Assembly (NCBI GenBank): GCA_002999035.1
Contig: CP027241.1
Span: 685,001-749,000 of the forward strand
DNA: 64,000 nt
From: Lachnospiraceae bacterium oral taxon 500
GTDB lineage: Bacteria > Bacillota > Clostridia > Lachnospirales > Vallitaleaceae
Reading direction: 5' to 3'
In this document: positions 1 through 64,000 of the stretch, in pieces
How the letters are laid out: each line of letters opens with the position of its first letter
Position numbering within the stretch: position 1 is the first letter of the stretch
Position numbers and translations under genes: made by a program
The notes under the pieces: model-generated
The model's database searches: none
What the model saw: the letters and a program-made list of their open reading frames with translations, nothing else
Told to the model about the DNA's origin: nothing

Positions 1-680
1 AAAATACTGTGATAGCCCGATAAATCCAGTTCACCTTTGGTCACGTCCGTTCCCTCCGGCTTAAAGCCCAACACTTTCTCTGCGTCTTCCTCATTGCCGA
101 TGCAAACGTCAACATATTCCATCAGCTTAGTCATCACTGCCTGCGCTTCGGCCGGCATCCATAACTTTTTCCGGTAATTTAAATCAACCGAAACGGTTAC
201 CCCTGCTTTTTTCGCCGCTTTTAACGCCGCCTCGGTAATCTGAGCCGCGCTTTTGCTGATGGCCGGAGTAATTCCGGAAAAATGGAACCAATCGGCATCT
301 TTAAAAATCGCATCAAAATCAAAATCTTCGACCGTTGCCTCAGCAATCGAAGAATCCGCCCGGTCATAAATTACCTGCGATGCCCGCATCGACGCGCCAT
401 GCTCTAAATAATAAATGCCCAAACGTTTGCCGCCTCTGGCTACATAATCGGTATGCACTCCATAGCGGCGCAGCTCATTGATGGCACATTGGCCGATAGC
501 ATGCTCCGGCACCTTGGACACAAAATAAGCATCCAGGCCGTAATTGGCCAAAGAAGTACAAACATTGGCCTCGCCGCCGCCGTATATGACATCAAACTGA
601 TTCGCCTGCACAAAACGCAAATGGTCAGCCGGTGACAGGCGCAGCATAATTTCTCCTAAAGTAACAACTTTCTTGCTCAT
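1..680 (-). CDS. kdgK: 2-keto-3-deoxygluconate kinase, 3' end cut by window edge
   Basis: A reverse-strand reading frame starts at the ATG at 680 behind a TAAAGGAGA site and stays open to the window edge, so about 226 N-terminal residues are present. It begins MSKKVVTLGEIMLRLSP and carries the PfkB-family sugar-binding segment YGGGEANV near residue 32 and a VDLNYR segment further on. The C-terminal ATP-binding and catalytic DTxGAGD part would lie outside the window. PfkB kinases of this type phosphorylate 2-keto-3-deoxygluconate to KDPG in the cytoplasm. It follows eda by 16 bp, which supports KDG as substrate. Another sugar specificity within PfkB cannot be excluded from this fragment. Confidence 0.85.
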   Translation of the reverse strand, partial: MSKKVVTLGEIMLRLSPADHLRFVQANQFDVIYGGGEANVCTSLANYGLDAYFVSKVPEHAIGQCAINELRRYGVHTDYVARGGKRLGIYYLEHGASMRASQVIYDRADSSIAEATVEDFDFDAIFKDADWFHFSGITPAISKSAAQITEAALKAAKKAGVTVSVDLNYRKKLWMPAEAQAVMTKLMEYVDVCIGNEEDAEKVLGFKPEGTDVTKGELDLSGYHSI

Positions 681-696
681 TTTCATTCTCCTTTAT

Positions 697-1341
697 TTAC
701 TTGCTTCTGGCTGCCTGAACGGCGTCAACAAATGCTTTGGCGGTAGCGGTTACGGCTGCAAAATCGCCGGTTTTTGCACCTTTGGTCAACTCACCGCCGA
801 TTCCGACTGCAACTGCGCCGTTTTTAATCCACTGGGCGACATTATCCAGCGATACGCCGCCGGTCGGCATAAAATTACCCTGCGGCAGCGGCCCGCGAAA
901 CGCGCTGATGATGCTGGGGCCAAAGGCACTGCCCGGGAATATTTTTAAGATTTCCGCACCGTACTCAAGCGCGGTAACCGCTTCTTTCGGCGTCATTACG
1001 CCCGGGAAATAGGGGATTGCATAGCGATTGCACAATTTAGCGGACGCTTCGTCAAAGCAGGGGCTGACAATATACTTTGCTCCTGCCAAAATGCAGGCTC
1101 TGGCTGTTTCCGAATCCAGCACCGTACCGGCTCCGATTACAACATCCGAATCCGCATATTCCGCTGTCAGTTCCTTAATAATATCAACTGCCCCCGGCAC
1201 TGTCATCGTAATTTCCAGCGCTTTAATACCGCCGGCTTTAATGGCCTCAATCACTTTTTTGCCTTCTTCCTTGGAATTAGCGCGAATAACCGCTACTACT
1301 CCGGAATCCGTCAGGGCTTTTATCGTTTCATACTTTTTCAT
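697..1341 (-). CDS. eda: KDPG / 4-hydroxy-2-oxoglutarate aldolase
   Basis: This 214-residue class I aldolase has the normal family length. It splits 2-keto-3-deoxy-6-phosphogluconate into pyruvate and glyceraldehyde-3-phosphate. Visible landmarks are VVAVIRA near residue 15, the catalytic Glu in ALEITMT, GAGTV near residue 71, the Schiff-base Lys in LKIFPG and the phosphate-binding PTGGV. The start at 1341 follows AAGGAGAGAAAAA. It precedes kdgK by 16 bp, so the two probably form one transcript. Together with uxaA and uxaB at 31-34 kb these are the last four steps of hexuronate breakdown; uronate isomerase UxaC is not in the window. Confidence 0.95.
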   Translation of the reverse strand: MKKYETIKALTDSGVVAVIRANSKEEGKKVIEAIKAGGIKALEITMTVPGAVDIIKELTAEYADSDVVIGAGTVLDSETARACILAGAKYIVSPCFDEASAKLCNRYAIPYFPGVMTPKEAVTALEYGAEILKIFPGSAFGPSIISAFRGPLPQGNFMPTGGVSLDNVAQWIKNGAVAVGIGGELTKGAKTGDFAAVTATAKAFVDAVQAARSK

Positions 1342-1478
1342 TTTTTCTCTCCTTGCAATTTAATCATCATTAATTCCGCTTTTCTATATTCGATAAGCAC
1401 TATTACTATTATATGATATTTTTCAAAAAAAGCCAGCATTTTTTATCTTTTTGTTTTTTCTTTTTTATATTTACCTTT

Positions 1479-2585
1479 TTACTTTAGCTCCTTGATCTTT
1501 TTCTCTATTTCTTCAATGCTCGGCAAACTACTCTTATATTCTGTTTCAAGTAATTTAGTAATCTCATATTTGCTTATACCTATAGGTTGCGATATTTGTT
1601 CTAATGAATATTCACAAACAACATCATTTTTATCTTTGCAAATAAGGAGTCCAATCGCAGCATTATCTCTATCGGTTTTTAGTTCTCTATTCACTGCTGT
1701 TACATAGAAATTAAGCTGTCCTAAATGTTCCGGCTTAAACTTCTCTGCTTTCAGTTCTATAACAATGTAAGAATGGAGTTTCAAATTGTAAAACAGCAAA
1801 TCAATATAAAAATCATCCCCATTTATATTTATATGATATTCTTTGCCTATGTAGGCAAAGCCCTCGCCAAGTTCAAGCAAAAAATCAGAAATCTTGTCAA
1901 CCAGTTCTTTTTGGAGTTCCTTTTCATCATATCCTTCACGAATGGTAAGAAAGTCAAAATTATATGGATCTTTTAATGTCTGTCTTGCAAGATCTGATTG
2001 CAAAGCAGGTAACCTTTTTTCAAAGTTTGTTATAGATTTTCCTTCCCTGCCATATAATCCGCTTTCCATTTGATGTTCAAGTACATTCCTGCTCCATCCG
2101 TTCTCAATGGTTTTATTAACATAATAGATGGCTTCATCAATGGTCTTGCACCTATTTATTATCCTTTGATTATGTCCCCATGGTATCTGTTTAATATGGT
2201 TAATAACTCTTTCATCAAATTGGGCTACAGGCTGTAGCCCTTTTGAAATGTTATCCTTATTTTCTATTTTGGCTACATCTTGTATCCCTTTCATATAAAA
2301 TAAATACCATCTTCTGATATACTTAATATTTGTTTCGGAAAAACCTTTCATATCAGGAAACTCTTTTTGTAAATCTTTAGCTAATGATTTTATAAAAGCA
2401 TCTCCCCATGAATACTGTTCTTGATTTTTTACGATGTATTCTCCCAAAGTCCAATACAAATCTAACAGTTCATAATTTACCTTTATTGCAGCTTTAAGTT
2501 GACTACTTCTTACTTTCTCTTTTAACTCTGACAATAGCTGTTTATACTCGCTATCACTTGTGATAGACAGTTCTTTATTATTCAA
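1479..2585 (-). CDS. YhcG/DUF1016-type PD-(D/E)XK nuclease
   Basis: The protein has 368 residues. Its N-terminal half matches the DUF1016 N-terminal helical domain (LLDLYWTLGEYI, FSETNIKYIRRWYLFY, WGHNQRII). The C-terminal half is a PD-(D/E)XK nuclease fold, with DDFYIDLLFYN followed by YIVIELKAEKFKPEHLGQL holding the Asp and Glu-x-Lys residues. The best start is a TTG at 2585, eight bases after TAAGGAGG; an ATG closer to that site runs straight into a stop. YhcG-like proteins have no settled role and often sit near restriction or mobile genes. Here it stands alone between the eda operon and Tad cluster A. It is more AT-rich than its neighbours, which hints at acquisition. Confidence 0.85.
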   Translation of the reverse strand: MNNKELSITSDSEYKQLLSELKEKVRSSQLKAAIKVNYELLDLYWTLGEYIVKNQEQYSWGDAFIKSLAKDLQKEFPDMKGFSETNIKYIRRWYLFYMKGIQDVAKIENKDNISKGLQPVAQFDERVINHIKQIPWGHNQRIINRCKTIDEAIYYVNKTIENGWSRNVLEHQMESGLYGREGKSITNFEKRLPALQSDLARQTLKDPYNFDFLTIREGYDEKELQKELVDKISDFLLELGEGFAYIGKEYHININGDDFYIDLLFYNLKLHSYIVIELKAEKFKPEHLGQLNFYVTAVNRELKTDRDNAAIGLLICKDKNDVVCEYSLEQISQPIGISKYEITKLLETEYKSSLPSIEEIEKKIKELK

Positions 2586-2713
2586 AGGTCATACCTCCTT
2601 ACTCATAATAACATATAATTGTACCAAATCTCATCTGTTAATTTTCTTCAAATTGGTGGTAAAGTTAAAAAGCAATCGCACTTTAGAAAATAAATTTCAA
2701 CAAATGCGAAAGC

Positions 2714-3403
2714 TTATTCTCTTTCTTTCCGCTCGGAAAGCGAAACCTTGCCCAGCTTAAAATAACTTCTTTCCTGTCCGGCCTGCAGCGGATCGCCCTG
2801 AATCAGGATAAAAACACCCACCTCGGAATAATCACGGCCGAATAAGGTGGCTGTATGTTCCGGCAGCCGCAGCTCCCCGGTTTTAAGATAGGGCTGTAAG
2901 ATCCGCTCCAACGTTTGTTCCGGCCGCAGCCGGCGACTGCCCTCCGGCTGCTCTCTGTCCTCCGGCAAACTCAGATCTCGATAGGCAACCGCATCCTCTG
3001 ACTGCTCGATTTGATAAAACGGAACTTCCAGTCTTTCCTGCGTAATCTGATCATATAAAATTAAGCCGTCATAGGCGACAAAGCCAATCAGCCGGATCTG
3101 GCGGCTGAACTGTTCTACATCCGCATCCGTTCTCGCATTCAGTGCATACGCAAAGCTGCGGTTAATCGTCTCCCGGGTGGCCTGCTCGGCGATTTCAATC
3201 CGCTGAAGCTGCTTGGCATCATAAAAAAACGGACTATAAGTCTTTAAAGCAAATACTCCGTCCCGCATGGCTCTTGCAGCCGCATTTTCCACAATCATAT
3301 GGTTTCTCTCCGCCAAGCTGTACTGCCGAACCTGCACAAAAGAAATAAATAAAAACGGTAACAGAATTAACACCCCGATAACTCCGATTTTCAAGCTATT
3401 CAT
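2714..3403 (-). CDS. Single-pass membrane protein, Tad cluster A
   Basis: This 229-residue protein has one N-terminal hydrophobic segment (about residues 6-24, IGVIGVLILLPFLFISFV) and a long outward domain. That is the layout of TadE/TadG-like pseudopilins, though no family motif could be confirmed. Start 3403 is chosen because GGAGGG lies six bases upstream; the stop of the preceding gene overlaps it as TGATG, which implies translational coupling. It is the last gene of cluster A. The domain has an unusual number of charged residues and ends SERKERE. Function unknown; a minor pilin or assembly factor is inferred from position only. Confidence 0.75.
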   Translation of the reverse strand: MNSLKIGVIGVLILLPFLFISFVQVRQYSLAERNHMIVENAAARAMRDGVFALKTYSPFFYDAKQLQRIEIAEQATRETINRSFAYALNARTDADVEQFSRQIRLIGFVAYDGLILYDQITQERLEVPFYQIEQSEDAVAYRDLSLPEDREQPEGSRRLRPEQTLERILQPYLKTGELRLPEHTATLFGRDYSEVGVFILIQGDPLQAGQERSYFKLGKVSLSERKERE

Positions 3404-3903
3404 CACAATCCCTCCGCCCGAATCAGCCCACCGCTGCGGGTGACAATCGCCGCTCCCTCCTGCCGGAAACCCAAAACTGCTTTTAGCTGCTGAAACGGCG
3501 TTTTCGACGTATTTTCCACACTGATATAAAAGAAATCACCCAAATCCATCTTATATTTCCCATTCTCTTTGATTTGCCGGTAAATTTCCGCGTTATAATC
3601 CCCCTCGTAATAAATCTGCATTTCCTCTTCTGCTTCATTAGCCACATAACTTTTCCGCAAATGCGAAAGCGTAATCCGGTAAGACGCACCGGTCGCCCCC
3701 AAGAGCGCCTGCAAACCGGTCAGGGAACTTTCTTCAATATAGCCCAGTTCACAAATTAAATCAGCGGTTTTCTGCGTTTCCAGCCAAATCAACTGATAAT
3801 TGATATCCTCCTGCCGCTGGTACTGATAATAAACCGGCACCACAAACAGCAGCACCGTAATCATCAGCAGTGCCAGCAAGCGATCCAGCGCACTGATTAT
3901 CAT
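3403..3903 (-). CDS. Single-pass membrane protein, Tad cluster A
   Basis: This protein has 166 residues when read from the ATG at 3903. That start has GGAGGATAGAGGA in front of it and overlaps the upstream stop as ATGA. A hydrophobic helix covers about residues 8-26 (LLALLMITVLLFVVPVYY) and is followed by an outward domain of about 140 residues. It is the middle of three coupled genes of the same layout (3900-4292, 3403-3903, 2714-3403). No conserved family was recognised. The repeated layout of short cytoplasmic tip, one helix and outer domain suggests a set of minor pseudopilins for cluster A. Confidence 0.75.
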   Translation of the reverse strand: MIISALDRLLALLMITVLLFVVPVYYQYQRQEDINYQLIWLETQKTADLICELGYIEESSLTGLQALLGATGASYRITLSHLRKSYVANEAEEEMQIYYEGDYNAEIYRQIKENGKYKMDLGDFFYISVENTSKTPFQQLKAVLGFRQEGAAIVTRSGGLIRAEGL

Positions 3904-4292
3904 TCCTCTATCCTCCATTTGCCGTCCGACTGGTAAATTTGAAAGCGCCGCTTTTGCAGTTGTTCCTGCTGCCGCCGGTCAGCCAAAAAGGCATCCGCCT
4001 CCGGCAGTACCTTAACGCCTAAAACCTCCGCCCCAAACTCCGGCCAACGATACTCTTGACCGGCAAAACAAATGATTTCTTCTTTTTTTCCGGCTAAGAC
4101 TCCCAGCCGCGCCGCCAGCTCCAGCCCATCGCATTGATCGCGCAGCCGGGCATCCGGATTGATCTCGGCTGCCACTTCTTTGGTTTTAAGGAGTTCGGTC
4201 AGGCGATAGTTTTCATAAAGCTGCACGGATAGGGCAATCACCACCAGCAGTACGGCAATCGCCGTGTCCAGTAAGTCAAATATTTTCTCCAT
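3900..4292 (-). CDS. Single-pass membrane protein, Tad cluster A
   Basis: A 130-residue protein that begins MEKIFDLLDTAIAVLLVVIA, so the helix starts near residue 8. The frame extends four codons upstream to a TTG, but the AAAGG site touches that codon and fits the ATG at 4292 better. The N-terminus resembles that of TadE/TadG-like or holin-like small membrane proteins, without a recognisable pilin cleavage site. It is the first of three overlapping genes and is separated from the pilin-like gene at 4746 by about 450 bp of non-coding DNA, so it may have its own promoter. Function unknown. Confidence 0.7.
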   Translation of the reverse strand: MEKIFDLLDTAIAVLLVVIALSVQLYENYRLTELLKTKEVAAEINPDARLRDQCDGLELAARLGVLAGKKEEIICFAGQEYRWPEFGAEVLGVKVLPEADAFLADRRQQEQLQKRRFQIYQSDGKWRIEE

Positions 4293-4304
4293 TTCACGGC
4301 TCAA

Positions 4305-4745
4305 CCTTTCTTGTCACTTCATGTCCGCATTGAATACGAAAAACATCTCCATTCTATAATAATAAATAGTCCAAGAAATATTCTTCATTTCCGCCATGCC
4401 CAAGACGCCCAACTAAAAAATACAACTTTCTACAAATGACATTTCTAAAAGTCTTTGACAAAAAGGAAATACACCTTATGGCAAAGACGGCACGACTTAC
4501 CGGCCTGCCGCCTTTGCCGCTCTTTTTCTTTCCCCGGCTTTCTCACGGTCATCGAAGCATTTCATCAGACCGTTTTTAGGCTGATTGTCCGCCCAGTAAA
4601 AACGATTTTTTCACTCAAAACAAATCGCCCCCCCCCCGGCAGAAAACGGCTCTTTTAATCAAGAGCCCGCACGCACGGCAGAAACACATATTGCTTCAAT
4701 CATTGCAAAAACGCCAGCACTTCAGCTATGGGAAAGTTGAGTTTT
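4305..4745. other. 440-bp intergenic region with hairpins and a ten-base C/G run
   Basis: No convincing gene is visible. The stretch holds a hairpin at about 4571-4602 (arms CGTTTTTA and TAAAAACG) followed by T-rich DNA on the plus strand, a run of ten C at 4628-4637, a GGCTCTT/AAGAGCC hairpin at 4649-4668, and at 4728-4742 a copy of the 15-bp end ATGGGAAAGTTGAGT of the palindromic element at 43220-43372. It lies within cluster A, between the pilin-like gene and the three small membrane proteins. Confidence 0.7.
4649..4668 (-). terminator. Possible terminator after the pilin-like gene
   Basis: A perfect 7-bp stem, GGCTCTT and AAGAGCC, with a six-base loop. It lies about 80 bp past the stop of the gene at 4746-5228. 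On the minus strand the hairpin is followed by GTTTTCTG, a weak T run, so termination may be partial. Confidence 0.5.
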
Positions 4746-5228
4746 TTACTGCTGCTCAAACGTAATCCCCTTGATTACTTCATTTTTATCATACACTAAC
4801 TGTGCGTAAAAACTGGCGGTCGGATTGATATAAGCATTGTTTTTACTGTCGTTGGCCGCTTTGATTTGCTTATCAATATCGCCGCGGGATTTCTGGCTCA
4901 AATCACCAACCGTATTGTCCGCGGAAATACTGCCGCCGCTGACATAAACATTGGTACTGGCCTTCGTCTTAACGCTGATGATAAACTCACCGCTTTGATC
5001 GGCATAGAGTTTAATCGCGCTCAGCACGTCCGCCCCCGAGGTCTTAGCATTATTATACGGTGCAAAACTGGACTCGGCCAAGTCCTTGCTGACCTTATCC
5101 AACTGCTGACTGCTGGCCTCCGCCACTCCTCGTCCCTTGTTGTAAAGGCTAAGCCCCGTACTGACAATTCCGATAAAAAGTAAAATCCCCACTCCCAGCC
5201 ACAACGCCTTTTGAATATTTTGATCCAT
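4746..5228 (-). CDS. Pilin-like single-pass protein of Tad cluster A
   Basis: A 160-residue protein with an N-terminal helix (about residues 9-28, LWLGVGILLFIGIVSTGLSL) and a small, Ser/Thr/Asn-rich outward domain. The region after the helix (YNKGRGVAEASSQQLDKVSKDL) resembles small Tad-locus proteins of Clostridia that automatic pipelines often mislabel as permeases. The start at 5228 follows AAAGGAGGACAAA. It comes after the TadB/TadC-like gene. Size, helix position and polar outer domain make it the best major-subunit candidate of cluster A, but no prepilin cleavage motif is evident and no prepilin peptidase lies in the window. Confidence 0.7.
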   Translation of the reverse strand: MDQNIQKALWLGVGILLFIGIVSTGLSLYNKGRGVAEASSQQLDKVSKDLAESSFAPYNNAKTSGADVLSAIKLYADQSGEFIISVKTKASTNVYVSGGSISADNTVGDLSQKSRGDIDKQIKAANDSKNNAYINPTASFYAQLVYDKNEVIKGITFEQQ

Positions 5229-5343
5229 TTTGTCCTCCTTTTATTTTGGGTTGAGTTACTGACTCAACTTCTGGTAAATGTTTTGCAGTTCTAACTTCTA
5301 AATCTTTCTAAAGGCTGATTTTTTCGCTTATTCCTCCCAATTC

Positions 5344-7233
5344 TCACAGCTGTTGATAAAACTGATTGAGGCTTTCCATGCCGCTGTAAATCATCGGAAT
5401 GATTAAATACAGCGCAATCAGCCCATAGGCCGGCAAAAAGCCAATCATTTCCCCCATCGCCAAGCGCTTGGCAATCATCTGCCGGTTAATTTCCTTGCGC
5501 CGCTCCAAATAATAAGCCTTTTCATGCACCAAATCATCAAATGCCTGCTGCAGCGACAAATCCTTGGCCGCCGCTTCCAGCTGCAAAACCAATGTTTGAA
5601 AATCCGCTTGTTTTTCCACCTTTAGCTCGGCAAAGGCCTCCTCTGCCCCCATGGAAAAATTATTCAAACACCGCTCAAACCTTTCCTCATAATAATGGGC
5701 AAACATATTCAGCCACGTTAAAATATCCTCCATCCCCAAGCGGGTATGATGCATCAACATCAATAAAATGCTGCGGTAGGCCGCCACTTCATCCTCTCTT
5801 TCCATTTCCCTGACTCGGCCGGCCAATGCATCCGCCAGCAAGTACCAATAGCCAAGTGCAAAAGACAGCGTCGCCAGCACCGCTATCTGCCACAGCTCCA
5901 GCCATGGTCGGTGCAGCTGCCGGTATTTTTCATATAATTGGTTGACATAGCGGTCTAAGCCCTTTCCCTGTAAGCCCGACAACTCCGGCAGCTTTTCCGC
6001 TTGCGCCCGCAGAACCGCTAAAACGGCCGCTTTTTTCAGCCGCGGATTCAGTCCGTCCAGCCACTCCGCTTCTTTTGCCCGCAGAACTTGACGATATTCT
6101 TCCCCGCCGCCAAAAAACATTGTGTTTTCCAAGACCGACGTCTGCCGGATACGATTATGCTCCTGCCAGTTAATGAAAAAAATAAGCAGCAGCCCGACGC
6201 CAAAGCTGATGAAGCGAATCCGCCGCTTACGCATCGGAATTTCCGTTTCCCGGCGCCGCTCCGCTCTTTCTTCGGAGATAATGCCGATATTTTGAATTTT
6301 CCGCAACATCATCACCACGGACAAAATCAAACAAAACATAACCAGCTCCGTTATCCGGCCGAAACGGCTTTGATAAAAGAGCCGGAGCGGCTCAAAATTG
6401 CGGCTGGCCCAATTTTGCAACGGCAGCATGCACAGCAGCGGCAAAACCGCAATAAAATGCAGGCTTTTCAGGGAATAATTCAGCCGCTCGCGCTTTAATT
6501 CCTCGACCCGCAGTTCATCCGTCAAATGGCTTAAACTGCCCATAAAAACGCTTTGTCCGTTCATCTGACTATCGCCGTATTCGGCAGTGATATAGCAAAG
6601 GTTAAGCAGCATTTTCAAATACTTATTCGGTGCCTGCTGATTATAACGGCGAACCGCTTCTTCCACATCGCTTTCCATCAGGACATCATACAAATATTCC
6701 CCCTGAATCAGCATCGGCGAGGTTTTATCCGGAAACTCCTGACAAGCCTCGTAAACAGCCTCCTCAACCGTCCCCTGCTCATAATATTTTTGCCGTACCA
6801 GCTCGTCAAATAAAATCTGGCCTTGCAGCAGCTGATTATGCCGCTTAACCAGCACATAATCAACAAACACCTCAATCAGAACCAGTATGACAAAAACATA
6901 CATCCCCAAATACACCAGGTTGCGGGTCAGGAATAAAAGACCGCTCAAAAGAATCAAAAACGCTAACATCAGCTTTCGAAAAAAATCACCGGTTTTTTCC
7001 AGCAAAGCCCCTTCCCGCAGCCGGGTCAATTGCTTCAGGCTATATTGATAGCGAAACAGGAGCGAGCGGCTGTAACGGAAGCGCCGCAAAAAGCGATAAA
7101 CCCGCAGGTTCATCGGATGCGGCAAATCACTTTGCGTTTTGGTTTTCGGCCGGCGCGGCCGCCGGCTGTACCATAGGGCGACAACAAATAAAATCAATGC
7201 CGCCGACCAAATGCTAATCTGTAAATTCTCCAT
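5344..7233 (-). CDS. TadB/TadC-like membrane platform protein, apparently fused
   Basis: The protein has 629 residues, about twice the length of TadB or TadC, with roughly eight hydrophobic segments in two groups. Residues about 90-130 and 290-325 flank a first cytoplasmic helical domain. Residues about 345-360, 460-485 and 600-625 flank a second one that ends MIGFLPAYGLIALYLIIPMIY, the terminal-helix style of T2SF proteins. This suggests one chain doing the work of both inner-membrane platform proteins. It overlaps the ATPase gene by 20 bp and starts after GGAGGATGATAAAA. Relation to T2SF is inferred from layout and context; sequence likeness is weak. Confidence 0.7.
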   Translation of the reverse strand: MENLQISIWSAALILFVVALWYSRRPRRPKTKTQSDLPHPMNLRVYRFLRRFRYSRSLLFRYQYSLKQLTRLREGALLEKTGDFFRKLMLAFLILLSGLLFLTRNLVYLGMYVFVILVLIEVFVDYVLVKRHNQLLQGQILFDELVRQKYYEQGTVEEAVYEACQEFPDKTSPMLIQGEYLYDVLMESDVEEAVRRYNQQAPNKYLKMLLNLCYITAEYGDSQMNGQSVFMGSLSHLTDELRVEELKRERLNYSLKSLHFIAVLPLLCMLPLQNWASRNFEPLRLFYQSRFGRITELVMFCLILSVVMMLRKIQNIGIISEERAERRRETEIPMRKRRIRFISFGVGLLLIFFINWQEHNRIRQTSVLENTMFFGGGEEYRQVLRAKEAEWLDGLNPRLKKAAVLAVLRAQAEKLPELSGLQGKGLDRYVNQLYEKYRQLHRPWLELWQIAVLATLSFALGYWYLLADALAGRVREMEREDEVAAYRSILLMLMHHTRLGMEDILTWLNMFAHYYEERFERCLNNFSMGAEEAFAELKVEKQADFQTLVLQLEAAAKDLSLQQAFDDLVHEKAYYLERRKEINRQMIAKRLAMGEMIGFLPAYGLIALYLIIPMIYSGMESLNQFYQQL

Positions 7234-9013
7234 TTTTTATCATCCTCCGGCACCCTTCCGTAAATAAAGCAAACTCCTCCTGATCTTCTGCCGTCATTGC
7301 GCGGCTCATGGCTTCCAGGTTTTTGGAAGTGGGCAAGTTTTTAAGTTCATAGCCGCCATTATGATAGACCATCATATCCTGCAGCCGGTAGCCCGTCTCT
7401 TGCGGGATAATCTCGGTAATTCTTTCCACATAGCGGTTGCCGGCATAGTCCTTGCCCAAATGAATATCAAATTGAATAACTTCGGTGACTTGCTCCTCGG
7501 CCACGACCTCATCCCGAAAAATATTGCACTTTAAAAGCGAATTGCGAAGCGACAGCACTAAATCGGCCGTAGTTTTGGCATGATGGGTAAACAAAGTGAA
7601 TAGAGAAGCCACCTGTGCGGTTTGCAGCATCAGCGCCGCCACCTCGTCGGTTGCGACCTCGCCTAAAATATTGACCGCGCCGTCGGTTTTTTTCTGCAAA
7701 TCAAGACCGGCCTGACCGGACACAAACTCGGTTTCCCGAAAGGTTAAAATATTGCGCATCGGATAGACTTTGCGCAGATGCAGCTCAAAGGCCATTTCCT
7801 GAATCCGCAGCGTCAGCGTGCCGTAAATATGCTTGATCAGCGCCATCAAAAGCGTTGTCTTACCGCTTCCCTGCGAGCCGGTAATCGCCATAATCCGGCC
7901 ACCCTTAACCAAATAGCGAAGCCAAGCCGCCAAGAGTTCTGCTCCCGGTCCGGCAAAAAGCTGATCGATCTCCAATTTTTTAATATGAAACTTACGGACG
8001 AAAAATGCCCAGCTCTCGGAAAACGGCGGCCGCACCACTACCACCCGCGAGCCGTCGCGCATATCATTGACCTTGTAGCCGATATTTTCCGACAGCTGCC
8101 CGGCCTTGTTATAGCGATAAATGTTTTGGCAGACCCGGCGCAGCTCTTTTTCCGACTGAAAACTCAAAAACGCCAGATGAATGGGCTTGCCCCGGAAGAA
8201 AATCCAAACGCTGTCATAGTTGCGGTAGGTCTGTTCCTTTAGCACATCATCCCTTTCCTGCCAAAAATAATTTTCCAGCTTCTGCTTGAACTCATTGCCG
8301 ACCTCTTCATTGATTTTGCCGGACACCCCGCCGGATACGCCGTCAATCGCCATATCGCGCAGCCGGTCAACCACACCGAAGCCTTTATAATAGCGGTAAA
8401 TCTTATGCGCCAGCAAAATACACTCTTCCTCATGACTCAGCTCGATGTTTTCGGCGGCGTAAATTGCTCGGATTTCTTCGACGGTGATAATATAGGACGG
8501 TGTTTCTCCGTTTTCAATCACATTTTTCGGCCGGTCTAACCGATATTTTTCAATCAGCACCTCCAGTCCTTTCTCCTGATGTTCCTGCTCATAGTGATAC
8601 AGCAAAATATCAAACATATCCTCCAGCGATAAGGCTTCCGCATCCTGATAAGGCACAATGGCATAAACCGCATCCCGGCTCGGCAGCAGGCGCAGAATAA
8701 TGTCCTTAATCATTTCAATCACATAGGTCTTATCGCTTCGATAGCCGTAACCGCACTGCTTCAGTGCGAGTTTTAAATGGCTGCACCGGCTCTTGGCTCG
8801 TTCGTACTCTTCGCTTTGCTCCTTATAGTCCAAATATTTTTTAGTTTCCTCGTATAATTCTTCCTTCACCAAAGCAAACAGGCGGTCAAAGCTGATTTCT
8901 TCCGCTCTTTTTTGATTTTGGCGCAGAAGCTTTCTTTTTTCATACTGAAAAACCCCCTGAAACAGCCCCGCTGCGGCCGCTGCCGCCAGTCCCGGCCATA
9001 AAGCCTCCATCAT
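7214..9013 (-). CDS. TadA/CpaF-like secretion ATPase, divergent
   Basis: The protein has 599 residues. The C-terminal half is a type II/IV secretion ATPase with Walker A TGSQGSGKTTLL near residue 376, an Asp-box-like RIQEMAFELHL, Walker B in NILGEVATDEV, and a His-box-like LFTLFTHHAKTTADL. The first 200 or so residues form an extra N-terminal region that starts with an Ala-rich hydrophobic stretch and continues with charged helices. Orthodox TadA (such as the 418-residue one at 39827) lacks this. The ATPase would power pilus assembly or secretion at the membrane. It overlaps the genes on both sides (ATGA upstream, 20 bp downstream), indicating tight coupling. Confidence 0.85.
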   Translation of the reverse strand: MMEALWPGLAAAAAAGLFQGVFQYEKRKLLRQNQKRAEEISFDRLFALVKEELYEETKKYLDYKEQSEEYERAKSRCSHLKLALKQCGYGYRSDKTYVIEMIKDIILRLLPSRDAVYAIVPYQDAEALSLEDMFDILLYHYEQEHQEKGLEVLIEKYRLDRPKNVIENGETPSYIITVEEIRAIYAAENIELSHEEECILLAHKIYRYYKGFGVVDRLRDMAIDGVSGGVSGKINEEVGNEFKQKLENYFWQERDDVLKEQTYRNYDSVWIFFRGKPIHLAFLSFQSEKELRRVCQNIYRYNKAGQLSENIGYKVNDMRDGSRVVVVRPPFSESWAFFVRKFHIKKLEIDQLFAGPGAELLAAWLRYLVKGGRIMAITGSQGSGKTTLLMALIKHIYGTLTLRIQEMAFELHLRKVYPMRNILTFRETEFVSGQAGLDLQKKTDGAVNILGEVATDEVAALMLQTAQVASLFTLFTHHAKTTADLVLSLRNSLLKCNIFRDEVVAEEQVTEVIQFDIHLGKDYAGNRYVERITEIIPQETGYRLQDMMVYHNGGYELKNLPTSKNLEAMSRAMTAEDQEEFALFTEGCRRMIKNGEFTD

Positions 9014-9732
9014 TTCCGCCGCTCCTCCCCTCCGCCGACAAACTTGGCAAACTGCCTGTATTCCGTTTCCCAGTTACCGTACTTTCGTTTGACATAATCC
9101 AGCAGACTGCCTTCATTCAGCGCATCAAAGAGCTCATAGGAAAAGGACAGACTTAAAACATCGGCCGCCGCAATCTCTTTGGCCAAACGCTTTTTCGTCC
9201 AGCGGCTGTCCGAAAAATATTGGCCGAAGAGCAGAAGCGGAAGCCGCCCTCGTTCAAAACTGAGGCTCCGCCCCTGCAGAGCTTCCCTAATCGCCGCCGG
9301 TGACTGCGGCAGGCAAAGGACTAATTTATCCACGCTCCGGCTCATTTCGATTTCCCGGCTCAAATCAGCAAAGACATAGCCGTAGCCCTCACCGGCCTTT
9401 TCCAGCAAATACTCATACAAAACCTGCTTATATTCGCCTTCCTTGCTGTCAACAAAAGAAGCATCCAAATAATCAAGACCCTTCATTAACGGCAAACTGT
9501 AATCTTTGAGCAGCTGCGTAGTCAGCTGACCGTTGACCGCCAGCCGGAGCAAATCCGCTCTTTTTTTGTCTGCGTCCTCCAGGGTCAAGCCCAAATAATA
9601 ATCCGCCTTGACCGGACGGCGGCTGATCAGCAAATGCTGTTTTTCGCTGTACTGGGCAAAGATCCCCGCCATAAAACATAATTGACTGGTCAGCTTTCCC
9701 CGGCCGGTAATGTCCGCCCATCCGATAATCAT
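9010..9732 (-). CDS. MinD/TadZ-like protein with atypical P-loop
   Basis: A 240-residue protein. Its opening, MIIGWADITGRGKLTSQ, followed by an amphipathic helix, has the layout of the deviant Walker A of MinD/ParA proteins, with GK and T kept but the GGxGKTT pattern lost. YGYVFADLS near residue 120 sits where the Walker B strand (DYVIIDL) belongs, and LVLCLPQSP matches the following strand. The family assignment rests on this order of elements. The start overlaps the preceding stop (ATGA) and lies behind GGAGG. TadZ-like proteins locate Tad machines at poles; whether this one binds nucleotide is unclear. Confidence 0.6.
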   Translation of the reverse strand: MIIGWADITGRGKLTSQLCFMAGIFAQYSEKQHLLISRRPVKADYYLGLTLEDADKKRADLLRLAVNGQLTTQLLKDYSLPLMKGLDYLDASFVDSKEGEYKQVLYEYLLEKAGEGYGYVFADLSREIEMSRSVDKLVLCLPQSPAAIREALQGRSLSFERGRLPLLLFGQYFSDSRWTKKRLAKEIAAADVLSLSFSYELFDALNEGSLLDYVKRKYGNWETEYRQFAKFVGGGEERRK

Positions 9733-10322
9733 GGCCGCAGCCTCCTTTCCTGACCAAAATATTTTTTGCTTTGCCTCGGCAGTGCACCGGCCACTTGCCC
9801 CAAAAGACGCAGCAGCGCATTTTTATAGTCACCGGAAAGCGGCTCCAACTGATAATAACCGTCAAACAAAGCCTCATCGGCAAGCAGCTTATCAATCTTA
9901 TCCCATTCCACCGTCAGCAGCTCAAACTTAGTGTTTTCCGATTTTTCCGCAATTTGCTTGCTTAAATACTTTTGGTTGAGTGCCGATTCGTGGATATGGC
10001 TGCCGTAAACAACGGTAATTTTTTCCGGCTTTTCTCTTGCCAGATATTCTAAAAACGCCTGAATCTCCGGCCGATACGGCGTCAGATAACAAACCGTCTG
10101 CTCCGCCTGCACGACCGGAAGTTCCGTCTCCACCAGGCACTGCTCCTGTCCGCGGTAATCCCGAAGCGGATAAACGGTCAACGCATCGGTATAATCTTCT
10201 GCCTGCCCGGCATAATGCTCGGAATACATTTCATATTTGCCGTAATGAATGGCCGCCAGCGTCGCCAGACTATACACAAATTGTCTTTTGGCAGCGGAAT
10301 CTTGTCCCAATATTTGCATCAT
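9729..10322 (-). CDS. Unknown cytoplasmic protein of Tad cluster A
   Basis: The ATG pair at 10322 is preferred as start (197 residues) because AAGGAGAGG precedes it; a longer frame reaches back into the CpaB-like gene but has no ribosome site. No known domain was recognised. The N-terminus (MMQILGQDSAAKRQFVYSLA) has a loop-then-helix layout that could be a fully eroded P-loop like those of its neighbours, but this is speculative. VVYGSHIH near residue 110 suggests a Rossmann-type strand. It lies 10 bp after the CpaB-like gene and overlaps the next gene, so it belongs to the same transcript. Confidence 0.65.
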   Translation of the reverse strand: MMQILGQDSAAKRQFVYSLATLAAIHYGKYEMYSEHYAGQAEDYTDALTVYPLRDYRGQEQCLVETELPVVQAEQTVCYLTPYRPEIQAFLEYLAREKPEKITVVYGSHIHESALNQKYLSKQIAEKSENTKFELLTVEWDKIDKLLADEALFDGYYQLEPLSGDYKNALLRLLGQVAGALPRQSKKYFGQERRLRP

Positions 10323-10332
10323 AGTCCTCTCC

Positions 10333-11328
10333 TTAAAAGCTTTTTTCTTTGTCGGCGGCAGTTGAATTATTGTTTTCCGGCTGAGCGGGGGCGGTTTCCC
10401 TGTCCGCTGCCGGCGTCTGCTCACTCACGTCGGCCGGTTCGGCTTTGTTCCTATCTGCTTCGGAAAAGCTTTGTAAGTTTTTGTCCCGGCTGTCTGCCGC
10501 TTCTTTTTCTCTCAATACTCCCGCTTCAGCCGGCTGCTCCTGACCGATTCGTTCCTGCATTTTTAAAAACTTTTCTTCTGCTTTCAGCTGGGTCAAAGCC
10601 GCTTCCAGCCGGTTTCTCTCCTGTCCGACAATGGCACTTTGCGCCACATCCTCGTATAAAGGCTGAACCGAGCCACTGACCGGATAACGGACAATGGTAT
10701 CCGGCATATCAACGGCTTTGGGATAAATGGTTAAATACAAATATGCTCTCTCATAGGTTTGAACATCAATTTGGGCGCTGCCCAGCCGAACCCTTTCTTC
10801 CTCCGTTAAGCCCAGTACAATTTTCTTTTTATCCGCATCCAGTCCGCCGGCCTGTTTATGCGACAGTACGCAGTAATCATGACCGCTGGGAAACAGAATC
10901 CTGACATCAACATAATCGCCCGGCAAAAGTTCAGCCGGAAGCTCGGACACTTCCACCTCCTGCGTATTTTGCCAAAACTCCAAATTGGTTTCATAAAAAA
11001 ATTCTGGCTGTAACATTACCCGCGGTTTTAAGGCCACCCAGGTCTTACGGCCGATTACTTCCTCCGGCAGGGTAAAGACTCCGGCCGGAACCGCATCCTC
11101 TTCCACTTCCATTTCCGCTAAATCCGCTTCTGCAATCACTTCACCCAATTCTATCGGCCGACTGACGGTCAGCACCGTGCACCGCACTGCCGGCAAAAGC
11201 TTGTCGGTGCTGGCTGCCTGCCAGTACTGATAGCCAAAACTCCCGCCGGCACCAATCACAATTCCTAAAACAACCAAACCTACTGTTTTTAACGCGCTCC
11301 GAATCATCCCCATCTTCCGCAATGTCAT
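10333..11328 (-). CDS. CpaB/RcpC-like SAF-domain pilus assembly protein
   Basis: The protein has 331 residues. A membrane helix (about residues 14-34, TVGLVVLGIVIGAGGSFGY) is followed by a SAF domain (about 47-115: CTVLTVSRPIELGEVIAEADL, then FTLPEEVIGRKTWVALKP). After that comes an RcpC-type region with LPGDYVDVRILFPSG. The last 100 residues are a charged coiled coil and a low-complexity Pro/Glu/Asn tail. CpaB/RcpC proteins act in the periplasm or outer zone of Tad machines. This is the only CpaB homologue in the window, so cluster B may rely on it. The start at 11328 has GGAGGGATAAGGGC upstream. Confidence 0.8.
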   Translation of the reverse strand: MTLRKMGMIRSALKTVGLVVLGIVIGAGGSFGYQYWQAASTDKLLPAVRCTVLTVSRPIELGEVIAEADLAEMEVEEDAVPAGVFTLPEEVIGRKTWVALKPRVMLQPEFFYETNLEFWQNTQEVEVSELPAELLPGDYVDVRILFPSGHDYCVLSHKQAGGLDADKKKIVLGLTEEERVRLGSAQIDVQTYERAYLYLTIYPKAVDMPDTIVRYPVSGSVQPLYEDVAQSAIVGQERNRLEAALTQLKAEEKFLKMQERIGQEQPAEAGVLREKEAADSRDKNLQSFSEADRNKAEPADVSEQTPAADRETAPAQPENNNSTAADKEKSF

Positions 11329-11482
11329 GCCCTTATCCCTCCTGTCTTACTCTTGATTTTCCCCAAATAAAAATTCTTAACGCAAAGTCAGCCTGAAAGT
11401 TTATCTTTTATTATATGAATGCACTGCTCAACTCCTTATAAACAGGAATAAATCTTTTTCCGGTCGCCAAAGGCAGACTGCG

Positions 11483-12076
11483 TTACTGAAATATTTTCCA
11501 CACCCACTCCCGCTCTTCTTTTTTGGAAGCAAAGGGATCTTTCCAAAAAGGAAAGGCATAAATCCCGCCCTGATATTTTTTACGGAAAAAGGCCAATTCT
11601 TCCGGTGTCCCGAAATTAACCATTACCTTTAGCCGCGAACCAACCGCCTCTTCCAGCTTTTTTATCTCGGTCAGCGCCCGGGCGGCTTTCCATTCGCTGC
11701 CGCTGACAATCAGGAGCGGATAATCGGCCTCGGCAAAATAGGCATTGGCATGACTGCCGATATCGGCAATCACAAAATCATAATTTTCCTTTTTTAGGCT
11801 GGCCAGTCCCTTTTCCTGATAACTTTTGTAATAATCCACCCGCCGAATACGAAAGACCTGCTTGTTTTTATCCTCGTAGCCAAAACCGGCAAATATCTTT
11901 TCAATCTCCTCCAACTCCCGGTGCGAGTTCCATTCAATCAGCGCCACTCGCCCGCCGCTTAGCGCCAAAGCATTCGCCAGGCACAAACTGATATGGGTTG
12001 CTCCCAAGCCCCGATCAATCGTTCTGACCGCAATGGTTTTGACAATCCGGTTTTGCTTTTTCTCCTGCCCAAACAT
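11483..12076 (-). CDS. TadZ/CpaE-like protein with degenerate P-loop
   Basis: A 197-residue protein shaped like a short MinD/TadZ ATPase. After a basic tip comes VRTIDRGLGATHISLCLANA near residues 17-37: the canonical KGGVGKTT is replaced by DRGLGATHI, so the P-loop lysine is missing. VALIEWNSH follows where MinD has its VLLIDLD strand, and FVIADIGSHANAYF sits at the Walker B position. Loss of the catalytic Lys is known for TadZ-like proteins, which act as polar markers and not as ATPases. The start at 12076 follows AAAGGAGA. It lies between the kinase fusion and the CpaB gene. Confidence 0.75.
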   Translation of the reverse strand: MFGQEKKQNRIVKTIAVRTIDRGLGATHISLCLANALALSGGRVALIEWNSHRELEEIEKIFAGFGYEDKNKQVFRIRRVDYYKSYQEKGLASLKKENYDFVIADIGSHANAYFAEADYPLLIVSGSEWKAARALTEIKKLEEAVGSRLKVMVNFGTPEELAFFRKKYQGGIYAFPFWKDPFASKKEEREWVWKIFQ

Positions 12077-12274
12077 GAGGCCCGTCTCCTTTCATCCCTA
12101 TGTTTATCCAATCTCATTAAAAGTAACTTATCTTACTCAACTTTCCCCTGATTGAAAGCTTTGCTTGTTGCCCAGGTATCATTCAGTTACGCAAAAAGGA
12201 AAAGTTTTTTTGCAAACCCTAAATATCAAAATGCTCTGTTTGGCACAAGCTCTCAACTGACTTTACCAGCAGCT

Positions 12275-13684
12275 TTATTTTTGGGGATTGAACCAAACTA
12301 TCCCCTGTATTTTGGTCCTTATCTTATCAAAAATGGGCGCCGCCTCCGCCTGCTGCTTTTCCTCCTGTCCGCTCTCAGCAAAGGCGCGCATACTTTTTTG
12401 ATAAGGAAACAGTTCAAACCTTGTGTCCGGATACTCGCACTTTAACTCGGCTAAGCGGCTCTCATCCGCCAAGTTTAAAATAAAGCAGCCATCAATCAGT
12501 TTTTCATTAAAAATCACTTCATCTAAATCGACCATATCCCAAGCGGCACCGGCCACGACAAATCGAAGCTGTTCCTGAAACGGCCGCAGGATTTTGCGCT
12601 TCTCTTGAGTCAAAAGTCCGTAATCAATGAAAATCCGGTCGTATTCCTGCCATTTCAGCGGTAGCCTGTTATCCTTATTGCCTGGAAAAATCTCCAGGTC
12701 GTTAAGCATAAAGGAATCCTTTTTTACCTGCACTTCCGAGGAAGTATAAACTAATTTGGCAATCTGCTGGCTTTCACTCCAGTCCAATAAAGCTGTTTTT
12801 CCGCCTTCAGCCGCCGCCCGAAAGGCATGAGCACAGGCAACAAAGCTCGTGCCCACTCCCCGCCGAATGCCCAAATACACTTCGGCCTGCTCCGGCAGCG
12901 TCGCCGGCCCTGCTTCCTTTTGCTGCAATTCCTTTAACTGTCCGCAGATTTCGCTGAAACTGTCCGGTCGCCTCTCCCGCTGCGGTTCGCTGCAGCGATA
13001 AATCAGCGCAATTAAGTCCTCGGCATAGAACTTACTCCAATTTTCCGGCTCCAGCCGCTTGTAGGGCGGATCACTGATTTTATGGCGGCTGATTAAATAA
13101 TATAAGGTCATGCCGTAAGCATAAATATCCGATTTTTCATCACTGCGCAGCACCCCAAACTGTTCCGGCGCAGCGTAAGCCTTTGTGCCCAAGAAAAGTG
13201 TGTCTTTTTTCCTTTCCGGTGTGGCATAACGGGCGATACCAAAATCAATTAAAAACAGGTTCTGATTTTGATCCAAAATAATATTTTCCGGCTTTAAATC
13301 CCGGTAAATAATCGGATTTTCCAGCCCTTCATGCAGATAGCGCAAAACCTCCGCCAGCTGTTCGGCAACCCGCAGTACCTCGGCTTCTTCTATTCTTTCC
13401 TTGCCGGCCGCCCATTCTTCCAAGTTTTGCCCCTCGGCATACTCGCGAATTAAAAAAATAAAGTCATCATCCTCAAGCACATCAATAATTTTGGGGATAT
13501 TGGCATGCGACAGCTCCTTTAAAATGTCCACTTCCGCCAACTGAAAGTTTTCCTGTTTTTTCATCTGCTTGATAATCCGCTTGCTATGTAAGCTTTGATT
13601 TTCCGTCAAATAGACCGTATTGTTTTCGCTTTGATGCAAACATTCCAAAATTAGGTATTTCCCGCAAATTATCTGTCTTTCCAT
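12275..13684 (-). CDS. Ser/Thr protein kinase fused to a degenerate TadZ/MinD-like domain
   Basis: The protein has 469 residues from the ATG at 13684; a start three codons upstream is possible but lies too close to the AGGAG site. Residues about 5-255 form a Hanks-type kinase with Lys39, Glu in EVDILKEL, YRDLKPEN at 127-134 (Tyr for His), DFG at 147-149 and APE at 172-174, so catalysis looks intact. From about 268 a second domain starts LGIRRGVGTSFVACAHAF, a MinD-like P-loop with Thr in place of Lys, followed by TALLDWSES and YDRIFIDYG. It is the first gene of cluster A, directly behind the shared promoter. It may phosphorylate pilus components and be localised by its own TadZ-like tail. Confidence 0.85.
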   Translation of the reverse strand: MERQIICGKYLILECLHQSENNTVYLTENQSLHSKRIIKQMKKQENFQLAEVDILKELSHANIPKIIDVLEDDDFIFLIREYAEGQNLEEWAAGKERIEEAEVLRVAEQLAEVLRYLHEGLENPIIYRDLKPENIILDQNQNLFLIDFGIARYATPERKKDTLFLGTKAYAAPEQFGVLRSDEKSDIYAYGMTLYYLISRHKISDPPYKRLEPENWSKFYAEDLIALIYRCSEPQRERRPDSFSEICGQLKELQQKEAGPATLPEQAEVYLGIRRGVGTSFVACAHAFRAAAEGGKTALLDWSESQQIAKLVYTSSEVQVKKDSFMLNDLEIFPGNKDNRLPLKWQEYDRIFIDYGLLTQEKRKILRPFQEQLRFVVAGAAWDMVDLDEVIFNEKLIDGCFILNLADESRLAELKCEYPDTRFELFPYQKSMRAFAESGQEEKQQAEAAPIFDKIRTKIQGIVWFNPQK

Positions 13685-13762
13685 TCCGCCCATTCTCCTA
13701 ATTGATTTAATTCAAAATCCCTAACTTATAATCTTATTACCTTATTATTTTATCGCTTTTTT

Positions 13763-13805
13763 ATTGTATCATATTCTTTCTTAAAAGTCGTCCACAAATT
13801 GTGGA
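13763..13805 (-). promoter_or_regulatory. Shared-type promoter of Tad cluster A
   Basis: Read on the minus strand, a perfect 7-1-7 palindrome (plus strand TCCACAAATTGTGGA, 13791-13805) is followed by CGACTT, 13 bases and the extended -10 TGATACAAT (13771-13763). The same parts with the same spacing stand before Tad cluster B and both Rpn genes. No good TTGACA -35 is visible, and the palindrome centre falls near -41, which suggests activator dependence. The first codon is about 75 bases downstream. Confidence 0.75.
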
Positions 13806-14071
13806 AATTATATTATTTTTTCTAAAATTCCCCTCATTTTGTTGTCTGTATTTCCTTTTGTTATTGCTTTTTCCCCGCTTTTATAATTATTTAGTTCTAT
13901 TTTTTTCGATTTTGAAGCAAAAAATACAGGAAAGTTTTCCTATAATATATTCACTGACATATTAAAATTCTTTTCTTTTTCCTCTTTAATCTAAAAATAT
14001 TTTTTCAACACCGCTTATTTCAGGAATTTAAGCTTATTCAAAAAAGAAAACCACAAAAATTGTTTGCAACA
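13806..14071. other. AT-rich non-coding stretch
   Basis: Between the cluster A promoter and the znu terminator the DNA is strongly AT-rich with T runs. I see no gene, repeat or RNA in it. With the 5' leader of the kinase gene it makes up a 445-bp gap. Confidence 0.6.
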
Positions 14072-14107
14072 AAAAACAGGATATATTTCCTATATACCCT
14101 GTTTTTA
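14072..14107 (-). terminator. Intrinsic terminator of znuABC
   Basis: Downstream of znuB on the minus strand, arms AAAACAGG-GTATATA and TATAT-CCTGTTTT form a hairpin with a two-base bulge and a run of six T after it. Coordinates may be off by a base or two. Confidence 0.75.
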
Positions 14108-14129
14108 TATTTTTTCGTTTTCTGTTTTC

Positions 14130-14975
14130 TCAGTTTTCTGTTTTCTCGTTTTTTTCTCGGCGCTGCCGGCGGCCGGCCACATACTTGCCGGTAAAAGCAA
14201 TTAAATAGGAAAGAACCGCCAGCAAAATAATGGTCGCTCCCGAAGGAATATTCATTTTATAGGATAAGGTCAGCCCCGCCAAGTTAAAAAGAATCCCCAA
14301 AATACCGGACCCAATCATCACCCGGCTTAAACGATTGGTAAATAACTTGATAATCGCCGGCGGCGCAGTCAGCATGGCAATTGACAAGATAATGCCGACC
14401 ACTTTGATTAAAATCACAATACTGATGGAAATCATCAAAAACAAAAGAAATTCCAAACCGCCGGTTCGAATTCCCATAATCCCGGCATACTCCTCGTCAA
14501 ACAAATAAATCTTCCAATAGTTATATAAGGAAAAGACTATCAGCAGCACCGCCAGGCTCAGACCAATCATTACCCGCAAATACAGACTGTTGACTGTCAA
14601 AATATCGCCGAACAAATACGAAGTCATATCGGGCGGGTATCCCGGCGTCAGCGCGATAAACAAAATTCCCAGCGCCATTCCCGCCGCCCACAGCATACTG
14701 ATTAAAGTATCTTCATTGGTATTGCTCCGTTTTCGGATTTGAGCGACACTAAAGGCGGACAGCACCGCAAAGCCAATCCCGCCAAAAATCGGCTCAAAAC
14801 CCAGCAAATACCCCAGTCCGATGCCGCCGAAAGAAGCATGCGCAATCCCGCCGCTGAAACTGACCAGCTTTTTTTCCACAATGATCGTGCCTACAATACC
14901 GCAGACCACACTGGCAAACAAAGCCGTTAAAAAGGCGTTTTGCAGAAAAGTATATTTAAAAATGGCTTCTATCAT
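14130..14975 (-). CDS. znuB: Zinc/manganese ABC transporter permease
   Basis: The protein has 281 residues from the ATG at 14975 (MIEAIFKYTFLQNAFLTALF); a longer frame exists but would add a basic tail overlapping znuC deeply. It is a typical ABC-3 family permease with about eight helices, including FSGGIAHASFGGIGLGYLLG and the SLYNYWKIYLFDEEYAGIMGIRT loop. It forms the membrane channel for the metal carried by ZnuA. It overlaps znuC by 20 bp. The binding protein's His-rich segment and the Zur-type operator upstream favour zinc over manganese. Confidence 0.9.
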   Translation of the reverse strand: MIEAIFKYTFLQNAFLTALFASVVCGIVGTIIVEKKLVSFSGGIAHASFGGIGLGYLLGFEPIFGGIGFAVLSAFSVAQIRKRSNTNEDTLISMLWAAGMALGILFIALTPGYPPDMTSYLFGDILTVNSLYLRVMIGLSLAVLLIVFSLYNYWKIYLFDEEYAGIMGIRTGGLEFLLFLMISISIVILIKVVGIILSIAMLTAPPAIIKLFTNRLSRVMIGSGILGILFNLAGLTLSYKMNIPSGATIILLAVLSYLIAFTGKYVAGRRQRREKNEKTEN

Positions 14976-15651
14976 TTTCTTCCCTTTCCCCGGCCGCAAG
15001 GGCCTGCCACATCGCCGCCGGCATCGCCTTAATCGTTTTGTCAACATACACGAAGCGGGAAATAAAAGCCGCCGCGTCGAGCTGGTCATGGGTAATCATT
15101 AAGATGGTGATATTTTTATTCAGCTCCGTCAAAAGCTGATAAATTTCTTTTTTTGACACTTCATCAACCCCGGCCGTCGGCTCGTCCAGCACCAGAATCG
15201 TCGGATGGTTCATCAGCGCTCTGGCGACCAGCACTCTTTGCATCTGCCCACCGGACAGCTCGCCGATTTGCCGGTTTTTCAACTCCAGGATGCCCAGTCG
15301 CTTCATCACAAATTTGGCATGTTCCTTTTCATGTTTGGTAAAGCGATGCCCCCAGGTAATCCGCTTCGGCAAATGCCCGAGCAGGATAACTTCCATCACC
15401 GTAATCGGAAACTTCCGGTCAAAGGTCGTCAGCTGCGGCACATAGCCCAGTGTCTGCCCCGGATCCAGCTCAATCGTCCCCTGCACCGGCCGAATAATAC
15501 CCAAAATCGCTTTAATCAGTGTCGTCTTTCCGCCGCCATTGGGACCGATAATGCCGATAAATTCACAGGGCTCGACCGCTAAGTCGGCATTGGTTAAGGC
15601 CACTGTCTTACCATAATTTACTTGTACTCCGCTGACTTTTAAAATCGGCAT
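14956..15651 (-). CDS. znuC: Zinc ABC transporter ATP-binding protein
   Basis: A 231-residue ABC ATPase of normal length. Walker A is GPNGGGKTTLIK (residues about 36-47), the signature is LSGGQMQRV, Walker B is TILVLDEPTAGVD and the switch His lies in LMITHD. The region between Walker A and the signature (LGYVPQLTTFDRKFPITVMEVIL) matches metal-importer ATPases. It lies between znuA and znuB in the same orientation and overlaps znuB, which fits a three-gene importer. Confidence 0.93.
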   Translation of the reverse strand: MPILKVSGVQVNYGKTVALTNADLAVEPCEFIGIIGPNGGGKTTLIKAILGIIRPVQGTIELDPGQTLGYVPQLTTFDRKFPITVMEVILLGHLPKRITWGHRFTKHEKEHAKFVMKRLGILELKNRQIGELSGGQMQRVLVARALMNHPTILVLDEPTAGVDEVSKKEIYQLLTELNKNITILMITHDQLDAAAFISRFVYVDKTIKAMPAAMWQALAAGEREENDRSHF

Positions 15652-15772
15652 AGCCCTGTCCTTTCCGCTCTTTCCTTGCTTTTCTGTTTTTCGTTTTTCC
15701 TATTGTAACCCGATTTTCCGGTAAAAGCAATCCTAAAATAGCAGGCACATCGACAAATCTTACTATTTTCGC

Positions 15773-17071
15773 CTATTTTAAAGCGGCACTGAAAACTTCA
15801 CTTAATTTTTCCAGATTTTCCAAATAATTCGGCGCCAGCGGTTCTAATTCCATAACTTCGCCGCCGATTTCCGAGGCGATGGTTTTGGCCTGATTATTGT
15901 CAAACTCCTTTTGATAGAAAACGACTTTGATATTGTTGTCCTTGGCATAGTCAATGACCGCTTTCAAATGCTCGGCTGTTGCCTGCTTGCCTTCTTTTTC
16001 AATCGAAACCTGCATTAAACCGTAATCATCGGCAAAATAGCCCATGGACGGATGCATGATAATAAAGCTGTTTGCCTTGGCTTGCGATAATGTATCCTCT
16101 AATTTTTTATCGGTTTCTCTCAGCTTCTGCAAATATTCCTCGGCATTGCGGCGATAGGTCTCGGCATTCTTGTCATCCGCCGCTATCAAGGCATCCCGAA
16201 TGGCCTCGACCATGACCACTGCCCGCTTCGGCGACATCCAGACATGCGGGTCCCGGCCGCTGTGATGATGATGCTCATGTTCTTCTTCGCTTTCGTGGTC
16301 ATGGGCGTGTTTATGCTCGGCTTCTTCTTTATGCTCATGCGCGTGATCATGGTCAGCTTCTTCTTTATGTCCATGAGCTCGATCATGCTCAGCTTCTTCT
16401 TTGTGATCCGAACTATGCTGATGAGAAACGGCTTCTTTATGCTCATGACCTGTTTCTTCTTTATGTGCATGGTCAGCCGATTCCTCCTTATGCTCTGCCG
16501 CCGCTTCTTTATCATGATTATGCGCCGGTTCTGCCACCTCCTTATGATCGTGATCATGAGCCGCTTCTTCCTTATGATTATGCTCGTGTTCGTGGCTGTG
16601 CTCATGGTCGTGGTCATGTTCCTCTTCGCCAAAAGACAGCTCCGGATATTTGGCCGCCGCTGCTGCTGCCAAATCAACTATCTTTGCCTTCGTCGCTGTA
16701 TTCGGAATAATTCCTTCCACCTCAACCGGCACGGAAATTGTAAAATATAAATCCGCTTCTTCCAGGGCAATCATTTCCTTCGGACTGGCCTGATAAACTT
16801 CCGGACTGGCTCCCGGAGGCAGCAGCGCCGTCACTTCCGCTAAATCGCCGGCCACCGCCTTGACCCATTCCACCTGCGGCAAAATCGTTACCACTGTCTT
16901 TAATTTTGTTTCTGCCTTAGTTTCGGTTTTCGACTCCGTTTGGCTTGCCGCCATTTGCTTATTTTCCGCCTGCGGCGCACTCTTTGCCTCTTTTTTGCCA
17001 GCCTCACTGCCGCAGCCTGCCAGTGCTATAACTAACAGCAAAGCCATCATTATACTAAATAATCTTTTCAT
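15773..17071 (-). CDS. znuA: Zinc-binding lipoprotein with a very long His-rich loop
   Basis: A 432-residue cluster A-1 solute-binding protein. The lipobox LALAGC puts the lipid on Cys20. A low-complexity linker (residues 22-57) is followed by the N-lobe (VVTILPQVEWVKAVAGD, LLPPGASPEVYQ). Then comes a loop of roughly 115 residues (about 150-270) made almost entirely of HDHEH/EHKEEA repeats, far longer than in most homologues. The C-lobe starts GRDPHVWMSPKRA and holds IIMHPSMGYFADDYGL. The loop probably senses or buffers zinc. The start at 17071 follows GGGAGGAAAGA. An operator and a strong promoter lie just upstream. Confidence 0.93.
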   Translation of the reverse strand: MKRLFSIMMALLLVIALAGCGSEAGKKEAKSAPQAENKQMAASQTESKTETKAETKLKTVVTILPQVEWVKAVAGDLAEVTALLPPGASPEVYQASPKEMIALEEADLYFTISVPVEVEGIIPNTATKAKIVDLAAAAAAKYPELSFGEEEHDHDHEHSHEHEHNHKEEAAHDHDHKEVAEPAHNHDKEAAAEHKEESADHAHKEETGHEHKEAVSHQHSSDHKEEAEHDRAHGHKEEADHDHAHEHKEEAEHKHAHDHESEEEHEHHHHSGRDPHVWMSPKRAVVMVEAIRDALIAADDKNAETYRRNAEEYLQKLRETDKKLEDTLSQAKANSFIIMHPSMGYFADDYGLMQVSIEKEGKQATAEHLKAVIDYAKDNNIKVVFYQKEFDNNQAKTIASEIGGEVMELEPLAPNYLENLEKLSEVFSAALK

Positions 17072-17122
17072 TCTTTCCTCCCTGACGCACTTTTTAATGA
17101 AAGTCGTCCTTTTTTAATTTTT

Positions 17123-17137
17123 TGCAAATCATTTGCA
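17123..17137 (-). promoter_or_regulatory. Zur/Fur-family operator of znuABC
   Basis: A perfect 7-1-7 inverted repeat, TGCAAAT-C-ATTTGCA, the usual geometry for Fur-superfamily sites. It lies about 13-27 bases after the expected transcription start and in front of a zinc importer, so Zur repression is the natural reading. Confidence 0.75.
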
Positions 17138-17156
17138 TTTGCATTTCCAAGAAAAC

Positions 17157-17184
17157 ATTATACCACCACCTCACTAAATGTCAA
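17157..17184 (-). promoter_or_regulatory. Sigma-A promoter of znuABC
   Basis: On the minus strand TTGACA (17184-17179), a 16-base spacer and TATAAT (17162-17157), preceded by TGG as an extended -10. Both hexamers are perfect matches. Transcription would run through the operator at 17123-17137 into znuA. Confidence 0.85.
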
Positions 17185-17191
17185 GTAGAAA

Positions 17192-17571
17192 GTTTGCTCA
17201 AATTCTTCCGACTGATATAATCCCCAAGCAAACTTTCAACTCGGTCCCGGCGACCAAACAGTCTGCTCCGAGAGGCAGCGAATACAGCGTATTCGCGTTC
17301 GACAACAACGCCAATTTTCTAAAGCAGCCCCTACACTTCCGGCGACCGAGCCGCACGCACTCTAAATTTAAAAATTTCAGTAAAAGTGAAGTGCGTTTTC
17401 AACTCGGTCCCGGCGACCAGGCAGTCTGCTCCGAGAGGCAGCGAATACAGCGTATTCGCGTTCGACAGCAACGCCAATTTTCTAAAGCAGCCCTTGCATT
17501 TCCGGTGACCGAGCATGTTTGCTCAAATTCTTCCGACTGATATAATCCCCAAGCAAACTTTCAACTCGGTC
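17192..17571. repeat. Nested direct repeats with internal hairpins
   Basis: Two identical 55-bp repeats (17192-17246 and 17517-17571) bracket two 117-bp direct repeats (17235-17351 and 17398-17514) that differ at only a few bases. The first 55-bp and 117-bp copies overlap by 12 bp. Each 117-bp unit begins CTCGGTC and ends GACCGAG and holds the hairpin GCGAATAC-AGC-GTATTCGC. The 46-bp spacer carries its own CGCACT/AGTGCG pair. A diverged relative lies at about 50954-51026. There is no convincing gene inside. The array sits between the divergent znuA and lacI-type promoters. Confidence 0.85.
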
Positions 17572-17647
17572 TCACCCCTCCCGCTTTTATGTGATTTGCA
17601 CATTTTTCAAAAGATATTTTTGTTAGTTTTATCTATGTTGCTCACTA

Positions 17648-17677
17648 TTGACATATCCCCCTGCTTTCAACTATAAT
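17648..17677 (+). promoter_or_regulatory. Sigma-A promoter of the LacI-type regulator
   Basis: TTGACA at 17648-17653, an 18-base spacer and TATAAT at 17672-17677, both perfect. The transcript would start near 17684, right at the operator that follows. Confidence 0.85.
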
Positions 17678-17686
17678 ATTATCTAC

Positions 17687-17700
17687 CGGAAACGTTTCCG
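17687..17700 (+). promoter_or_regulatory. LacI-family operator
   Basis: The 14-bp perfect palindrome CGGAAACGTTTCCG has the central CG typical of LacI/GalR and CcpA sites. It overlaps the expected start point, so binding would block transcription. The regulator coded 230 bases downstream is the obvious ligand, which implies self-repression; CcpA binding is an alternative. Confidence 0.8.
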
Positions 17701-17929
17701 TAAACATTTTAACTGACGAAGCAATCGCTTTTCCATATTCGTCCGAATGGTCTTTTTTAGGCTGTTTCCGCCGAGCAGAAAAGGGAAATCTTTTGACAGG
17801 GAAAGTTAAAAGATTACAACTCCGCTCTTTCGGCTGTATGGCTTGGCTTTAAGTTAAACCGACAGCAGACAGGAAAAGTTGAATTATCGTTACAGTTCAG
17901 GCAGATGCATTCTGTTTCAAGGTGGTGTC

Positions 17930-19012
17930 ATGGCAGAAAAACGAGTTACCTTAAAAGATATTGCCCGTGCCAGCGGTTATTCCCTGGTATCGGTGCACCG
18001 CGCGATTAATCGGAAGGATGGAATCAGCGGCGAAGTCAGGCAAAAAATTTTAAAGGCTGCCAAGGATCTGGGTTATACCACCAATTATGTAGCCTCGTCC
18101 TTAAAACGCCGGCAGGTCAATCTGGCTGTGGTTTTGCCGGAAAGTGAGGGCAGCGGCAAATACTACTTCCGCTATATTTGGAAAGGCTGTGAAGCAGCAG
18201 CCGAAGCGGTTTTCGGTTATAATATCAACACCATTCGCCGGACGTTCAGTTCGCGTCGAAACCGGAGCAGCCAGGAGCAAATCGCTATTCTGGAAGAACT
18301 GTATGAACAATGGGGCGACCGCCTGGACGGAATTTTAACCACGCCGGACAGCAATAATACTCAAATTCAGTGCCTTTTAAGCCGTTTCAGCGGGCGGGGA
18401 GTATCTGTCGTTTTAATTGACAATGATTTTAAAGACTGCGGCCGGCTGTGCTGCATTGCCCCCAATGATGCTTATACCGGCCGGCTGGCGGCGGAATTAG
18501 TTGATTTGGTGCTAAACGGCCAAACCGGAACGGTTCTGGTCGCGGCCGGCGACGAACGTTCCTCTTCCCACAAAATGAATGCCGCCGGTTTTGAGGAATA
18601 CTTTCAGAACACCAACCGCGGTATTCGGATAAAATATGTACAAGATGCCGATGACCCGGAGCAAAACCGGCAGCGGCTCCTGAAGTCTCTGCAAACAGAC
18701 CAAACTATCGTCGCCGCTTATTCGGTTCGGGCCGGAAATACTTTGCCGCTTTGCCAGGCAATCAGCGCTTGCCCGCATGGACAAACGATTTTCGCAGTCG
18801 GCAGCGACCTTTTCCCGGAAAGCGCACAAATGCTTCGACGGGGCGTTTTAAAAGCAATTATTTATAAAAATCCGTATGAAAAAGGGTACTTGGGATATTT
18901 TACCTTATTTGAGCATTTAATCAAAGGACAAGCGCCGAAAAGCGACGCCATTCGCGTTAATATTTCCATTATCCTGCGAAATAACCTGCGCTTTTTTGAA
19001 GAATATATTTAA
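17930..19012 (+). CDS. LacI-family transcriptional regulator of amino-sugar use
   Basis: The protein has 360 residues from the ATG at 17930, behind AAGGTGGTG; an upstream ATG in frame lacks a ribosome site. The N-terminal helix-turn-helix (residues about 4-50: VTLKDIARASGYSLVSVHRAI, then hinge YVASSLKRRQ) is followed by a periplasmic-binding-protein-like effector domain. It is transcribed in the same direction as nagB and the transport genes and has a palindromic operator at its promoter, so it probably controls this locus and itself. The effector is likely a phosphorylated amino sugar or an imported sugar, an inference from context. Confidence 0.88.
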   Translation: MAEKRVTLKDIARASGYSLVSVHRAINRKDGISGEVRQKILKAAKDLGYTTNYVASSLKRRQVNLAVVLPESEGSGKYYFRYIWKGCEAAAEAVFGYNINTIRRTFSSRRNRSSQEQIAILEELYEQWGDRLDGILTTPDSNNTQIQCLLSRFSGRGVSVVLIDNDFKDCGRLCCIAPNDAYTGRLAAELVDLVLNGQTGTVLVAAGDERSSSHKMNAAGFEEYFQNTNRGIRIKYVQDADDPEQNRQRLLKSLQTDQTIVAAYSVRAGNTLPLCQAISACPHGQTIFAVGSDLFPESAQMLRRGVLKAIIYKNPYEKGYLGYFTLFEHLIKGQAPKSDAIRVNISIILRNNLRFFEEYI

Positions 19013-19223
19013 CCTGACGAAAACCCCGCTTTTTGCGCGGCTGAGCCAAGTAATTACTGCCGCCAAATAAAGAGCCGTTCTGACAAACTCAACAACTTTC
19101 CTGCGATGATCAGAACCGTCTTTTTCAGGCAGAACACCCGCCCGGACAAAAAGCAAATCTTTCAATCAGAGGAACGTTGAGTTGAGCAACAAATGAAAAA
19201 CAAAACTTTAAAAGGAGGTTTTT

Positions 19224-19970
19224 ATGAATATTAACATTAATATCGCACCCACTCCCCGCGAGCTGGGAGAGCGCGCCGCTGCTGCTATTGCCGGACTCCT
19301 GCGCGCCGCTGTGGACAAACAGGGACAGGCCCGGATTATTCTTTCCACCGGCGCTTCTCAGTTTGACACACTAAAGGCTTTACTGGAGCTTGACGTGCCC
19401 TGGGAAAAAGTTGAAATGTTTCATCTAGATGAATATGTCGGCCTGCCGGAAAGTCATATCGCCAGCTTCCGCAAATACCTAAAGGAGCGCTTTGTGAGTA
19501 AAGTTCAATTAAAAGCCGCTCACTTTGTCAGCGGCGAGGGCGACATCAACGCCAACATCTCCCGCTTGACCGAAGAACTTTTAAAACTGCCGGTTGACAT
19601 CGGCGTAATCGGCATTGGCGAAAACGGCCATATTGCTTTTAATGACCCGCCGGCTGATTTTGATACGGATGCCGCTTATAAAGTGGTAACTTTAGACGAG
19701 CGCTGCCGTCGGCAGCAGGTAGGCGAAGGCTGGTTTGAGCGGATAGAAGACGTGCCGCAGCAGGCGATTACCATGTGCGTTAAGCAAATCATGGCCTGCC
19801 GCCACATTATTACCGCTGCGCCGCATGCTGTCAAAGCCGAAGCTATTTGGAACACCATCACCCAACCGGTCAGTCCCGAGGTTCCGGCCACGATTTTAAA
19901 AATGCATCCTGACTGGCAGCTGTTTATTGACGATGCTTCCGCCGCGAAATTAACCGCCGGAAGGGCTTAA
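19224..19970 (+). CDS. nagB: Glucosamine-6-phosphate deaminase
   Basis: A 248-residue protein of normal family length. It turns glucosamine-6-phosphate into fructose-6-phosphate and ammonia. Motifs include LSTGASQ near residue 41, the FHLDEYVGL segment with the catalytic Asp, and GIGENGHIAFNDPPADF with the active-site Asp and His. The start follows AAAGGAGGTTTTT. The allosteric residues of the E. coli enzyme could not be judged. It lies 211 bp after the regulator and works with nagA at 27.2 kb. Confidence 0.95.
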   Translation: MNININIAPTPRELGERAAAAIAGLLRAAVDKQGQARIILSTGASQFDTLKALLELDVPWEKVEMFHLDEYVGLPESHIASFRKYLKERFVSKVQLKAAHFVSGEGDINANISRLTEELLKLPVDIGVIGIGENGHIAFNDPPADFDTDAAYKVVTLDERCRRQQVGEGWFERIEDVPQQAITMCVKQIMACRHIITAAPHAVKAEAIWNTITQPVSPEVPATILKMHPDWQLFIDDASAAKLTAGRA

Positions 19971-20138
19971 ATCCAGCCGGTTAAAAGCTGCTTAAATCTC
20001 CGGTATTTTCCGGCTGACTATTGTGCCGGATAAAACGCTGACCGAAAAACAAAATATATAAAGAATGATTATTACCCTTAAATAACTAACCAGTTATTTA
20101 TATATTTGATTTTTTCTATTCCATGAAAAGAGGCTGCT

Positions 20139-21176
20139 ATGAAAAAAAGAAACTTTTCCATGACCGAATACTGGAACAGCAAAGCCGAGGTACATGTACC
20201 CCTGCTGTCCTTCGGCCGGCATGATAATACCGACTGGCGTCTTTGGCAGCAAAAAGCCAGGGAAAAACTAATTGCCCTGCTGGGCGAACTCCCCGCCAAA
20301 GTGCCGCTAGAACCGGAAGTTGTTTATTCCGTCCAGGAAGACGATATTATCCGGGAACGAGTCATTTTTGACGTTGAGGAAAATATGTCCATCCCCTGCT
20401 TTGTTCTGCGGCCGCAGTCAATGCCCGCCACCAAAAAGAACCCGGCCATTATTTGCTGCAACGGTCATCCCGCCCATCTGGGCAAAGATCCGGTTGCCGG
20501 AATGCGTTGCGAGGATGAGCACTGCGAGGCAATCCGGCAAATGAATTACGATTATGGCCTGCAAATGGCTAAAAAAGGATATCTGACTATTATCCCGGAA
20601 CTTCGCGGCTTCGGCGAACGGCGGGACGGGATTGATCCTTTTCCCGGCCGGGATGCCTGCAATGTCAATTTTATTAAGGGCGCTCTGTTCGGCTGTTATA
20701 TGCTGGGCCTGAACGTTTGGGATATCATGCGAACCGTTGATTATCTGGAAACCAGAGCCGAAGTTGACCCCAAGCGAATCGGCATGATGGGGCTTAGCTA
20801 CGGAGGCACCATGACCGCTTTTACGACAGCGGTTGAGCCTCGGATTGCCGCTGCCGATGTGATGGGTTATATTAATCCATGGTCTGAGTTTGCCGTAAAA
20901 AGAGCCAACTTTTGCGGTATTCAACTGCTGCCGGAGATTTATAAATATTTTGAGACTCACGATATTGCCGGTTTAATCGCTCCCCGGCCGCTGCTTCTGG
21001 AAATGGGCATTTACGACGATTGCTTTTATATTCAGGATCAGCTGGCCAGCAGCGAACAAGTCAAAACCATTTATGATGCAGCCGGCTCCGGCGACCGCTT
21101 CTGGCGGGATATCCATGCCGGCGGCCACCGTTTTGCCGGTAATAAGGCCTTTGATTTCTTTGAGAAATATCTTTAA
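20139..21176 (+). CDS. Alpha/beta hydrolase, probable carbohydrate esterase
   Basis: A 345-residue hydrolase of the dienelactone-hydrolase/acetyl-xylan-esterase-like group. The nucleophile Ser lies in GLSYGGTMT near residue 226, the acid is probably in EMGIYDDCF and the His in AGGHRF near the C-terminus. It has no signal peptide, so it acts inside the cell. Between nagB and a sugar kinase, removal of an acetyl or other acyl group from an imported glycan is likely. The ribosome site (AGAGG) is weak. Substrate cannot be fixed from sequence. Confidence 0.8.
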   Translation: MKKRNFSMTEYWNSKAEVHVPLLSFGRHDNTDWRLWQQKAREKLIALLGELPAKVPLEPEVVYSVQEDDIIRERVIFDVEENMSIPCFVLRPQSMPATKKNPAIICCNGHPAHLGKDPVAGMRCEDEHCEAIRQMNYDYGLQMAKKGYLTIIPELRGFGERRDGIDPFPGRDACNVNFIKGALFGCYMLGLNVWDIMRTVDYLETRAEVDPKRIGMMGLSYGGTMTAFTTAVEPRIAAADVMGYINPWSEFAVKRANFCGIQLLPEIYKYFETHDIAGLIAPRPLLLEMGIYDDCFYIQDQLASSEQVKTIYDAAGSGDRFWRDIHAGGHRFAGNKAFDFFEKYL

Positions 21177-21288
21177 ATTTTCCGGAGATTTTATTTGCCA
21201 AACAGCAAAAATCTCCCTGTAACGAACACCGCAGCAGGCGCCTGCAAAGGCCGCGCTGAAAATACACTGGCCGATTAAGGAGGTATTC

Positions 21289-22308
21289 ATGCCCGCGATA
21301 CCTATATCAAAACAATTTAATTTTCCAGTTTCTTCCGCAAACCCGATATTTTTCTTAGGTGTTGATGCCGGCGGCAGCAAGACTGACGCGCTGATTACTG
21401 ATCAGGCCGGAACTGTCTTAGGCAGCGGCCGCTCCGGCTGCGGCAATCATCAGTTGGGCGCGGAAGCAGCTGCCCGCAATATTGAAGCCGCAGTCAATCA
21501 GGCTTTGCACTCAGCCGGTTTAACGAAGGATGCGATTGCTTTTGCCTTCTTTGGCCTGGCCGGTGCTGACCGGCCGGCGGATTACTCTATTTTACGGCCC
21601 CTCATTGCCAAGCTGGGGTTTGCCCGCTGGCAAATCGAATGCGACACCATGATTGCACTTCGAGCCGCCAGCCGTTTTCCCTACGGAGTGGTTCTGATCT
21701 GCGGCACGGGAATTAATTGTGCGGCTCGTTCCGTTTCCGGTACTGAAATCCAAATTGGCGGCCTGGGCGAGCTGTATGGCGACTTCGGTGGCGGGCAAAG
21801 CTTAGCCAACGACGGTTTTCGGGCAGTGATTCGGGCTTGGGATGGCCGGGAAGCCCCGACGGAACTGACCGGCATTTTTCTGCAAACTTTAAATTATCCG
21901 GATGTCGAAACGATGCGCGATGATTTTTTAGACCACAATTATCAAAACGTGCCGCTGACCGTCGTTCCTCCGCTTTTGCGGCTGGCGGCCGAAGGTGATC
22001 CGGCTGCTCGGGCGATTGCCTGCCGTCAGGGCAAGGAGCTGGCTTTGTCCGCTCAAACCGCCATCCGCCGCTCCAATCTGCAAAACGAGGATTTTGATGT
22101 GGTTTTAGCCGGCAGTGTTGTCGTCAAAGGGCCGGATGCCTATCTGCGGGATATTATTGCCGAGGAAGTGACGGCTTTGGCGCCTTTGGCCAAAATAGTC
22201 AAATTAACCGCACCGCCTGTTATCGGCGCAGTTTTACGGGCCATGGACGAAGCCGGCACCGCTGTTAATCCGGCAGTATTGGAAAGTTTAAAAAATGTAA
22301 CCCTTTAA
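21289..22308 (+). CDS. BadF/BadG-family kinase, probable N-acetylglucosamine kinase
   Basis: A 339-residue ASKHA-fold kinase. The phosphate-1 loop is GVDAGGSKTDALITD near residue 24, phosphate-2 is LICGTGINCAA and the adenosine motif is VVLAGSVVVKG. Members of this family in Gram-positive amino-sugar operons phosphorylate GlcNAc or related sugars with ATP. That is what an ABC-type importer needs, because the sugar enters unphosphorylated. The start at 21289 follows TAAGGAGGTATTC. A disaccharide kinase serving the adjacent GH4 enzyme is an alternative. Confidence 0.85.
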   Translation: MPAIPISKQFNFPVSSANPIFFLGVDAGGSKTDALITDQAGTVLGSGRSGCGNHQLGAEAAARNIEAAVNQALHSAGLTKDAIAFAFFGLAGADRPADYSILRPLIAKLGFARWQIECDTMIALRAASRFPYGVVLICGTGINCAARSVSGTEIQIGGLGELYGDFGGGQSLANDGFRAVIRAWDGREAPTELTGIFLQTLNYPDVETMRDDFLDHNYQNVPLTVVPPLLRLAAEGDPAARAIACRQGKELALSAQTAIRRSNLQNEDFDVVLAGSVVVKGPDAYLRDIIAEEVTALAPLAKIVKLTAPPVIGAVLRAMDEAGTAVNPAVLESLKNVTL

Positions 22309-22377
22309 GTCAGTTACTCCACCCTAAACCAGCAAGTTTCGATTGCTTCTTCTGCAATCGCCGAAAGGAAAATGATT

Positions 22378-23685
22378 ATGCCTAAAAAAGAACATTTAAA
22401 AGTTGTCGTTATCGGCGGCGGCTCTTCTTATACGCCTGAATTGATTGAAGGACTTATTCTTCATGCCGCTACTTTACCAGTCAAAGAATTGCATTTGATT
22501 GATGTTGAGGCCGGCCGCGAAAAATTAGAAATTATTACCGCTTTGACTAAACGGATGTTGACCAAAGCCGGCTCCGATATTCGCGTTTTTTCTTCCCTTG
22601 ACAGACGCAGCGCCCTGCCTGATGCCGATTTTGTGCTGACTCAAATTCGGGTCGGCCAGATGCCGGCTCGAACCCTGGATGAAGAAATCCCGCTTTCTTT
22701 CGGCGTTCTGGGTCAGGAAACAACCGGTGTCGGCGGAATGATGTGCGGGCTGCGGACTATCCCGGTTCTGCTCGACATCTGCCGGGATATGGAGGAACTT
22801 TGCCCCGACGCCTGGCTGATCAATTTTGCAAATCCCTCCGGTATGGTAACCGAAGCCATTCTGCGGCACTCCAAGATCAAAGCCATCGGCCTGTGTAATG
22901 CTCCGCTTGGTTTCAAAAAAGCGGCAGCGGCCATGCTCAATGTCGATGAAGCCGAGGTTTCTCCTGAATTTGTCGGCTTAAATCATCTGCACTGGGTCGG
23001 CTCAGTTCTGCATAACGGCAAAGAGTGTATTGACACACTGTTAGACGGGCGCTATCAGTCCTACACCGCTGCCAACGTATCCGGCATCGGCTGGGAAAAT
23101 GAGTTTATTCAGGCTCTGCGGGCAATCCCGTCTTATTATCTGCGGTATTATTATATGAAAGAAGAAATGCTGAATGATATGCTGCGCGAGTACGCCGCCG
23201 GCGAAATCCGTTCGCATAAAGTCAAAGCCATCGAGGAACGCCTTTTCCGTATGTACGCCGACCCTGAACTAAAAGAAAAACCGGAAGAACTTTCTTTCCG
23301 CGGCGGCGCCTACTATTCGGAAGCAGCCATCCGGCTTCTGGACGCAATTTACAATGACCGCCGGGAAATTCATGCCGTCAATGTACAAAATCAGGGCATG
23401 CTGCCCTTCCTGGATGACGCTGCCTCCATTGAGATCAACTGCATCGTCGGCGCAGACGGTGCCGTCCCGGTTAAGCCCAGATGCATTCCGCAAGGCATCA
23501 GCGGTTTAATTCGGACTGTCAAAGAATATGAAAGCCTGACTATTGAAGCCGCCGTTGAAGGCAGCCGGTCCAAAGCCCTGCTGGCGATGGGAATTCATCC
23601 TTTGATCCCAACGACTTCGATTACGCCCAAGCTGCTGGACGCTTTACTGACCGCCAATAAAGCTTATTTACCTAATTTTCAGTAA
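22378..23685 (+). CDS. GH4 family 6-phospho-beta-glucosidase-like enzyme
   Basis: The protein has 435 residues from the ATG at 22378, eight bases after AAAGGA; an ATG two codons earlier is too close. It is a GH4 enzyme: NAD-binding VVVIGGGSSYTPEL, then NFANPSGMVTEAI, GLCNAPLGF with the metal-site Cys and VGLNHLHWVG. GH4 enzymes use NAD+ and Mn2+. The CN-x-P form is that of the 6-phospho-beta-glucosidase/chitobiose subgroup, not of alpha-glucuronidases. In an ABC locus a phosphorylated disaccharide would have to come from a kinase, possibly the gene before it. Confidence 0.88.
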   Translation: MPKKEHLKVVVIGGGSSYTPELIEGLILHAATLPVKELHLIDVEAGREKLEIITALTKRMLTKAGSDIRVFSSLDRRSALPDADFVLTQIRVGQMPARTLDEEIPLSFGVLGQETTGVGGMMCGLRTIPVLLDICRDMEELCPDAWLINFANPSGMVTEAILRHSKIKAIGLCNAPLGFKKAAAAMLNVDEAEVSPEFVGLNHLHWVGSVLHNGKECIDTLLDGRYQSYTAANVSGIGWENEFIQALRAIPSYYLRYYYMKEEMLNDMLREYAAGEIRSHKVKAIEERLFRMYADPELKEKPEELSFRGGAYYSEAAIRLLDAIYNDRREIHAVNVQNQGMLPFLDDAASIEINCIVGADGAVPVKPRCIPQGISGLIRTVKEYESLTIEAAVEGSRSKALLAMGIHPLIPTTSITPKLLDALLTANKAYLPNFQ

Positions 23686-23697
23686 TTTTCAAATAGC

Positions 23698-23884
23698 CTC
23701 CGAGCACTTAATGGCGCCGGTTCAAGCGCCGCCCAGCACTCGGAGAGCAGATAAGTATGTCACTTGGCTTTCGTCCGTGCCAAACGCCCGGTCGAACCAG
23801 GTAAATAAATAAACATCCATACCTAACGGTTGGGAACATTTTCCAAACCGGTCGGGTCATCGCGAGGAGGGATGCGAAAGTCAA
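23698..23884. repeat. Hairpin-rich stretch between GH4 gene and binding protein
   Basis: CTCCGAG (23698-23704) pairs with CTCGGAG (23739-23745) around an inner GGCGC/GCGCC stem. Farther on, CGGTTGGGAA and TTCCAAACCG form a second hairpin flanked by loose inverted copies of GGCTTTCGTCC. There is no T run, so it is more likely a structured repeat or attenuator than a clean terminator. No gene is visible in 23686-24008. Confidence 0.55.
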
Positions 23885-24008
23885 ATATTTTACCGCTGTT
23901 ATTGTCAAAAGATATAAGCGTCAAAAGATCCAAAATCTCTGACATTGGATTTTTAGACTTTCGGCACTTGTATCACCAAAGAACAAAATGAAAATCAGGA
24001 GGGAATTT

Positions 24009-25382
24009 ATGAAAAAGAACATTCATTTTCTGCTTGGGATTTTGCTGTCCCTGACCATCGTTCTGTCAGCTTGCTCCGGCACAACCCAGCAGCCCAAAAC
24101 CGACACCACGGAAACGAAACAGACCGCTGATGAAAAAAAAGAGGAAAAGCCGGAAACAACGGAAAAAACAACAGAAGCCAAAACTCCGGTCACTCTGACC
24201 GTCAGCTGGTGGGGAACCGATACCCGTCATGCCGCCCTGCAAAGTGCGATTGACCGCTTTATGCAAACCTATGATTGGATTAAAGTCGAAAGCACTTTTT
24301 CCGGTTGGGACGGTTATCATGACAAATTGACAGTTCAGCTCAGCACCGGCAATGCACCGGATCTCTTTGCCTTTGGCCGGGGATTCGCGCAGCAGTACGG
24401 CGCAGGCGATACCTTAATCAACTATTTGGATCATTCGGCCGCGCTTCCGTATTTCAGCGAAATTCAGGCCAACCTGAAAAATCCTTATCAGACCGTAAAC
24501 GGCCGGGTCATCGGTCTGTCTACCGGAATTTCTACTTTAGCGGTACTTTATAATAAGAAGCATTTTGATGCCGCCGGAGTAGAATATCCGAGCGACAACG
24601 AATCCTGGGTTTCCTTAAGCGAAAAATGGCAAAAGGTTCACGCCGCTTTGCCGGAAATTTACGGTGATAACGGCTGGATGTATATGCCCGATATTTTTCC
24701 GCTGATGATGAAGCAGCTGGGACAGGAAATCTATGATGTATCAGCTGATCCGGCGAAAGTAACCATTGATTTTGATGCAGCCAATAAAATCTGGAGCTGG
24801 AACGAAGCCTTATGGGAAAACGGCACGATTGCTCGCGACAGCAGCGATACCATTGGGTTTGAAGCCGGTAATCTGGCATCCACCTTATCCGCTTCTTCTG
24901 TTATTCCCAATACCAAAAACCAAACCGAAGATCCGCTGGGTTTTGCCGTAATTCCGAAAACCTTTGACGGCAGCGGCAAAAAAATCGCCAATCCTCCGGT
25001 TCCCGGCGGACTGTGGGGAATCCCGTCCAGTTCCAAGCATATTGACGAAGCTTTAATGCTCCTTAATTTCCTGCAAACCGATCCGGAAGCAGTCAAAGCA
25101 ATCGGTACTCAATTCGGCGTTCCGTCCGTTCCGTCTTCGCTGAAACTTTTGCAAGACAATCTGGAAGCCGGAAGTCTGGAATACGAAATGCTGGATCTGG
25201 TACAAAGAAGCCAGGCCGATATTGATGAAATCTGGAGTCTGCCTATGCCGAAAGGCTATTCTCAGGCGTTAGAGGCTTATCAGGTTGAAATGGAACGTTA
25301 TATTTTCCACGATATTGATAAAGACACCTTTATCAAAAACGCACAAGAGGTTATGAATCAGGCTATTATCTCCGCTGACTAA
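24009..25382 (+). CDS. Sugar ABC transporter substrate-binding lipoprotein
   Basis: The protein has 457 residues from the ATG at 24009, behind GGAGGG. The signal peptide ends in the lipobox LSAC with Cys22, followed by a Thr/Lys/Glu-rich tether to about residue 63. The rest is a cluster-B (family 1) binding protein with the signature LTVSWWGTDTRHAALQSAIDRFM and KLTVQLSTGNAPDLFA. It would deliver a sugar or oligosaccharide to the two permeases downstream. No ATPase gene lies here; such CUT1 systems often share an MsmK-type ATPase coded elsewhere. Confidence 0.92.
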   Translation: MKKNIHFLLGILLSLTIVLSACSGTTQQPKTDTTETKQTADEKKEEKPETTEKTTEAKTPVTLTVSWWGTDTRHAALQSAIDRFMQTYDWIKVESTFSGWDGYHDKLTVQLSTGNAPDLFAFGRGFAQQYGAGDTLINYLDHSAALPYFSEIQANLKNPYQTVNGRVIGLSTGISTLAVLYNKKHFDAAGVEYPSDNESWVSLSEKWQKVHAALPEIYGDNGWMYMPDIFPLMMKQLGQEIYDVSADPAKVTIDFDAANKIWSWNEALWENGTIARDSSDTIGFEAGNLASTLSASSVIPNTKNQTEDPLGFAVIPKTFDGSGKKIANPPVPGGLWGIPSSSKHIDEALMLLNFLQTDPEAVKAIGTQFGVPSVPSSLKLLQDNLEAGSLEYEMLDLVQRSQADIDEIWSLPMPKGYSQALEAYQVEMERYIFHDIDKDTFIKNAQEVMNQAIISAD

Positions 25383-25388
25383 ACGCAA

Positions 25389-25438
25389 GGCCGGACCGGG
25401 GAGCCGCCGTTTACCGAAAAACGGCGGCTCCCCCGGCC
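25389..25438 (+). terminator. Large hairpin between binding protein and permease genes
   Basis: A perfect 15-bp stem (25398-25412 with 25419-25433) with a six-base loop, extended by GGCCGG/CCGGCC, and followed by seven A rather than T. Such a structure just after the binding-protein gene usually stabilises that message and lowers permease expression. Confidence 0.75.
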
Positions 25439-25460
25439 CAAAAAAACAGGAGGCTTTTCT

Positions 25461-26357
25461 ATGAAACGACGAAGTGTCCGGACAAACCTGACCGGCTATC
25501 TTTTTATTTCACCCTGGCTGATCAGTTTATTGGTATTTACCCTGCTGCCGACTTTATGGTCACTGTATTTATCCTTTACCAATTACAGTTTACTCTCACA
25601 GCCCAAGTTTATCGGTTTAGAAAATTATATTAATATGTTTCAAAATCCCACTTTTTGGAAATCTTTAAAGGTAACGGCTACCTATGCGCTTTTATCGGTT
25701 CCGCTGCACATTATTACCGCGCTTTTAGCGGCACTGGCGCTCTATCGAAAAAAACCGGGCATCGGTATTTACCGGACGATCTTTTATGTTCCGTCTTTTA
25801 TCGGCGGATCGGTCGGCGTGGCTGTGATGTGGCGCATGATTTTCAGCGACAGCGGCTTTATTAATTCTTTTTTAGTCAGTATGGGTCTGGAAAAGATGAA
25901 GTTTTTTAACAGTCTTTCCAACGCGCTTTACACCTTGGTGGCAATTCAAACCTGGGTTCTGGGTACCGCCATGCTGATCTTTATTGCCGGCCTGCAGCAG
26001 GTGCCGCAGGAGCTTTATGAATCGGCTACGATTGACGGCGCGGGTCGGGTCCGCAAGTTCTTTTCCATTACTCTGCCACTGATTTCGCCGATGGTTTTGT
26101 ATAATTTGATTCTGGGCATCATTAACGCCATGCAGGTCTTTACCAGCGGCTTTGTCATCACCAAGGGCGGCCCGGCCAAATCAACTTATTTTTATGTGCT
26201 TTACCTTTACGAGGAAGCGTTTAAATATCACAATATGGGCTATGCTTCCGCTCTGGCTTGGATCCTTTTCCTGCTGATCTTTGTCCTGACGCTGATCGTC
26301 CTTCGAGTCTCTAAGCAAATGGTCTACTATGAAACGGACCAGAAACGAGGTGCTTAA
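25461..26357 (+). CDS. Sugar ABC transporter permease, MalF-like
   Basis: A 298-residue CUT1 permease with six helices. The EAA loop, YESATIDGAGRVRKFFSITLPLISP near residue 190, is the contact site for the ATPase. The start follows CAGGAGGCTTTTCT. The stop overlaps the next start (TAATG). With the second permease it forms the membrane part of the amino-sugar importer. Confidence 0.93.
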   Translation: MKRRSVRTNLTGYLFISPWLISLLVFTLLPTLWSLYLSFTNYSLLSQPKFIGLENYINMFQNPTFWKSLKVTATYALLSVPLHIITALLAALALYRKKPGIGIYRTIFYVPSFIGGSVGVAVMWRMIFSDSGFINSFLVSMGLEKMKFFNSLSNALYTLVAIQTWVLGTAMLIFIAGLQQVPQELYESATIDGAGRVRKFFSITLPLISPMVLYNLILGIINAMQVFTSGFVITKGGPAKSTYFYVLYLYEEAFKYHNMGYASALAWILFLLIFVLTLIVLRVSKQMVYYETDQKRGA

Positions 26358-27217
26358 TGAAACAAACGGCTAAAACCCGCAAAGCATTCCTTTTCAGCCT
26401 TTTATTTTACGGCATCGCCACTGTTTTAGCGCTGATTTATATGTTCCCTTTATATTGGATGATCGTCAGCTCCTTTAAGCCAATGAATGAGATTTTTAAA
26501 ATTCCCTTCGAATGGCTCCCTAAAACCTGGACTTTTAAGCATTATCTTGCCGGCTGGCGTTTTATGGGCGGAATTTCATTCAGCCGCGTTTATTTAAACA
26601 CTTTTTTTGTCACCGTAATGTCCGTAACCGGCACGGTTTTTACCGCTTCGCTGGTTGCCTTCGGCTTTGCCCGCATCAATTTCAAAGGACGCAACATCCT
26701 TTTTCTGATTTTGCTGGCAACCATGATGCTACCCTATCAGGTAACGATTGTTCCCAATTATCTGATTTTTAACGCCCTGGGCTTAGTCGATACCTTGCCC
26801 GCGCTTTTTATCGGCTCTTTCCTGGGCGGCGGCGCTTTTTATATTTTTATGATCCGGCAGTTTTTTCTGGGAATCCCCTATGAACTGGACGAAGCCGCCC
26901 GAATTGACGGTGCGTCCACATTTCGGATTTTCAGTCAAATCATTTTGCCTTTGGCCAAGCCGGTCTTGCTGACCGTTACTATCCTCAGCTTTTCCTCGGC
27001 CTATAATGATTTTTTCTCGCCGCTGATTTTAATTAACAGCCTGAAAAACTTTACCGTACCGGTCGCAATCAATGTTTTCCTGGATGAAGCCGGGGCCGGC
27101 AATATCGGCGCATCCATCGCCATGACCACGCTGTCAATTGTACCGCTTTTAATTCTGTTTTTCAGCGTACAGAAACAATTTATGCAGGGCGTTGTTTCCT
27201 CCGGTTTAAAAGGTTAA
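26357..27217 (+). CDS. Sugar ABC transporter permease, MalG-like
   Basis: A 286-residue CUT1 permease with six helices. It carries the EAA loop YELDEAARIDGASTFRIFSQIILPLAKP near residue 175. It overlaps the preceding permease gene by one base, so the two proteins are probably made in equal amounts. nagA follows after 23 bp. Confidence 0.93.
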   Translation: MKQTAKTRKAFLFSLLFYGIATVLALIYMFPLYWMIVSSFKPMNEIFKIPFEWLPKTWTFKHYLAGWRFMGGISFSRVYLNTFFVTVMSVTGTVFTASLVAFGFARINFKGRNILFLILLATMMLPYQVTIVPNYLIFNALGLVDTLPALFIGSFLGGGAFYIFMIRQFFLGIPYELDEAARIDGASTFRIFSQIILPLAKPVLLTVTILSFSSAYNDFFSPLILINSLKNFTVPVAINVFLDEAGAGNIGASIAMTTLSIVPLLILFFSVQKQFMQGVVSSGLKG

Positions 27218-27240
27218 AAATAACAGAAAGGTTTGCTCTC

Positions 27241-28434
27241 ATGAAACATATTTTATCTTCTCCCGCCGCCGTTTTTTACGGCCGGGATTTATACAGCAGC
27301 CGTTCTTTGGCGATCAGCACCGAAAACGGAAAAATTACTTCTATCCGGGAAATCCCGGCTGATCCTTCTCTGCCTCTGGTCTCACCGGGCTGGATTGATT
27401 TGCAGGTCAACGGCTGCTTCGGTCATGACTTTAACAAAGCCGGCGTACAAAGCAGCGATATCTCAAACGCTGCCGCTAAACTCCATTCCTGCGGTGTGAC
27501 TAAGTTTTTACCGACCATCATCACCAATTCGCCGGAACGCATGGCAGCCGGTATGGCAGCTGTTCATCAGGCCTGTCTGGAAAACCCCATTACCGCCGCT
27601 TCTGTTCCCGGAATTCACATGGAAGGTCCTTGGATTTCCGATCAGGACGGCCCGCGCGGCGCGCATGAGCTTGCCTGTGTTCGGGACGGAAGTCTGTCCG
27701 AGTTTACAGCACTGCAGCAGGCGGCCGGCGGAAAAATTTGTAAAGTCACCTTAGCCCCGGAACGAAACGGTGCCATTGATTTAATCCCGCAGCTAACCGC
27801 TCAGGGTGTGCGGGTAGCGATTGGTCACAGCAACGCCAGCCGCTCTGATATTTTGGCAGCAGCTGACGCCGGAGCGTCTATTTCTACGCATTTAGGTAAT
27901 GGCTCGCATCCGGTACTGCCCCGGCATCAAAATTATATCTGGGAACAGCTGGCAGAGGATCGCCTTTATGCCGGACTGATCGCCGACGGACATCATCTGC
28001 CGCCGGCGGTACTGACCGCTATGCTCCGCTGCAAAGGCGAAAAGGCTTTTGTTGTCAGCGACTGCGTCTCTCTGGCCGGGTTAGCTCCGGGCGAATACTC
28101 CGATGAAATCGGCAGTTCGGTAATCTTAGCCGAAAACGGCCGCTTGTACATGAAGTCTACCCCCGATATTTTAGCCGGCTCCAGTGCCACCCTGCTGCAA
28201 AACCTGGAGTTTTTAGCCGGTACTCTTAAAATGGCGCTAAAAGACGCCGTCACTTTGGTTACGCGTCGGCCGTCCGAGGCAATGGGCTGGCCGGACAGCG
28301 GTACGCTGGCGGTCGGTAAGAAGGCAGATCTGACTTTTTTTGATTTTGATTTTAATACCGGTAAAATCCAAGTCCGCCAAACCGTGGTCGCCGGAGTTTC
28401 GGTTTACCGTCAAGATGTCTGCACACCGGAATAG
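27241..28434 (+). CDS. nagA: N-acetylglucosamine-6-phosphate deacetylase
   Basis: A 397-residue amidohydrolase of normal length. It removes acetate from GlcNAc-6-phosphate, giving the substrate of NagB. Metal and active-site segments are VSPGWIDLQVNGCFGHDF, HMEGPWISDQDGPRGAH with the Glu ligand, IGHSNAS and the catalytic Asp in VSDCVSLAG. The usual HLFNAM is HLGNGSHP here, so substrate handling may differ from E. coli NagA. The start follows GAAAGG. It lies at the end of the transporter genes. Confidence 0.93.
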   Translation: MKHILSSPAAVFYGRDLYSSRSLAISTENGKITSIREIPADPSLPLVSPGWIDLQVNGCFGHDFNKAGVQSSDISNAAAKLHSCGVTKFLPTIITNSPERMAAGMAAVHQACLENPITAASVPGIHMEGPWISDQDGPRGAHELACVRDGSLSEFTALQQAAGGKICKVTLAPERNGAIDLIPQLTAQGVRVAIGHSNASRSDILAAADAGASISTHLGNGSHPVLPRHQNYIWEQLAEDRLYAGLIADGHHLPPAVLTAMLRCKGEKAFVVSDCVSLAGLAPGEYSDEIGSSVILAENGRLYMKSTPDILAGSSATLLQNLEFLAGTLKMALKDAVTLVTRRPSEAMGWPDSGTLAVGKKADLTFFDFDFNTGKIQVRQTVVAGVSVYRQDVCTPE

Positions 28435-28466
28435 AAGTTTACAACAAGAGAAAGGATCTCAAGGTT

Positions 28467-29708
28467 ATGGAAAAGGCTATAAAAAAACCGCATAATTATG
28501 CCATGATTGGCTGCGGTCATCGCGGCATGTATATGTTCGCCCTGCCGCTGGTGCAACACTTTACTCACACTGCCAGGCTGACGGCGGTCTGCGACAGCAA
28601 CCCCGCTCGGGCATCCTATGTTGCCGAGCGCTGCGGCGATGTTCCCTATTTCACCGATTTTGATTTGATGTTAAAGTCCTGTGAAATTGACACCATTATT
28701 ATCGCCACCACCGACGATACGCATGACCAATTTATTTTAAAATCTTTATACGCCGGTTACGACGTAATCTGCGAAAAACCGATGACCATTGACGATGCCC
28801 GCTGCCGGGCGATTCTGAAAGCGGAAAAAGAAACCGGCAAAAGCGTTAAAGTTACTTTTAATGTCCGGTTTATTCCCTATGTCAAGCGTTTGAAGGAAAT
28901 GATTGCCGGCGGCACAATCGGCGAAGTTTTAAGTGTTCATCTGGAATATCTCCTGGACACTTCGCACGGCGCGGATTATTTCCGGCGCTGGCACCGCCGG
29001 CTTGACCGCTGCGGCGGCCTGCTGGTACATAAATCAACACATCATTTTGATATGGTTAATTGGCTGATCGACCAGCGCCCGGAAGAGGTTTTCGCTTACG
29101 GTTCCACCAAGTTTTACGGCCCAACCCGGGAGCAGCGTTCGCTTCGCTGTACGGGCTGCCCGTATACCGATTCCTGCGAGTTTTATTTTGATTTGAGTGA
29201 AGACCCCGATTATAAGGCGCTTTATTTGGATGCGGAGGAAAAAGACGGCTATTTCCGGGATCAATGTGTCTTTGCCGACGAAATTACCACCTATGATACC
29301 ATGTCAGTCAATGTCCGTTACCAAAGCGGCGCTTATTTAACCTATTCGCTGATTGCTCACAGTCCTTACGAAGGTTATAAGGTGACCTTTAACGGTACCA
29401 AGGGCCGGATTGAAGCGGCGGCCTACACCAACCTGCTCCACCCGGAAAGCGGAATTGAACAAATTACCTTATTCAACCGGCAGGGCGAAGCGGTCGTTTA
29501 TAATTTGCCGCCCAGTGTCGGCGTGCATGGCGGCGGCGATGCCCGGCTGCAAAAGGCTTTATTTGAGCCAAACTTCAACGACCCGTTAAACCAGCAGGCT
29601 TCTTCCTTTGACGGCGCCATGTCAATCCTAATCGGTGTTGCCGCCAATCGTTCCATTGCCGAACACCGGCCAGTCACAATTGCTTCGCTTTTAGCCGACC
29701 CAAAATAG
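28467..29708 (+). CDS. Gfo/Idh/MocA-family oxidoreductase
   Basis: A 413-residue NAD(P)-dependent protein. The Rossmann start is YAMIGCGHRGMYM, the EKP motif is VICEKPMT near residue 111 and a His lies in KSTHHFDMVNW at the usual active-site helix. An unusual insert holds four Cys in RCTGCPYTDSCEFYF plus DQCVF, possibly a metal site. HGGGDARL near residue 352 recalls GH109-type enzymes, so a NAD-dependent glycosidase role is possible beside simple sugar oxidation. It is 32 bp after nagA and ends before a strong terminator. Confidence 0.88.
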   Translation: MEKAIKKPHNYAMIGCGHRGMYMFALPLVQHFTHTARLTAVCDSNPARASYVAERCGDVPYFTDFDLMLKSCEIDTIIIATTDDTHDQFILKSLYAGYDVICEKPMTIDDARCRAILKAEKETGKSVKVTFNVRFIPYVKRLKEMIAGGTIGEVLSVHLEYLLDTSHGADYFRRWHRRLDRCGGLLVHKSTHHFDMVNWLIDQRPEEVFAYGSTKFYGPTREQRSLRCTGCPYTDSCEFYFDLSEDPDYKALYLDAEEKDGYFRDQCVFADEITTYDTMSVNVRYQSGAYLTYSLIAHSPYEGYKVTFNGTKGRIEAAAYTNLLHPESGIEQITLFNRQGEAVVYNLPPSVGVHGGGDARLQKALFEPNFNDPLNQQASSFDGAMSILIGVAANRSIAEHRPVTIASLLADPK

Positions 29709-29741
29709 GGCCGGCTCAATACAGGCAAAAATCGAGTTAAT

Positions 29742-29784
29742 AACCGTCCGGACAAAACACCTCTGTTTTTTCCCGGACGGTTTT
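29742..29784 (+). terminator. Intrinsic terminator after the nag/transport operon
   Basis: AACCGTCCGG and CCGGACGGTT form a 10-bp stem with a 21-base loop, followed by TTTTG. It closes the gene run that began with the regulator at 17.9 kb. Confidence 0.85.
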
Positions 29785-29826
29785 GAAACTGCCGCGCGGC
29801 CGGATCATGCCGCAGAAAGGGATACT

Positions 29827-30972
29827 ATGCTAAATACCGCTTTAATCGGAGCCGGAGGCTTTGGCTACTGCCATCTTCTTGCTCTGGAAAAATTAATCAG
29901 TCAGCAGAAAATTGCTTTAAAGGCGGTCTGCGACGTTAATCCTTGCTTTCGTCAGGAATTGGAAGCCAAAGGAATTGCTTTTTTTACTGATTATCGTGAG
30001 CTGCTAAGCACCGTCCCCAATCTGGATTACATCACAATCTCAACGCCGATTCCTACGCACAGCGAAATTGCTGCTGCCTGTCTGGCGTACGGCGCCCATG
30101 TGCTGCTGGAAAAACCGCCGGCAATTTTACCGGAAGAATTTGCACGGCTGACAGCCGCACAAACGGCCAGCGGCAAAAGCTGTGCCATTAATTATACTAT
30201 GACCGCCGACCTCGCTTTTCTCAAACTGGTGCAGCTTTTAAAAAATGGGGAACTCGGCCGGATTCACAGCATTACTGGAACCGGACTGTACAAGCGCTAT
30301 CAAAGTTATTATTCCGGATCACCCTGGCTGGGACAAATAAGCTATAAGGATTATCCGCTGCGCGACGGCACCATCAACAACCCGCTGTCGCATCTGCTTA
30401 ACAATATGCTGCTGCTCGCCGCCGCTTCCGGCAGCGGCCGTCCGGTTTCAGCGGAAGCCGAGCTTTACAGGGTCTATCCGATCACCGGCGAAGACACTTC
30501 CTGCCTGCGGATTTTGACCGAAGCCGGTACACGCCTGCTGTTTTACGCTACTTTATGCAGCCCGGAGCAAACTCCGGCCAGAATCGAAATCAGCGGCAGT
30601 CAGGGCAATGCCGTATGGCAATATCCCGGCTATCTGCAAACCGACGCCGGGCAGGACAGCTATCCGGCGGAAGAAAACCCAACGGATAAAATTCATGACA
30701 ATATGTGCCAGTTTTTATTAAACGGTACGCCTTTATTCTGCCCGCTTAGCAGCTGCCAAAATACGGTACTGGTTTCGGACGCTGCCTTTGCCTCGGCTAA
30801 AGAAATTCAAACCATTCCCGATACTTTTATTAAAGGCTATCAGGAAAACGGCGAACACGGCCGCGAACTCATCGGGATTCAGGATTTGGTGTATTCCGCC
30901 GCTACCAAACAGGCTTTGTTTTCCGAAATGTCTCTGCCCTGGGCAGTTTCCGGTCAAAAAATCTTATTGTAG
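29827..30972 (+). CDS. Gfo/Idh/MocA-family oxidoreductase, second copy
   Basis: A 381-residue protein of the same fold as the gene before it, but only distantly similar. ALIGAGGFGYCH starts the nucleotide-binding fold and VLLEKPPAI is the EKP motif. It lacks the Cys insert of its neighbour. It follows a terminator and precedes uxaA by 48 bp, so it probably belongs to the uronate transcript. Sugar acids or lactones are plausible substrates. The start at 29827 has AGAAAGGGA upstream. Confidence 0.85.
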   Translation: MLNTALIGAGGFGYCHLLALEKLISQQKIALKAVCDVNPCFRQELEAKGIAFFTDYRELLSTVPNLDYITISTPIPTHSEIAAACLAYGAHVLLEKPPAILPEEFARLTAAQTASGKSCAINYTMTADLAFLKLVQLLKNGELGRIHSITGTGLYKRYQSYYSGSPWLGQISYKDYPLRDGTINNPLSHLLNNMLLLAAASGSGRPVSAEAELYRVYPITGEDTSCLRILTEAGTRLLFYATLCSPEQTPARIEISGSQGNAVWQYPGYLQTDAGQDSYPAEENPTDKIHDNMCQFLLNGTPLFCPLSSCQNTVLVSDAAFASAKEIQTIPDTFIKGYQENGEHGRELIGIQDLVYSAATKQALFSEMSLPWAVSGQKILL

Positions 30973-31020
30973 TCCGGCGGATTTAAGAGATATGCCCCAC
31001 CCAAAACTTAGGAGGTTTTT

Positions 31021-32505
31021 ATGCTCAATTTTATTAAAATTCATCCGGCTGATAATGTCGCTGTTGCTCTGACCGATTTAAAAGCACAGACTCCGATTAC
31101 TTTAGGCGGCGACGAGTTTCTTTTACCGGCTGATATTGCCCGGGGGCATAAGTTTGCTCTCCGCCCGCTGGCGGCCGGCGAAAGTGTCATCAAATACGGC
31201 CATCCCATCGGCCAAACCACTGCCGCTGTAAAAACCGGCGAATGGATCCATACCCATAACCTAAAAACCGGACTGGGTGAGATTATGTCCTATACTTATC
31301 AGCCCGGCGATTTAACCCCACTAAGAACCGCCGAGCACTTTTTTTCCGGTTACCGCCAGCCGGACGGCCGGGCAGGTGTGCGTAACGAAATTTGGATTAT
31401 TCCGACTGTCGGCTGCTTAAACAGTGTTGTCAGCGCGATTGAGCGGCAGGCGCAAAGCATGCTCCGGGGCAGTATTGATTCCATTGCCGCTTTTCCGCAT
31501 CCCTATGGCTGTTCGCAAATGGGCGATGATCAGGAAAATACCAAGACAATTTTAGCAGATTTGATCAATCACCCCAATGCCGGCGGAGTTTTGGTGCTGG
31601 GGCTGGGCTGTGAAAACAGCAATATTGAAGAGCTGAAAAAACTGATTGGCCCCTATGACGAACGGCGGGTTAAGTTCTTAACCGCTCAGGACAGCGATGA
31701 CGAAGTCGCCGATAGTTTGGCCCTGCTGGAAGAATTGACTGCCTACGCTGCCACCCGCCGCCGGGAAAGGATTTCCACCCGGGAACTGATTGTCGGACTC
31801 AAATGCGGCGGTTCGGACGGCTTATCCGGTATCACCGCCAATCCCACGGTCGGTGCGTTTTCTGACCGCCTGGTTGCGGCCGGCGGTACTACCATTTTAA
31901 CGGAAGTGCCTGAAATGTTCGGAGCGGAAACAATTTTAATGAACCGCTGTGCCAGCCGGGAGCTGTTTGAAAAAACCGTTGCCCTGATTAATGATTTTAA
32001 AAATTATTTTATTGCTCATAACCAGACGATTTATGAAAATCCTTCGCCCGGCAACAAAAAGGGCGGTATTTCCACCTTGGAAGATAAGTCCCTGGGCTGT
32101 ACTCAAAAGTCAGGCAGCGCTCCGATTGAAGGCGTTTTGGCTTACGGCGAGCCGGTTCGGCATAAAGGCCTGCACCTGCTCAGTGCGCCGGGCAATGATT
32201 TGGTCGCTTCCACCGCTTTGGCGGCATCGGGCGCGCAGATCATTTTATTTACCACCGGCCGCGGCACTCCCTTTGCCTGCCCGGTACCGACCGTTAAAAT
32301 TTCCAGTAATTCCGCCCTGTATGAGAGTAAAAAGAAATGGATTGATTTTAACTGCGGCGAACTGGTTACCGGCCGGGAAAGCTTGGACTCTTTAGGTCAA
32401 AAACTGTTTGATTATGTTCTGGCTGTTGCTTCCGGAGAAAAAGTAAAATCCGAAGCCGCCGGTTTCCATGACATGGCCATCTTTAAGCAGGGCGTGACTT
32501 TGTAG
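31021..32505 (+). CDS. uxaA: Altronate dehydratase
   Basis: A 494-residue protein of full family length. Residues 1-90 are the SAF-like UxaA N-domain (RGHKFALRPLAAGESVIKYGHPIG). The rest is the catalytic domain with GRAGVRNEIWIIPTVGCLNSV, HPYGCSQMGDD, GLGCENSN and LKCGGSDGLSGI, whose Cys residues hold the metal centre. It converts D-altronate to 2-keto-3-deoxygluconate, the substrate of KdgK at the left edge. The start follows TTAGGAGG. Confidence 0.95.
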   Translation: MLNFIKIHPADNVAVALTDLKAQTPITLGGDEFLLPADIARGHKFALRPLAAGESVIKYGHPIGQTTAAVKTGEWIHTHNLKTGLGEIMSYTYQPGDLTPLRTAEHFFSGYRQPDGRAGVRNEIWIIPTVGCLNSVVSAIERQAQSMLRGSIDSIAAFPHPYGCSQMGDDQENTKTILADLINHPNAGGVLVLGLGCENSNIEELKKLIGPYDERRVKFLTAQDSDDEVADSLALLEELTAYAATRRRERISTRELIVGLKCGGSDGLSGITANPTVGAFSDRLVAAGGTTILTEVPEMFGAETILMNRCASRELFEKTVALINDFKNYFIAHNQTIYENPSPGNKKGGISTLEDKSLGCTQKSGSAPIEGVLAYGEPVRHKGLHLLSAPGNDLVASTALAASGAQIILFTTGRGTPFACPVPTVKISSNSALYESKKKWIDFNCGELVTGRESLDSLGQKLFDYVLAVASGEKVKSEAAGFHDMAIFKQGVTL

Positions 32506-32542
32506 CTGTATGTGCCGCCGCGGCGGCAGAACGGAGGATAAA

Positions 32543-34039
32543 ATGAAGCAACTGTCGTATTCCCTTTTGCGGGAACAGGGCTATTCCGGTTACTTGCTGA
32601 AGCAGGCGCCGGAACGAGTGATCCAATTTGGCGAGGGCAACTTTATGCGTGCCTTTGTTGATTATTTTATTGATATTCTAAATGAAAAGACCGGGTTTAA
32701 CAGCAAAGTCGTTCTGGTTCAGCCCATTCCCCGGGCCAGCGGCTTTGATCCGGGAACGGCTTTAAACGAACAGGAAGGGCTTTATACCTTATACCTGCGC
32801 GGTGCGAAAGCCGGACAAAAGCTGGAAGAACGCCGGATCATTTCCTGCGTCAGCCGCTGCTTAAATATTTATGCTGACTATGCCGCGGTTTTAGCCTGCG
32901 CCGAAAATCCGGAGCTGCGCTATATTACCTGCAACACGACCGAAGCCGGGATTGTTTACGACCCCGACTGTAAGCTTGAGGATACGCCGCCGAAAAGCTA
33001 TCCGGCCAAATTGACCCAATTTTTATACCGCCGCTTCAAAACCTTTGGCCCCGGCAGCAAAGGCTTTATTATTCTGGCCTGCGAGCTGATTGACGACAAC
33101 GGCCGCCTGCTCCACCAATATGTTCTGGACTATGCCCGGCAATGGGGTTTGGAAAAGGAATTTATAGACTGGCTGCAAACGGAAAACATTTTTTGCTCCA
33201 CTCTGGTTGACCGGATTGTAACCGGCTATCCGGCCGGAGAAAGTGCCGCACTGGAAGCGGCTAACGGTTACCGGGACCAGGTTCTGGATACCGGCGAATT
33301 GTTCGGCCTGTGGGTGATTGAAGGCCCGGCTTGGCTGAAAGAAGAATTGCCCTTTGCCGAAGCCGGTTTGCCGGTTTTAATCACCGATGACCATAAGCCT
33401 TACAAGGAAAGGAAAGTCCGCATCCTAAACGGTGCCCACACCGCCGTTTCTCTGGGTGCGTATCTGGCCGGTCAGGATTTTGTCGGCGACTGTCTGCGGG
33501 AAGATATTATCCGCAATTTTATGCACCGCCTCATTTATCAGGAAATCATTCCCACGCTGTCTTTGCCGGCAGCTGACTGTACCGCCTTTGCCGACGCAGT
33601 CTTGGAGCGGTTTCAAAATCCTTTTATCCGGCATTCCCTGCTGGCTATCAGCCTGAATTCAACTGCTAAATGGAAAGCCCGGCTGCTGCCGTCCCTAAAG
33701 ACCTCCCTCCGGCTGACACATCAGCTGCCGCCCTGTCTGACCGCTGCTTTTGCCTTTTATCTGGCGTTTTATCACGGTCAGGAAATGACGGCTGACGGGC
33801 TGCGCAGCCAGCGTCAGACCGGTTCATACCTGATCAAAGATGATCCGGCTGTTTTGCAGTTTTTTGCCGCTCAAAAAGACGCTGAAATCACGGATTATGT
33901 CAATGCCGTCTGTCGCCGCACCGACTTTTGGGGCGAGGACTTAAGCGCGCTGCCCGGACTAACTGCCGCTGTCAGCGAATACCTGAATATCATTCACAAG
34001 CAAGGTGTTTTAGCCGTGATGCAGGACTGCCTGCTTTAA
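32543..34039 (+). CDS. uxaB: Tagaturonate reductase, with altered 3' end
   Basis: The protein has 498 residues from the ATG at 32543, behind ACGGAGG; an upstream ATG in frame lacks a ribosome site. It belongs to the mannitol-dehydrogenase superfamily: VIQFGEGNFMRAF near residue 25, CNTTEAGI, STLVDRIVTGYP and the catalytic DDHKPYKERKVRILNGAHTA. It reduces tagaturonate to altronate with NADH. The stop codon arises at the junction of a 94-95-bp tandem duplication, so the last residues may differ from the ancestral tail. Confidence 0.93.
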   Translation: MKQLSYSLLREQGYSGYLLKQAPERVIQFGEGNFMRAFVDYFIDILNEKTGFNSKVVLVQPIPRASGFDPGTALNEQEGLYTLYLRGAKAGQKLEERRIISCVSRCLNIYADYAAVLACAENPELRYITCNTTEAGIVYDPDCKLEDTPPKSYPAKLTQFLYRRFKTFGPGSKGFIILACELIDDNGRLLHQYVLDYARQWGLEKEFIDWLQTENIFCSTLVDRIVTGYPAGESAALEAANGYRDQVLDTGELFGLWVIEGPAWLKEELPFAEAGLPVLITDDHKPYKERKVRILNGAHTAVSLGAYLAGQDFVGDCLREDIIRNFMHRLIYQEIIPTLSLPAADCTAFADAVLERFQNPFIRHSLLAISLNSTAKWKARLLPSLKTSLRLTHQLPPCLTAAFAFYLAFYHGQEMTADGLRSQRQTGSYLIKDDPAVLQFFAAQKDAEITDYVNAVCRRTDFWGEDLSALPGLTAAVSEYLNIIHKQGVLAVMQDCLL

Positions 34040-34129
34040 GCACGCTGCCCGGACTAACTGCCGCTGTCAGCGAACACCTAATATTATTCACAATCAAGAC
34101 ATTTTAGCCGTGATGCAGGACTGCCTGCT
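33941..34129 (+). repeat. Tandem duplication of the 3' end of uxaB
   Basis: Bases 33941-34035 are repeated as 34036-34129, with one base missing and a handful of substitutions in the second copy. The TAA that ends uxaB at 34037-34039 belongs to the start of the second copy; in the first copy the same bases read in a different frame. Before duplication the frame would have run on through CTGCTCCCAGCC. Confidence 0.9.
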
Positions 34130-34147
34130 CCCAGCCAAAAACAAAGC

Positions 34148-34238
34148 AAAGGGCTATTGCATAATAAGGATTCGTCTCCAGATATTGTGTTAAACTTTCA
34201 ATATCTGGGACAATGCCTTAAAGTGCAACAGCCCCTTT
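34148..34238. mobile_element. Small palindromic element with IS-like ends
   Basis: The ends AAAGGGCTATTGCA and TGCAACAGCCCCTTT are near-perfect inverted repeats like those of some insertion sequences. Inside is a perfect 10-bp hairpin, CCAGATATTG (34178-34187) and CAATATCTGG (34199-34208). No gene is present. It may be a MITE-type relic or double as a terminator for uxaB. Confidence 0.6.
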
Positions 34239-34336
34239 AATATTCGGGCCGCAAACAGAAAATGTCTGATTCGACCTCAAATGGGGTATTCCGTGAGTCA
34301 CTAACGTAAAGAACTGCTCTGGCCGATACTCGTTAT

Positions 34337-34771
34337 TTACCTGTCAATCATTGCCGGGTCAACGATTCGCACGGCTTTGGGAATGTATTTTTCCCGGCGA
34401 AAATGCTTCTCACGGCTTTTGATCGCCAGAAAACTAAGTGCTGTCAGGCCGAAACCCAACGCAATCGCCACCAACTCCTTCTGCGCCGGGAAAAGTGCTT
34501 CTCCCAAAAAACTGCCGCCGATAATACCCAACAGCAGAAAGATCAACGGAATACCATATAAAATACTGACTGCCGACAAAAAGCTGTCGCCATCCAGCCG
34601 AATCTCAACCATATCATTCTTTTGGGCGGCGCAAAGATTCAGAGCCTGGAGCTTTAAAGTCTGGCTCTCGGCGCCCATGCTGCAGGCATGGCAGGAGCCG
34701 CAGGCAGCGTTCCTGACCATACGCAGGATAACTTGATCGTCTTTTACCTCTATTACTTGTCCTACTTCCAT
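34337..34771 (-). CDS. rseC: RseC/SoxR-reducing system family protein
   Basis: The protein has 144 residues from the ATG at 34771, with GAGGG six bases upstream; an earlier ATG overlaps that site. It has a cytoplasmic N-domain with four Cys in CGSCHACSMGAES plus a later Cys, which may bind a metal or cluster. Two helices follow (about 77-100 and 107-125). In Clostridia, RseC-like genes often accompany Rnf electron-transport genes or stand alone; here it stands alone. Its role in this organism is unknown. Confidence 0.85.
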   Translation of the reverse strand: MEVGQVIEVKDDQVILRMVRNAACGSCHACSMGAESQTLKLQALNLCAAQKNDMVEIRLDGDSFLSAVSILYGIPLIFLLLGIIGGSFLGEALFPAQKELVAIALGFGLTALSFLAIKSREKHFRREKYIPKAVRIVDPAMIDR

Positions 34772-34874
34772 TTGATTCCCTCTCATCTTTAACTCAATAT
34801 GTCAAAAGTTACCGTTCAGCCAAATCTCACTATGCTTATCTAACCCGTTGATATCAGGCATTAGTGTCCGCTTG

Positions 34875-35031
34875 TTGCTTACAGTTCAGACAAGCAGATA
34901 ATAATACTTACTATGGCCGGAGAGCTTGCTCTCCAAGGGCATAGTAAGTATTATTATCTATTTGCGGAACGCACACACTCATAATTCGCTGCAAGCGAAT
35001 TATGAGTGCAGTTTGGCTGAACTGTAAGCAA
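34875..35031. mobile_element. 157-bp cruciform element inserted at the 3' end of tcdA
   Basis: Perfect 15-bp terminal inverted repeats (TTGCTTACAGTTCAG and CTGAACTGTAAGCAA) enclose two hairpins. The first is a 20-bp perfect stem (34896-34915 with 34940-34959) topped by GGAGAG/CTCTCC. The second is a 15-bp perfect stem (34976-34990 with 34994-35008). Weak relatives of the ends lie near 42327-42413 and 44794-44875. Size and layout match a non-autonomous MITE or a structured RNA. Confidence 0.8.
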
Positions 35032-35691
35032 CTCTCGAATCACTTCGCCGGCCAGATAAAAACCGGCCACCGGGGGGACAAAGCTGATCGATGCCGGTAT
35101 TTTTTGTTTTAGCACTGGTTCTGCTGTCGAAAACACGACTTTTACGTCTGTAATTCCCCGGGCTTTTAATTCCCGACGCATCACTTTAGCCAGTGGACAG
35201 ACTGTCGTCCGCGTAATATCAGCGATTTGAAATCTGGTATTGTCCAGCTGATTGCCGGTGCCCAAGCAAACAATAATCGGAATATTTTTGCTTTTGGCGT
35301 CTGCAATCAGCTGCAATTTGGCCGTGACATTATCAATCGCATCCACCACATAATCGCAGCCGCTGATATCAATCTGGCCGGCCTTTAAGTAAAATTCTGG
35401 TCGGACATCAATCCGCAGGTCAGGATTAATGTCCAGACAGCGCTGCCTGGCTGCTTCTACCTTAAGCTTCCCGACCGTTGAATGCAGTGCATAAAGCTGC
35501 CGGTTCAGGTTCGTTTCCTCAATGACGTCCTTATCGACCAGCAAAAGGCTGCCGATTCCAGCTCTGGCTAAAGCTTCCGCCGCAAACGAACCAACCCCGC
35601 CCAAACCAAAAACCGCCACTTTCTTTTGGCGCAGCGTCTGCACCCCCGTTTCACCAATCAGTGCCGCCGTCCGGTCAAATTGTGAGGTCAT
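34954..35691 (-). CDS. tcdA: tRNA threonylcarbamoyladenosine dehydratase
   Basis: A 245-residue E1-like ThiF/MoeB-fold enzyme. The ATP site is VFGLGGVGSFAAEALARAG near residue 28, with the RQ of ETNLNRQLYALHST and the VDAIDNVTAK strand. It cyclises t6A in tRNA to ct6A. The last residues after EVIRE are encoded by the cruciform element at 34875-35031: the terminal repeat reads LLTVQ and the second hairpin reads on to the stop. The core domain is complete, so activity is probably kept. Confidence 0.92.
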   Translation of the reverse strand: MTSQFDRTAALIGETGVQTLRQKKVAVFGLGGVGSFAAEALARAGIGSLLLVDKDVIEETNLNRQLYALHSTVGKLKVEAARQRCLDINPDLRIDVRPEFYLKAGQIDISGCDYVVDAIDNVTAKLQLIADAKSKNIPIIVCLGTGNQLDNTRFQIADITRTTVCPLAKVMRRELKARGITDVKVVFSTAEPVLKQKIPASISFVPPVAGFYLAGEVIRELLTVQPNCTHNSLAANYECVRSANR

Positions 35692-35735
35692 CTGCCTTCT
35701 CTTCCTTTCTGCCTAAGATTTTTCTGTTTGTTTTC

Positions 35736-36014
35736 TTATGCTAAATCCTCCGGTGCAATTGCGATAGACGGATAATGATTTAATTTGGTTAAATCCGTAT
35801 CCAGCGGCACACTGTAAACCATATAATAATTCTGCGGATTTTCTTGGGTTAATTCTGCCAGCTTTTTTTCAGCCGCTGCTCTGTCCTGCGTGGCGTAAAC
35901 CACCGAAACCACACCGATATTTTTATCCGCTTCTTTCTCCACCCCGCCGCACAGGATTAGCTTTAATTTGGCTTCTCCGTTTAAACCTTGTTGAACATAG
36001 GTTTCATAATCCAT
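35736..36014 (-). CDS. Small cytoplasmic protein of unknown function
   Basis: A 92-residue protein without helices or signal, starting at the ATG at 36014 behind CGGAGGGTGAT. It has an alternating pattern of strands and helices (LKLILCGGVEK, NIGVVSVVYAT, YYMVYSVPLD) that could be a small alpha/beta fold. I do not recognise the family. It stands just upstream of tcdA and may share its transcript. Confidence 0.75.
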   Translation of the reverse strand: MDYETYVQQGLNGEAKLKLILCGGVEKEADKNIGVVSVVYATQDRAAAEKKLAELTQENPQNYYMVYSVPLDTDLTKLNHYPSIAIAPEDLA

Positions 36015-36180
36015 ATCACCCTCCGCCGTAAAGCCGTTTTGTTCCTACAGGCAAATTTGCTTTTCCCGGCGCTCACTTGCCTGCAAACAATTCAAAGTAA
36101 TTGTCTGTTCTTTTATTTTATCTTGTTTTTTATGATTTGACAATAGAGAAAACAAGGGAAATTTAATATTTGAGCGAAGA

Positions 36181-36777
36181 TTATCCGTTCCCACCATCCC
36201 CCGCCTGCCTGACTGCCGCCAAATAATCCCGCAGCACCAGTTCCCGCTCTTCCTTCATCATTTCCATTTGCAGAAAGAGCCGTGCCTGTTTTTGAAAGAG
36301 TTTTCTAAAAAAATCCAAATCTTGCAAGCCGTCTTTATCCCTAAGTGGTAAATAGCAAAACCGCCATTCGCCGCTTTCCGGAAAATAGGCTGCCGCGCCT
36401 GGCCCGATTTGCAGTCCTTCGGTTGTTAACAGGTATTCCGGTAAAGTTCGCTCCAATTCCAGAAGCTGACGAACATAGGCTTCCGGCTGCTCCATTACCT
36501 GTCTTTCACCAAGCTCTGCCGCCGTAAGGTCAAAATCTAAAATTGCCTGCCCGCCCTGCCAATGAAGCACCGGCCTGTGCAAGCCTTTAATATCACAGTA
36601 TTGCAGCATTTTCAGTTCATATTCTTTCAGTTCCGTCCGGGCAAAGCAAAAGCGCTTCACTTTCCGTCCTCCGCAGTTCAAAAGTATTTCACCTGATTTC
36701 GGCCAAATCAGTGGTTCTCTTTTCTCTTCGTTTCTATTCTCTGTTTTTTCCTCTGCCTTCCCCTCTGTCCGGTTCAT
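36181..36777 (-). CDS. DUF6382-like protein of Tad cluster B
   Basis: A 198-residue protein. After a charged tip, residues about 30-190 resemble the DUF6382 domain found at the N-terminus of FHA proteins in clostridial Tad loci (YELKMLQYCDIKGLHRPVLHW, AILDFDLT, LLTTEGLQIGPGAAAYFPESGEWRFCYLPL). No FHA domain follows, so it is a short form. A full version would read Thr-phosphorylation signals, which is notable because cluster A encodes a Ser/Thr kinase. The start at 36777 follows AAGGAGG. It is the last gene of cluster B. Confidence 0.65.
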   Translation of the reverse strand: MNRTEGKAEEKTENRNEEKREPLIWPKSGEILLNCGGRKVKRFCFARTELKEYELKMLQYCDIKGLHRPVLHWQGGQAILDFDLTAAELGERQVMEQPEAYVRQLLELERTLPEYLLTTEGLQIGPGAAAYFPESGEWRFCYLPLRDKDGLQDLDFFRKLFQKQARLFLQMEMMKEERELVLRDYLAAVRQAGDGGNG

Positions 36778-37082
36778 TGCTGCCTCCTTACTCGCTCAAT
36801 TTTCCCCATATTTTTCCCCTCTTTTCTTTTTTCCTTTTTTTCTCCTATTTTCTCCTATTGAAAGCTTTTTCCTTTTCTTACAAATACGCAGCCAACCAAA
36901 AGCCTGATTCATGTTTGTGAAAAGATGCTGCCCATCAGGATTTCCGCACCCCGGGCGATTACCGTTTCGTGCTTCCGACCAAAGGCATGGACTCGCATAA
37001 ATTGCGCTCTCGCCGGCGTCATCATTCATTGTTGTTTGCCGCCGGCGAAAATCTCTCGGATTCTGCGTTTTTTCGGCGTTTA
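36778..37082. other. Non-coding gap inside Tad cluster B
   Basis: The 305 bp between the Flp-like gene and the DUF6382 gene hold a pyrimidine-rich tract (36795-36860) and the hairpin CGCCGGCG/CGCCGGCG at about 37009-37046. In related loci TadE/TadF-like genes often lie in this position; none is readable here. Confidence 0.55.
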
Positions 37083-37352
37083 TTATGGTTTTGGCTGCGC
37101 ACCCAGTTCTTTAATATCAATTCCGTTAAAAATACTGTCTAGCAGCCTAAAAATCTGGACTTTAAAGGCAAACGCCAGCGCTACGATTACCACGATGATT
37201 AAAGCAATCTCGACAATGCCCATGCCCTTATTATTGCCTAAAACCTGCCTAATTCGTCCTAAAGACTGCTGCTGCCAAACAAGCCACCGGCATTGCTGCC
37301 GCAGCACCCAATTCCTGCTGTTTTCATAGCTTTTCTGCCTTTTTGTTTTCAT
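37083..37352 (-). CDS. Flp1-like type IVb pilin
   Basis: An 89-residue protein. A basic leader of about 41 residues ends NNKGMG and is followed by IVEIALIIVVIVALAFAF, the conserved Glu and hydrophobic helix of Flp1-like pilins, then a short tail LDSIFNGI. Cleavage would occur at the Gly before Ile, leaving a mature pilin of about 46 residues. The leader is longer than usual, and a later start cannot be excluded. The RBS GGAGG at the ATG at 37352 is good. It is the likely major pilin of cluster B; the peptidase is not in the window. Confidence 0.8.
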   Translation of the reverse strand: MKTKRQKSYENSRNWVLRQQCRWLVWQQQSLGRIRQVLGNNKGMGIVEIALIIVVIVALAFAFKVQIFRLLDSIFNGIDIKELGAQPKP

Positions 37353-37414
37353 TGCCTTTCCTCCTTGCTTGCGTATCCGTTTACCTATGTTTTACACTTA
37401 ATGTAAACCGACCC

Positions 37415-38653
37415 TTATATCCTCTCAAAGGCCGGAAACATCGTTAAAATAATGATAATTATCAGGAACAGCAGCATCGGAAACAGCAGGCGCGAGGTTG
37501 TTTTCTGCATATACTCATGCCCCTGCCGCAGCCGATCGGCAAATAGCTTATCTTTTAGCTGTTCCAAATACAAAATGCTTTGCTCATCCCCTCTTTCCTG
37601 CGCCATCAGCAGCAGCCGCTCAAACTGCTGAATATCCGGCAGCGGACAAACCCGATAAAACACCTGAATCACGGCAGCAAACGGCTCCTGATGATATAGT
37701 CCCTGTCGGCAGGTGTCCAGTGCCAGTACAAACTCCGGACCAAAACCGGCCGTGCTGCCGCAAATGCCGCTGATTGCTGCAAACGGACTCTTGCCGCATT
37801 TTAAGAGCAGTACCAAATGCTGCATCATTTGAGTAAAATCCCTTAAATATCTTTTTTCCCGCTCTTTTTGCTTTTCCCGAGCCGCCGCCCGCGACAAAAT
37901 AGATAAAAATAGGACGGCAATCACAAAGCCCAACATCATACCGCCAAAACTGCCCCCGCTTTGCAGCGCTGTCCAGTGCAGCCGCCCGCCCGCTACTTCT
38001 CCCGGTAAGATCAACTCCGGTGTTTTCTCCTTCTCTAAGTTTGTAATTACCAGTTTTAACTGTTTCGTTAAGAGTTTTTGGACATATTCTTCCGTAAAAT
38101 CTTCTGCCCGCAAGGTTTCCGCAACTTCGACCGCGGCTCTTTCCTCCTGATACCGCAAAACCGCTCTGATTTTGATTTCTCTTTGCCGCTTCGTCCGAAA
38201 CAGTTCAAAATAATTCCACTCTCCTTCCGCCAAAAATAAATCTGCCGGCTGGTATTGATATTCCACCTCAATCCCCCGCCACCGGTTTGGCAAGTATCTG
38301 GCTTTTTCAATTTTGGCTTTCCCATCCCGCTGCAATATTTTCACCTGAAACTCAGCCGCTGCTGCCTCTAATTTGCGGCGAATAATTTCTCTCGCCTCGT
38401 CCTTTGTCCCTAAATGAATCGGCAAACTTCCGGAAAACTGCTTTTCTCCCTGATACCGATAGCTTAAAACCACATTTTTCTCCGCTTCCTGAAAATCCGG
38501 CCGCGCCAGTGCGCTGATTTTTTGATTGTCCCGGCTGCAAAAAGAGAGCAGCCCGATCAGCGGCAGAAGCAGCAGTAAAATCAAAATCTCCCTTTTCTTT
38601 TCCGGAAAAAAGAATTGCAGCACCGCCCGTGCTTTATCTCGTATTTTTTCCAT
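37415..38653 (-). CDS. tadC: TadC-like platform protein with an extra outward domain
   Basis: The protein has 412 residues. A first helix (about 22-38) is followed by about 190 residues of polar, beta-rich sequence predicted to lie outside, then a helix near 235-258. A T2SF helical domain follows (LRDFTQMMQHLVLLLKCGKSPFAAI, MAQERGDEQSILYLEQLKDKL), and a final helix ends LLFLIIIIILTMFPAF. Orthodox TadC has no large outward domain, so this insertion is unusual. The start at 38653 has GGGGGAAG upstream. A repeat block separates it from tadB. Confidence 0.8.
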   Translation of the reverse strand: MEKIRDKARAVLQFFFPEKKREILILLLLLPLIGLLSFCSRDNQKISALARPDFQEAEKNVVLSYRYQGEKQFSGSLPIHLGTKDEAREIIRRKLEAAAAEFQVKILQRDGKAKIEKARYLPNRWRGIEVEYQYQPADLFLAEGEWNYFELFRTKRQREIKIRAVLRYQEERAAVEVAETLRAEDFTEEYVQKLLTKQLKLVITNLEKEKTPELILPGEVAGGRLHWTALQSGGSFGGMMLGFVIAVLFLSILSRAAAREKQKEREKRYLRDFTQMMQHLVLLLKCGKSPFAAISGICGSTAGFGPEFVLALDTCRQGLYHQEPFAAVIQVFYRVCPLPDIQQFERLLLMAQERGDEQSILYLEQLKDKLFADRLRQGHEYMQKTTSRLLFPMLLFLIIIIILTMFPAFERI

Positions 38654-38698
38654 CTCTTCCCCCTTTCGTCCAGTATTTTTCTGCTTCCCGGACTTAAC

Positions 38699-38876
38699 AA
38701 CTCAATTTTCCCATAGTCTTTTTTGGCACTATCCCGCTTGGAAAGCGGGTACATGGACTCACTCTCGCGAGTTGCTTCGCAAATCGCATTCCGTTCCTGC
38801 CCGCCGCCGAAAGGCGTAGCCTTTCTGGAAACAACGAGCCTAAAAAAGACTGTTCTGTCGAACATAGGAAAGTGGC
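38699..38876. mobile_element. Cloverleaf-type palindromic element, copy 2
   Basis: This copy of the element at 43220-43372 is diverged and enlarged by an extra AAAGGCGTAGCCTTT hairpin. The left end ACTCAATTTTCCCAT and the CCCGCTT/AAGCGGG and GCGAGTTGC/GCAAATCGC hairpins are kept; the right end is weaker. It lies between tadB and tadC. Confidence 0.75.
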
Positions 38877-38880
38877 ACAC

Positions 38881-38950
38881 ATTTCTGCGCGGGCGCGCAT
38901 CCTGCCCTGGTCGAAAGCTCCGCTTTCTGCGCGGGCGCGCATCCTGCCAA
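38881..38950. repeat. Two tandem short hairpin repeats
   Basis: The segment TTTCTGCGCGGGCGCGCATC occurs twice, with TCGAAAGCTCCGC between the copies. The second copy ends a few bases from the tadB stop. The same repeat type occurs three times at about 42530-42650. Confidence 0.75.
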
Positions 38951-38952
38951 AA

Positions 38953-39903
38953 CTATATCTCTATCTGCGTCATACTGTAACATAAATATGCCGCCAAAAG
39001 ATAAATCCCCAAACACACCCCCATCACCATCCGGCCCTGCAAGGTCTGATACATCACCTGCCGAAAATTGGGCGAAAGCGCCTTCAAATAAAGGAGCAGA
39101 AACGGAACGAATAAAGTCAGCAGCCGGCTTTCGTATTTAACCTTGGTCAGCATACTGCTGATTTCTTTTTCCATTTGCAGCTTTTTTTGAATTTGAATCA
39201 GGCTGTTCTGCATCAGTTCATGCAAGTTGCCGCCGCTTTGCAGACTGGATTCCAGTGCCGCCGTAAAATATTTCAATCCTTCCATCGGCTTCTTTTCGGC
39301 CAGTTCGCTAAAAATATCGGCTGCCGAAACATTCATCTCCAGCTTCTGAACTATCCAATCCTCAGCCGCAAACAGTCCCCCGCCGCGCAGCGCCTCGCTC
39401 ATCCCTGACTCCAGCGATCGGCCTAAACGAATCTGACTGTCCAATTCCGTTAAATACTTGCCAAAATCCTCCTCCCATTTTTGCTTTCGCCTTTGCTCCA
39501 TTTCCTCGGCTGCCCGCTCCTCGGTAAAAACGAGAACCGGCAGCAGCAGTGCACCTAAAATCAAACTTTCAAAAAAGAGCCAGCCCAGCAGTAAGACAAC
39601 TGCTCCACCCGCCGCATAAAAAATGACTTTTTCCTTGGCTGTCAACCGCAATTTCGCTCTGTTTCCCTTTGTCCCTTTGCTTTTCTGCCTTGATTCGTCT
39701 ACTCCTGCGGCTTTTGTCTGCTCCGGCTTTTGCTGCCGATTTTTGTGCCAAAACCGGCACCCTTTTGCCGCGCCTGCCCAATTCCCTTTCTTTGTTTCCG
39801 GTGGGCAACTTCCGGCTGTTTCCGGCTTACGCTTTTCGGAGTCTTGTCCGCCGGTTTCTGCCAGCCACGCTTTTATTCGACTTTTTTTCCATATCCCCGT
39901 CAA
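38953..39903 (-). CDS. tadB: TadB-like platform protein
   Basis: The protein has 316 residues if it starts at the TTG at 39903, which has AGGTGG about eight bases upstream; this overlaps tadA by 77 bp and the start is uncertain. The first 75 residues are basic and hydrophilic. Then come paired helices (VIFYAAGGAVVLLLGWLFFESLILGALLLP), a T2SF domain (FGKYLTELDSQIRLGRSLESGMSEAL, TAALESSLQSGGNLHELM) and two final helices. It would form the membrane platform with TadC. Confidence 0.82.
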   Translation of the reverse strand: MTGIWKKSRIKAWLAETGGQDSEKRKPETAGSCPPETKKGNWAGAAKGCRFWHKNRQQKPEQTKAAGVDESRQKSKGTKGNRAKLRLTAKEKVIFYAAGGAVVLLLGWLFFESLILGALLLPVLVFTEERAAEEMEQRRKQKWEEDFGKYLTELDSQIRLGRSLESGMSEALRGGGLFAAEDWIVQKLEMNVSAADIFSELAEKKPMEGLKYFTAALESSLQSGGNLHELMQNSLIQIQKKLQMEKEISSMLTKVKYESRLLTLFVPFLLLYLKALSPNFRQVMYQTLQGRMVMGVCLGIYLLAAYLCYSMTQIEI

Positions 39904-41083
39904 ACCGCTCCCACCTTTCTTTTAACTGAAAATCCGCTTTTATCTTTTGCAGGCAATCGGCCGCGAAAGCATAGCGGTAAACCGATTCCAATTCAATTTC
40001 GCCGTTTTTTACGCCTTTGACCGCGGCAATTTCAACAATCCTTCTGCCCCGGCCATGGATTTTTTCCAGATGAATAAATAAATCAATCGCTGAAGCAATT
40101 TGACTGCGAATGGCCGCTATCGGAATTTCCACTCCCGATAAAACCATTGTTTCCAAGCGTTTAACCATATCGGCCGCCGAATTGCTGTGCCCGGTTGACA
40201 GCGAGCCGCTGTGCCCGGTATTCATGGCTTGCAGCATATCAATTGCTTCTTCGCCCCGCACCTCACCGACAATGATTCGATCCGGCCGCATCCGCAGCGC
40301 TGCTTTAATCAGTTCGCGGGCGTTGATTTCCCCGCAGCCGGCAAAGCTTTCGGTACGGCACTCCAAATTGACCTGATTAGGAATCTGATCAATCCGCAGC
40401 TCTCTGGCATCCTCAATGGTAATGATTCGCTCCCGCTCAGGAATGGCCGAAGTCAAAATATTCAGCAGCGTGGTCTTACCGGAAGAGGTGCCGCCGGACA
40501 CAAAAATATTATATTTTTTGCGCACCGCCTCCTGTAAAAACCCGGCAACTTCTTCCGTTAAGGTATGACCCGCAATTAAATCCCGCCAGGTCAAAGGCTT
40601 TTTCCCAAACTTCCGAATCGTTACCATCGGCCCCTGCCGGGCAACCGGCGGCAGAACGATGCTGACCCTTTCGCCGCTGCTTAAATACAGGTCGCAAATC
40701 GGATTTTTTTCATTGACCTGCTTATTCAGGCGACTGACCATTCGCTGCACGATTTGATTCAGCTCGCCCGCAAAATAGTAGCTGTGGGAAACGGCTTCCA
40801 TTTCGCCTCCCCTTTCCAGATACAGCTTATCCTCGCCGATAATCATAATTTCATTGACCTGTGCATCCTCAATATAGGGCTGAATACTGCCGTAGCGCCG
40901 AAGCATATCAAATAGCTGTTTCGCCAGCCTGATTTTCTCCGGCAGCGCCAAATCCTCCGCCTGTAACTTTTGACTAATCCTTTGCCGCAGCCGCTCGTCC
41001 TTCTGTTCTTCGCTTTCCCCGCTCACCCGGTTTTCCTTATTTTCTTCAATGATGCTCTGATAATAAGTCATCAATGACATCAT
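39827..41083 (-). CDS. tadA: TadA/CpaF pilus assembly ATPase
   Basis: The protein has 418 residues from the ATG at 41083, five bases after TAAGGAGGT. It is orthodox CpaF: N-domain YIEDAQVNEIMIIGEDKLYLER, IVLPPVARQGPMVTIRKF, Walker A SGGTSSGKTTLLNIL near residue 195, TIEDARELR, Walker B RIIVGEVRGEEAIDML and the His box NTGHSGSLSTGHSNS. It powers cluster B pilus assembly. It is clearly separate from the longer ATPase of cluster A. Confidence 0.95.
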   Translation of the reverse strand: MMSLMTYYQSIIEENKENRVSGESEEQKDERLRQRISQKLQAEDLALPEKIRLAKQLFDMLRRYGSIQPYIEDAQVNEIMIIGEDKLYLERGGEMEAVSHSYYFAGELNQIVQRMVSRLNKQVNEKNPICDLYLSSGERVSIVLPPVARQGPMVTIRKFGKKPLTWRDLIAGHTLTEEVAGFLQEAVRKKYNIFVSGGTSSGKTTLLNILTSAIPERERIITIEDARELRIDQIPNQVNLECRTESFAGCGEINARELIKAALRMRPDRIIVGEVRGEEAIDMLQAMNTGHSGSLSTGHSNSAADMVKRLETMVLSGVEIPIAAIRSQIASAIDLFIHLEKIHGRGRRIVEIAAVKGVKNGEIELESVYRYAFAADCLQKIKADFQLKERWERFDGDMEKKSNKSVAGRNRRTRLRKA

Positions 41084-41201
41084 GTGTACCTCCTTACGGC
41101 ACCGATTTATCACCCTGCAAAGCCCAGGCCCGATAAAGGTACAAACATCTTGCCTAAACCTTTATCCGATAAGCCAAGCGGTTTACCGCCGCACTTTTCT
41201 T

Positions 41202-42125
41202 CTATCTTTTATCCTCCGGCAGCGATGCGCCCGGTGCAGTCCCTTGTCTAATCACATTTAAAATCTCCGACAGCGCCCCTTCCTCGCTGACCGCCACATA
41301 GTCAAACCTCACCGCTGCTGCAAACTGCTTCCATTTCTCAGCTAAACGCTTGACCACAAACAGCCTTTCCTTTTCCTCCAGCGGCAAACACCAGTTAAGC
41401 AGCCCGGACGAGGATAAGTCAAACACAATCTGCTGATAACCGCCCTGCTTCAAAATCCGCATAAAATCCTGTTTTTCTCCCGTCCGCAGCACTGCCAAAT
41501 CCTCCGGCTTAGCCGGCCCGTGCAAAATGTCCAGCCCGCCCTCATGCAGACAAAAGTCGCGAACATTGACCTGCCCCAGTGTTTTCCAATAGAACAAAAA
41601 ATCCGACAGCCGAAACGGAATAAATTCCCGGCTGAAGTTTTGATAAGCGTCAAAGGAAATCAGCAGTGTCTTCCGGCGCCGGCTAAGTTCTTTGGCCAGC
41701 CGGTAAGCCAAGTCCGACACACCAATCCCGCCAAAGGGCGAATACAAATAACTCCGTTCCGGCTCGTCTGTTCCGCTCACCGGCGCTTCCACCAGCCCCA
41801 GCTGATAGAGCCGCTCCGTCAGACATTTGCAAATCTCACTTAACGGCTGGTAACAAAAGCATTCGCCTTCCTCTTGGGTTGGTGTTTGCCTCATTTTCAG
41901 CGTATTCTTTTGCTGATGCAAACTTTCCGCCATTCCTCTTTGCTCATCCGGCTCAGCCGGCAGCAGCCAAATCGCTTTTTCGGCTGGTTTCACCGGCAGC
42001 ATTCCACCGCTCTCACAGCTATGAACTTCCCAGCCGCTGCTGCGCCAAGCCAGCCCCTCCGCTAATTTTTCCTGATATTCCCGGTCGTTTAAGGCTAAAT
42101 AAATCAGAATCATATTCCACCCCAT
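41202..42125 (-). CDS. TadZ/CpaE-like protein with degenerate P-loop
   Basis: A 307-residue protein. An N-terminal receiver-like region (residues 1-110) is followed by a MinD-like domain starting LYSPFGGIGVSDLAYRLAKEL near residue 127. The canonical GGVGKTT is GGIGVSD, so the P-loop Lys is lost while the GG-x-G frame is kept. TLLISFDAYQ and YQQIVFDLSSSG fill the next two strand positions. This matches TadZ polar-marker proteins. It is the first gene of cluster B, behind the shared promoter. Confidence 0.82.
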   Translation of the reverse strand: MGWNMILIYLALNDREYQEKLAEGLAWRSSGWEVHSCESGGMLPVKPAEKAIWLLPAEPDEQRGMAESLHQQKNTLKMRQTPTQEEGECFCYQPLSEICKCLTERLYQLGLVEAPVSGTDEPERSYLYSPFGGIGVSDLAYRLAKELSRRRKTLLISFDAYQNFSREFIPFRLSDFLFYWKTLGQVNVRDFCLHEGGLDILHGPAKPEDLAVLRTGEKQDFMRILKQGGYQQIVFDLSSSGLLNWCLPLEEKERLFVVKRLAEKWKQFAAAVRFDYVAVSEEGALSEILNVIRQGTAPGASLPEDKR

Positions 42126-42231
42126 TTCTCATTTTAGGCTGCGGGCATCGGCTGTCCACCGAATTCACAACTGGGAATTTCTTAATTGCTCCCCTGCTGC
42201 ATCAGCCTTTCGGCTTGTTTTTCTCTTTTTT

Positions 42232-42274
42232 ATCTTAGCATTTGGCTCGACAAAAGTCGTCCGCTGGTTGTGGA
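42232..42274 (-). promoter_or_regulatory. Shared-type promoter of Tad cluster B
   Basis: On the minus strand the operator (plus strand TCCGCTGGTTGTGGA, 42260-42274; one half degenerate) is followed by CGACTT, 13 bases and the extended -10 TGCTAAGAT (42240-42232). Spacing is identical to the copies before cluster A and both Rpn genes. Confidence 0.75.
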
Positions 42275-42422
42275 ATCTGGTTAGAAAATGATTGGTATTT
42301 CATTATAAAATAATTAGAAATAATAGTATAAAAAGTTTCAGGTTCCAGTAATCTGCCGAAAACGAATTACAAGTGTGGGCATTAAACAAATATCATGAAC
42401 TGCTTACCTGAACTTGCAATAA

Positions 42423-42453
42423 AAAAAGAAGCCTCCGCAGAGTACTTCTTTTT
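42423..42453 (-). terminator. Intrinsic terminator, probably for tpx
   Basis: AAAAAGAAG and CTTCTTTTT form a 9-bp stem followed on the minus strand by seven T. It lies about 200 bp past the tpx stop, with repeat DNA between. Confidence 0.65.
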
Positions 42454-42529
42454 CGTTTATTTTATTTTTCTTCTCTCCACTTCCCCATGAGCGAAAGCGG
42501 AGGGCACAACTATCCTGATTCCCCCTATC

Positions 42530-42650
42530 GAAGTGCTTCGCACTCCTGTCCGGGCGAGCAATCTGCCTGCTCGAAAGTTCTGCTTTCTACCCGGGCGGTC
42601 GCCCTGATCGAAAGCTTCGCTTTCTGTCTGGAGCAGTCATCCCACGCCAA
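42530..42650. repeat. Three tandem short hairpin repeats
   Basis: Three units of about 38 bp share the pattern TCGAAAG-nnn-GCTTTCT followed by a CCGGGCGG-like block. Two more units of the type are at 38881-38950. The units differ from each other by several bases, unlike CRISPR repeats. Confidence 0.7.
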
Positions 42651-42653
42651 AGG

Positions 42654-43163
42654 CTAAAACCGTTTCACTGCCTTCAGTGCGTTATCATAATTCGGATGAT
42701 TGGCAACCTCTGATACGTATTCAACATAGCGAACAATACCCTCTTTGTCAATGCCGACAATCCCCCGGCTAAGCAGGCGCATTCCTTCCAGTTCAAAACC
42801 ATACTTATGGGCAAAATCCAAATCCCGATAATCCGACAGCATGATCAGATTTTTAATTCCCTCGGCGGCACAAAACCGTTTCTGGGCAAAAGGTAAATCC
42901 GCTGAAATCGTTAAAATCGCGATATCTCCAAGCTTATCCATTTCGGTATTAAAACGCTTCGTCTGCGCTTCACAGACCTCGGTATCAATCGACGGTACTA
43001 CGCTGATCAGTACGTTCTTACCTTTCAGATCCGATAAATGAAACTCGCTCAAATCGCCTTTAATCGCTTTAAAATCCGGTGCCTTATCGCCGACCTTTAC
43101 TTCCGCTCCCAGCAAAACCGCCGGCGTTCCGGCAAAAGTAACTACATTTGTTCTTCTTTCCAT
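42654..43163 (-). CDS. tpx: Thiol peroxidase
   Basis: A 169-residue atypical 2-Cys peroxiredoxin of normal length. The peroxidatic Cys lies in SVVPSIDTEVCEAQT near residue 60 and the resolving Cys in QKRFCAAEG near residue 94. DKAPDFKAIKGDLSEF is the usual N-terminal strand set. It reduces hydroperoxides using thioredoxin. The AAAGGATG site lies 14 bases before the ATG, rather far. It is flanked by repeat elements on both sides. Confidence 0.95.
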   Translation of the reverse strand: MERRTNVVTFAGTPAVLLGAEVKVGDKAPDFKAIKGDLSEFHLSDLKGKNVLISVVPSIDTEVCEAQTKRFNTEMDKLGDIAILTISADLPFAQKRFCAAEGIKNLIMLSDYRDLDFAHKYGFELEGMRLLSRGIVGIDKEGIVRYVEYVSEVANHPNYDNALKAVKRF

Positions 43164-43219
43164 TTCTTTGATATCATCCTTTCTTACCTAAGTTTTATCT
43201 CTGCACTGTTATCTCCATA

Positions 43220-43372
43220 ACTCAACTTTCCCATAGTCTTTTTTGACTCTATCCCGCTCGGAGAGCGGGTGCATGGACTCACTCTCGCGATTTGCTTTGC
43301 AAATCGCATTCCGTTCCTGTCCATGCAACGAGTCTAAAAAAGACTGTTCCGGCGAACATGGGAAAGTTGAGT
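43220..43372. mobile_element. 153-bp cloverleaf-type palindromic element, copy 1
   Basis: Perfect 15-bp ends, ACTCAACTTTCCCAT and ATGGGAAAGTTGAGT, are followed inward by AGTCTTTTTTGACTC pairing with GAGTCTAAAAAAGACT. Inside are CCCGCTC-GGA-GAGCGGG, the 9-bp pair TGCATGGAC/GTCCATGCA, and within it GCGATTTGC-TTT-GCAAATCGC. Single ends are also seen at 4728-4742 and 12133-12146. No gene is inside; the rest of the 395-bp tpx-lrgB gap is plain. Confidence 0.85.
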
Positions 43373-43558
43373 CCATAATATTTTGTCCCATCCGTTTTGT
43401 CTTTCTTTATTCACTGATGCAAACCGAACAGCCAAAAATACCTTTCTTATCAGCCGACATGATCGCCGCCGAAAATTATGCTTTCTCCTTTAGCCTTAGC
43501 TTACAGATTATTATACTTGATTTTTTTTAAAAATGGAATAAGTTTCTTTGTTTAGTAT

Positions 43559-44254
43559 TTACCGTAAAAATCCGGCAAACAAGCTGGCAAAGACAATTGT
43601 CATGATGCCGGCAATCGCCACCGACAAACTGCTCATCGCCCCTTCAATTTCGCCAATCTCCATCGCTTTGCTGGTGCCGATCACATGCGAGGCCGTCCCC
43701 AAAGCCAAACCAACCGAAATCGGATGCTTGATTTTAAACACCTTACAAATCCATTCTCCCAACACGCTGCCCAAAATTCCAGTAAGGACAATGGCCGTAA
43801 CCGTAATGGTCGAATTGCCGCCCAATTCTTCGCTTAAATCAATCCCAATCGCCGTGGTAATCGACTTGGGTAAAAAAGTCACATACTGCTGATGATTCAG
43901 CTTCATCACATAAGCCAGTGCCAAAATGCAAATGAGTCCCGACAATGTGCCGGAAAGAACCGCCAGCAAAATTGCCTTGTAATTTTTACGCAAATGATGA
44001 AACTGCCGGTACAACGGCAACGCCAGACAAATCGTAGCCGGTGTAATAAAATACGTTAAATACCTCGCTCCCCGGTCATACTGCTCATAGGAAATCCCGG
44101 TCAGGCGCAGGAATAAAATAATAAAAGCAATCGACAGCATCAGCGGATTGAGCAGCGGCGTATTCCAGCGCTGCCGGAGTTTCAGTGCTCCCCAGTAAGC
44201 CGCGACCGATAAAAAAGAGCCAAAAAACAGCGAATTTTTAAAAAGCTCATTCAT
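43559..44254 (-). CDS. lrgB: LrgB/CidB-family membrane protein
   Basis: A 231-residue protein with about seven helices. It has the family segments TPATICLALPLYRQF, FLPKSITTAIGIDLSEELGG and GLALGTASHVIGTSKAMEIGEIEGAMSSL. With LrgA it forms the antiholin-like pair thought to affect murein hydrolase export or, by newer work, pyruvate/glycolate transport. The start follows AAGGAGCAGG and overlaps lrgA by 8 bp. Confidence 0.93.
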   Translation of the reverse strand: MNELFKNSLFFGSFLSVAAYWGALKLRQRWNTPLLNPLMLSIAFIILFLRLTGISYEQYDRGARYLTYFITPATICLALPLYRQFHHLRKNYKAILLAVLSGTLSGLICILALAYVMKLNHQQYVTFLPKSITTAIGIDLSEELGGNSTITVTAIVLTGILGSVLGEWICKVFKIKHPISVGLALGTASHVIGTSKAMEIGEIEGAMSSLSVAIAGIMTIVFASLFAGFLR

Positions 44255-44603
44255 TGCCCTGCTCCTTTGTCAAAATCAGATCGGCTACCTTGCCGGTCAC
44301 TACCGTTACTACAACCGTACTGATAAAAATCAGCGCCAATGCTTCCAGCAGAATCGACTTAACCTCGTCAAAAATATTCATCAGATTAACTCCCGGTGCG
44401 ATAAACAGCACCGGCAGGCAAACCAGCAAAAAATCTCCGGCTCCTTCTACTCTTTCCGGTTTTAACACACCGGTCTGCAAAGCCAGAAATAAAATCACCA
44501 GCCCATAAACGCTTGCCGGTACCGGCAAGCCCAGCAACCGGTACAGCAGTTCAGAAACAAAAGTAATACCTAAAATAACTCCTAATTGTTTTAATTTTTC
44601 CAT
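44247..44603 (-). CDS. lrgA: LrgA/CidA-family holin-like protein
   Basis: A 118-residue protein with four helices. It carries the family pattern LGVILGITFVSELLYRLLGLPVPASVYGLVILF and FLLVCLPVLFIAPGVNLM. The ribosome site is poor (GAGAG). It overlaps lrgB. A lytSR-type regulator pair is not adjacent; the nearest two-component system is 0.6 kb upstream and of OmpR type. Confidence 0.92.
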   Translation of the reverse strand: MEKLKQLGVILGITFVSELLYRLLGLPVPASVYGLVILFLALQTGVLKPERVEGAGDFLLVCLPVLFIAPGVNLMNIFDEVKSILLEALALIFISTVVVTVVTGKVADLILTKEQGNE

Positions 44604-44727
44604 AGTTTTACTCTCAATTTCCCTGTCGAAAAATCCTTCCCTGCGCTGGTGCGCAATGGTTCTTTACGGCTCGGCCGCACAAAAAAATTGAAGTTCTCCT
44701 TTACTAAAAATAGCTTTAAACGCTCAA

Positions 44728-44765
44728 AAACCACTCTTTCCGGTTTCGGCCCCAAAGAGTGGTTT
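44728..44765 (-). terminator. Intrinsic terminator after yjfB
   Basis: AAACCACTCTTT (44728-44739) and AAAGAGTGGTTT (44754-44765) form a perfect 12-bp stem followed on the minus strand by a T run. Confidence 0.85.
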
Positions 44766-44882
44766 CTTTGATTTTTTCAAGTAACTTGTGCCGCAGTTCA
44801 AACAAGACATTCCTAATTCACCGAAATATCAGCAAAGTATGAGTGTGGGGGTAATATTTATGCTGCCCGAACTGTAACCAAA

Positions 44883-45077
44883 TTACAAGCGAACATCAAT
44901 ATTGCCGCCCAGGTGAGGATTGACACTGCGCTCCATCGCAGCGGTACTTTTTTCAATCATCTCAACCAGCGCCTCGCCTTCCTGCTTCATAACATCCTTC
45001 ACGTTTTTGGCAAAACCGATTGCCCAATCGCTTCTGGTCTGTGCCAATTTCATTACACTAATCGTCCCTGCGTCCAT
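44883..45077 (-). CDS. YjfB-family putative motility protein
   Basis: The protein has 64 residues from the ATG at 45077, behind AAAGGAAG; an upstream frame extension has no ribosome site. It starts MDAGTISVMKLAQTRSDWAI, has a central helix and ends MERSVNPHLGGNIDVRL, the hallmark tail of the small YjfB family seen in flagellated Firmicutes. Its function is not established. It suggests the organism is motile or descends from motile ancestors. It follows a sensor kinase gene by 137 bp. Confidence 0.85.
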   Translation of the reverse strand: MDAGTISVMKLAQTRSDWAIGFAKNVKDVMKQEGEALVEMIEKSTAAMERSVNPHLGGNIDVRL

Positions 45078-45214
45078 TTTCTTCCTTTCCGCCGCTTTCC
45101 CTGCGGCTCTTGATGTCCTAAATTGAGTATATTTTGTCAACGGCTTTCGCTGCACTTGACCGAAAAGCTCTCCAATCAAATCTTTTCGAACTTTCTGCCG
45201 GCTTCACCGAAAAC

Positions 45215-46630
45215 TCAGGCACCGGTCGAATCTTCTTTCAGCGGAAAAATTAACTCATATACTACTTCCTTACTTATATCGTCATTATAGACCCGATACT
45301 TTACCTGCTGCGCTTTAAAAATTTCAGAGGCAATCGCCAAGCCCAGGCCCGTACCATTTTTTTTAGCCTTGCCTTTATAAAAGCTGTCCCAAATATAGGG
45401 CAGGTCAGCCGGCTCAATCAAAGCACCGTCATTGCGCAGCGTCAGGTAAGCCTCAGTCGCCGTCCGGGTCAGTTTTAAACAAATCCGATGCGCCGCATGC
45501 CTGATACTGTTGCTTAAAATATTGCTGATCGCCTGTTCCAGCCGAAAAGCATCGCCGTACAGCAAAACCGGGGTCAGCTCCGCCGTAATCTCCTTGTCCT
45601 CTGCTTTCACAATCCATTCCTGTTTTTTGAGCAGCTCACGGACAAGTCCGGCCAAATCAATTTCTTCCTTTTTATATGTGATCAGACCCGACTCCAGGCC
45701 GGACAAATCCAAAAGCTCCTTGACGACTTTGCTCATTTTCTGACATTCGTCTAAAATAATACCATAATACTCGGCCTGCTCCAGCGGATTGGCCAAACCG
45801 TCGTTTAGCGCTTCGGTATAAGAACTGATAACCGAAATCGGGGTTTGCAGTTCATGGGAAACCTGCGCGGTAAACCGCTTGCGCAGCTTTTCCAGCTGCT
45901 GCTTTTTGGCCAGTTCCGCCGTTAAGTCACTGATTGTTTTTTTCAAAATCAGCGTAATCTCATTTAACGTTGCCCCCAGCTGCCCGATTTCATCGGCCCG
46001 CCGGCCTTGATAAGCCGCATCAAACTCCAGGCGGCCAATTTTTTGCGCTAATTGATTGAGCTTAACTACCGGATCGGTGATTGACCGAGCGAGCCAATAA
46101 GCGACTGCCAAGCTGAGCAAAAAGCCGAGTGCCAGAGCCTTCCAAATATATGCCCGAAAAACCTCCAGCGTTTCATCAATTGTAATTACCGGAATTTCCA
46201 GCCAGGCAAAGCGGGTTTCATCCATTTGACTTAAATAGCCAAGCCACAGCGAATTGGCAACCGGATAATTGGTTCGAATCACCACGGCGGTTTGATCGCC
46301 ATAGCGGATTTCCCGAACCGTTGTGCCCTGATTATAGACATAGCGCTGATCCTTATACAAAATCAGCGCCCGGTCAGCCGTAATATCCAGCAGCGTAATT
46401 CGGCCCTCAAACTGATACCCCAGATAGTCAAGACTTTCCTTAATTTCACTGTCACTGCCGACCATTTGCAGCTGCATCCGGATTTGACTGCCGGTTTGAA
46501 TCATTTTGTCAATTTTCTGCTGATAATACCGGCTTTCAATATAAGTATTCAGGCCCAGGCTGAAAATTAAAGCCAAAACGGCAAAAGCCGCTACAAAAGA
46601 AAGCAGAACTCTAACTTTAAGCGATTTCAT
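45215..46630 (-). CDS. Sensor histidine kinase
   Basis: A 471-residue membrane kinase. Two helices (about 7-28 and 162-182) enclose an outer sensor domain of about 130 residues, followed by a HAMP domain, then HisKA with the phospho-acceptor in QVSHELQTPISVI near residue 257. The HATPase has SNILSNSIRHA (N box), LPYIWDSFYKGKAK and GTGLGLAIA. The outer domain is unassigned. The gene starts 8 bp after the response regulator stop, with AGGAGG upstream. Confidence 0.93.
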   Translation of the reverse strand: MKSLKVRVLLSFVAAFAVLALIFSLGLNTYIESRYYQQKIDKMIQTGSQIRMQLQMVGSDSEIKESLDYLGYQFEGRITLLDITADRALILYKDQRYVYNQGTTVREIRYGDQTAVVIRTNYPVANSLWLGYLSQMDETRFAWLEIPVITIDETLEVFRAYIWKALALGFLLSLAVAYWLARSITDPVVKLNQLAQKIGRLEFDAAYQGRRADEIGQLGATLNEITLILKKTISDLTAELAKKQQLEKLRKRFTAQVSHELQTPISVISSYTEALNDGLANPLEQAEYYGIILDECQKMSKVVKELLDLSGLESGLITYKKEEIDLAGLVRELLKKQEWIVKAEDKEITAELTPVLLYGDAFRLEQAISNILSNSIRHAAHRICLKLTRTATEAYLTLRNDGALIEPADLPYIWDSFYKGKAKKNGTGLGLAIASEIFKAQQVKYRVYNDDISKEVVYELIFPLKEDSTGA

Positions 46631-46638
46631 ACTGCCTC

Positions 46639-47307
46639 CTAATCCAGGCGATAGCCCATTCCCCGAATGGTCTTAATCCGCTCACCCTCACTGCCCAGCT
46701 TTTGCCGCAGCCGCTTAACCACGGTATCAACTGTCCGATCTTCGCCGTCATAGGCATAGCCCCAGATTCGGTTCAAAATCTGATCGCGGCTTAACGCCTG
46801 TTTTTGATTATTTAAAAAATAAAGCAGCAAATCATATTCCTTCGGCGTCAGTTCCACCTCCGTGCCGCCGACCGATACCAGCCGTGCTAAAGGATTGACC
46901 GCAATCCCGCCGCTGACTATGATTTCTTCCCGGTTTAATTTCCCGGCTCGGTTTAAAAGGGCTTTCACCCGGGCAACCAGCTCACCCGTCCGAAAAGGCT
47001 TCGTGACATAGTCGTCCGTCCCCAGCCGAAAGCCGAATAAAGTGTCCTCCTCGCTGTCTCTGGCGGTCAGCATAATGACCGGCACAGCCGAATCTTCCCG
47101 AACTTTTTTCAGGACATTCCAGCCGTCTAACTTCGGCATCATCACATCTAAAATCAGCAAATCGATATCATAACTGTTAAAAATTTCCAGAGCCTTGACT
47201 CCGTCTTCTGCTTCTAAGACCCGAAAGCCCTCGCTGGCCAAATACTTGACCACTATTTTCCGCAATCTTTCTTCATCTTCGGCAATTAAAATATTGATTT
47301 GATGCAT
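46639..47307 (-). CDS. OmpR-family response regulator
   Basis: A 222-residue protein. The receiver domain has the acidic pocket EDE near residue 10, phospho-Asp in LLILDVMMPKLDG, Thr in VIMLTARD and Lys in DDYVTKPF. The winged helix covers about 125-222 (ELTPKEYDLLLYFLNN, RTVDTVVKRLRQKL, IRGMGYRLD). It partners the kinase that follows. Targets are unknown; the lrgAB and yjfB genes downstream are candidates. Confidence 0.94.
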   Translation of the reverse strand: MHQINILIAEDEERLRKIVVKYLASEGFRVLEAEDGVKALEIFNSYDIDLLILDVMMPKLDGWNVLKKVREDSAVPVIMLTARDSEEDTLFGFRLGTDDYVTKPFRTGELVARVKALLNRAGKLNREEIIVSGGIAVNPLARLVSVGGTEVELTPKEYDLLLYFLNNQKQALSRDQILNRIWGYAYDGEDRTVDTVVKRLRQKLGSEGERIKTIRGMGYRLD

Positions 47308-47431
47308 CTTTTGCCTCCTGATTACTTTATTTTCCTTTGCCCGCCAAGCCGATCTTCTATTTCATCGGCAAGGTAAAAGCTTATTCCGCTTGCTTTTGAC
47401 TGGCAAAAAAGCGCTGCCTTTTCGATTTTAC

Positions 47432-47926
47432 TTAACTGGCTTTCTCTAGGGAAAAAAACTTGCCGAAGCCGATTTTTTCTAATGTTAAAAGTAAAATTAT
47501 GCCTAATAACTGAGCCGAAATAAACTGCCCGGCTCCAACCGTAAACACCATAAAATAAAAGGCATCCGGCACCTGATAAGCATAGCGTAAGATAAAGGGT
47601 ACCACCAGTGCATTTAAAACTACCGCCGGTACCGGCACCAAATAACGGTTCGCCCGCAGCCGGTAGGCCAGCGCCGCCGCCGCCAGCGTGGTTAACGAGC
47701 CAAAAACAATATCAAGGATATCCGCTCCGCCTAAAATATTACCGAGCAGGCAGCCGATAAACAGTCCCGGTACCGCCGCCGGCGTAAAGAAAGGCAAGAC
47801 CGACAGCATTTCGGCAATCCGGATCTGCAGCGCCCCAAAGGAAATGGGCGCAAAGGCCACAACTAAAACAACATAAAGTGCGGCAATCATTGCCGCCTGG
47901 GTCATAAACTTGGTACTTTTTTTCAT
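47432..47926 (-). CDS. queT: QueT-family queuosine precursor transporter
   Basis: The protein has 164 residues from the ATG at 47926, behind GGAGGAATT; an in-frame upstream extension is part of the riboswitch leader. It is an ECF-type S component with five or six helices and the family pattern MIAALYVVLVVAFAPISFGALQIRIAEMLSVLPFF. It would import preQ1/preQ0 for tRNA queuosine with a shared ECF module coded elsewhere. The preQ1 riboswitch upstream supports the assignment strongly. Confidence 0.93.
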   Translation of the reverse strand: MKKSTKFMTQAAMIAALYVVLVVAFAPISFGALQIRIAEMLSVLPFFTPAAVPGLFIGCLLGNILGGADILDIVFGSLTTLAAAALAYRLRANRYLVPVPAVVLNALVVPFILRYAYQVPDAFYFMVFTVGAGQFISAQLLGIILLLTLEKIGFGKFFSLEKAS

Positions 47927-48058
47927 TTTTAATTCCTCCGCGCGCACCTGCCTGATGTACTGCACAAACAGCGGGACAACAGGGATTTTAAGAAAAATCC
48001 CGTTAAGCTGCCTCCCGGGCAGCACCGCTTTCCCTTGGCCGGCATTTCCGGCGGTACG

Positions 48059-48099
48059 CTTAGTTTTGTTTTAAGTGAGGATGGTCGCGAACTCACTTT
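48059..48099 (-). ncRNA. PreQ1-I riboswitch
   Basis: On the minus strand AGTGAG (48097-48092) pairs with CTCACT. The loop holds TTC and an ACC segment, and the hairpin is followed by an A-rich tail ending ACTAAG (to 48059), as in class I preQ1 aptamers, where the ACTAA part forms the pseudoknot. A GCCGG/CCGGC hairpin lies between aptamer and gene as a possible expression platform. Confidence 0.85.
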
Positions 48100-48113
48100 G
48101 TTGCTAAAACTGG

Positions 48114-48142
48114 ATTATATCATAAAGCAGGAAAAAGTGCAA
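48114..48142 (-). promoter_or_regulatory. Sigma-A promoter of the queT leader
   Basis: TTGCAC (48142-48137), a 17-base spacer and TATAAT (48119-48114) on the minus strand, about 17 bases before the aptamer. Confidence 0.8.
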
Positions 48143-48248
48143 AGACTTTATTTTACCATTTATATACCGCTTATACGTTATTTATACACCCGCCCTCGGC
48201 TGGGGCAAATTGGGTAAAGTGCTCACAGTTTAACACCGAAAAAAGCAA

Positions 48249-48292
48249 AACCAATGGGATCGGCTTGAATCATGCAAGCACTCCCATTGGTT
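48249..48292 (-). terminator. Intrinsic terminator of the first Rpn gene
   Basis: AACCAATGGG and CCCATTGGTT form a 10-bp stem with an inner GCTTG/CAAGC pair, followed on the minus strand by TTTTGCTTTTTT. Confidence 0.85.
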
Positions 48293-48363
48293 CTGTAACA
48301 ATGATTTCTCATATTTTATGAAAACAAGGATTCTACCCCGCTATAAAAATACAGCTTGTGCAA

Positions 48364-49386
48364 TCACAACTCCGCAATCTGCTCCGCCGTAAGGCCGGTG
48401 CATTTTCTAATCATCTCAACCGACAGACCATTCACTTTCATATTCCGGGCTGTTTGCAGTTTTTCACTGCGGCGGCCTTGCTGTTCGCCGCGCTGTAGGC
48501 CTCGTTTTTCGCCGCGCTTTTCACCCCGTTTTTCGCCGATTTTTTCTCCTTCTTCCCGCATCCACGCCATCATAGAATGATAATCCCGCTCATACTTTAA
48601 TGCTGCCTTGTAGTTGATCCGCTCTTGTCCATCCATATAAAATTCTTCCATAACTCTATTCGCCTTTTCCAAAGTTGCCGATCCCTTCGCCATTGCTGCC
48701 CGCACCTCCTTGTTATTCGTCTGAATAAAAATCAGCCATCGCTCCAATAATCCCAATTCTTCTACTCTTATCTCCGCCATTGCTTTTAAGCCGGATGGCA
48801 AAATCTTGGTCAAATCCAAAAAGTGAATCTCCAGCAGTTCATCTAATTCCGTATATTCTTCTACTTCCAGTAACTTATAAATGGAATGACATTTGTCTGT
48901 AAACGGAAAATTTTCATTAAGTAAGTTAATTGTGATACATTTTTCCAACTGGTCGTATTTGTCTCCTTTTTCTAAATCGCCAGCATACATATCCGCCCAA
49001 TAGTATAGGCTGCGGCGAGGGAAAAAATCCGTCCAGTAGTTTTGAATCTCAACATTGATTTTTCTGCCGTCTGCCAAACGCAGCTTTAAATCCAAAATAC
49101 CGGCTTTCTTATCCAGCACCTGCGGCAGCAGCAAGGGGTCTTCTATTCGGATTTCTTCAAAGTCCTTTTGCTCCATACCGGTCACCAGCGATAAAAATTC
49201 CGCTAAAATATCCCTGTTCTCCACCCGCCCGAACAGCTTCTTAAATGCATAATCATTGCGGACGGTAAAACACATCTTGTCAATGTCTTTCCGATTTTCT
49301 ATCTCTTTTGGCTTTTCAAGCTCTTTCCAAATTTCAAGCTTTCCGGCAGCTTTAGTCCTGTTGCTTTTATTCTTATTCTTTCTCAT
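48364..49386 (-). CDS. Rpn/PD-(D/E)XK family recombination-promoting nuclease, copy 1
   Basis: A 340-residue protein. The nuclease core holds FTVRNDYAFKKLFG near residue 40, then GILDLKLRLADGRKINVEIQ with the Asp and Glu-x-Gln residues, and an HFLDLTK segment near residue 190. The C-terminus has a run of GEKRGEKRG units (about 283-300) followed by RKCTGLTAEQIAEL. Rpn proteins (PF12784-type) cut DNA and promote RecA-independent recombination; the variable repeat is typical. The start at 49386 follows AAAGGAGAAAGAA. It is controlled by the shared promoter. Confidence 0.88.
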   Translation of the reverse strand: MRKNKNKSNRTKAAGKLEIWKELEKPKEIENRKDIDKMCFTVRNDYAFKKLFGRVENRDILAEFLSLVTGMEQKDFEEIRIEDPLLLPQVLDKKAGILDLKLRLADGRKINVEIQNYWTDFFPRRSLYYWADMYAGDLEKGDKYDQLEKCITINLLNENFPFTDKCHSIYKLLEVEEYTELDELLEIHFLDLTKILPSGLKAMAEIRVEELGLLERWLIFIQTNNKEVRAAMAKGSATLEKANRVMEEFYMDGQERINYKAALKYERDYHSMMAWMREEGEKIGEKRGEKRGEKRGLQRGEQQGRRSEKLQTARNMKVNGLSVEMIRKCTGLTAEQIAEL

Positions 49387-49431
49387 TTCTTTCTCCTTTT
49401 ATTATACTAAAACATCTTACTTTCTACAACT

Positions 49432-49474
49432 ATTTTAGCAAAAAAGAAGTTAGAAGTCGTCCGCAATTTGTGGA
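49432..49474 (-). promoter_or_regulatory. Shared-type promoter of Rpn copy 1
   Basis: The operator TCCGCAATTTGTGGA (plus strand, 49460-49474) is followed on the minus strand by CGACTT, 13 bases and TGCTAAAAT (49440-49432). Spacing equals that of the other three copies. Confidence 0.75.
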
Positions 49475-49581
49475 AATTCAGGGAAAATTTTAATAAAAAA
49501 TAGCAACCAGCAAACCGAAATGTGAAGCGCGCAAGCACAAATGAATGCGACCACAAAGCGGGCATATTCATTTTGCGGCGC

Positions 49582-49677
49582 TTCACCGACAGACGGTCGG
49601 TTTTGCGCAGCAAAATCCGACGTCTTAAAAAGACTGCGGCGAAAGCTTTCAAGCGAAGCCTTTGGTCTGCCGGTGAA
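49582..49677. repeat. Multi-hairpin element between the Rpn genes
   Basis: TTCACCGACAGAC (49582-49594) pairs with GTCTGCCGGTGAA (49665-49677) with one mismatch. Inside are CGGTTTTGC/GCAAAATCCG, GTCTT/AAGAC and GAAAGCTTTC. It resembles the other cruciform elements in layout but not in sequence. No gene is present in the 409-bp gap. Confidence 0.65.
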
Positions 49678-49795
49678 TAATATCCGATAAAAGAAAAAAT
49701 CATTCCTTCTTGGGTTTCCCAATCGGAACGATTTTATGCTCTGCTGTATTTGATTTAGATTTTTCTCTATTCTTTCTATCCTTGATTTTCAAATA

Positions 49796-50776
49796 TTATA
49801 ACTCCGCAATCTGCTCCGCCGTCAGGCCGGTATATTTTATAATTGCCGAAATTGGCATCCCGTCAGCTTTCATATTCCGGGCCGTTTCGATCTTTTCACT
49901 GCGACGCCCTTGCTGTTCCCCACGCTGTAAGCCACGTTTTTCACCACGTTTTTCACCAATAAGGATTCCCTTATCTACGCCTGCTTCCCACAGTGTCGCT
50001 CGGTTAGACTCATAGCGAACAGCAGCTTCATAGTTCAAGCGTTCTTGCCTATCCGCATAAAACTGATTCATTACTTCATTGGCATATTGCATAACCGCAT
50101 TCCTCCTCCCTAATTCTTCCCGAACCGCTTTATCATTGGTTTCAATAAACTTCAGCCATTGTTCCAACTCGCTGTCATCCTGTTTTGGCTTTAACTTCGT
50201 CAAATCCAAAAAATGAAACTCCAAATCATCCGAAAATGGCTGAAAGGTTTTTACATTCATCACCCGATAAATCGAATGAAGCTCCTCTGTCAGCGGAAAT
50301 TCTTCCCCTAAGATATGAATACTGACACAACGGGCTAAATATTTATAGGCTTTGCCCGGCTTAAACTTTTCCAGATACCGGCTGGCCCAATAAAAATAAG
50401 TCCGTTTTTCATAATGCGGCTCCCACAGATTCTGCATTTCAATATTAACCTTTTGCCCGTTCGGCAAAGTTAGCTTAATATCCAAAATCCCCTGTTTTTC
50501 ATCGGCATAATAATTCCCTACCACCGGATTTTCAATCACGATATCTTCCAGTTCTTCCTTATCTAATTCCAGCACCACCGATAAAAATTCCTGCAAGATG
50601 ATGATGTTTTCCGTCCGTCCGAACAGCTTCTTAAACGCATAGTCATTGCGGACGGTAAAGCGCATATTGTCGATATCTTTCTGGTACTCAACGTCTTTCC
50701 GGCTTTCAATCTCTTTCCAAGTTTCAAGCTTGCCGGCAGCTGTTCCGGTTCCATACTTTTTATTCTTAGACCCCAC
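49796..50776 (-). CDS. Rpn/PD-(D/E)XK family nuclease, copy 2
   Basis: The protein has 326 residues from a GTG at 50776, chosen because GGGAG lies seven bases upstream and the leader matches that of copy 1; the frame itself opens farther up. It shares FTVRNDYAFKKLFG, then GILDIKLTLPNGQKVNIEMQ, HFLDLTKLKP, the GEKRGEKRGLQRGEQQGRR block and YTGLTAEQIAEL with copy 1. The middle is more diverged, so the duplication is not recent. Its repeat run is shorter by about one unit. Confidence 0.87.
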   Translation of the reverse strand: MGSKNKKYGTGTAAGKLETWKEIESRKDVEYQKDIDNMRFTVRNDYAFKKLFGRTENIIILQEFLSVVLELDKEELEDIVIENPVVGNYYADEKQGILDIKLTLPNGQKVNIEMQNLWEPHYEKRTYFYWASRYLEKFKPGKAYKYLARCVSIHILGEEFPLTEELHSIYRVMNVKTFQPFSDDLEFHFLDLTKLKPKQDDSELEQWLKFIETNDKAVREELGRRNAVMQYANEVMNQFYADRQERLNYEAAVRYESNRATLWEAGVDKGILIGEKRGEKRGLQRGEQQGRRSEKIETARNMKADGMPISAIIKYTGLTAEQIAEL

Positions 50777-50823
50777 TATACTTTCTCCCTTCATTATACT
50801 AAAATATTCTGTTCGATACAACT

Positions 50824-50866
50824 ATCTTAGCAAAAATTCAAAAGAAAGTCGTCCGCAATTTGTGGA
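50824..50866 (-). promoter_or_regulatory. Shared-type promoter of Rpn copy 2
   Basis: The operator TCCGCAATTTGTGGA (plus strand, 50852-50866) is followed on the minus strand by CGACTT, 13 bases and TGCTAAGAT (50832-50824). The sequence between promoter and GTG is also similar to copy 1 (TTTTAGTATAAT then a purine-rich ribosome site). Confidence 0.75.
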
Positions 50867-51139
50867 ATTTCAAAAAAATTTTTCTGGATAGGTATGGGTC
50901 GTCTTTAGCACATACTCAAAATCGGGCATATTTAAATGCCCTAAAAGTATGTGCGAAGTTTGCTCCGGCGAGTAATCAGTCTGCATAGAGAGGCAGGAAA
51001 TGCACAGCATTTCCGTTCGACTGTCGTACGAAAGAGAGATATAGAGAAAGATGACAACAAGCAAACCGCAATTTGTGGAATTTGAAAGAGCTTTTTAAAA
51101 AAGTCGTCCTTAATATTTGAGAAGTTTTCTCCCGCACGC
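50867..51139. repeat. Repeat relics upstream of Rpn copy 2
   Basis: This gap holds no convincing gene. It has a diverged relative of the 117-bp repeats of 17.2 kb (about 50954-51026, with CAGTCTGC, GAGAGGCAG and GTTCGAC), a lone operator half-copy ACCGCAATTTGTGGA at 51065-51079 without a -10, and an isolated AAGTCGTCC near 51102. Confidence 0.65.
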
Positions 51140-51185
51140 AAAAAAGCGTTCCGGCCAACCGATTGGCTAACCGGAACGCTTTTTT
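51140..51185 (-). terminator. Intrinsic terminator of the LRR/SLH gene
   Basis: AAAAAAGCGTTCCGG (51140-51154) and CCGGAACGCTTTTTT (51171-51185) form a perfect 15-bp stem, with CCAACCGATTGG in the loop. Nearly the same sequence ends the LPXTG gene at 55267-55310. Confidence 0.9.
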
Positions 51186-51289
51186 GTTTCTACATTTCTG
51201 TATTTTATTTGCTTCTATGCTTCTGCGTTTTTGGTTTCTGCCTGCGTTCCGCTTTTAGCGTCTGAAGTTCATGACCGGCTTACGGCAGC

Positions 51290-54200
51290 TTACCGTTCCA
51301 GCTTTTGCGCCCGCACAATAATCGCAGCAATTTCCGCTCTGGTAATGAAAGCTTGCGGCTGAAGCAGGCCATTGTCCCGCCCCTGATAAATGCCGGCTGC
51401 CACTGCCCACTGCATTGCCTCCTGTGCCCAAGCGCTGATTTGGTCAGCGTCTTTGAAAGTCATTTCAGCTTTGGCACTTTGCGACATTTTCCGAGAATAA
51501 TAGCGATACAGGAGCACTGCAACTTCTTCCCGGGTAATGGCTGCGCTTGGTTGGTCGCCGTCACTCCGGCCCTGAATAATCTGATTAGCAGCCGCCCAAT
51601 TCATGGCCGGCTGATACCAGACGGCATTCTCCGTTTTCTGCATCTGCTCCTGTCCAGCCATTCGATATAAAATCTGGACAAACATCGCCCGAGTTCCCGT
51701 CTCCTGCGGCTGAAAATGATTATCCGTCATTCCCTGCATCAAGCCCAGCTGCTGCACCATTTTAACATCGGCATAAAACCAATCCTGCGGCTGCACATCC
51801 TTAAATCCGGCAGTATCGGCCGGCCCGGCCGGAACTTTGGTTTCTTCCGGTAAAATAGTCGGTTTATCCGGTGCCGCATTCACCGCTGCTGTCTCTGATG
51901 TACTCGGAACATACGGCGCAAGCGCATTAAAGTCCTCGGCAACAACAAACTCGCCAAAGCTGTCAATCTCCGCACGGAGGAAACGTTCCAGCCGGTCAAC
52001 AGCCAATTCTTTATACCGGCCGTTTTCCTGCTGATAAAGTTTAACATTTTTTCCCTCGGCTGTCAGTGGCAGTTCTACCACTAAAGTCATCGGGTGATAG
52101 GGTCTCTCCAGCGGTCGGCTTTCTTCCTCAGCCGATACGCTGAAGCGACGGACAGCGGCGTTCGTCTGGCTTTCATTGACCTTCAAAACAAAGGCATGAT
52201 TCTCATTGCTGCCATTTAAAAGGCCTTCCAGCCTTTGAACTTCAATCTTACCATCGGTATTCTTCTGATAATCCAAATCAACCTTGCAAAACCGGGCCGG
52301 ATCAGCGGTCAGCTGTTTAATCGTGTCATTTTCATCATGGGTAAAAACCCACACCTTTTGGCTCGGTAAAGTTTCCTTGAATACATTTTTACCCAAAACA
52401 ACACTGCCCGGCAGATAAATAGACTTCAGCTTCTGACCATAGCTGAAACCCTCCTCACCGATACTTTGCAGGCTTTGCGGCAGTTCTAAATGTTCCAATT
52501 CATAGCAGGCACCAAATCCTTGGTCGCCGATGGACAACAGTTGTTTTTCCGGCAGATACAATTCTTTTAAGCTCTTACAGAAAGAGGCGCCGCATTTGTT
52601 AATTTCCTTTAAATTGCGGGGCAAAATCAAATGTTCCATCTCATCATTACCGGCAACGGCATATTCTTCAATTTTTTCAATCTTCTCGGGTACTACCAGC
52701 TGCTTAATTTTTTCCAATTCATACAATGCCAGTTTGCCGATGTATTCAAGGTCTTTGGGAATGTTAATCTCTTTCAATTCCTCGCAGCCCAAGAAAGCAA
52801 ACGGCTCAATCCGGCGCAGGCTTTGCGGCAGGTTAATTTCCTCCAGCGCAAAGCAATTTTGAAAAGCGCTCACACCCACGATTTTCACACCTTCCGGCAA
52901 AACTACTTTTTCCAGACGCATATGTGTCTTGCCGGCTCGTTCGCCAATTATTTCCGTTCCGGCTTTGACGCTGACCTGAGCTAAACCCTGTGGAATATAA
53001 ACCAAGGTTTGACCTTCATAAACCAAACCGTCTTCGCTGTAAAATCTGGAGTTTCCCGGGGCAATATTAATCGCCTGCAATTTTACTGTTGAATCATTGT
53101 CAAAGCTTTCAAACAAATCCGCTAAGGTATCTGCTTTAAACTCAGTAAAGGTTGACGGCAGCGTTATCTCCGTCATGCTGTCCATGCCTAAAAAAGCCTG
53201 GTTGCCAATCGTAGTTATGCCTTCGGGCAAAGTTAATTTTTCTATTTTCAGACAGCTTTTGAATGCACTTTCTTCAATTTCTGTCAGTTTTTGATTCCAC
53301 TCAATCGACTCCAATCCGCGGCATCCTAAGAAAGCCGCCTTTCCTATCTTCGTACATTCTGCAGGAATAACGATTTGCCGCAAGCTAAAACAATTGCTGC
53401 ACATATTTTCCGGAATGGCCGATAGTTGCCGAGATAATGTCAATGTTTGCAGCGAACCCATTCTTTCCAAAGCCGACTTACCCAAAACCGTTACACTGTC
53501 TGGCAGGTGCAGCTCAGTTAACTGCTCACAGCCGAAAAAAACCGCTTCGTCGATTTCCTGCAAACCCTGGTTAAAGACGATTTCCCGCAGGGCGATGCAG
53601 TTTTTGAAAGCCTCTTTTTCCAGTTTCGTTATATTGGCACCCAGCGTCAACTTGGTAATCTTACTGTTTCCCCGAAAGGCATTGGCCGCCAACGCCGTAA
53701 CCGCTCTGCCGTCAACCTCATCGGGCAAAACAATCTCGGTATCGTGTCCGTAATATTTAACCAAACGGCCGGCCGCATCTACCTTAAATAAGTTGCCGCC
53801 GCCGACAACATCAATATCCAAAACCGCCAGCCGTTGATCGGCATGGAATACTAAAATCTTGGTTTCCCCGACCTTATGCGCGGTCACCTTGCCGTCTGCC
53901 GTGACCTCGGCAATCTGCGGCTCAAGCGATAGATAATTAACCGTGCCAAAAGTAATGGCCGCCGGCGAAGCCGTCAGTTCAATCTGATATTCTTCGTCCG
54001 GGCTTAATGCCTTTTCGGTTTCATCCAGTTTAAAAATATCAAAACTTTCAAAGCTTTCTTTATTGGCAAACTTTAACTTGGTGTTATTGTTTTTATCATA
54101 AATTTTCTGATAAATTTCCTGAATCGTTGACGGCTCGCCGCCGTAATAAACGATTGACATCTGATCGGTTGGGTTGGCGCCGATGACTGCAGCGTCATTT

Positions 54201-54832
54201 TCAAACAAGAGCCATTGAAAGGGACTGCCATTATCACCGGCAAAACTGGAACCCACCTCGGCCACACTGGCTGGTACCCGCAAACCCTGTAATTGATAGC
54301 AAGTTTCAAAGGCACTGGCACCAATACTCTCCAATCCTTGGTTTAAATGCACTGCCTTAATTTTGCTGTTATAGTAGGCACTCTTTCCAATTCGCTTCAA
54401 ACTGGCTGGCATTTCGGCAAAAACAATGCCGCTGGAAAGAAAAGCTTTGTCGCCGATGCCCTCTAAGCCTTCCGGTAAAGCCATATATTTCAGTTTTTTG
54501 CAGCCGCTGAAAGCCTTCTGGCCAATCTGCTGCAACCCACTACCGGCAAATGTTATCCGCTCCAACCCGGTACATTTTTCAAAGGCCGACTCTCCAATTT
54601 CTTTAACACTGCTTGGGATTTGCACCGAAATAATCTGCTTGTTTTTAAACGCGGCCGGTCCAATCTTTTCTACTCCATCCGGCACAACTATGTTTTGATC
54701 GGTGCCATGATAAGCAACCAAAACATTATCCTCTATTTCAAAGTCTTCCGCCGCCTTTACCGGAAACCCCAAACTAAATAACATCGTCAAGGTAACGACA
54801 GCTGCTATGTATTTTCTTACTCTGTTATGCAT
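51290..54832 (-). CDS. BspA-like leucine-rich repeat surface protein with SLH anchor
   Basis: The protein has 1180 residues from the ATG at 54832, behind GGGAGGAATC. The signal peptide ends near VKAAEDF. LRR_5 (BspA-type) repeats fill about 40-220 and 370-870 (pattern IGxxAFxxCxxLxxIxLPxxL). Between them, about 285-350, is a Big_2-like Ig domain. A further segment without repeats (about 870-1000) precedes three SLH motifs (GFKDVQPQDWFYADV, AVWYQPAMNWAAANQII, TFKDADQISAWAQEAMQWAVAAGI) that hold the protein to cell-wall polymer. BspA-type repeats often bind host or partner surfaces. A Fur-type box at its promoter implies iron control. Confidence 0.93.
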   Translation of the reverse strand: MHNRVRKYIAAVVTLTMLFSLGFPVKAAEDFEIEDNVLVAYHGTDQNIVVPDGVEKIGPAAFKNKQIISVQIPSSVKEIGESAFEKCTGLERITFAGSGLQQIGQKAFSGCKKLKYMALPEGLEGIGDKAFLSSGIVFAEMPASLKRIGKSAYYNSKIKAVHLNQGLESIGASAFETCYQLQGLRVPASVAEVGSSFAGDNGSPFQWLLFENDAAVIGANPTDQMSIVYYGGEPSTIQEIYQKIYDKNNNTKLKFANKESFESFDIFKLDETEKALSPDEEYQIELTASPAAITFGTVNYLSLEPQIAEVTADGKVTAHKVGETKILVFHADQRLAVLDIDVVGGGNLFKVDAAGRLVKYYGHDTEIVLPDEVDGRAVTALAANAFRGNSKITKLTLGANITKLEKEAFKNCIALREIVFNQGLQEIDEAVFFGCEQLTELHLPDSVTVLGKSALERMGSLQTLTLSRQLSAIPENMCSNCFSLRQIVIPAECTKIGKAAFLGCRGLESIEWNQKLTEIEESAFKSCLKIEKLTLPEGITTIGNQAFLGMDSMTEITLPSTFTEFKADTLADLFESFDNDSTVKLQAINIAPGNSRFYSEDGLVYEGQTLVYIPQGLAQVSVKAGTEIIGERAGKTHMRLEKVVLPEGVKIVGVSAFQNCFALEEINLPQSLRRIEPFAFLGCEELKEINIPKDLEYIGKLALYELEKIKQLVVPEKIEKIEEYAVAGNDEMEHLILPRNLKEINKCGASFCKSLKELYLPEKQLLSIGDQGFGACYELEHLELPQSLQSIGEEGFSYGQKLKSIYLPGSVVLGKNVFKETLPSQKVWVFTHDENDTIKQLTADPARFCKVDLDYQKNTDGKIEVQRLEGLLNGSNENHAFVLKVNESQTNAAVRRFSVSAEEESRPLERPYHPMTLVVELPLTAEGKNVKLYQQENGRYKELAVDRLERFLRAEIDSFGEFVVAEDFNALAPYVPSTSETAAVNAAPDKPTILPEETKVPAGPADTAGFKDVQPQDWFYADVKMVQQLGLMQGMTDNHFQPQETGTRAMFVQILYRMAGQEQMQKTENAVWYQPAMNWAAANQIIQGRSDGDQPSAAITREEVAVLLYRYYSRKMSQSAKAEMTFKDADQISAWAQEAMQWAVAAGIYQGRDNGLLQPQAFITRAEIAAIIVRAQKLER

Positions 54833-55022
54833 ACTGATTCCTCCCATTGCTAAAATGTTCCCTTTGATGCCGCTGATCGCCGCATCGTAAAACCCTTTAT
54901 TATTGCTGGGCTTTACTGGCTAAAGTCCAACCCGAAATGAAACTTGATTTTTCCTCCTTTCCTCTTCCGCGTAAAATAAATAGGAAAAACCTATGTTTTC
55001 CCGTTTAAAATCCGTTTTTATT

Positions 55023-55043
55023 CGATAATAATAATTATTATCG
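55023..55043 (-). promoter_or_regulatory. Fur-type box before the LRR/SLH gene
   Basis: A perfect palindrome with 10-bp arms CGATAATAAT and ATTATTATCG around one A. It agrees closely with the GATAATnATTATC core of Fur sites. It covers the expected transcription start. Confidence 0.7.
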
Positions 55044-55049
55044 TTTAAA

Positions 55050-55077
55050 ATGATAGCACTTATTTATATTTTGTCAA
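55050..55077 (-). promoter_or_regulatory. Sigma-A promoter of the LRR/SLH gene
   Basis: TTGACA (55077-55072), a 16-base spacer and TATCAT (55055-55050) with an upstream TGC. The leader to the start codon is about 210 bases, in which I see no known riboswitch. Confidence 0.8.
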
Positions 55078-55266
55078 TAGACTTTAATTTATTTTTTATC
55101 ATTTTTTCGACATACTATATCTGATTTTTCTTTTTACAGCTATTCGCTAAAGTTGATTAGAGCTTGACGTACCAGTCGAAAAAATCATTGACTTTATCTG
55201 TTTTCATTCGCAGGTACTGTTTGACGAAGATCAGCCTGCCTTGGCCAGAAAATGCCGTTATCGCAT

Positions 55267-55310
55267 AAAAAGCGTTCCGACCAACCGATTGGCTGACCTG
55301 AACGCTTTTT
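55267..55310 (-). terminator. Intrinsic terminator of the nine-repeat LPXTG gene
   Basis: AAAAAGCGTTC (55267-55277) pairs with GAACGCTTTTT (55300-55310); the loop holds CCAACCGATTGG. It is a near copy of the terminator at 51140-51185. Confidence 0.85.
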
Positions 55311-55314
55311 ATTT

Positions 55315-55583
55315 TTTGTTTTTATGCTTCTGCGTTTTCCGCTTTCGCATTTTAAGTTCTGCAATTTTAGTTTCTGCGTTTCCGCTTGCGGTCACATTCC
55401 CGCTGTCGTACCTTTCTACCAGCGTTTCCGTCCGCATTTCCGCTTCCGCATCCTCACATTAGCGGTTCTGCCTTTGTTTCGCTGTTCTTACTTGCGCTTC
55501 CCATCAGCGTTTTCGCTTGTGTTTCAGCGGTTCTTGCGGTTCTACTTGTGTTTCTATGCTTTACCGTTTCCGCTTGTGTTCCG
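55315..55583 (-). other. Low-complexity 3' trailer of the LPXTG gene
   Basis: About 270 bp between stop codon and terminator consist of imperfect units such as TTTCCGCTT, TTCTGCG and GTTTCTG (plus strand). A shorter trailer of the same kind (51190-51285) follows the LRR/SLH gene. No convincing gene is present; frames here overlap the end of the surface protein gene. Confidence 0.6.
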
Positions 55584-58500
55584 CTATTTCCGCTTAAACA
55601 GCAGTCCTAATACAGCCAGCGCCAAGCCTAAGAGGCTAAAGCCAGCAGCCGGAATACCACTCGTCTTCGGAAGCTCCGGTACACCCTGCGGAATCTCGTC
55701 CTCAAACGGAACTTCCGGTGTTTTTGTACTGCCTTCCGGTGTTGCTTCCTCGTCGATATCAGTGGTCGGCGGGGTGGTCGGAGGCGTAGTCGGGGTGGTC
55801 GGCGGAGTATTCGGGGTCGTTGGCGGAGTATCCGGGGTCGGCGGGGTCGGCGGAGTATCATTGCCGCCCGGTTCATCCGGTACATATGGCGGCGGAGGTG
55901 TCTGCTGCGTATTAGTAATCGTAAAGCCTGCTGCCATATCGCCGGTAATCTCAGTCGAATACCACGCAAGGTATCTTTCGCTTACGGTATAAACATAAGC
56001 TTTGCCCGTCACTTCATCATATTTCGGCAAGTTCTCAAAGGTATAGTGCCAGACATTACCCTGATAATCCGTTTTCTTCAAAGTTTGCGTCCTAAAGGGC
56101 ACATCATCTCGCCGCAAATCAATGATGATTTCATCAGCAACACCACCTACCCATTTCTTGGTAACCGGAACATTCACCGTTTCGGTATTGGTGTTGGTAA
56201 TGACAAAGCCATCCTTCACACTACCGGTAATGGTGCTAGTATAGTTCGGTATATTGACCTCCTGCACCATATATTCAATCTCATGCCCATCTTCCTTGCT
56301 GTACTTCGGTAAATCAGTGAATTCACCTTTCCAGTTTTTCGCAGGATCAGAGTTAGCCGTTAAGAGCAGCTGTTTATCTGTTGCCTTGCCATCAGCCAAC
56401 AATCTAACCATGATTTCTGGTCTTGCCGGTCCACGCCAAACCTTCTGCACCGGAATCTTAATCTTCTCGGTGTCGTAGTTGGTAATGGTAAATCCCTGCT
56501 CGGCATCGCCGGTGATTGTGGAATCATAGCCGCCAATCGGATCTTCTTTGACCGTATACTTAATGATCTGTCCAGCTGGGGTATATTTCTCCAGCGGGCC
56601 AAAAGTGTGCTGCCATTTATGCTGGTCTTTATTGGCTTTGGTTAAAACAATATGATCTACTTCCACATCGTCAGCATATAAGCGAATCGTTATACTATCC
56701 GCTTCCTTACCATGCCATATCTTGGTTACAGGAACAGATGTCTTGCCAACGATTGTATTGGTAATGGTAAAGCCGTTTGCCATTGTTCCGGCGGCAGGCT
56801 TAGATTCATAACCGTCCGGTACCTTTTCTACTACTGTGTACTGAATCTCATTGCCGGCTTCATCATAAACATCCAAGTTCTCAAAGGAAGCTTTATAATG
56901 CTTTGCCGCATTCGGATCGGCTTTTAAAGTCCTAGTCTGATTCGGCACCATCGGCTGGGTGTTTTTAAGCAGAGTCACTACTATCTCCGGCGTTACCGTA
57001 CCTGCCGGTACTGCCCATTTCTTGGTTACCTCAATCGTTCTCTTTTCCTGACTGATATTGGTAATCTTAACCGCCTTTGGATCCTGGCTGTCAATCTTTG
57101 CAGTATAACCGGTTACAGCTTGTTCTGTTACGGTATAAGTAATCAGCTTCTTGTTCTGATCATAAGCCGGTAACTTCGTAAAAGTATACTTTTGCCAGTT
57201 ATTTGCTTTCGTCAGCATTCCTGTTCTGCTGCTTCCGTCACTTCCCGTTAAAACAACAGTGATTTCAGCCGGTCTGTTCGACGCGTTCTTATCCACCCAA
57301 GTTTTTTCAACCGATACTTCGGTTTCTTTAACATTATAAATAGTAAAGCTTTCCGATTTATTCGGAGTCGGCTTAACTGTTGTCAAATAACCGGCCGGCA
57401 CGTTTCTTTCCTTGACCGTGTATTTAATTTCTTGGTTAGCCTGGTCAAACTTGGGGACATCCTTAAACTTATTTGTAAAGTCATTCCCTGTGTTTAATTT
57501 AACCGCCGCAACATTCGCCTTGCGATCCGGTTTGCCCTCAGCATCGGCAATCCAAAGCTCCGCTTCGATCTCAGGTTCCTCCGTTCCGGCAGCATGATAC
57601 CATTTCTTAATGACTTCAATCTCCGTCAGCGAAGAGTTGGTAATGACAAAACCATCTTTCGCCAAATCGCTGATATGCTTTTGATATCCGACCGGTACAT
57701 TTGGCTCATCGACTGTATATTTAATTTCCTTTCCATCCCGAGTGTATTTCGGCAAATCTTTAAACACATGCATCCAGTTTTCCTGCGGATCTGAACTGCT
57801 GGATAAAGTCCAATTTTGAATCGGCTGACCATCAGCAAGCAGAATAACATCTACCGGTCCCCCTGTTGAACCAATCCACTTCTTTTCTACGGAAACCTCA
57901 GTTTTTTCAATGTTATAGAGTGTTACTTCATTGCCGTTAGCCGGCAATTCTTCCACTTCCAAAACATAGCCAGCCGGAACATTTTTCTCAACTGCCGTAT
58001 AGGCGGCTAAGTTACCCTTAGAATTATACTTCGGAACGGGAACGGTTTTCGTCCACGTATTTCCTGCCGTTATTTCTACATTTGGGACAACAACATCATT
58101 AGTCTCTTTTTCTACGATATCAACTATGATCTTATCAATTTGACCATTTGACGATACCCATTTTTTGGTTACCGTAAAGTCAATTTTTTCGGTGTTGGTA
58201 TTGGTGATGGTAAAGCCGGTACCGCCTGGATTTTTCGTCACTTTTGCCTCATACCCGGCCGGCACCACTTTTTCTCTAACCCAATACTGAATCTCTTTCC
58301 ATTTGCCATTTGCATCCTTCTTATTCTTCAGCAAGCCAGAAAAAGTATAACTCCACTCATCGTTTTCGCCTAAAATACATTCAGCAATCACTGTCTGCGG
58401 CTCATCTTCATCATAGACTTGAACGTTAATCGGATCGCCCTTCGGGCCTGCCCATTTCTTGGTTACCACAAAAGAGGTGATATCATTATAACCGGCGCCG

Positions 58501-60098
58501 CCTTCGGCTGTGGCATAAACCAGCTTAGCGCTGGCTTCTGTCGAATTGTCAAGATTCCATGTCATTTTGGCTTTATTGACATAATCGCCGTGTTTCTCCT
58601 GCTTGGTATTAAACGATACCAAATAGCCAACCACTTTTTTGGCTATCGGCGTGTTAAGATCATCATCAATTCCATACAAGGTCTTAGTTTGTTCCCGAAG
58701 CGGCTTATTCGCTCCGGTTAGTTTTTCGTTTATGAATCTTATGGCCAGCTTTTCATAGTCCGACTTAAAATCTGAATAAGTCAAACCTACATCCTTACCC
58801 AAATCACCTAAATAGAATAAAAGTTTAGCCGCTTTATCCCCATGAGCCGGATATACTGCTGCACTCAACGGCTGTGTCAGTTTGCCTTTAGCCCATGTCT
58901 CAAAAGCTGCATAGTCCCCATTTTCATTATAGACTTCAACTTGTTTTGGTTTTATACTTGGCCACCACAGACCATAGCCACTTAACTTACCGTCCGCGGT
59001 TGCCGCATACAGCGGCACCTGAAATCTAATGCTCTCCCTGTCAATTTCCATAGTCGGATCCGGTAGGGTGTCCTCTATCCAAACATTTTTCTTAACTTCC
59101 GCTTCACCCGTTTCCAGATAAATTTTAAATTGTTTACTATTTACCACGAGATACCAGCGCAGTAAAATTTGCCCATCGTCTGTTTTGAAGAGATAACCGC
59201 CCTTTTCCAAGTCATTGCCCTGGCCAGTTTCTTTTATCTGCGGCTCGGAATGTCCCTGCGGCTCCACTACGATACCTTCCGTTCCGACTTCCTGGCTGGG
59301 TTTTATTTCAAGGTCTTCCCGCGCGTTAAATCGAATTTTAAAGTAACCGTCTATAATACCGCCCTTTTTCCCGGCTCCGTTTTCATTCAGAGTAGCGGTT
59401 AATTTCCGATTTTCCGTATCAACCACAAAGCTTCCCAGCGTTTCATTTGGACCTTCCGCCGAACCGATGGCAATCGGCTTATTGGGATCAAAACCAAAGT
59501 TTTCTAACTTAATAAAATTCGGCAGCCCAAAAACAAAATAATCTCCGGCCTTGACCTCTTCCATATTCTGCTTTGAAATATCCCATTTATAATAAAACTC
59601 AACCTTCCAGCCTTCTTTTATCTGCTTCGGTTTTCCGCTTAGATCCTCAGTTTCTTTTCCGTCTTGATCATATAATATGGTCTTACCGTCCCTGATAATA
59701 TATGTTTTGCTGTTGTCTGTCCAAACAATATATACATCCGGTATACCGCCATGTTTTCTATTTACTAAATCCGTAATATTCCGCGGCCCTCTCGGCGCCC
59801 TTGGCTGAATCGCTGCATCAGTGGCGCTTCGCATGGCTTCGTCTTCGTCTTCCGCTTCCTCCAAGTCCGCGTCTTCCTCGTCGTCCGGTGTTACGTTTTC
59901 CTCTTCTGCCTGCGCCGTTTCTTCCGTAACTGTACTCTCCTCTTCCTCCAGCGGAATCGGCTCATACTCTTCTCCCGCCTGCACCTCCTGCGTCTGCCGC
60001 TCTGCCGCTTCCGTATCAGCAAACAAACTGACATTTGGAAAAGCAACATTCAGCAGGAGCATCAGCACCAAACTAAGGCTTATGACTTTTCTCTTCAT
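55584..60098 (-). CDS. LPXTG-anchored surface protein with nine Cna_B repeats
   Basis: The protein has 1504 residues. A signal peptide (1 to about 28) is followed by a very acidic stretch to about 93. An adhesin head-like region (about 100-535) contains collagen-binding-domain-like segments. Nine Cna_B-type repeats of about 95 residues follow (541-1394; VTKKWxG at the start, YTVxExxVPxGY in the middle, GFTITNT at the end). They carry Lys and Glu at positions that could form isopeptide bonds. A Pro/Thr linker leads to the sortase signal LPKTSG near 1476, a helix and KRK. The start follows AAAAGGAG. It would form a long stiff stalk with an adhesive tip. No sortase gene is in the window. Confidence 0.93.
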   Translation of the reverse strand: MKRKVISLSLVLMLLLNVAFPNVSLFADTEAAERQTQEVQAGEEYEPIPLEEEESTVTEETAQAEEENVTPDDEEDADLEEAEDEDEAMRSATDAAIQPRAPRGPRNITDLVNRKHGGIPDVYIVWTDNSKTYIIRDGKTILYDQDGKETEDLSGKPKQIKEGWKVEFYYKWDISKQNMEEVKAGDYFVFGLPNFIKLENFGFDPNKPIAIGSAEGPNETLGSFVVDTENRKLTATLNENGAGKKGGIIDGYFKIRFNAREDLEIKPSQEVGTEGIVVEPQGHSEPQIKETGQGNDLEKGGYLFKTDDGQILLRWYLVVNSKQFKIYLETGEAEVKKNVWIEDTLPDPTMEIDRESIRFQVPLYAATADGKLSGYGLWWPSIKPKQVEVYNENGDYAAFETWAKGKLTQPLSAAVYPAHGDKAAKLLFYLGDLGKDVGLTYSDFKSDYEKLAIRFINEKLTGANKPLREQTKTLYGIDDDLNTPIAKKVVGYLVSFNTKQEKHGDYVNKAKMTWNLDNSTEASAKLVYATAEGGAGYNDITSFVVTKKWAGPKGDPINVQVYDEDEPQTVIAECILGENDEWSYTFSGLLKNKKDANGKWKEIQYWVREKVVPAGYEAKVTKNPGGTGFTITNTNTEKIDFTVTKKWVSSNGQIDKIIVDIVEKETNDVVVPNVEITAGNTWTKTVPVPKYNSKGNLAAYTAVEKNVPAGYVLEVEELPANGNEVTLYNIEKTEVSVEKKWIGSTGGPVDVILLADGQPIQNWTLSSSSDPQENWMHVFKDLPKYTRDGKEIKYTVDEPNVPVGYQKHISDLAKDGFVITNSSLTEIEVIKKWYHAAGTEEPEIEAELWIADAEGKPDRKANVAAVKLNTGNDFTNKFKDVPKFDQANQEIKYTVKERNVPAGYLTTVKPTPNKSESFTIYNVKETEVSVEKTWVDKNASNRPAEITVVLTGSDGSSRTGMLTKANNWQKYTFTKLPAYDQNKKLITYTVTEQAVTGYTAKIDSQDPKAVKITNISQEKRTIEVTKKWAVPAGTVTPEIVVTLLKNTQPMVPNQTRTLKADPNAAKHYKASFENLDVYDEAGNEIQYTVVEKVPDGYESKPAAGTMANGFTITNTIVGKTSVPVTKIWHGKEADSITIRLYADDVEVDHIVLTKANKDQHKWQHTFGPLEKYTPAGQIIKYTVKEDPIGGYDSTITGDAEQGFTITNYDTEKIKIPVQKVWRGPARPEIMVRLLADGKATDKQLLLTANSDPAKNWKGEFTDLPKYSKEDGHEIEYMVQEVNIPNYTSTITGSVKDGFVITNTNTETVNVPVTKKWVGGVADEIIIDLRRDDVPFRTQTLKKTDYQGNVWHYTFENLPKYDEVTGKAYVYTVSERYLAWYSTEITGDMAAGFTITNTQQTPPPPYVPDEPGGNDTPPTPPTPDTPPTTPNTPPTTPTTPPTTPPTTDIDEEATPEGSTKTPEVPFEDEIPQGVPELPKTSGIPAAGFSLLGLALAVLGLLFKRK

Positions 60099-60242
60099 TT
60101 TACACTCCTTTTGCTCTTTATCTTTGTTTTTGCGTTCCCTGTTTTTCCGGGACGTCTTAGGATTTTCCTTATGATTCCTATTTATCCCGAAAAATACAAT
60201 CCCTCAACCTCCACGCCTTTTGACATCTACATCCTTGTAGTG

Positions 60243-60248
60243 ATTATA
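60243..60248 (-). promoter_or_regulatory. Probable -10 of the nine-repeat LPXTG gene
   Basis: TATAAT preceded by TGA (extended -10) on the minus strand, about 145 bases before the ATG. No good -35 is visible, and the leader contains the small hairpin CTACA-AGGA-TGTAG. Confidence 0.5.
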
Positions 60249-60490
60249 TCATATTATCGGCTTGGAATCCACTTAATTTTATGGGATTTTAGACCTATTT
60301 CCCGACCGGGCAAATTCATAATCCATGCAACTCCGCTGTTTAAAGCAAATTGTAAAAAACGGAAAATTTTTTTTCTTTCGTTTTTTTAATATTTTTTTAT
60401 ATTTTCTTTGCATTCCGATTTTTTTTCGGACGCAATCACCGTTTCTAAACCGTCCGTACATGCTTCCGTATCTCCACAGCATATACACGC
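60249..60490. other. Non-coding gap between the two LPXTG genes
   Basis: AT-rich DNA with long T/A runs around 60370-60430. I see no gene or clear regulatory site apart from the flanking -10 and terminator. Confidence 0.6.
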
Positions 60491-60536
60491 ATAAAAAGCA
60501 GCGGCCCGGCAAAATCCGCAGAGCGCTGCTTTTTAT
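60491..60536 (-). terminator. Intrinsic terminator of the second LPXTG gene
   Basis: ATAAAAAGCAGC and GCTGCTTTTTAT form a 12-bp stem around a GC-rich loop, about 80 bp past the stop of the gene at 60616. Confidence 0.85.
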
Positions 60537-60615
60537 CGCATTTTTAAGCCACCGGCTGCTTTATTCCGTATGCCGGTTTTAGGCTGCATTTCATTCCGTT
60601 TTATTCACGCCGCAC

Positions 60616-63600
60616 TTATTTGCTGCGCTTAAACAACAATCCCAGCACCGCTAAAGCCAAACCAAAGAGGCTGAATGCTCCGGTCGGAACGCCGTCGGTC
60701 TTGGGCAATTCCGGAACACCTTCCGGAATCTCATGAGTCAACGGAACTTCCGGTACTTTCGGAATTGTCTTGCTGCCTTCCGGAACCGGATTATCCTCAA
60801 TCTTGGTCGGCGGAGTCGGCGGGGTCAGCGGCGGTATATCGTTGCCGCCGTCCGGATCATACGGCTTAAGCGGGGTATTATCGCCCGGTTCAACCGGTTT
60901 TTTCTTATTGACCACCCTTATTTCTCTGGTTTCAACGCCGTTAATTGATACCTTAACCTTGGTCGCCGATTCTCTCTCCACCACGATGGTATACTCGGTT
61001 TCATTTAAAAGATATCCCGCCGGCGCTTTGGTTTCCTTTAAGGTATAGATCCGGGTTCCATTCGCATCCAGTAAATGATTAAACTTAATAAACCCGGTTA
61101 CGCCGGTCGTCAGAGTTCTCGGCGCAGCATCCGGCGAAGTCAGCCGAAACTCCGCACCGGCCAAAGGTTTGCCCGCTTCGTCCACTTTTCTGACTTCAAT
61201 CCATGCATTCGCGATATAACTGCCGCTGCCGTCGATTGTCTGAATCTTATACTCCTTTTCCGCGCTTTGGGCATTGTTCCCAATCCCTTTCAGATTAACC
61301 TTATTGTTAACCTTCGTTCCTTCTCTGCCGGTTATATCTGTCAGGTAAGTAAAACGATAGCTCTTTTGCTTATCCGGCAGGTTCAGTGTCAAAGTACGGG
61401 TAGCTGCATTATAGGTAATATCCTGTCCCTCAACCAAGCTAATCCGCTTGGAACCGGCAGGCGTTACTTCATACAAGAAGAATGCGTTTTCCAAATCCAG
61501 CGAACCGTCCGCTCTCATCCGTAAGTTCATTCCCTCGGATAAGGCATCTTCCAAAACCGCTTTTTCTACCGGTACCGGGAAGTTCTTCGGAGTATAGCTA
61601 ATTGTCCATTCCAGGACGCCGCCTAAAGAGACGACTTCTTTGTTCAAAAGACGAACATCGAACTCAACCTTTTGCGTTCTAAACAGCGCATCCGGTGTGT
61701 TGTCACCCCTCAGCACCGCTTTATTTTCCATGACCGGGATACCGCCCTTGGTCAAATATTCCTTCAACTTGGCTTCGGTCGGCCGAGCCGCCAAAACCAC
61801 GACATAGGGAGCTGCCGCTTTGCCCATAACTATCTCCGCTTTCTGATGCGAAGTTCCATTTCTTTCAATTTCCGTTGACTTCTTGGCCAGCCAATCAAGT
61901 CCCGGCACCGCTTCATTCCATTTGCCGCTAATCGCCTCACCCTTGGCCGTTACCGACAAATTATCGGTATTAAAATTAATCGTTTCGCCTTTAAAAATGA
62001 GATAATCGGCCTGCTCATTAACGCTGACAAATTCCCAGCCTTCCGGCAGAACATCCTTCAGCTGAACATTTTGACCCAAAGCCAAATCCAAATATTGATG
62101 ATTATCACCGTTGATACTGATCCGGTAAAGAACAGTATTATCCGAATAATGATACCCTTTTTTTGGATTTGTTGTCTTAGCACTATTGGCTAAGACAGCG
62201 GTCGGAGCATTTCTGAACTCTTCAGCCTGTGCTTCATCCAGCAATTCCTTTTCCAGCATCCGGGACTTATAATCCGCTATGCTGACTCTGGCTTCGCCTT
62301 TAAAGGCCGTACCGTCAAAAAGCTGCGCGGTATTGTTGATATCAATTCCTTTCGGCTGAATATACATAATATAGGGATCGGTTACCGCCGCCTCAAGGAT
62401 AAACTCCCAGTCTTCGCCATCTTTGACCGGGCCGGAAACCATCACCAAATCACCAACCGTAACACCGTCGGCATTTTGGACAGGGAAAGTCGTGATCTCA
62501 CCTTGCTCCAGCCCTGACAGCGGCTTAAAGCTTCCGTCCACATACTTCAGATAATCATGGTATATCGGCTTCAGATTTTGCATAAAGTTTCTCATGGCCA
62601 CATCATCTTGAATGCCTAAAGCCTGCCGTCCCTCGGCAGTTAAGGTAAATGTCTCCAAACCTTTCAGCTGATAGCGGTTAGCACTGTCTTTCGGGGCATT
62701 CACTTTATCGTAAATCATTAAATCAAACACCCGCGGAATCTGCATTTCTTTTAAGGCCGCATAATGCACCTTTATTTTCCAGCGAATCGCCGCCTGTTCC
62801 CAGTTGCGGGCGCTATCGCTTTTGCGGCCGCCGACAAGATCTTTTTCAATATTATCCACAAACTTAAAGGTGTAGTCGGCTGTCCGCTTAAAGGGCGACG
62901 GATTGTCCTTCCAGGTTACTTCGGCCAGGTTTTTAAAGTTCCGGCTAAACTCATGGTTTTGCCGCTCGACCTTCACCTTAATAATCAGCTGTGCTTCTCC
63001 GTCAAGAGTACCCAGTTCATACTTACTGTCATTTGGCTGATCTGACCATTCTTTCTCCACTTGGCCGTTCTTCATCAATCTGGCACTGACAAAGGTCATA
63101 CCGGCTTGCAGCACATCCGTAACCACCACATCTTCCAAGCGTTCCTTTTCCTGATTCAGCGTGATCGTCCATTCAAAGGTAGTATTCACCTTATCCGGAG
63201 CACCGCCCCATTTCTGGATCCATTCTTTTCCGGTCGCTGTCAGTAAGCGGCCGTCTTTCGCTTTTTCAGCCTGATCTGTTTTAAAATACAGCCGTGCTTC
63301 GTTGTATTTATTCGTAACCGACACATGCTTCTGCGGATTGGCTTCCTCCGCTGTCAAGGCCGTCTGCAGGGTAATCACCTGCTTACCGACAGAACCCTGC
63401 GGAAAAGTGTAATCCAGTTTTGTTACCTTACTGCTATCCTGCGGGTCTTCAAACTTCTTATTCAAATTAGCCGGATCGGTTTTATCCGTTCCGTTTTCAT
63501 CTTCTACTTTAAAAGAATTATCTACATACTGACCGGCATTAAATCGGCTCTCATTAGAGAACAAATCGTCAATCAGGGTATAGCCTTCCAAGTCAAGGAA

Positions 63601-64000
63601 GTTATTGTGATCGTTTTTGTCCTTCAGTTCAACCGTAATCTTCCAGTTGACCAGCCGGTTCTTTAAATCCAAAGCGCCTTCCTTCTTTAGCACATATTCT
63701 ATATCGACCAGCTTTAAATTATAGCTTTTTCCCAGCACACCAAATGCAACCGTTGTATCATTCTGTCCGCTGCCGGAAGAAAGCGCTTCAAAGTTTACTT
63801 CAAACTGTCCTTTTACATCGCTGGAATTTCCATTATAAATATCATCGTCACCGTCAAAAACAACCTCCGCCAAAATCTGATTGCCGCTTTGCCTGAGCGT
63901 TACGGTTCCGATTTTCAGACCCTCCCGCAGTTCAAAGCTGGTTTCTTCTTTCAACTGCAGCCCTTCAGCCAGTGTAATCGTCGCTTTGTCGCCCTTTTGT
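60616..64000 (-). CDS. LPXTG-anchored surface protein, N-terminus outside the window
   Basis: The frame is open through the right edge, giving at least 1127 residues; internal TTG codons are unlikely starts. The visible part is a chain of adhesin/collagen-binding-like modules (FEWTITLNQEKERLEDVVVTD, LEWTISYTPKNFPVPVEKAVLEDAL) typical of DUF11/Cna_A-type stalk heads. One SpaA-like domain follows (WIEVRKVDEAGKPLAGAEFRL to TLKETKAPAGYLLNE), then a Pro-rich linker and LPKTDG, a helix and KRSK. The last 40 residues are almost the same as in the neighbouring LPXTG protein. SpaA domains form Lys-Asn isopeptide bonds. Confidence 0.92.
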   Translation of the reverse strand, partial: QKGDKATITLAEGLQLKEETSFELREGLKIGTVTLRQSGNQILAEVVFDGDDDIYNGNSSDVKGQFEVNFEALSSGSGQNDTTVAFGVLGKSYNLKLVDIEYVLKKEGALDLKNRLVNWKITVELKDKNDHNNFLDLEGYTLIDDLFSNESRFNAGQYVDNSFKVEDENGTDKTDPANLNKKFEDPQDSSKVTKLDYTFPQGSVGKQVITLQTALTAEEANPQKHVSVTNKYNEARLYFKTDQAEKAKDGRLLTATGKEWIQKWGGAPDKVNTTFEWTITLNQEKERLEDVVVTDVLQAGMTFVSARLMKNGQVEKEWSDQPNDSKYELGTLDGEAQLIIKVKVERQNHEFSRNFKNLAEVTWKDNPSPFKRTADYTFKFVDNIEKDLVGGRKSDSARNWEQAAIRWKIKVHYAALKEMQIPRVFDLMIYDKVNAPKDSANRYQLKGLETFTLTAEGRQALGIQDDVAMRNFMQNLKPIYHDYLKYVDGSFKPLSGLEQGEITTFPVQNADGVTVGDLVMVSGPVKDGEDWEFILEAAVTDPYIMYIQPKGIDINNTAQLFDGTAFKGEARVSIADYKSRMLEKELLDEAQAEEFRNAPTAVLANSAKTTNPKKGYHYSDNTVLYRISINGDNHQYLDLALGQNVQLKDVLPEGWEFVSVNEQADYLIFKGETINFNTDNLSVTAKGEAISGKWNEAVPGLDWLAKKSTEIERNGTSHQKAEIVMGKAAAPYVVVLAARPTEAKLKEYLTKGGIPVMENKAVLRGDNTPDALFRTQKVEFDVRLLNKEVVSLGGVLEWTISYTPKNFPVPVEKAVLEDALSEGMNLRMRADGSLDLENAFFLYEVTPAGSKRISLVEGQDITYNAATRTLTLNLPDKQKSYRFTYLTDITGREGTKVNNKVNLKGIGNNAQSAEKEYKIQTIDGSGSYIANAWIEVRKVDEAGKPLAGAEFRLTSPDAAPRTLTTGVTGFIKFNHLLDANGTRIYTLKETKAPAGYLLNETEYTIVVERESATKVKVSINGVETREIRVVNKKKPVEPGDNTPLKPYDPDGGNDIPPLTPPTPPTKIEDNPVPEGSKTIPKVPEVPLTHEIPEGVPELPKTDGVPTGAFSLFGLALAVLGLLFKRSK

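Follow-up and report, generated by a model that had tools for sequence, protein, structure and literature searches.

In the 64,000-nucleotide window analysed here (Lachnospiraceae bacterium oral taxon 500, contig CP027241.1, positions 685,001 to 749,000), a Tad-like operon on the minus strand (positions 13693 to about 2714) codes for four MinD-fold modules, none of which carries a canonical Walker A motif in its sequence. These modules are the C-terminal tail of a Ser/Thr protein kinase (Kin) and three separate proteins, designated A, B, and C. We propose, at what we judge to be roughly even probability, that the role played by TadZ/CpaE is split in this Tad-like machine over several MinD-fold proteins, which would form a kinase-carrying scaffold at the motor. 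A broader reading, which we put forward tentatively and consider somewhat unlikely, is that Tad-like machines of this kind form a class widespread in Bacillota, in which the motor would be ringed by a nucleotide-independent hetero-oligomer of MinD-fold pseudo-ATPases, with one member delivering an active Ser/Thr kinase and phosphorylation replacing the ATP-driven dimer switch.

Organization of the operon

All genes described here are on the minus strand, and the four with MinD-like modules were found where an earlier note on this DNA had placed them. Kin (12275 to 13693; 472 aa) is followed by the standalone protein A (11483 to 12076; 197 aa), a SAF-domain protein resembling CpaB/RcpC (10333 to 11328), B (9729 to 10322; 197 aa), C (9010 to 9732; 240 aa), and a motor ATPase resembling TadA/CpaF (7214 to 9013). 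The genes for A/Kin, B, and C thus neighbor homologues of tadA and cpaB, a trait of TadZ/CpaE. With regard to the motor, its matches were to TIGR03819 (E 6e-11, below the curated cut-off) and to T2SSE (E 8e-6, above the cut-off), and the SAF-domain protein similarly matched TIGR03177 (pilus_cpaB; E 3e-9, below the curated cut-off) and Pfam SAF (E 2e-6, above the cut-off); since both Tad-specific matches fall under their curated cut-offs, TadA and CpaB are distant members of the Tad family. The motor has an intact Walker A motif (GSQGSGKTT), in which G379, G382, G384, K385, T386, and T387 are invariant.

Beyond the motor gene lies a polytopic membrane protein of 629 aa (5344 to 7233), which by position and length is a candidate assembly platform; Pfam T2SSF matched none of 12 members of its family, and its best match to an ordinary TadB was weak (probability 8.6%). 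A small protein with a single N-terminal hydrophobic helix (4746 to 5228), conserved in 84 homologues, is a candidate filament or secreted subunit. Inspection of the pilin-like proteins by eye revealed no prepilin-type cleavage site; three A24 peptidases are encoded elsewhere in the genome. The run continues with a small membrane-anchored protein (3900 to 4304), recognized by its conserved position only, and a membrane-anchored protein conserved in 80 homologues (3403 to 3918), and closes with a further membrane-anchored protein (2714 to 3406).

Four MinD-like modules in three families

All four modules are MinD-like, as shown by the predicted folds of B and C and by sequence profiles of A and the Kin tail, and on these two kinds of evidence they belong to the MinD/ParA (SIMIBI) superfamily; no predicted fold departed from MinD. 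The AlphaFold2 model of B (pLDDT 86.6, pTM 0.84) found ParF, FleN, and MinD as its best Foldseek matches, with VIA Z scores of 14.1 against ParA (3cwq) and 13.9 against MinD (4v03), so that B is a further MinD-like member, as the earlier note had suspected. For C, the model (pLDDT 89.7, pTM 0.88) best matched a ParA-family ATPase (3ea0, E 5.5e-9) and next FleN, with VIA Z scores of 19.1 against MinD (1hyq) and 15.9 against TadZ (3fkq).

Scans of A, B, and C as single sequences against Pfam and NCBIfam yielded no decisive match (e.g., AAA_31 on A, E 0.015); family alignments were decisive. Profiles of all three matched ParA/MinD/FlhG structures in the PDB (for the A family, Soj at 2.6e-5 and FlhG at 5e-5), and family profiles built without the genus of the window recovered Kin (1e-16), A (2e-37), B (3e-10), and C (8e-18). 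Kin residues 274 to 433 (12395 to 12874; i-E 1.5e-31) form the MinD-like tail, and this tail and A are one sequence family, as an iterative search from either converged on the same 84 proteins; A/Kin, B, and C are three well-separated families. Profile-profile probabilities were 72-98% among A/Kin, B, C, TadZ, and ParA, and never above 3.9% when A/Kin, B, and C were compared with CpaB, TadA, the kinase, and the platform protein. By profile alignment (hhalign), the A/Kin family is nearer to TadZ (97.8%, E 7e-13) than to ParA (95.3%, E 2e-8); the ParA profile includes one stray frame (L091_4598), which if anything lowers its scores slightly, and the conclusions are independent of it. Comparisons of B used full-length alignments, as local sub-alignments omit its N-terminal half and give false negatives.

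Conserved changes in the P-loops

As the earlier note had proposed, each family departs from Walker A in its own way, and the GK[ST] deviant Walker A of active MinD/ParA ATPases is absent from A/Kin and C. The loops of the Kin tail (GIRRGVGTS, residues 275 to 283; 12845 to 12871) and of A (DRGLGATHI, residues 21 to 29; 11990 to 12016) follow a family motif GxG[V/T/A]T[H/S], with Lys at the Walker A position in 0/80 sequences; one Gly of the loop is invariant, Thr or Ser follows the Lys site in all 80, and D105 and G107 of the DxG motif are invariant as well. In C (TGRGKLTSQ, residues 9 to 17; 9682 to 9708), whose family loop is GQxGTTS-like, none of 73 sequences has Lys in the Walker A Lys column, which mostly holds T, S, C, or A. 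Only the B family, with the degenerate loop GQDSAAKR in the window (10284 to 10307) and the family motif G-x-x-[D/E]-K-[S/R]-D, keeps a Lys (56/65), which is set between a preceding Asp or Glu (49/60) and an Asp two positions after it (38/65).

Two parts of the earlier interpretation do not hold. The word "eroded" misleads, since every family conserves its own altered loop, and the idea that C might bind ATP through the K of GRGKLTS fails, as this K is off-register (Leu aligns with the Walker A Lys) and is not conserved even in the genus, both sister species having His (GRGHLTS, GKGHLTS). Loss of the Lys lowers the odds of ATP binding without excluding it, as TadZ of E. rectale has a variant Walker A and still binds ATP.

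A kinase proposed to replace the TadZ receiver domain

Residues 27 to 208 of Kin match Pfam Pkinase (E 4e-39), and the kinase motifs K, RD, KPxN, DFG, and APE are kept in 60-61 of 61 homologues; with every catalytic residue tested retained, Kin is apparently a working kinase. In five related loci, the gene position of the kinase fusion is held by a protein with the TadZ/CpaE architecture, i.e., a receiver-like N-terminus joined to a canonical MinD domain, with an intact KGGVGKT loop in most (GKT in L108, L111, L125, and L134; GTT in L120). In the same slot, five Vallitalea-type loci encode a receiver-like region followed by an A domain and a C-terminal transmembrane segment. That the N-termini of these slot proteins are receiver-like was judged by eye from length, position, and sequence; one gave a weak Pfam match to AmiR_N (E 0.05), and those of the Vallitalea proteins gave no Pfam match. 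On sequence and gene position we read Kin as a TadZ whose receiver domain has been swapped for a Ser/Thr kinase and which has B and C as MinD-fold partners. A search of openly accessible papers, with subscription journals outside its scope, found no kinase-MinD fusion and no Tad locus with several TadZ proteins.

Conservation and synteny

Most family genomes have the gene order Kin-(A)-CpaB-B-C-TadA-platform-pilin-like, as do dozens of loci from Paenibacillus, Cohnella, and clostridia. The TadA of the operon was found in 20 of 22 family genomes. Paenibacillus polymyxa carries a version of the operon. Four-base gene overlaps are common between B and C (25/82) and between C and TadA (22/87), which suits co-production. 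The core machine can do without the kinase, since kinase-less versions of the operon exist, comprising 23 loci that have B and C without Kin and A as well as two plasmid loci. Relatives of C were located through the TadA alignment, as the C protein used alone as a query against genome contigs gave no match. An apparent C-TadA fusion in one GC-rich genome (G001, locus L047; 845-aa frame) was rejected as a long overlapping frame, with C ending at 9407 in another frame.

Proposed scaffold and alternative explanations

In Caulobacter, the CpaF hexamer is ringed by six dimers of a single CpaE (PMC13170226). By analogy, the MinD-fold proteins described here would dimerize among themselves without an ATP switch, plausibly in a hetero-oligomer such as the earlier note envisaged as a positioning scaffold, and their dimers would surround or cap the TadA hexamer. 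The A-type tail would dock the kinase on this ring, with free A as its likely partner, and the kinase would phosphorylate a component of the machine, thereby timing its runs. CpaE has a membrane helix (PMC13170226), and a C-terminal amphipathic helix that binds the membrane is a trait of TadZ/CpaE. Here Kin and B end in basic tails (mean net charge over the last 25 residues +4.2 and +3.7, respectively, with A and C at approximately 0), which may anchor the assembly to the membrane.

Alternatively, the modules could still bind nucleotide by way of the switch residues and what is left of the loop backbone, and act as slow ATP-dependent dimer switches rather than as pseudo-ATPases, as the precedent of E. 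rectale TadZ and the retained loop Gly, Thr/Ser, D105, and G107 of the A family would allow; the complete loss of the Lys from A/Kin and C, the acidic neighbors of the B Lys, and the GK[T/S] kept by the genome's own ordinary TadZ make this rather doubtful. We also consider it unlikely that the proteins form separate homodimers, each with its own partner (B and C regulating TadA, Kin and A forming a signalling pair), and no joint hetero-oligomer. The kinase-less loci indicate that the modules are separable, and the wide separation of the three families fits that arrangement as well, but the genes for B and C adjoin, travel together, and often overlap one another and tadA.

We consider it very improbable that the operon serves a type VII secretion system (T7SS) in an accessory role. 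EssC does adjoin the operon in five Vallitalea-type loci, and T7SSg and T7SSh are reported beside Tad genes, with T7SSi resembling T7SSh (PMC11217815); nevertheless, the genome of the window has no EssC above the cut-off and no WXG100 protein, and EssC occurs in only 7 of the 22 family genomes. These genomes refute the accessory role as a general dependency, though a link specific to Vallitalea may exist. Functionless decay of paralogues would account for the loss of canonical loop residues and the weak single-sequence Pfam matches, but is refuted by open frames, synteny, and family-specific loop motifs that are maintained across Clostridia and Bacilli, and we regard it as extremely improbable.

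Comparison with known systems

The operon resembles TadZ/CpaE of the Tad (Flp, type IVc) pilus in the MinD/ParA fold, the position near tadA and cpaB, and the atypical Walker A. It differs in encoding several MinD-fold proteins, whereas TadZ/CpaE is one per locus; the ordinary Tad locus of the same genome (L171) likewise has a single TadZ of 361 residues, with an intact GGSGKT loop, consistent with the earlier note's statement on such loci. Moreover, TadZ/CpaE has an N-terminal atypical receiver domain where Kin has a Ser/Thr kinase (Pfam, and the models of B and C, revealed no extra N-terminal domain in the A, B, and C of the window), and A/Kin and C lack the Walker A Lys. The MinD/ParA/FleN/BcsQ ATPases share the fold but retain this Lys. 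The "no Flp_2" Tad-like loci (PMC3244431) share distant tadA, tadZ, and rcpC homologues and, as far as inspection by eye shows for the window, the lack of a recognizable prepilin cleavage site; in the part of that paper available, neither a kinase fusion nor several MinD-like genes are mentioned for this group. The Tad genes beside T7SSg/h clusters (PMC11217815) are similar in that the operon adjoins EssC in Vallitalea-type genomes, but the genome of the window has no T7SS, and the available part of that paper does not describe the MinD-fold set. Some genomes that carry the operon have no T7SS at all, so that the operon does not require one, which bears on the Tad-T7SS link that this paper leaves open.

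In descriptions of Tad machines, each has a single ATP-binding hub, TadZ/CpaE. A conserved set of three to four MinD-fold proteins that lack a normal Walker A, together with a kinase in place of the receiver, would mean that this hub can instead be a phosphorylation-controlled mixed scaffold, and the set provides a tractable set of paralogues for asking whether positioning or gating of a Tad motor needs ATP.

MinD-like proteins of the operon

The window (G000:C1:685001-749000) belongs to a 3.2-Mb genome represented by a single contig. The operon lies on its minus strand and consists, in operon order, of genes for a Ser/Thr kinase fusion (13693-12275), protein A (12076-11483), a SAF/CpaB-like protein (11328-10333), protein B (10322-9729), protein C (9732-9010), a TadA-like ATPase (9013-7214), a 629-aa membrane protein taken as the platform (7233-5344), a pilin-like small protein (5228-4746) and three more membrane-anchored proteins extending down to 2714. 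Overlaps of 4 bases join B to C and C to TadA, and this arrangement is also the most frequent among homologues (25/82 and 22/87, respectively).

The earlier note had described the kinase tail, A and C as MinD/TadZ-like proteins with altered P-loops and B as a possible fourth; MinD likeness and altered loops were both borne out for all four. MinD likeness was established by sequence profiles for A and the kinase tail, which form a single family (A/Kin) as iterative searches begun from either reach the same 84 proteins, and by AlphaFold folds together with profiles for B and C. Profiles built without the window's genus still recovered the window proteins (A, 2e-37; kinase fusion, 1e-16; B, 3e-10; C, 8e-18). 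Against PDB sequences, the A/Kin profile matched Soj (2.6e-5) and FlhG (5.4e-5) and the C profile matched the ParA-family protein 3ea0 (2.7e-5); the B profile matched 3ea0 (0.01) and MinD 4v02 (0.04), with equally strong matches to the unrelated TPRKB. In Pfam scans, the top weak matches of A members were CbiA, AAA_31 and BcsQ, and AAA_31 was the foremost weak match for C (17 of 45 members) and B (5 of 40 members). AlphaFold2 models of B and C, built as single chains from 40-45 aligned sequences, were confident (pLDDT 86.6 and pTM 0.84 for B; pLDDT 89.7 and pTM 0.88 for C). Foldseek ranked ParF, FleN and MinD relatives at the top for B, and 3ea0, FleN, ParA, BcsQ and MinD for C; VIA-align Z scores were 14.1 (ParA 3cwq) and 13.9 (MinD 4v03) for B, and 19.1 (MinD 1hyq) and 15.9 (Eubacterium rectale TadZ 3fkq) for C. 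In profile-profile comparisons, where the positive control TadZ-ParA scored 98.4%, A/Kin reached 97.8% with TadZ, 96.9% with C and 96.0% with B, and B-TadZ, C-TadZ and B-C scored 95.5%, 96.0% and 72.5%; when A/Kin, B or C was set against CpaB, TadA, the kinase or the platform protein, no score exceeded 3.9%.

The P-loops are non-canonical in all three families, yet conserved within each. The A/Kin loop is GxG[V/T/A]TH (n = 80), with the second Gly and the Thr/Ser directly after the Walker A lysine column (Lys site) present in 80/80 and the following His in 70/80; the Lys site itself holds Val, Thr, Ala, Cys, Ser or Leu, and never Lys (0/80). The C family carries mainly Thr, Ser, Cys or Ala there (Lys in 0/73). 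In the B family Lys is kept in 56/65, the preceding Gly is replaced by Asp/Glu in 49/60, and Asp stands two residues past the Lys in 38/65. The K previously noticed in the window's C (TGRGKLTSQ) falls one column ahead of the Lys site, and both sister species have His in its place (GRGHLTS, GKGHLTS). An ordinary TadZ of the same genome (L168/L171) has the intact loop PTGGSGKTS, and the operon's own TadA retains G-S-G-K-T-T.

Distribution and genomic context

By TadA, the closest named relative is Clostridiales bacterium COT-073 (80% identity); Anaerotalea alkaliphila and one Vallitaleaceae MAG belong to the same family as the window's genome. This TadA type was high-scoring in 20 of the family's 22 genomes, and all 22 had at least one match to some TadA relative. 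A pattern scan of other genomes found 284 relatives; the 80 on which the taxonomic reading is based came chiefly from Paenibacillus and Cohnella, with further hosts in Saccharibacillus, Tumebacillus, Fontibacillus, Neobacillus, Thermoclostridium and clostridial MAGs. In the combined set, in which genomes occurring twice were counted once, B and C were present in nearly all loci, and a kinase with an A-type tail in 60, of which 12 also have a separate A and 48 lack one. Kinase-less B-C-TadA copies look like pieces of mobile elements: some follow parA-parB-like genes that are accompanied by variable cargo (L101, L105, L114, L150, L155 and similar Paenibacillus/Cohnella loci), and others are carried by large plasmids. 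Thermobacillus composti and Alkalihalophilus pseudofirmus are examples of hosts with plasmid copies that have no kinase. In the T. composti copy, RefSeq annotates C as "chromosome partitioning protein ParA" and leaves B as "hypothetical".

A second Tad-like locus lies on the minus strand of the window (36181-42125). It comprises a TadA (39827-41113), a pair of T2SSF-like proteins, a DUF6382 protein (36181-36777) and, at 41202-42125, a TadZ-like protein in which the loop reads GGIGVS and likewise has no Lys; sister species show GGIGIS and GGIGVS. The genome's third Tad locus, an ordinary one, is at 3.07 Mb. Elsewhere in the window, two adjacent similar genes (48364-49386 and 49796-50821), whose ends carry repeated EKRGEKRG segments, seem to resemble those for Rpn/PD-(D/E)XK transposase-associated proteins, and a lipoprotein (15773-17071) whose His/Glu-rich insert is unusually long, and which adjoins its ABC transporter genes, is putatively metal-binding and ZnuA/TroA-like.

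Relation to type VII secretion

According to PMC11217815, Tad genes adjoin T7SSg and T7SSh, the similar T7SSi is described from Vallitalea only, and the link between Tad and the type VII secretion system (T7SS) is left unclear. EssC adjoins the present operon in five Vallitalea-type loci. It exceeded the cut-off in only 7 of the 22 family genomes, and searches of the window's genome found neither EssC nor WXG100; the operon thus does not depend on a T7SS. In Vallitalea-type loci L051-L055, an EssC-type ATPase near the Tad-like operon stands beside a receiver-like, MinD-like and transmembrane protein, which may be the TshM/TsiM component, for which PMC11217815 gives no confident prediction. The platform and pilin-like genes are putative Tad homologues, so the operon's device could be either a filament or a secretion machine. 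The N-terminal helix of the pilin-like proteins (window 4746-5228 and homologues) looks uncleaved (MDNNISKALWIGIGILFFIGVVSLGL type), so that a filament, if any, would be made without ordinary Flp prepilins.

The TadZ slot and a proposed mechanism

The gene upstream of CpaB-B-C-TadA varies by lineage, with kinase plus A domain in most loci. In five Cohnella/Paenibacillus-type loci (L108, L111, L120, L125 and L134) the slot is filled by a protein of 451-531 aa with a MinD domain and an N-terminus assigned as receiver-like from length, position and sequence pattern. The MinD domain exceeded Pfam cut-offs in the four proteins scanned (L108, L111, L120 and L125; L134 nearly duplicates L111), and the loop is canonical KGGVGKT in all but L120 (KGGVGTT). 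In five Vallitalea-type loci a divergently transcribed gene combines an N-terminus assigned as receiver-like on the same grounds, an A domain (GTTHT) and a C-terminal transmembrane helix. Pfam gave a weak AmiR_N match to the receiver-like N-terminus in L111 (E 0.05) and none to those of Vallitalea type. The kinase looks active: 60-61 of 61 homologues retain the beta-3 Lys, RD, KPxN, DFG and APE motifs.

E. rectale TadZ, which has a variant Walker A, binds ATP, and residual nucleotide binding by the operon's MinD-like proteins is therefore possible. We propose that these MinD-fold proteins would dimerise independently of an ATP switch and that the kinase would reach the motor by way of the A-type tail. 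Net charge over the last 25 residues is +4.2 in the kinase fusion, +3.7 in B and about 0 in A and C; the basic tails of the kinase fusion and B would fit membrane contact. We interpret the kinase-A fusion as a TadZ/CpaE whose receiver has been swapped for a kinase domain. In Caulobacter, CpaE bears a membrane helix, and six CpaE dimers have been fitted round the CpaF hexamer (PMC13170226); by analogy, B, C and the A/Kin domains may ring or cap the TadA of the present operon.

Follow-up and report, generated by a model that had tools for sequence, protein, structure and literature searches.

A Ser/Thr kinase fused to a ParA/MinD-fold domain probably serves a Tad-like (type IVc) pilus machine of Clostridia as its TadZ-like assembly-site protein, with the kinase replacing a receiver domain. 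The protein, here called KIN, is encoded in the window, the 64,000-nucleotide stretch of Lachnospiraceae bacterium oral taxon 500 DNA that we analyzed, and a kinase held at the pilus machine is the most economical reading of it. The conservation of its kinase residues, the fold of its C-terminal domain (KIN-C), the lysine-less loop of that domain, the conserved operon and the co-inheritance with MD1, a stand-alone KIN-C paralogue, were all computed. To our knowledge, little is known of how the Tad pili of Gram-positive bacteria are positioned and switched; if the proposal is true, a kinase joined to a TadZ-like hub would link Ser/Thr phosphorylation directly to pilus assembly.

12275..13684, minus strand: KIN, first gene of cluster A, a Ser/Thr kinase joined to a domain of ParA/MinD/TadZ fold
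12929..13669, minus strand: kinase domain of KIN, about residues 9-255 of the 472-aa frame (PF00069 and homologue alignments)
13283..13306, minus strand: catalytic loop YRDLKPEN of KIN
12275..12895, minus strand: KIN-C, C-terminal ParA/MinD-fold domain (AF2 and structural alignment)
12845..12871, minus strand: lysine-less Walker-A-like loop GIRRGVGTS of KIN

The frame of KIN spans 12275..13693 (472 aa) or, from the second ATG, 12275..13684 (469 aa), both on the minus strand; a better-spaced AGGAG favors the second ATG (13684) as the start. The open reading frame that the earlier note had placed at 12275-13684 is real, but holds only on the minus strand, and the possibility that it is a chance frame was rejected. 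A promoter scan returned no more sites than in shuffled sequence. Pfam Pkinase (PF00069) matches KIN at E 4e-39 (match 27-208), and K39, the alpha-C Glu, YRDLKPEN, DFG and APE are all present, the class being that of Hanks-type Ser/Thr kinases. In an alignment of 34 homologues, the K, E, D, D and E of these motifs are invariant. Across 68 homologues, the HRD-Asp and the DFG-Asp are each found in 68 of 68, the lysine in 64 (4 gapped) and the alpha-C Glu in 65 (3 gapped). The Gly-rich loop reads LHQSENNTV, free of glycine and so unlike GxGxxG. Hence, the description of the kinase as apparently active agrees with its catalytic motifs but requires a caveat for this loop.

The 206 C-terminal residues have no Pfam match of their own. 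A profile of KIN-C built from 34 homologues matches ParA/MinD structures (3k9g, E 3e-8), and the AlphaFold (AF2) model of KIN-C (pLDDT 89.8, pTM 0.82) has the ParA/MinD fold, bearing out the fold that had been proposed. Structural alignment (VIA-align) matched KIN-C to 3cwq ParA with Z 13.7, to FlhG with Z 13.2 and to Eubacterium rectale TadZ (ErTadZ, 3fkq) with Z 12.9 (rmsd 3.0 over 168 residues, identity 17%). ParA, FlhG, FleN, HypB and TadZ differ by no more than about 1 Z unit, too little to set TadZ apart, and the tied scores support membership of the ParA/MinD superfamily only. The label "TadZ-like" for KIN-C rests on operon and loop, not on structure.

In the loop GIRRGVGTS, the position of the P-loop lysine is occupied by Thr, just as the earlier note had read it, and the two lysines of a deviant Walker A motif are missing. 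ErTadZ reads PCGGVGTST at the same position, GVGTS being common to both. The P-loop lysine is found in 1 of the 68 kinase-fusion homologues (L128) and in none of 45 stand-alone paralogues of KIN-C. Judged from these alignments, its absence is a property of the family and not a defect of the window's copy. The L128 protein (L128:8448-10247) is a distant kinase fusion whose ParA/MinD-like domain retains a GKT loop and matches CbiA, which suggests that the lysine may have been lost after a fusion. By the account of papers citing its structure (PMC13170226, PMC6668835), ErTadZ has an atypical Walker A, yet binds ATP, dimerizes and shows low ATPase activity. Since GVGTS is shared with this ATP-binding protein, KIN-C need not be dead; lysine loss is a known TadZ condition, and "P-loop-less" does not hold up as a special feature.

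Could KIN nevertheless be a relic, with a pseudokinase and a dead ATPase retained as a structural scaffold only? Besides the P-loop lysine missing from all but one homologue, the degenerate Gly-rich loop, seen in the window's genus and in g7, would fit such a relic, as would the change of the Mg-binding Asn to His in 12 Lachnospiraceae-like kinase fusions (L095, L161, L167, L168, L170-L173, L175-L178), which form a single tree clade and all come from genomes lacking the pilus motor. However, deeply diverged homologues keep Lys, Glu, HRD-Asp and DFG-Asp, the alignment shows the Gly-rich loop intact in most relatives, and the P-loop has the variant form known from a TadZ that binds ATP. We consider a relic very unlikely.

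The claim that the kinase fusion heads cluster A was correct: it is the first gene of a conserved Tad-like operon. In most genomes read from the window's family (f1), the order is KIN, MD1, CpaB, X231, X240, TadA, TadB/C, a pilin-like gene and small membrane genes. In the window, the genes after KIN are these:

11483..12076, minus strand: MD1, stand-alone KIN-C paralogue, P-loop lysine absent (GLGATH) (HHalign)
10333..11328, minus strand: CpaB/RcpC-like SAF-domain protein (SAF E 1.9e-6)
9729..10322, minus strand: X231, third ParA/MinD-fold protein (AF2 and structural alignment)
9010..9732, minus strand: X240, fourth ParA/MinD-like protein, lysine-less loop (HHalign)
7214..9013, minus strand: divergent TadA-type motor ATPase (TIGR03819, PF00437)
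5344..7233, minus strand: TadB/TadC-like platform protein, single long gene (assigned from its place in the operon and its conservation beside TadA)
4746..5228, minus strand: putative pilin-like protein with hydrophobic N-terminus (operon conservation)
2714..4304, minus strand: P134, P171 and P230, small membrane-anchored genes at the operon end, putatively pseudopilin-like (conservation)

The operon has the TadA-type motor, platform and pilin-like genes of a Tad/type IVc locus, platform and pilin being assigned by position and conservation. The TadA gene matches TIGR03819 at E 6e-11, below the curated cut-off, and PF00437 at E 8e-6; the CpaB gene matches TIGR03177 (pilus_cpaB) at E 3e-9, again under the curated cut-off. 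The platform gene gave no Pfam match and the pilin-like protein no real one. Within cluster A, no prepilin peptidase was recognized and the operon holds no FHA partner.

Four proteins or domains of ParA/MinD fold are encoded by the cluster A operon (KIN-C, MD1, X231 and X240). MD1 aligns to KIN-C with an HHalign E of 8.7e-37, and X240 to MD1 with a probability of 96.6 (E 5e-10); relatives of X240 have the loop GQTGTTS, and one of them has weak MipZ/AAA_31 matches. X231 is weak by profile (probability 46), and its AF2 model (pLDDT 88) has the ParA/MinD fold, with Z 15.0 to ParA 3cwq. Among 22 homologues of X231, just one G and one K are invariant, in the Walker-A spacing GxxxxxK, the rest of the loop being lost. 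This invariant lysine of X231 is missing from KIN-C, MD1 and X240.

How widely is the fusion distributed? We read 68 homologues that join a kinase to a ParA/MinD domain, and they fall into eight families of the class: f1, f4, f6 and f22 in the order, and f31, f50, f76 and f92 elsewhere in the class (the label Lachnospiraceae-like for f6 is a guess based on gene content and the size of the family). Kinase and pilus genes share one conserved operon in many f1 genomes, in f4 and in f31, another family of the class, where the operon is the same as in f1 but without MD1. Found across so many related bacteria, the fusion looks like a standard part of one type of Tad-like machine and not an oddity; the idea that KIN is unique to one genome was rejected. 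A scan of genome contigs with the whole kinase fusion returned cyanobacterial kinases only, and a plasmid search gave one match, of kinase only. The earlier note had known of no described protein with this architecture, and we too found no description of a kinase-TadZ fusion or of Tad kinases in Clostridia in the open-access literature, an absence that is no proof of novelty. The architecture is nonetheless not unique: what is new is apparently an undescribed family rather than a single protein. The same note had set two outcomes against its proposal, a widespread family with this architecture and a C-terminal fold unrelated to MinD/TadZ: the family is indeed widespread, while the fold is related.

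KIN occurs together with a stand-alone KIN-C paralogue, and in several genomes lacking that paralogue the kinase is joined to the MD1 lineage instead. In a tree of 119 domains, the kinase-fused label needs 6 changes, at least 4 of them forced by well-supported branches. The kinase-fused domain of L069-L071 lies inside the MD1 group, those loci having no separate MD1, and that of f31 lies at the base of the same group. With the kinase joined to two domain lineages and at least four changes of label, we conclude that the fusion formed or was rearranged on more than one occasion.

TadZ usually bears an N-terminal atypical receiver domain. In one genome (G035, L156), a 350-aa protein ahead of CpaB, at the exact position of the kinase gene, carries a C-terminal domain related to KIN-C behind a non-kinase N-terminus, and the same combination occurs in L082, L159 and L160. 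On visual inspection and in analogy to TadZ, these four N-termini are apparently receiver-like; a Pfam search with them gave no receiver match. A swap of kinase and receiver-like domain at one position suggests that the TadZ-like hub may be a general port for signals. The A-type Tad operons of L082, L159 and L160 have neighbors that resemble a type VII secretion locus (EssC-like, WXG100-like), a setting to compare with the T7SSg/h loci of PMC11217815.

In f6, the kinase has a locus apart from the pilus operon:

L084-L095, L126, L161-L180: mecA / kinase-MinD / MinD-like / GH18 / amidase locus, mostly without pilus motor

At this fixed locus, mecA (PF05389, E 1e-69) is divergent beside KIN-MD1, a GH18-SH3 gene comes after the pair on the same strand in nearly all cases and an amidase gene is often present. 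The motor block, scored by an A-type TadB/C gene, is present in 8 of the 31 f6 genomes with the KIN-MD1 pair, elsewhere than at the kinase locus, and absent in 23 of them (at least 23 such genomes). Because these 23 genomes keep KIN-MD1 without the type A motor, the pair cannot serve the type-A pilus alone. All 23 retain other T2SSE-family ATPases of TadA size, so the pair may be tied to a canonical Tad system. Survival of the pair without a motor, beside wall hydrolases, would hint at a broader role.

These genomes bear on the main rival to an assembly-site protein, namely that KIN-MD1 is primarily an envelope or wall regulator that positions the kinase at a wall-remodeling site, either recruited by the pilus operon or left where pilus genes were lost, with pilus control being secondary. 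The mecA, GH18-SH3 and amidase neighbors and the 23 motor-less genomes would be explained by such an origin, and G024 unites both layouts (mecA-KIN-MD1-CpaB-pilus genes-GH18-amidase). However, kinase and pilus genes share one operon in f1, f4 and f31, and the f1 and f31 operons have no GH18. Moreover, CpaB at the f6 kinase locus tracks the motor, being present in 5 of 8 genomes with the motor block versus 0 of 23 without it (Fisher p 3e-4, indicative as the genomes are related). The separate motor locus has no CpaB of its own in G374, G350 and G288, where its 5' part was seen; in G253 and G355, whose kinase locus has none, the gene is at the motor locus; G369 has no CpaB at the kinase locus, and its motor contig is cut. 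Finally, the Mg-binding Asn was lost solely within motor-less genomes, in the single clade described above. A wall-regulator origin thus seems to us unlikely, if still the strongest competitor.

We favor the assembly-site reading on the basis of the conserved operon shared by kinase and pilus genes, the ErTadZ-like loop and the ParA/MinD fold, together with the conserved catalytic residues, the repeated making or rearrangement of the fusion, the non-kinase N-terminus on a related domain at the kinase gene's position and the tracking of the motor block by CpaB. Against it stand the tied structure scores, the degenerate Gly-rich loop, the motor-less genomes, the His-for-Asn clade and the lack of an FHA partner in the operon. 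If KIN is an assembly-site protein, KIN-C would bind nucleotide, pair with itself or with MD1 and dock beside the TadA/CpaF motor, as modeled for CpaE/TadZ; in Caulobacter, CpaE dimers are modeled around the motor CpaF (PMC13170226). Docking would thereby keep the kinase in place at the machine, and there it might phosphorylate a machine or envelope protein and so switch assembly on or off. A more elaborate arrangement, which we think improbable, would have the four ParA/MinD-fold members, one of them bearing the kinase, assemble around TadA as a mixed ring or as heterodimers that share nucleotide sites, the state of assembly directly gating phosphorylation.

Dimerization activates PASTA kinases. 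The ParA/MinD domain might accordingly be no locator but the kinase's own switch, a nucleotide-driven dimer of KIN-C with itself or MD1 activating the paired kinases. The kinase and KIN-C are directly linked in one chain, MD1 could act as a competing half-dimer, and ParA/MinD proteins and ErTadZ dimerize upon ATP (PMC13170226). A switch alone does not explain the fixed pilus context, however, and we consider this reading improbable; it is compatible with an assembly-site protein rather than opposed to it.

Among known systems, TadZ/CpaE (ErTadZ) shares with KIN the ParA/MinD fold, the lysine-less GVGTS loop and the company of TadA, TadB/C and CpaB genes. KIN differs in having a kinase where TadZ has its atypical receiver, in a sequence identity of just 17% and in an operon that holds further ParA/MinD-fold proteins. 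The MinD/ParA/FlhG/FleN ATPases share the fold (3k9g profile E 3e-8, Z 12-13.7), but KIN-C has neither P-loop lysine and is fused to a kinase. PknB/PrkC Hanks-type kinases resemble KIN in kinase domain and catalytic residues, whereas KIN has a soluble C-terminal ParA/MinD domain and no PASTA match (114 bits against PknB_PASTA, cut-off 450 bits). T7SSc-j loci, some of them beside Tad genes, contain kinase/phosphatase/FHA sets, DUF6382-FHA proteins and TadZ-like receivers, so that there too Ser/Thr phosphorylation proteins are encoded with envelope machines; their kinases, by contrast, are membrane proteins with other C-termini, and the accessible text reports no kinase-MinD fusion (PMC11217815).

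The window's genome has three Tad-type loci: A (the operon headed by KIN), B (window 36-42 kb) and C (3.05-3.08 Mb).

G000:C1:3055705-3077504 (L138, L144): locus C, with kinase, PP2C, DUF6382+FHA protein and likely prepilin peptidase

The DUF6382 gene of cluster B (36181-36777, 198 aa) had been put forward as a phospho-signaling partner of KIN. It belongs to the second Tad locus, and its product gave no FHA match. The genome's only FHA domain is in locus C, about 2.3 Mb away, in the set with DUF6382, PP2C and kinase. A phospho-chain from A to B is therefore not supported, and DUF6382/FHA was rejected as a KIN partner. The likely prepilin peptidase of locus C, picked out by eye, lies at 3061655-3062191 of the genome. 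The TadZ-like gene of cluster B (41202-42125) also lacks the P-loop lysine (SPFGGIGVS), and a PDB search with its protein gave no match. Farther along the window, 51290-63999 holds three very long minus-strand open reading frames of 1185, 1504 and at least 1112 aa.

Follow-up and report, generated by a model that had tools for sequence, protein, structure and literature searches.

BOX elements of Streptococcus pneumoniae have the arrangement boxA-boxB(n)-boxC (PMC3049150). They are short, intergenic repeats of about 100 copies with terminal inverted repeats and target duplications (PMC3049150), in which two fixed end modules surround variable hairpin modules, the predicted fold is strong, and nesting is frequent. 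The family described here, represented by a full-length copy in a 64-kb window (the whole stretch of DNA that was analyzed), resembles BOX in each of these respects, and its two end modules likewise enclose variable numbers of ~45-bp units (0-4 in tandem). Its host differs, being a genus of Clostridia close to oral taxon COT-073, and so do its terminal inverted repeat sequence (ACTCAACTTTCCCAY) and its modules; the likeness to BOX is one of architecture rather than of a match to BOX models. The family is also unlike BOX in having a clear 5-bp TAWTA duplication and ends in common with an IS4-type transposase.

Other small folded interspersed repeats, including bcr1, RUP and Correia/NEMIS, differ from this family in both sequence and host. 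RUP and Correia are described together with BOX (PMC3049150). A MITE of Porphyromonas gingivalis with an internal minisatellite, from a different phylum, similarly carries tandem repeat units, as far as the description in PMC4596501 goes. Finally, IS4-type elements matching model NF049925, which lie near IS701, ISH3 and IS1634 (PMC2266710), occur within this family and order and share their 14-bp ends with the MITE. Unlike the MITE, these elements code for a transposase (model length 449 aa) and are 1.0-1.8 kb long in their damaged copies; by eye, the likeness is confined to the ends.

We estimate a probability of roughly 90% that the element in the window is a non-autonomous MITE, mobilized in trans by an IS4-type (NF049925) transposase, that is built from modular palindromes and shows covariation without a selected RNA.

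Architecture of the element

The initial annotation described a 153-bp element with perfect 15-bp ends and nested stems, which we find exactly at positions 43220-43372. In the predicted fold, the perfect 15-bp ends enclose three hairpins as well as a nested stem; the minimum free energy is -77.8 kcal/mol compared to a shuffle mean of -37.7 (z -10.6). The features of this copy are as follows.

43220-43372, plus strand: full-length MITE, 153 bp, no gene (from fold, ends and genome copies)
43215-43219, no strand: left target-site duplication CCATA (from the sequence and the family-wide duplication test)
43373-43377, no strand: right target-site duplication CCATA (same basis)
43220-43234, plus strand: A-type terminal inverted repeat, ACTCAACTTTCCCAT and next AGTCTTTTTT (IS4-type elements of relatives bear these ends too)
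43358-43372, minus strand: terminal inverted repeat, C-type end (from fold and end scan)
43235-43244, plus strand: 5' arm of the second stem, AGTCTTTTTT, partner 43336-43345 (from fold and covariation alignment)
43336-43345, plus strand: 3' arm of the second stem, AAAAAAGACT (same basis)
43253-43269, plus strand: hairpin module CCCGCTC-GGA-GAGCGGG, site of the reported compensatory change
43270-43327, plus strand: central module, stem TGCATGGAC/GTCCATGCA around hairpin GCGATTTGC-TTT-GCAAATCGC, replaced by other modules elsewhere
43346-43357, plus strand: small hairpin GTTC-CGGC-GAAC, adjoining the right end

Copy number and target sites

The family is a small, non-coding transposon with some 70 copies or more. 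The 3.2-Mb, one-contig genome contains 136 ends with one mismatch or fewer (a reversed-pattern control gave 2) and at least 49 stretches that match the element. Two congeners have 232 and 55 such ends, and controls gave 0-2 across genomes. One copy (G000:C1:1003112-1003264) is 100% identical to that in the window and another (749379-749531) is 99% identical. Copies that are identical over 153 bp sit hundreds of kb apart, and such identity implies recent movement. Among 60 genomes searched, the full-length sequence matches only this genus. A 25-bp pattern of the end is also found in a Eubacteriales MAG and in a Clostridia genome of COT-073. The family had no match among viral contigs, phages or plasmids. 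Members range from about 70 to 280 bp in length. Among the ends listed for this genus, all pairs are less than 320 bp apart and none encloses a transposase; the listing covered 100 of the 136 ends of this genome and a part of those in G001.

Exact 5-bp target duplications flank 59 of the 95 copies that retain both ends, where re-paired flanks predict 1.8, and other repeat lengths outside the ends of these 95 copies occur at or near background. The duplication consensus is TAWTA; that of the window copy is CCATA. Because the 5-bp duplications, the TAWTA consensus and the identical dispersed copies occur together, we regard the family as a DNA transposon derivative. The terminal inverted repeats, the duplication of fixed length and the short multicopy form without a transposase are those of a MITE, and ends common to an autonomous element are found in other genera, with none in its own genome. 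The element is a modular MITE, ordinary in kind and new as a family member. The earlier opinion that it is "not just a dead transposon" is half right: it derives from a transposon, and it has both clean duplications and matching relatives that bear a transposase.

In three places (L151:19044-19523, L146:18002-18347 and L034:1429-1655), neighboring elements have a single 5-bp duplication between them, which suggests that an element's own target duplication has repeatedly been used as an insertion site.

Four additional copies or remnants are present in the window.

38700-38873, plus strand: damaged second copy, right end cut, with an extra module ending TTTCTGGAA
4730-4742, minus strand: right end of a decayed composite copy, with degenerate hairpin units upstream at about 4575-4690
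12135-12147, plus strand: left end, then the remnant of a ~43-bp hairpin unit; the other end is lost
about 19087-19182, minus strand: short copy (~95 bp), degenerate, containing a single hairpin unit

The damaged copy is followed by two ~42-bp hairpin units that reach about 38950. Two lone ends had been noted previously and are located at 4730-4742 and 12135-12147, where they are remnants of composite copies rather than chance matches. The short copy at about 19087-19182 was absent from the initial annotation.

A candidate partner transposase

Beyond this genus, the same 14-bp end is found in further genera of the family and also in a different family of the order. In other genera it bounds 154-bp miniature elements that have an unrelated AT-rich interior and 5-bp duplications (7 of 11 exact). 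It also accompanies transposase genes: an end with one mismatch or fewer is present at 8 of 11 matching transposase loci, and in four genera across the family and order (G018, G019, G009 and G006) the reading frame continues straight into it. Both ends frame transposase-bearing elements of 1.0-1.8 kb in damaged copies, two of them interrupted (L211, 1290 bp; L243, 1812 bp) and one decayed (L232, 1027 bp). The L211 element is flanked by TAGTA/TAATA, an AT-rich site like that of the MITE. By eye, only the ~14-bp end matches between the MITE and these larger elements. The sequences that break L211:1058-2347 and L243:990-2801 are of IS3-type and IS30-type transposases, with an IS30-type gene in L243.

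The transposases match NCBIfam model NF049925 (IS4 family transposase, E 1.5e-52), with IS701-type models next. According to a survey of the IS4 family, IS4 itself duplicates about 10 bp of its target, and IS701, ISH3 and IS1634 duplicate about 5 bp (PMC2266710). The 5-bp duplication of the MITE therefore fits the IS701/ISH3/IS1634 side of these related families. Judging from the identical ends in relatives, the 14-15-bp ends of the MITE would be recognized in trans by a DDE transposase of the NF049925 subgroup, which would move the element to AT-rich TAWTA sites and duplicate 5 bp, in keeping with the observed ends and duplications.

The search for a transposase with matching ends that the initial annotation had proposed thus succeeded in relatives, on NF049925-type elements, and not in the element's own genome. 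A protein search found no NF049925-type transposase in this genome or in its two congeners (G000, G001 and G002). The partner may have been lost, may be encoded by a replicon outside the sample, or may have diverged beyond the reach of a protein search; its absence is unexplained given the near-identical copies.

Several other transposases were rejected as movers. The DDE_Tnp_1 and rve transposases of the same three genomes lack these ends, L181 is a decayed fragment next to a broken MITE end, and Y1 transposases are present in this genome only as fragments. The transposase type at L178 and L180 of this genome belongs to a different IS4-type element with ends CTTGAGTTTCCGCA instead. These ends have TTTCC.CA in common with the MITE end, and on this resemblance the element is a possible, more distant mover.

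Exchangeable hairpin modules

Family members have two kinds of ends: the A-type is followed by AGTCTTTTTT, and the C-type lies beside the GTTC/GAAC hairpin. Between them are exchangeable palindromic modules, namely the CCCGCTC hairpin, the central stem, a TTCCAG..GGCGGGC module, and a ~43-bp unit of two hairpins that is present in 0-4 tandem copies inside frames. A further unit, GTGCCGCGAAAGCC..GGCGAAAGCGG, is found in elements of the congener G001. These hairpin cassettes are gained, swapped and tandemly repeated between copies, variation that might be produced by recombination or slippage. With its defined 5-bp target and candidate partner transposase, the family is a clear example of the modular, BOX-like design beyond the streptococci.

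A second type of hairpin unit is seen in G001 copies (L132:1501-1777, L154:849-1040 and others), in which the internal loop is symmetric and reads GAAA/GAAA on one and the same strand. An inverted repeat would not give such a loop, and we have no explanation for it.

The number of ~43-bp units, about 90-105 in this genome, raises the question of whether they are REP-like sequences, mobilized in the form of single-stranded hairpins by a transposase of the Y1 type (RAYT or IS200/IS605). The units occupy a few fixed points of the frame, no target duplication is visible by eye around them, and between unit types the two arms of the hairpins covary. However, nearly all lie inside or beside MITE frames, such that spread with the MITE plus recombination suffices, and the only Y1 matches in this genome are two IS200-type fragments that have no unit beside them. 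We therefore find a REP-like origin distinctly improbable. A CRISPR-like array with repeat CATCATTCTAAATTAACAAAGCTCTCAAAC (L106, G000:C1 at about 672 kb, outside the window) directly adjoins an IS200-type transposase fragment.

Covariation of the stems

The initial annotation reported that CCCGCTC/GAGCGGG has become CCCGCTT/AAGCGGG in the copy at 38700-38873, and took this to indicate selection on structure. The change is genuine, but this copy is damaged and folds poorly (z -2.95). Its right end stops at GAAAGT, and another module takes the place of the partner in the central TGCATGG/CCATGCA stem.

The proposed check of covariation across copies did reveal an excess over shuffles. Three species contributed 13 full-length copies, in which pairing is kept in 98.3% of cells and double changes occur at 9 of 51 pairs (25 cells). 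This level of covariation was reached by 0 of 500 column shuffles, although relatedness inflates such a test. Several of the nine double-changed pairs are single subfamily differences. Within genomes, the frame stems have 8 double changes compared to 3.7 expected by independence, and one-sided changes are abundant. The arms of the ~43-bp units also covary between unit types (AGTGC/GCACT, ACGC/GCGT and AGC/GCT), with 220 of 243 pairs formed versus a shuffle mean of 210.5 and maximum of 220.

A structured RNA that folds in operon transcripts to stop, slow or stabilize the transcript, with selection keeping the stems, might account for the strong fold of 43220-43372, for covariation across subfamilies beyond shuffles, and for the intergenic location near stop codons with an antisense bias (40 to 17, p 0.003; see below). 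A selected RNA, or a single folded strand, should favor G-U over A-C on its strand. Such strand-specific, wobble-tolerant covariation was not found. For the CCCGCTC hairpin, the scan gave about 90 matches, a few of which are spurious (35 from this genome, 55 from relatives). They include 3 double changes versus more than 30 one-sided or mismatched pairs, and the deviations are 15 G-T and 16 A-C cells plus other mismatches. Counts are 39 G-T versus 48 A-C for all frame stems (p 0.39) and 12 versus 16 for the ~43-bp units. With G-T and A-C deviations at equal frequency, an RNA-strand signature is absent. Moreover, modules are freely swapped, and the copy with the cited compensation lacks the central stem. 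No Rfam family reached its gathering score within the 64-kb window, and a consensus terminator scan did not call the element. Thus, the compensatory changes themselves are real, whereas the claim that compensatory change reveals a selected RNA structure is not supported, and we consider an RNA of this kind unlikely.

Selection might instead act on a folded DNA strand needed for transposition, which would explain why stems are kept in all subfamilies while loops vary. Yet some copies with target duplications, such as the 95-103-bp forms, have lost their internal hairpins or carry others instead, and the ends on which such DDE transposases act are duplex. This explanation is likewise doubtful.

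Template switching can produce a compensatory double change in one event (PMC8794818). Double changes without wobble bias would be expected from template switching between arms or from recombination among copies. By either route both arms of a DNA palindrome might be altered together and so stay matched, and the covariation would need no selected RNA function. The data do not separate the two routes and are also compatible with a DNA fold under weak selection. On their own, compensatory changes in repeated palindromes do not show a functional RNA, and comparing G-T with A-C deviations across copies offers a simple control for such claims.

Genomic context and orientation

By a simple ORF-based gene call, the copies are mostly intergenic, and 21 of 57 copies in tandem gene pairs lie 15 bp or less from the upstream stop codon. 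As a MITE, the element would be tolerated between genes, often just 3' of stop codons. Orientation in tandem gene pairs is 40 antisense versus 17 sense (p 0.003, from rough gene calls and a post hoc test), which hints that transcribed copies are not neutral. Pure neutrality does not predict this bias, which thus counts against the MITE reading, and we treat it as a lead only. If the family were a transcribed regulatory element, whose hairpin cassettes near the ends of operon genes tune read-through or stability, both the bias and the placement after stop codons would be explained; we think this improbable. The transcript of an antisense-oriented copy starts with the small GUUC/GAAC hairpin, followed by UUUUUU.

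The window copy lies between a thiol peroxidase gene (42654-43163, minus strand) and lrgB (43559-44254, minus strand; LrgAB). With lrgA at 44247-44603, the element may affect read-through from lrgAB into the thiol peroxidase gene.
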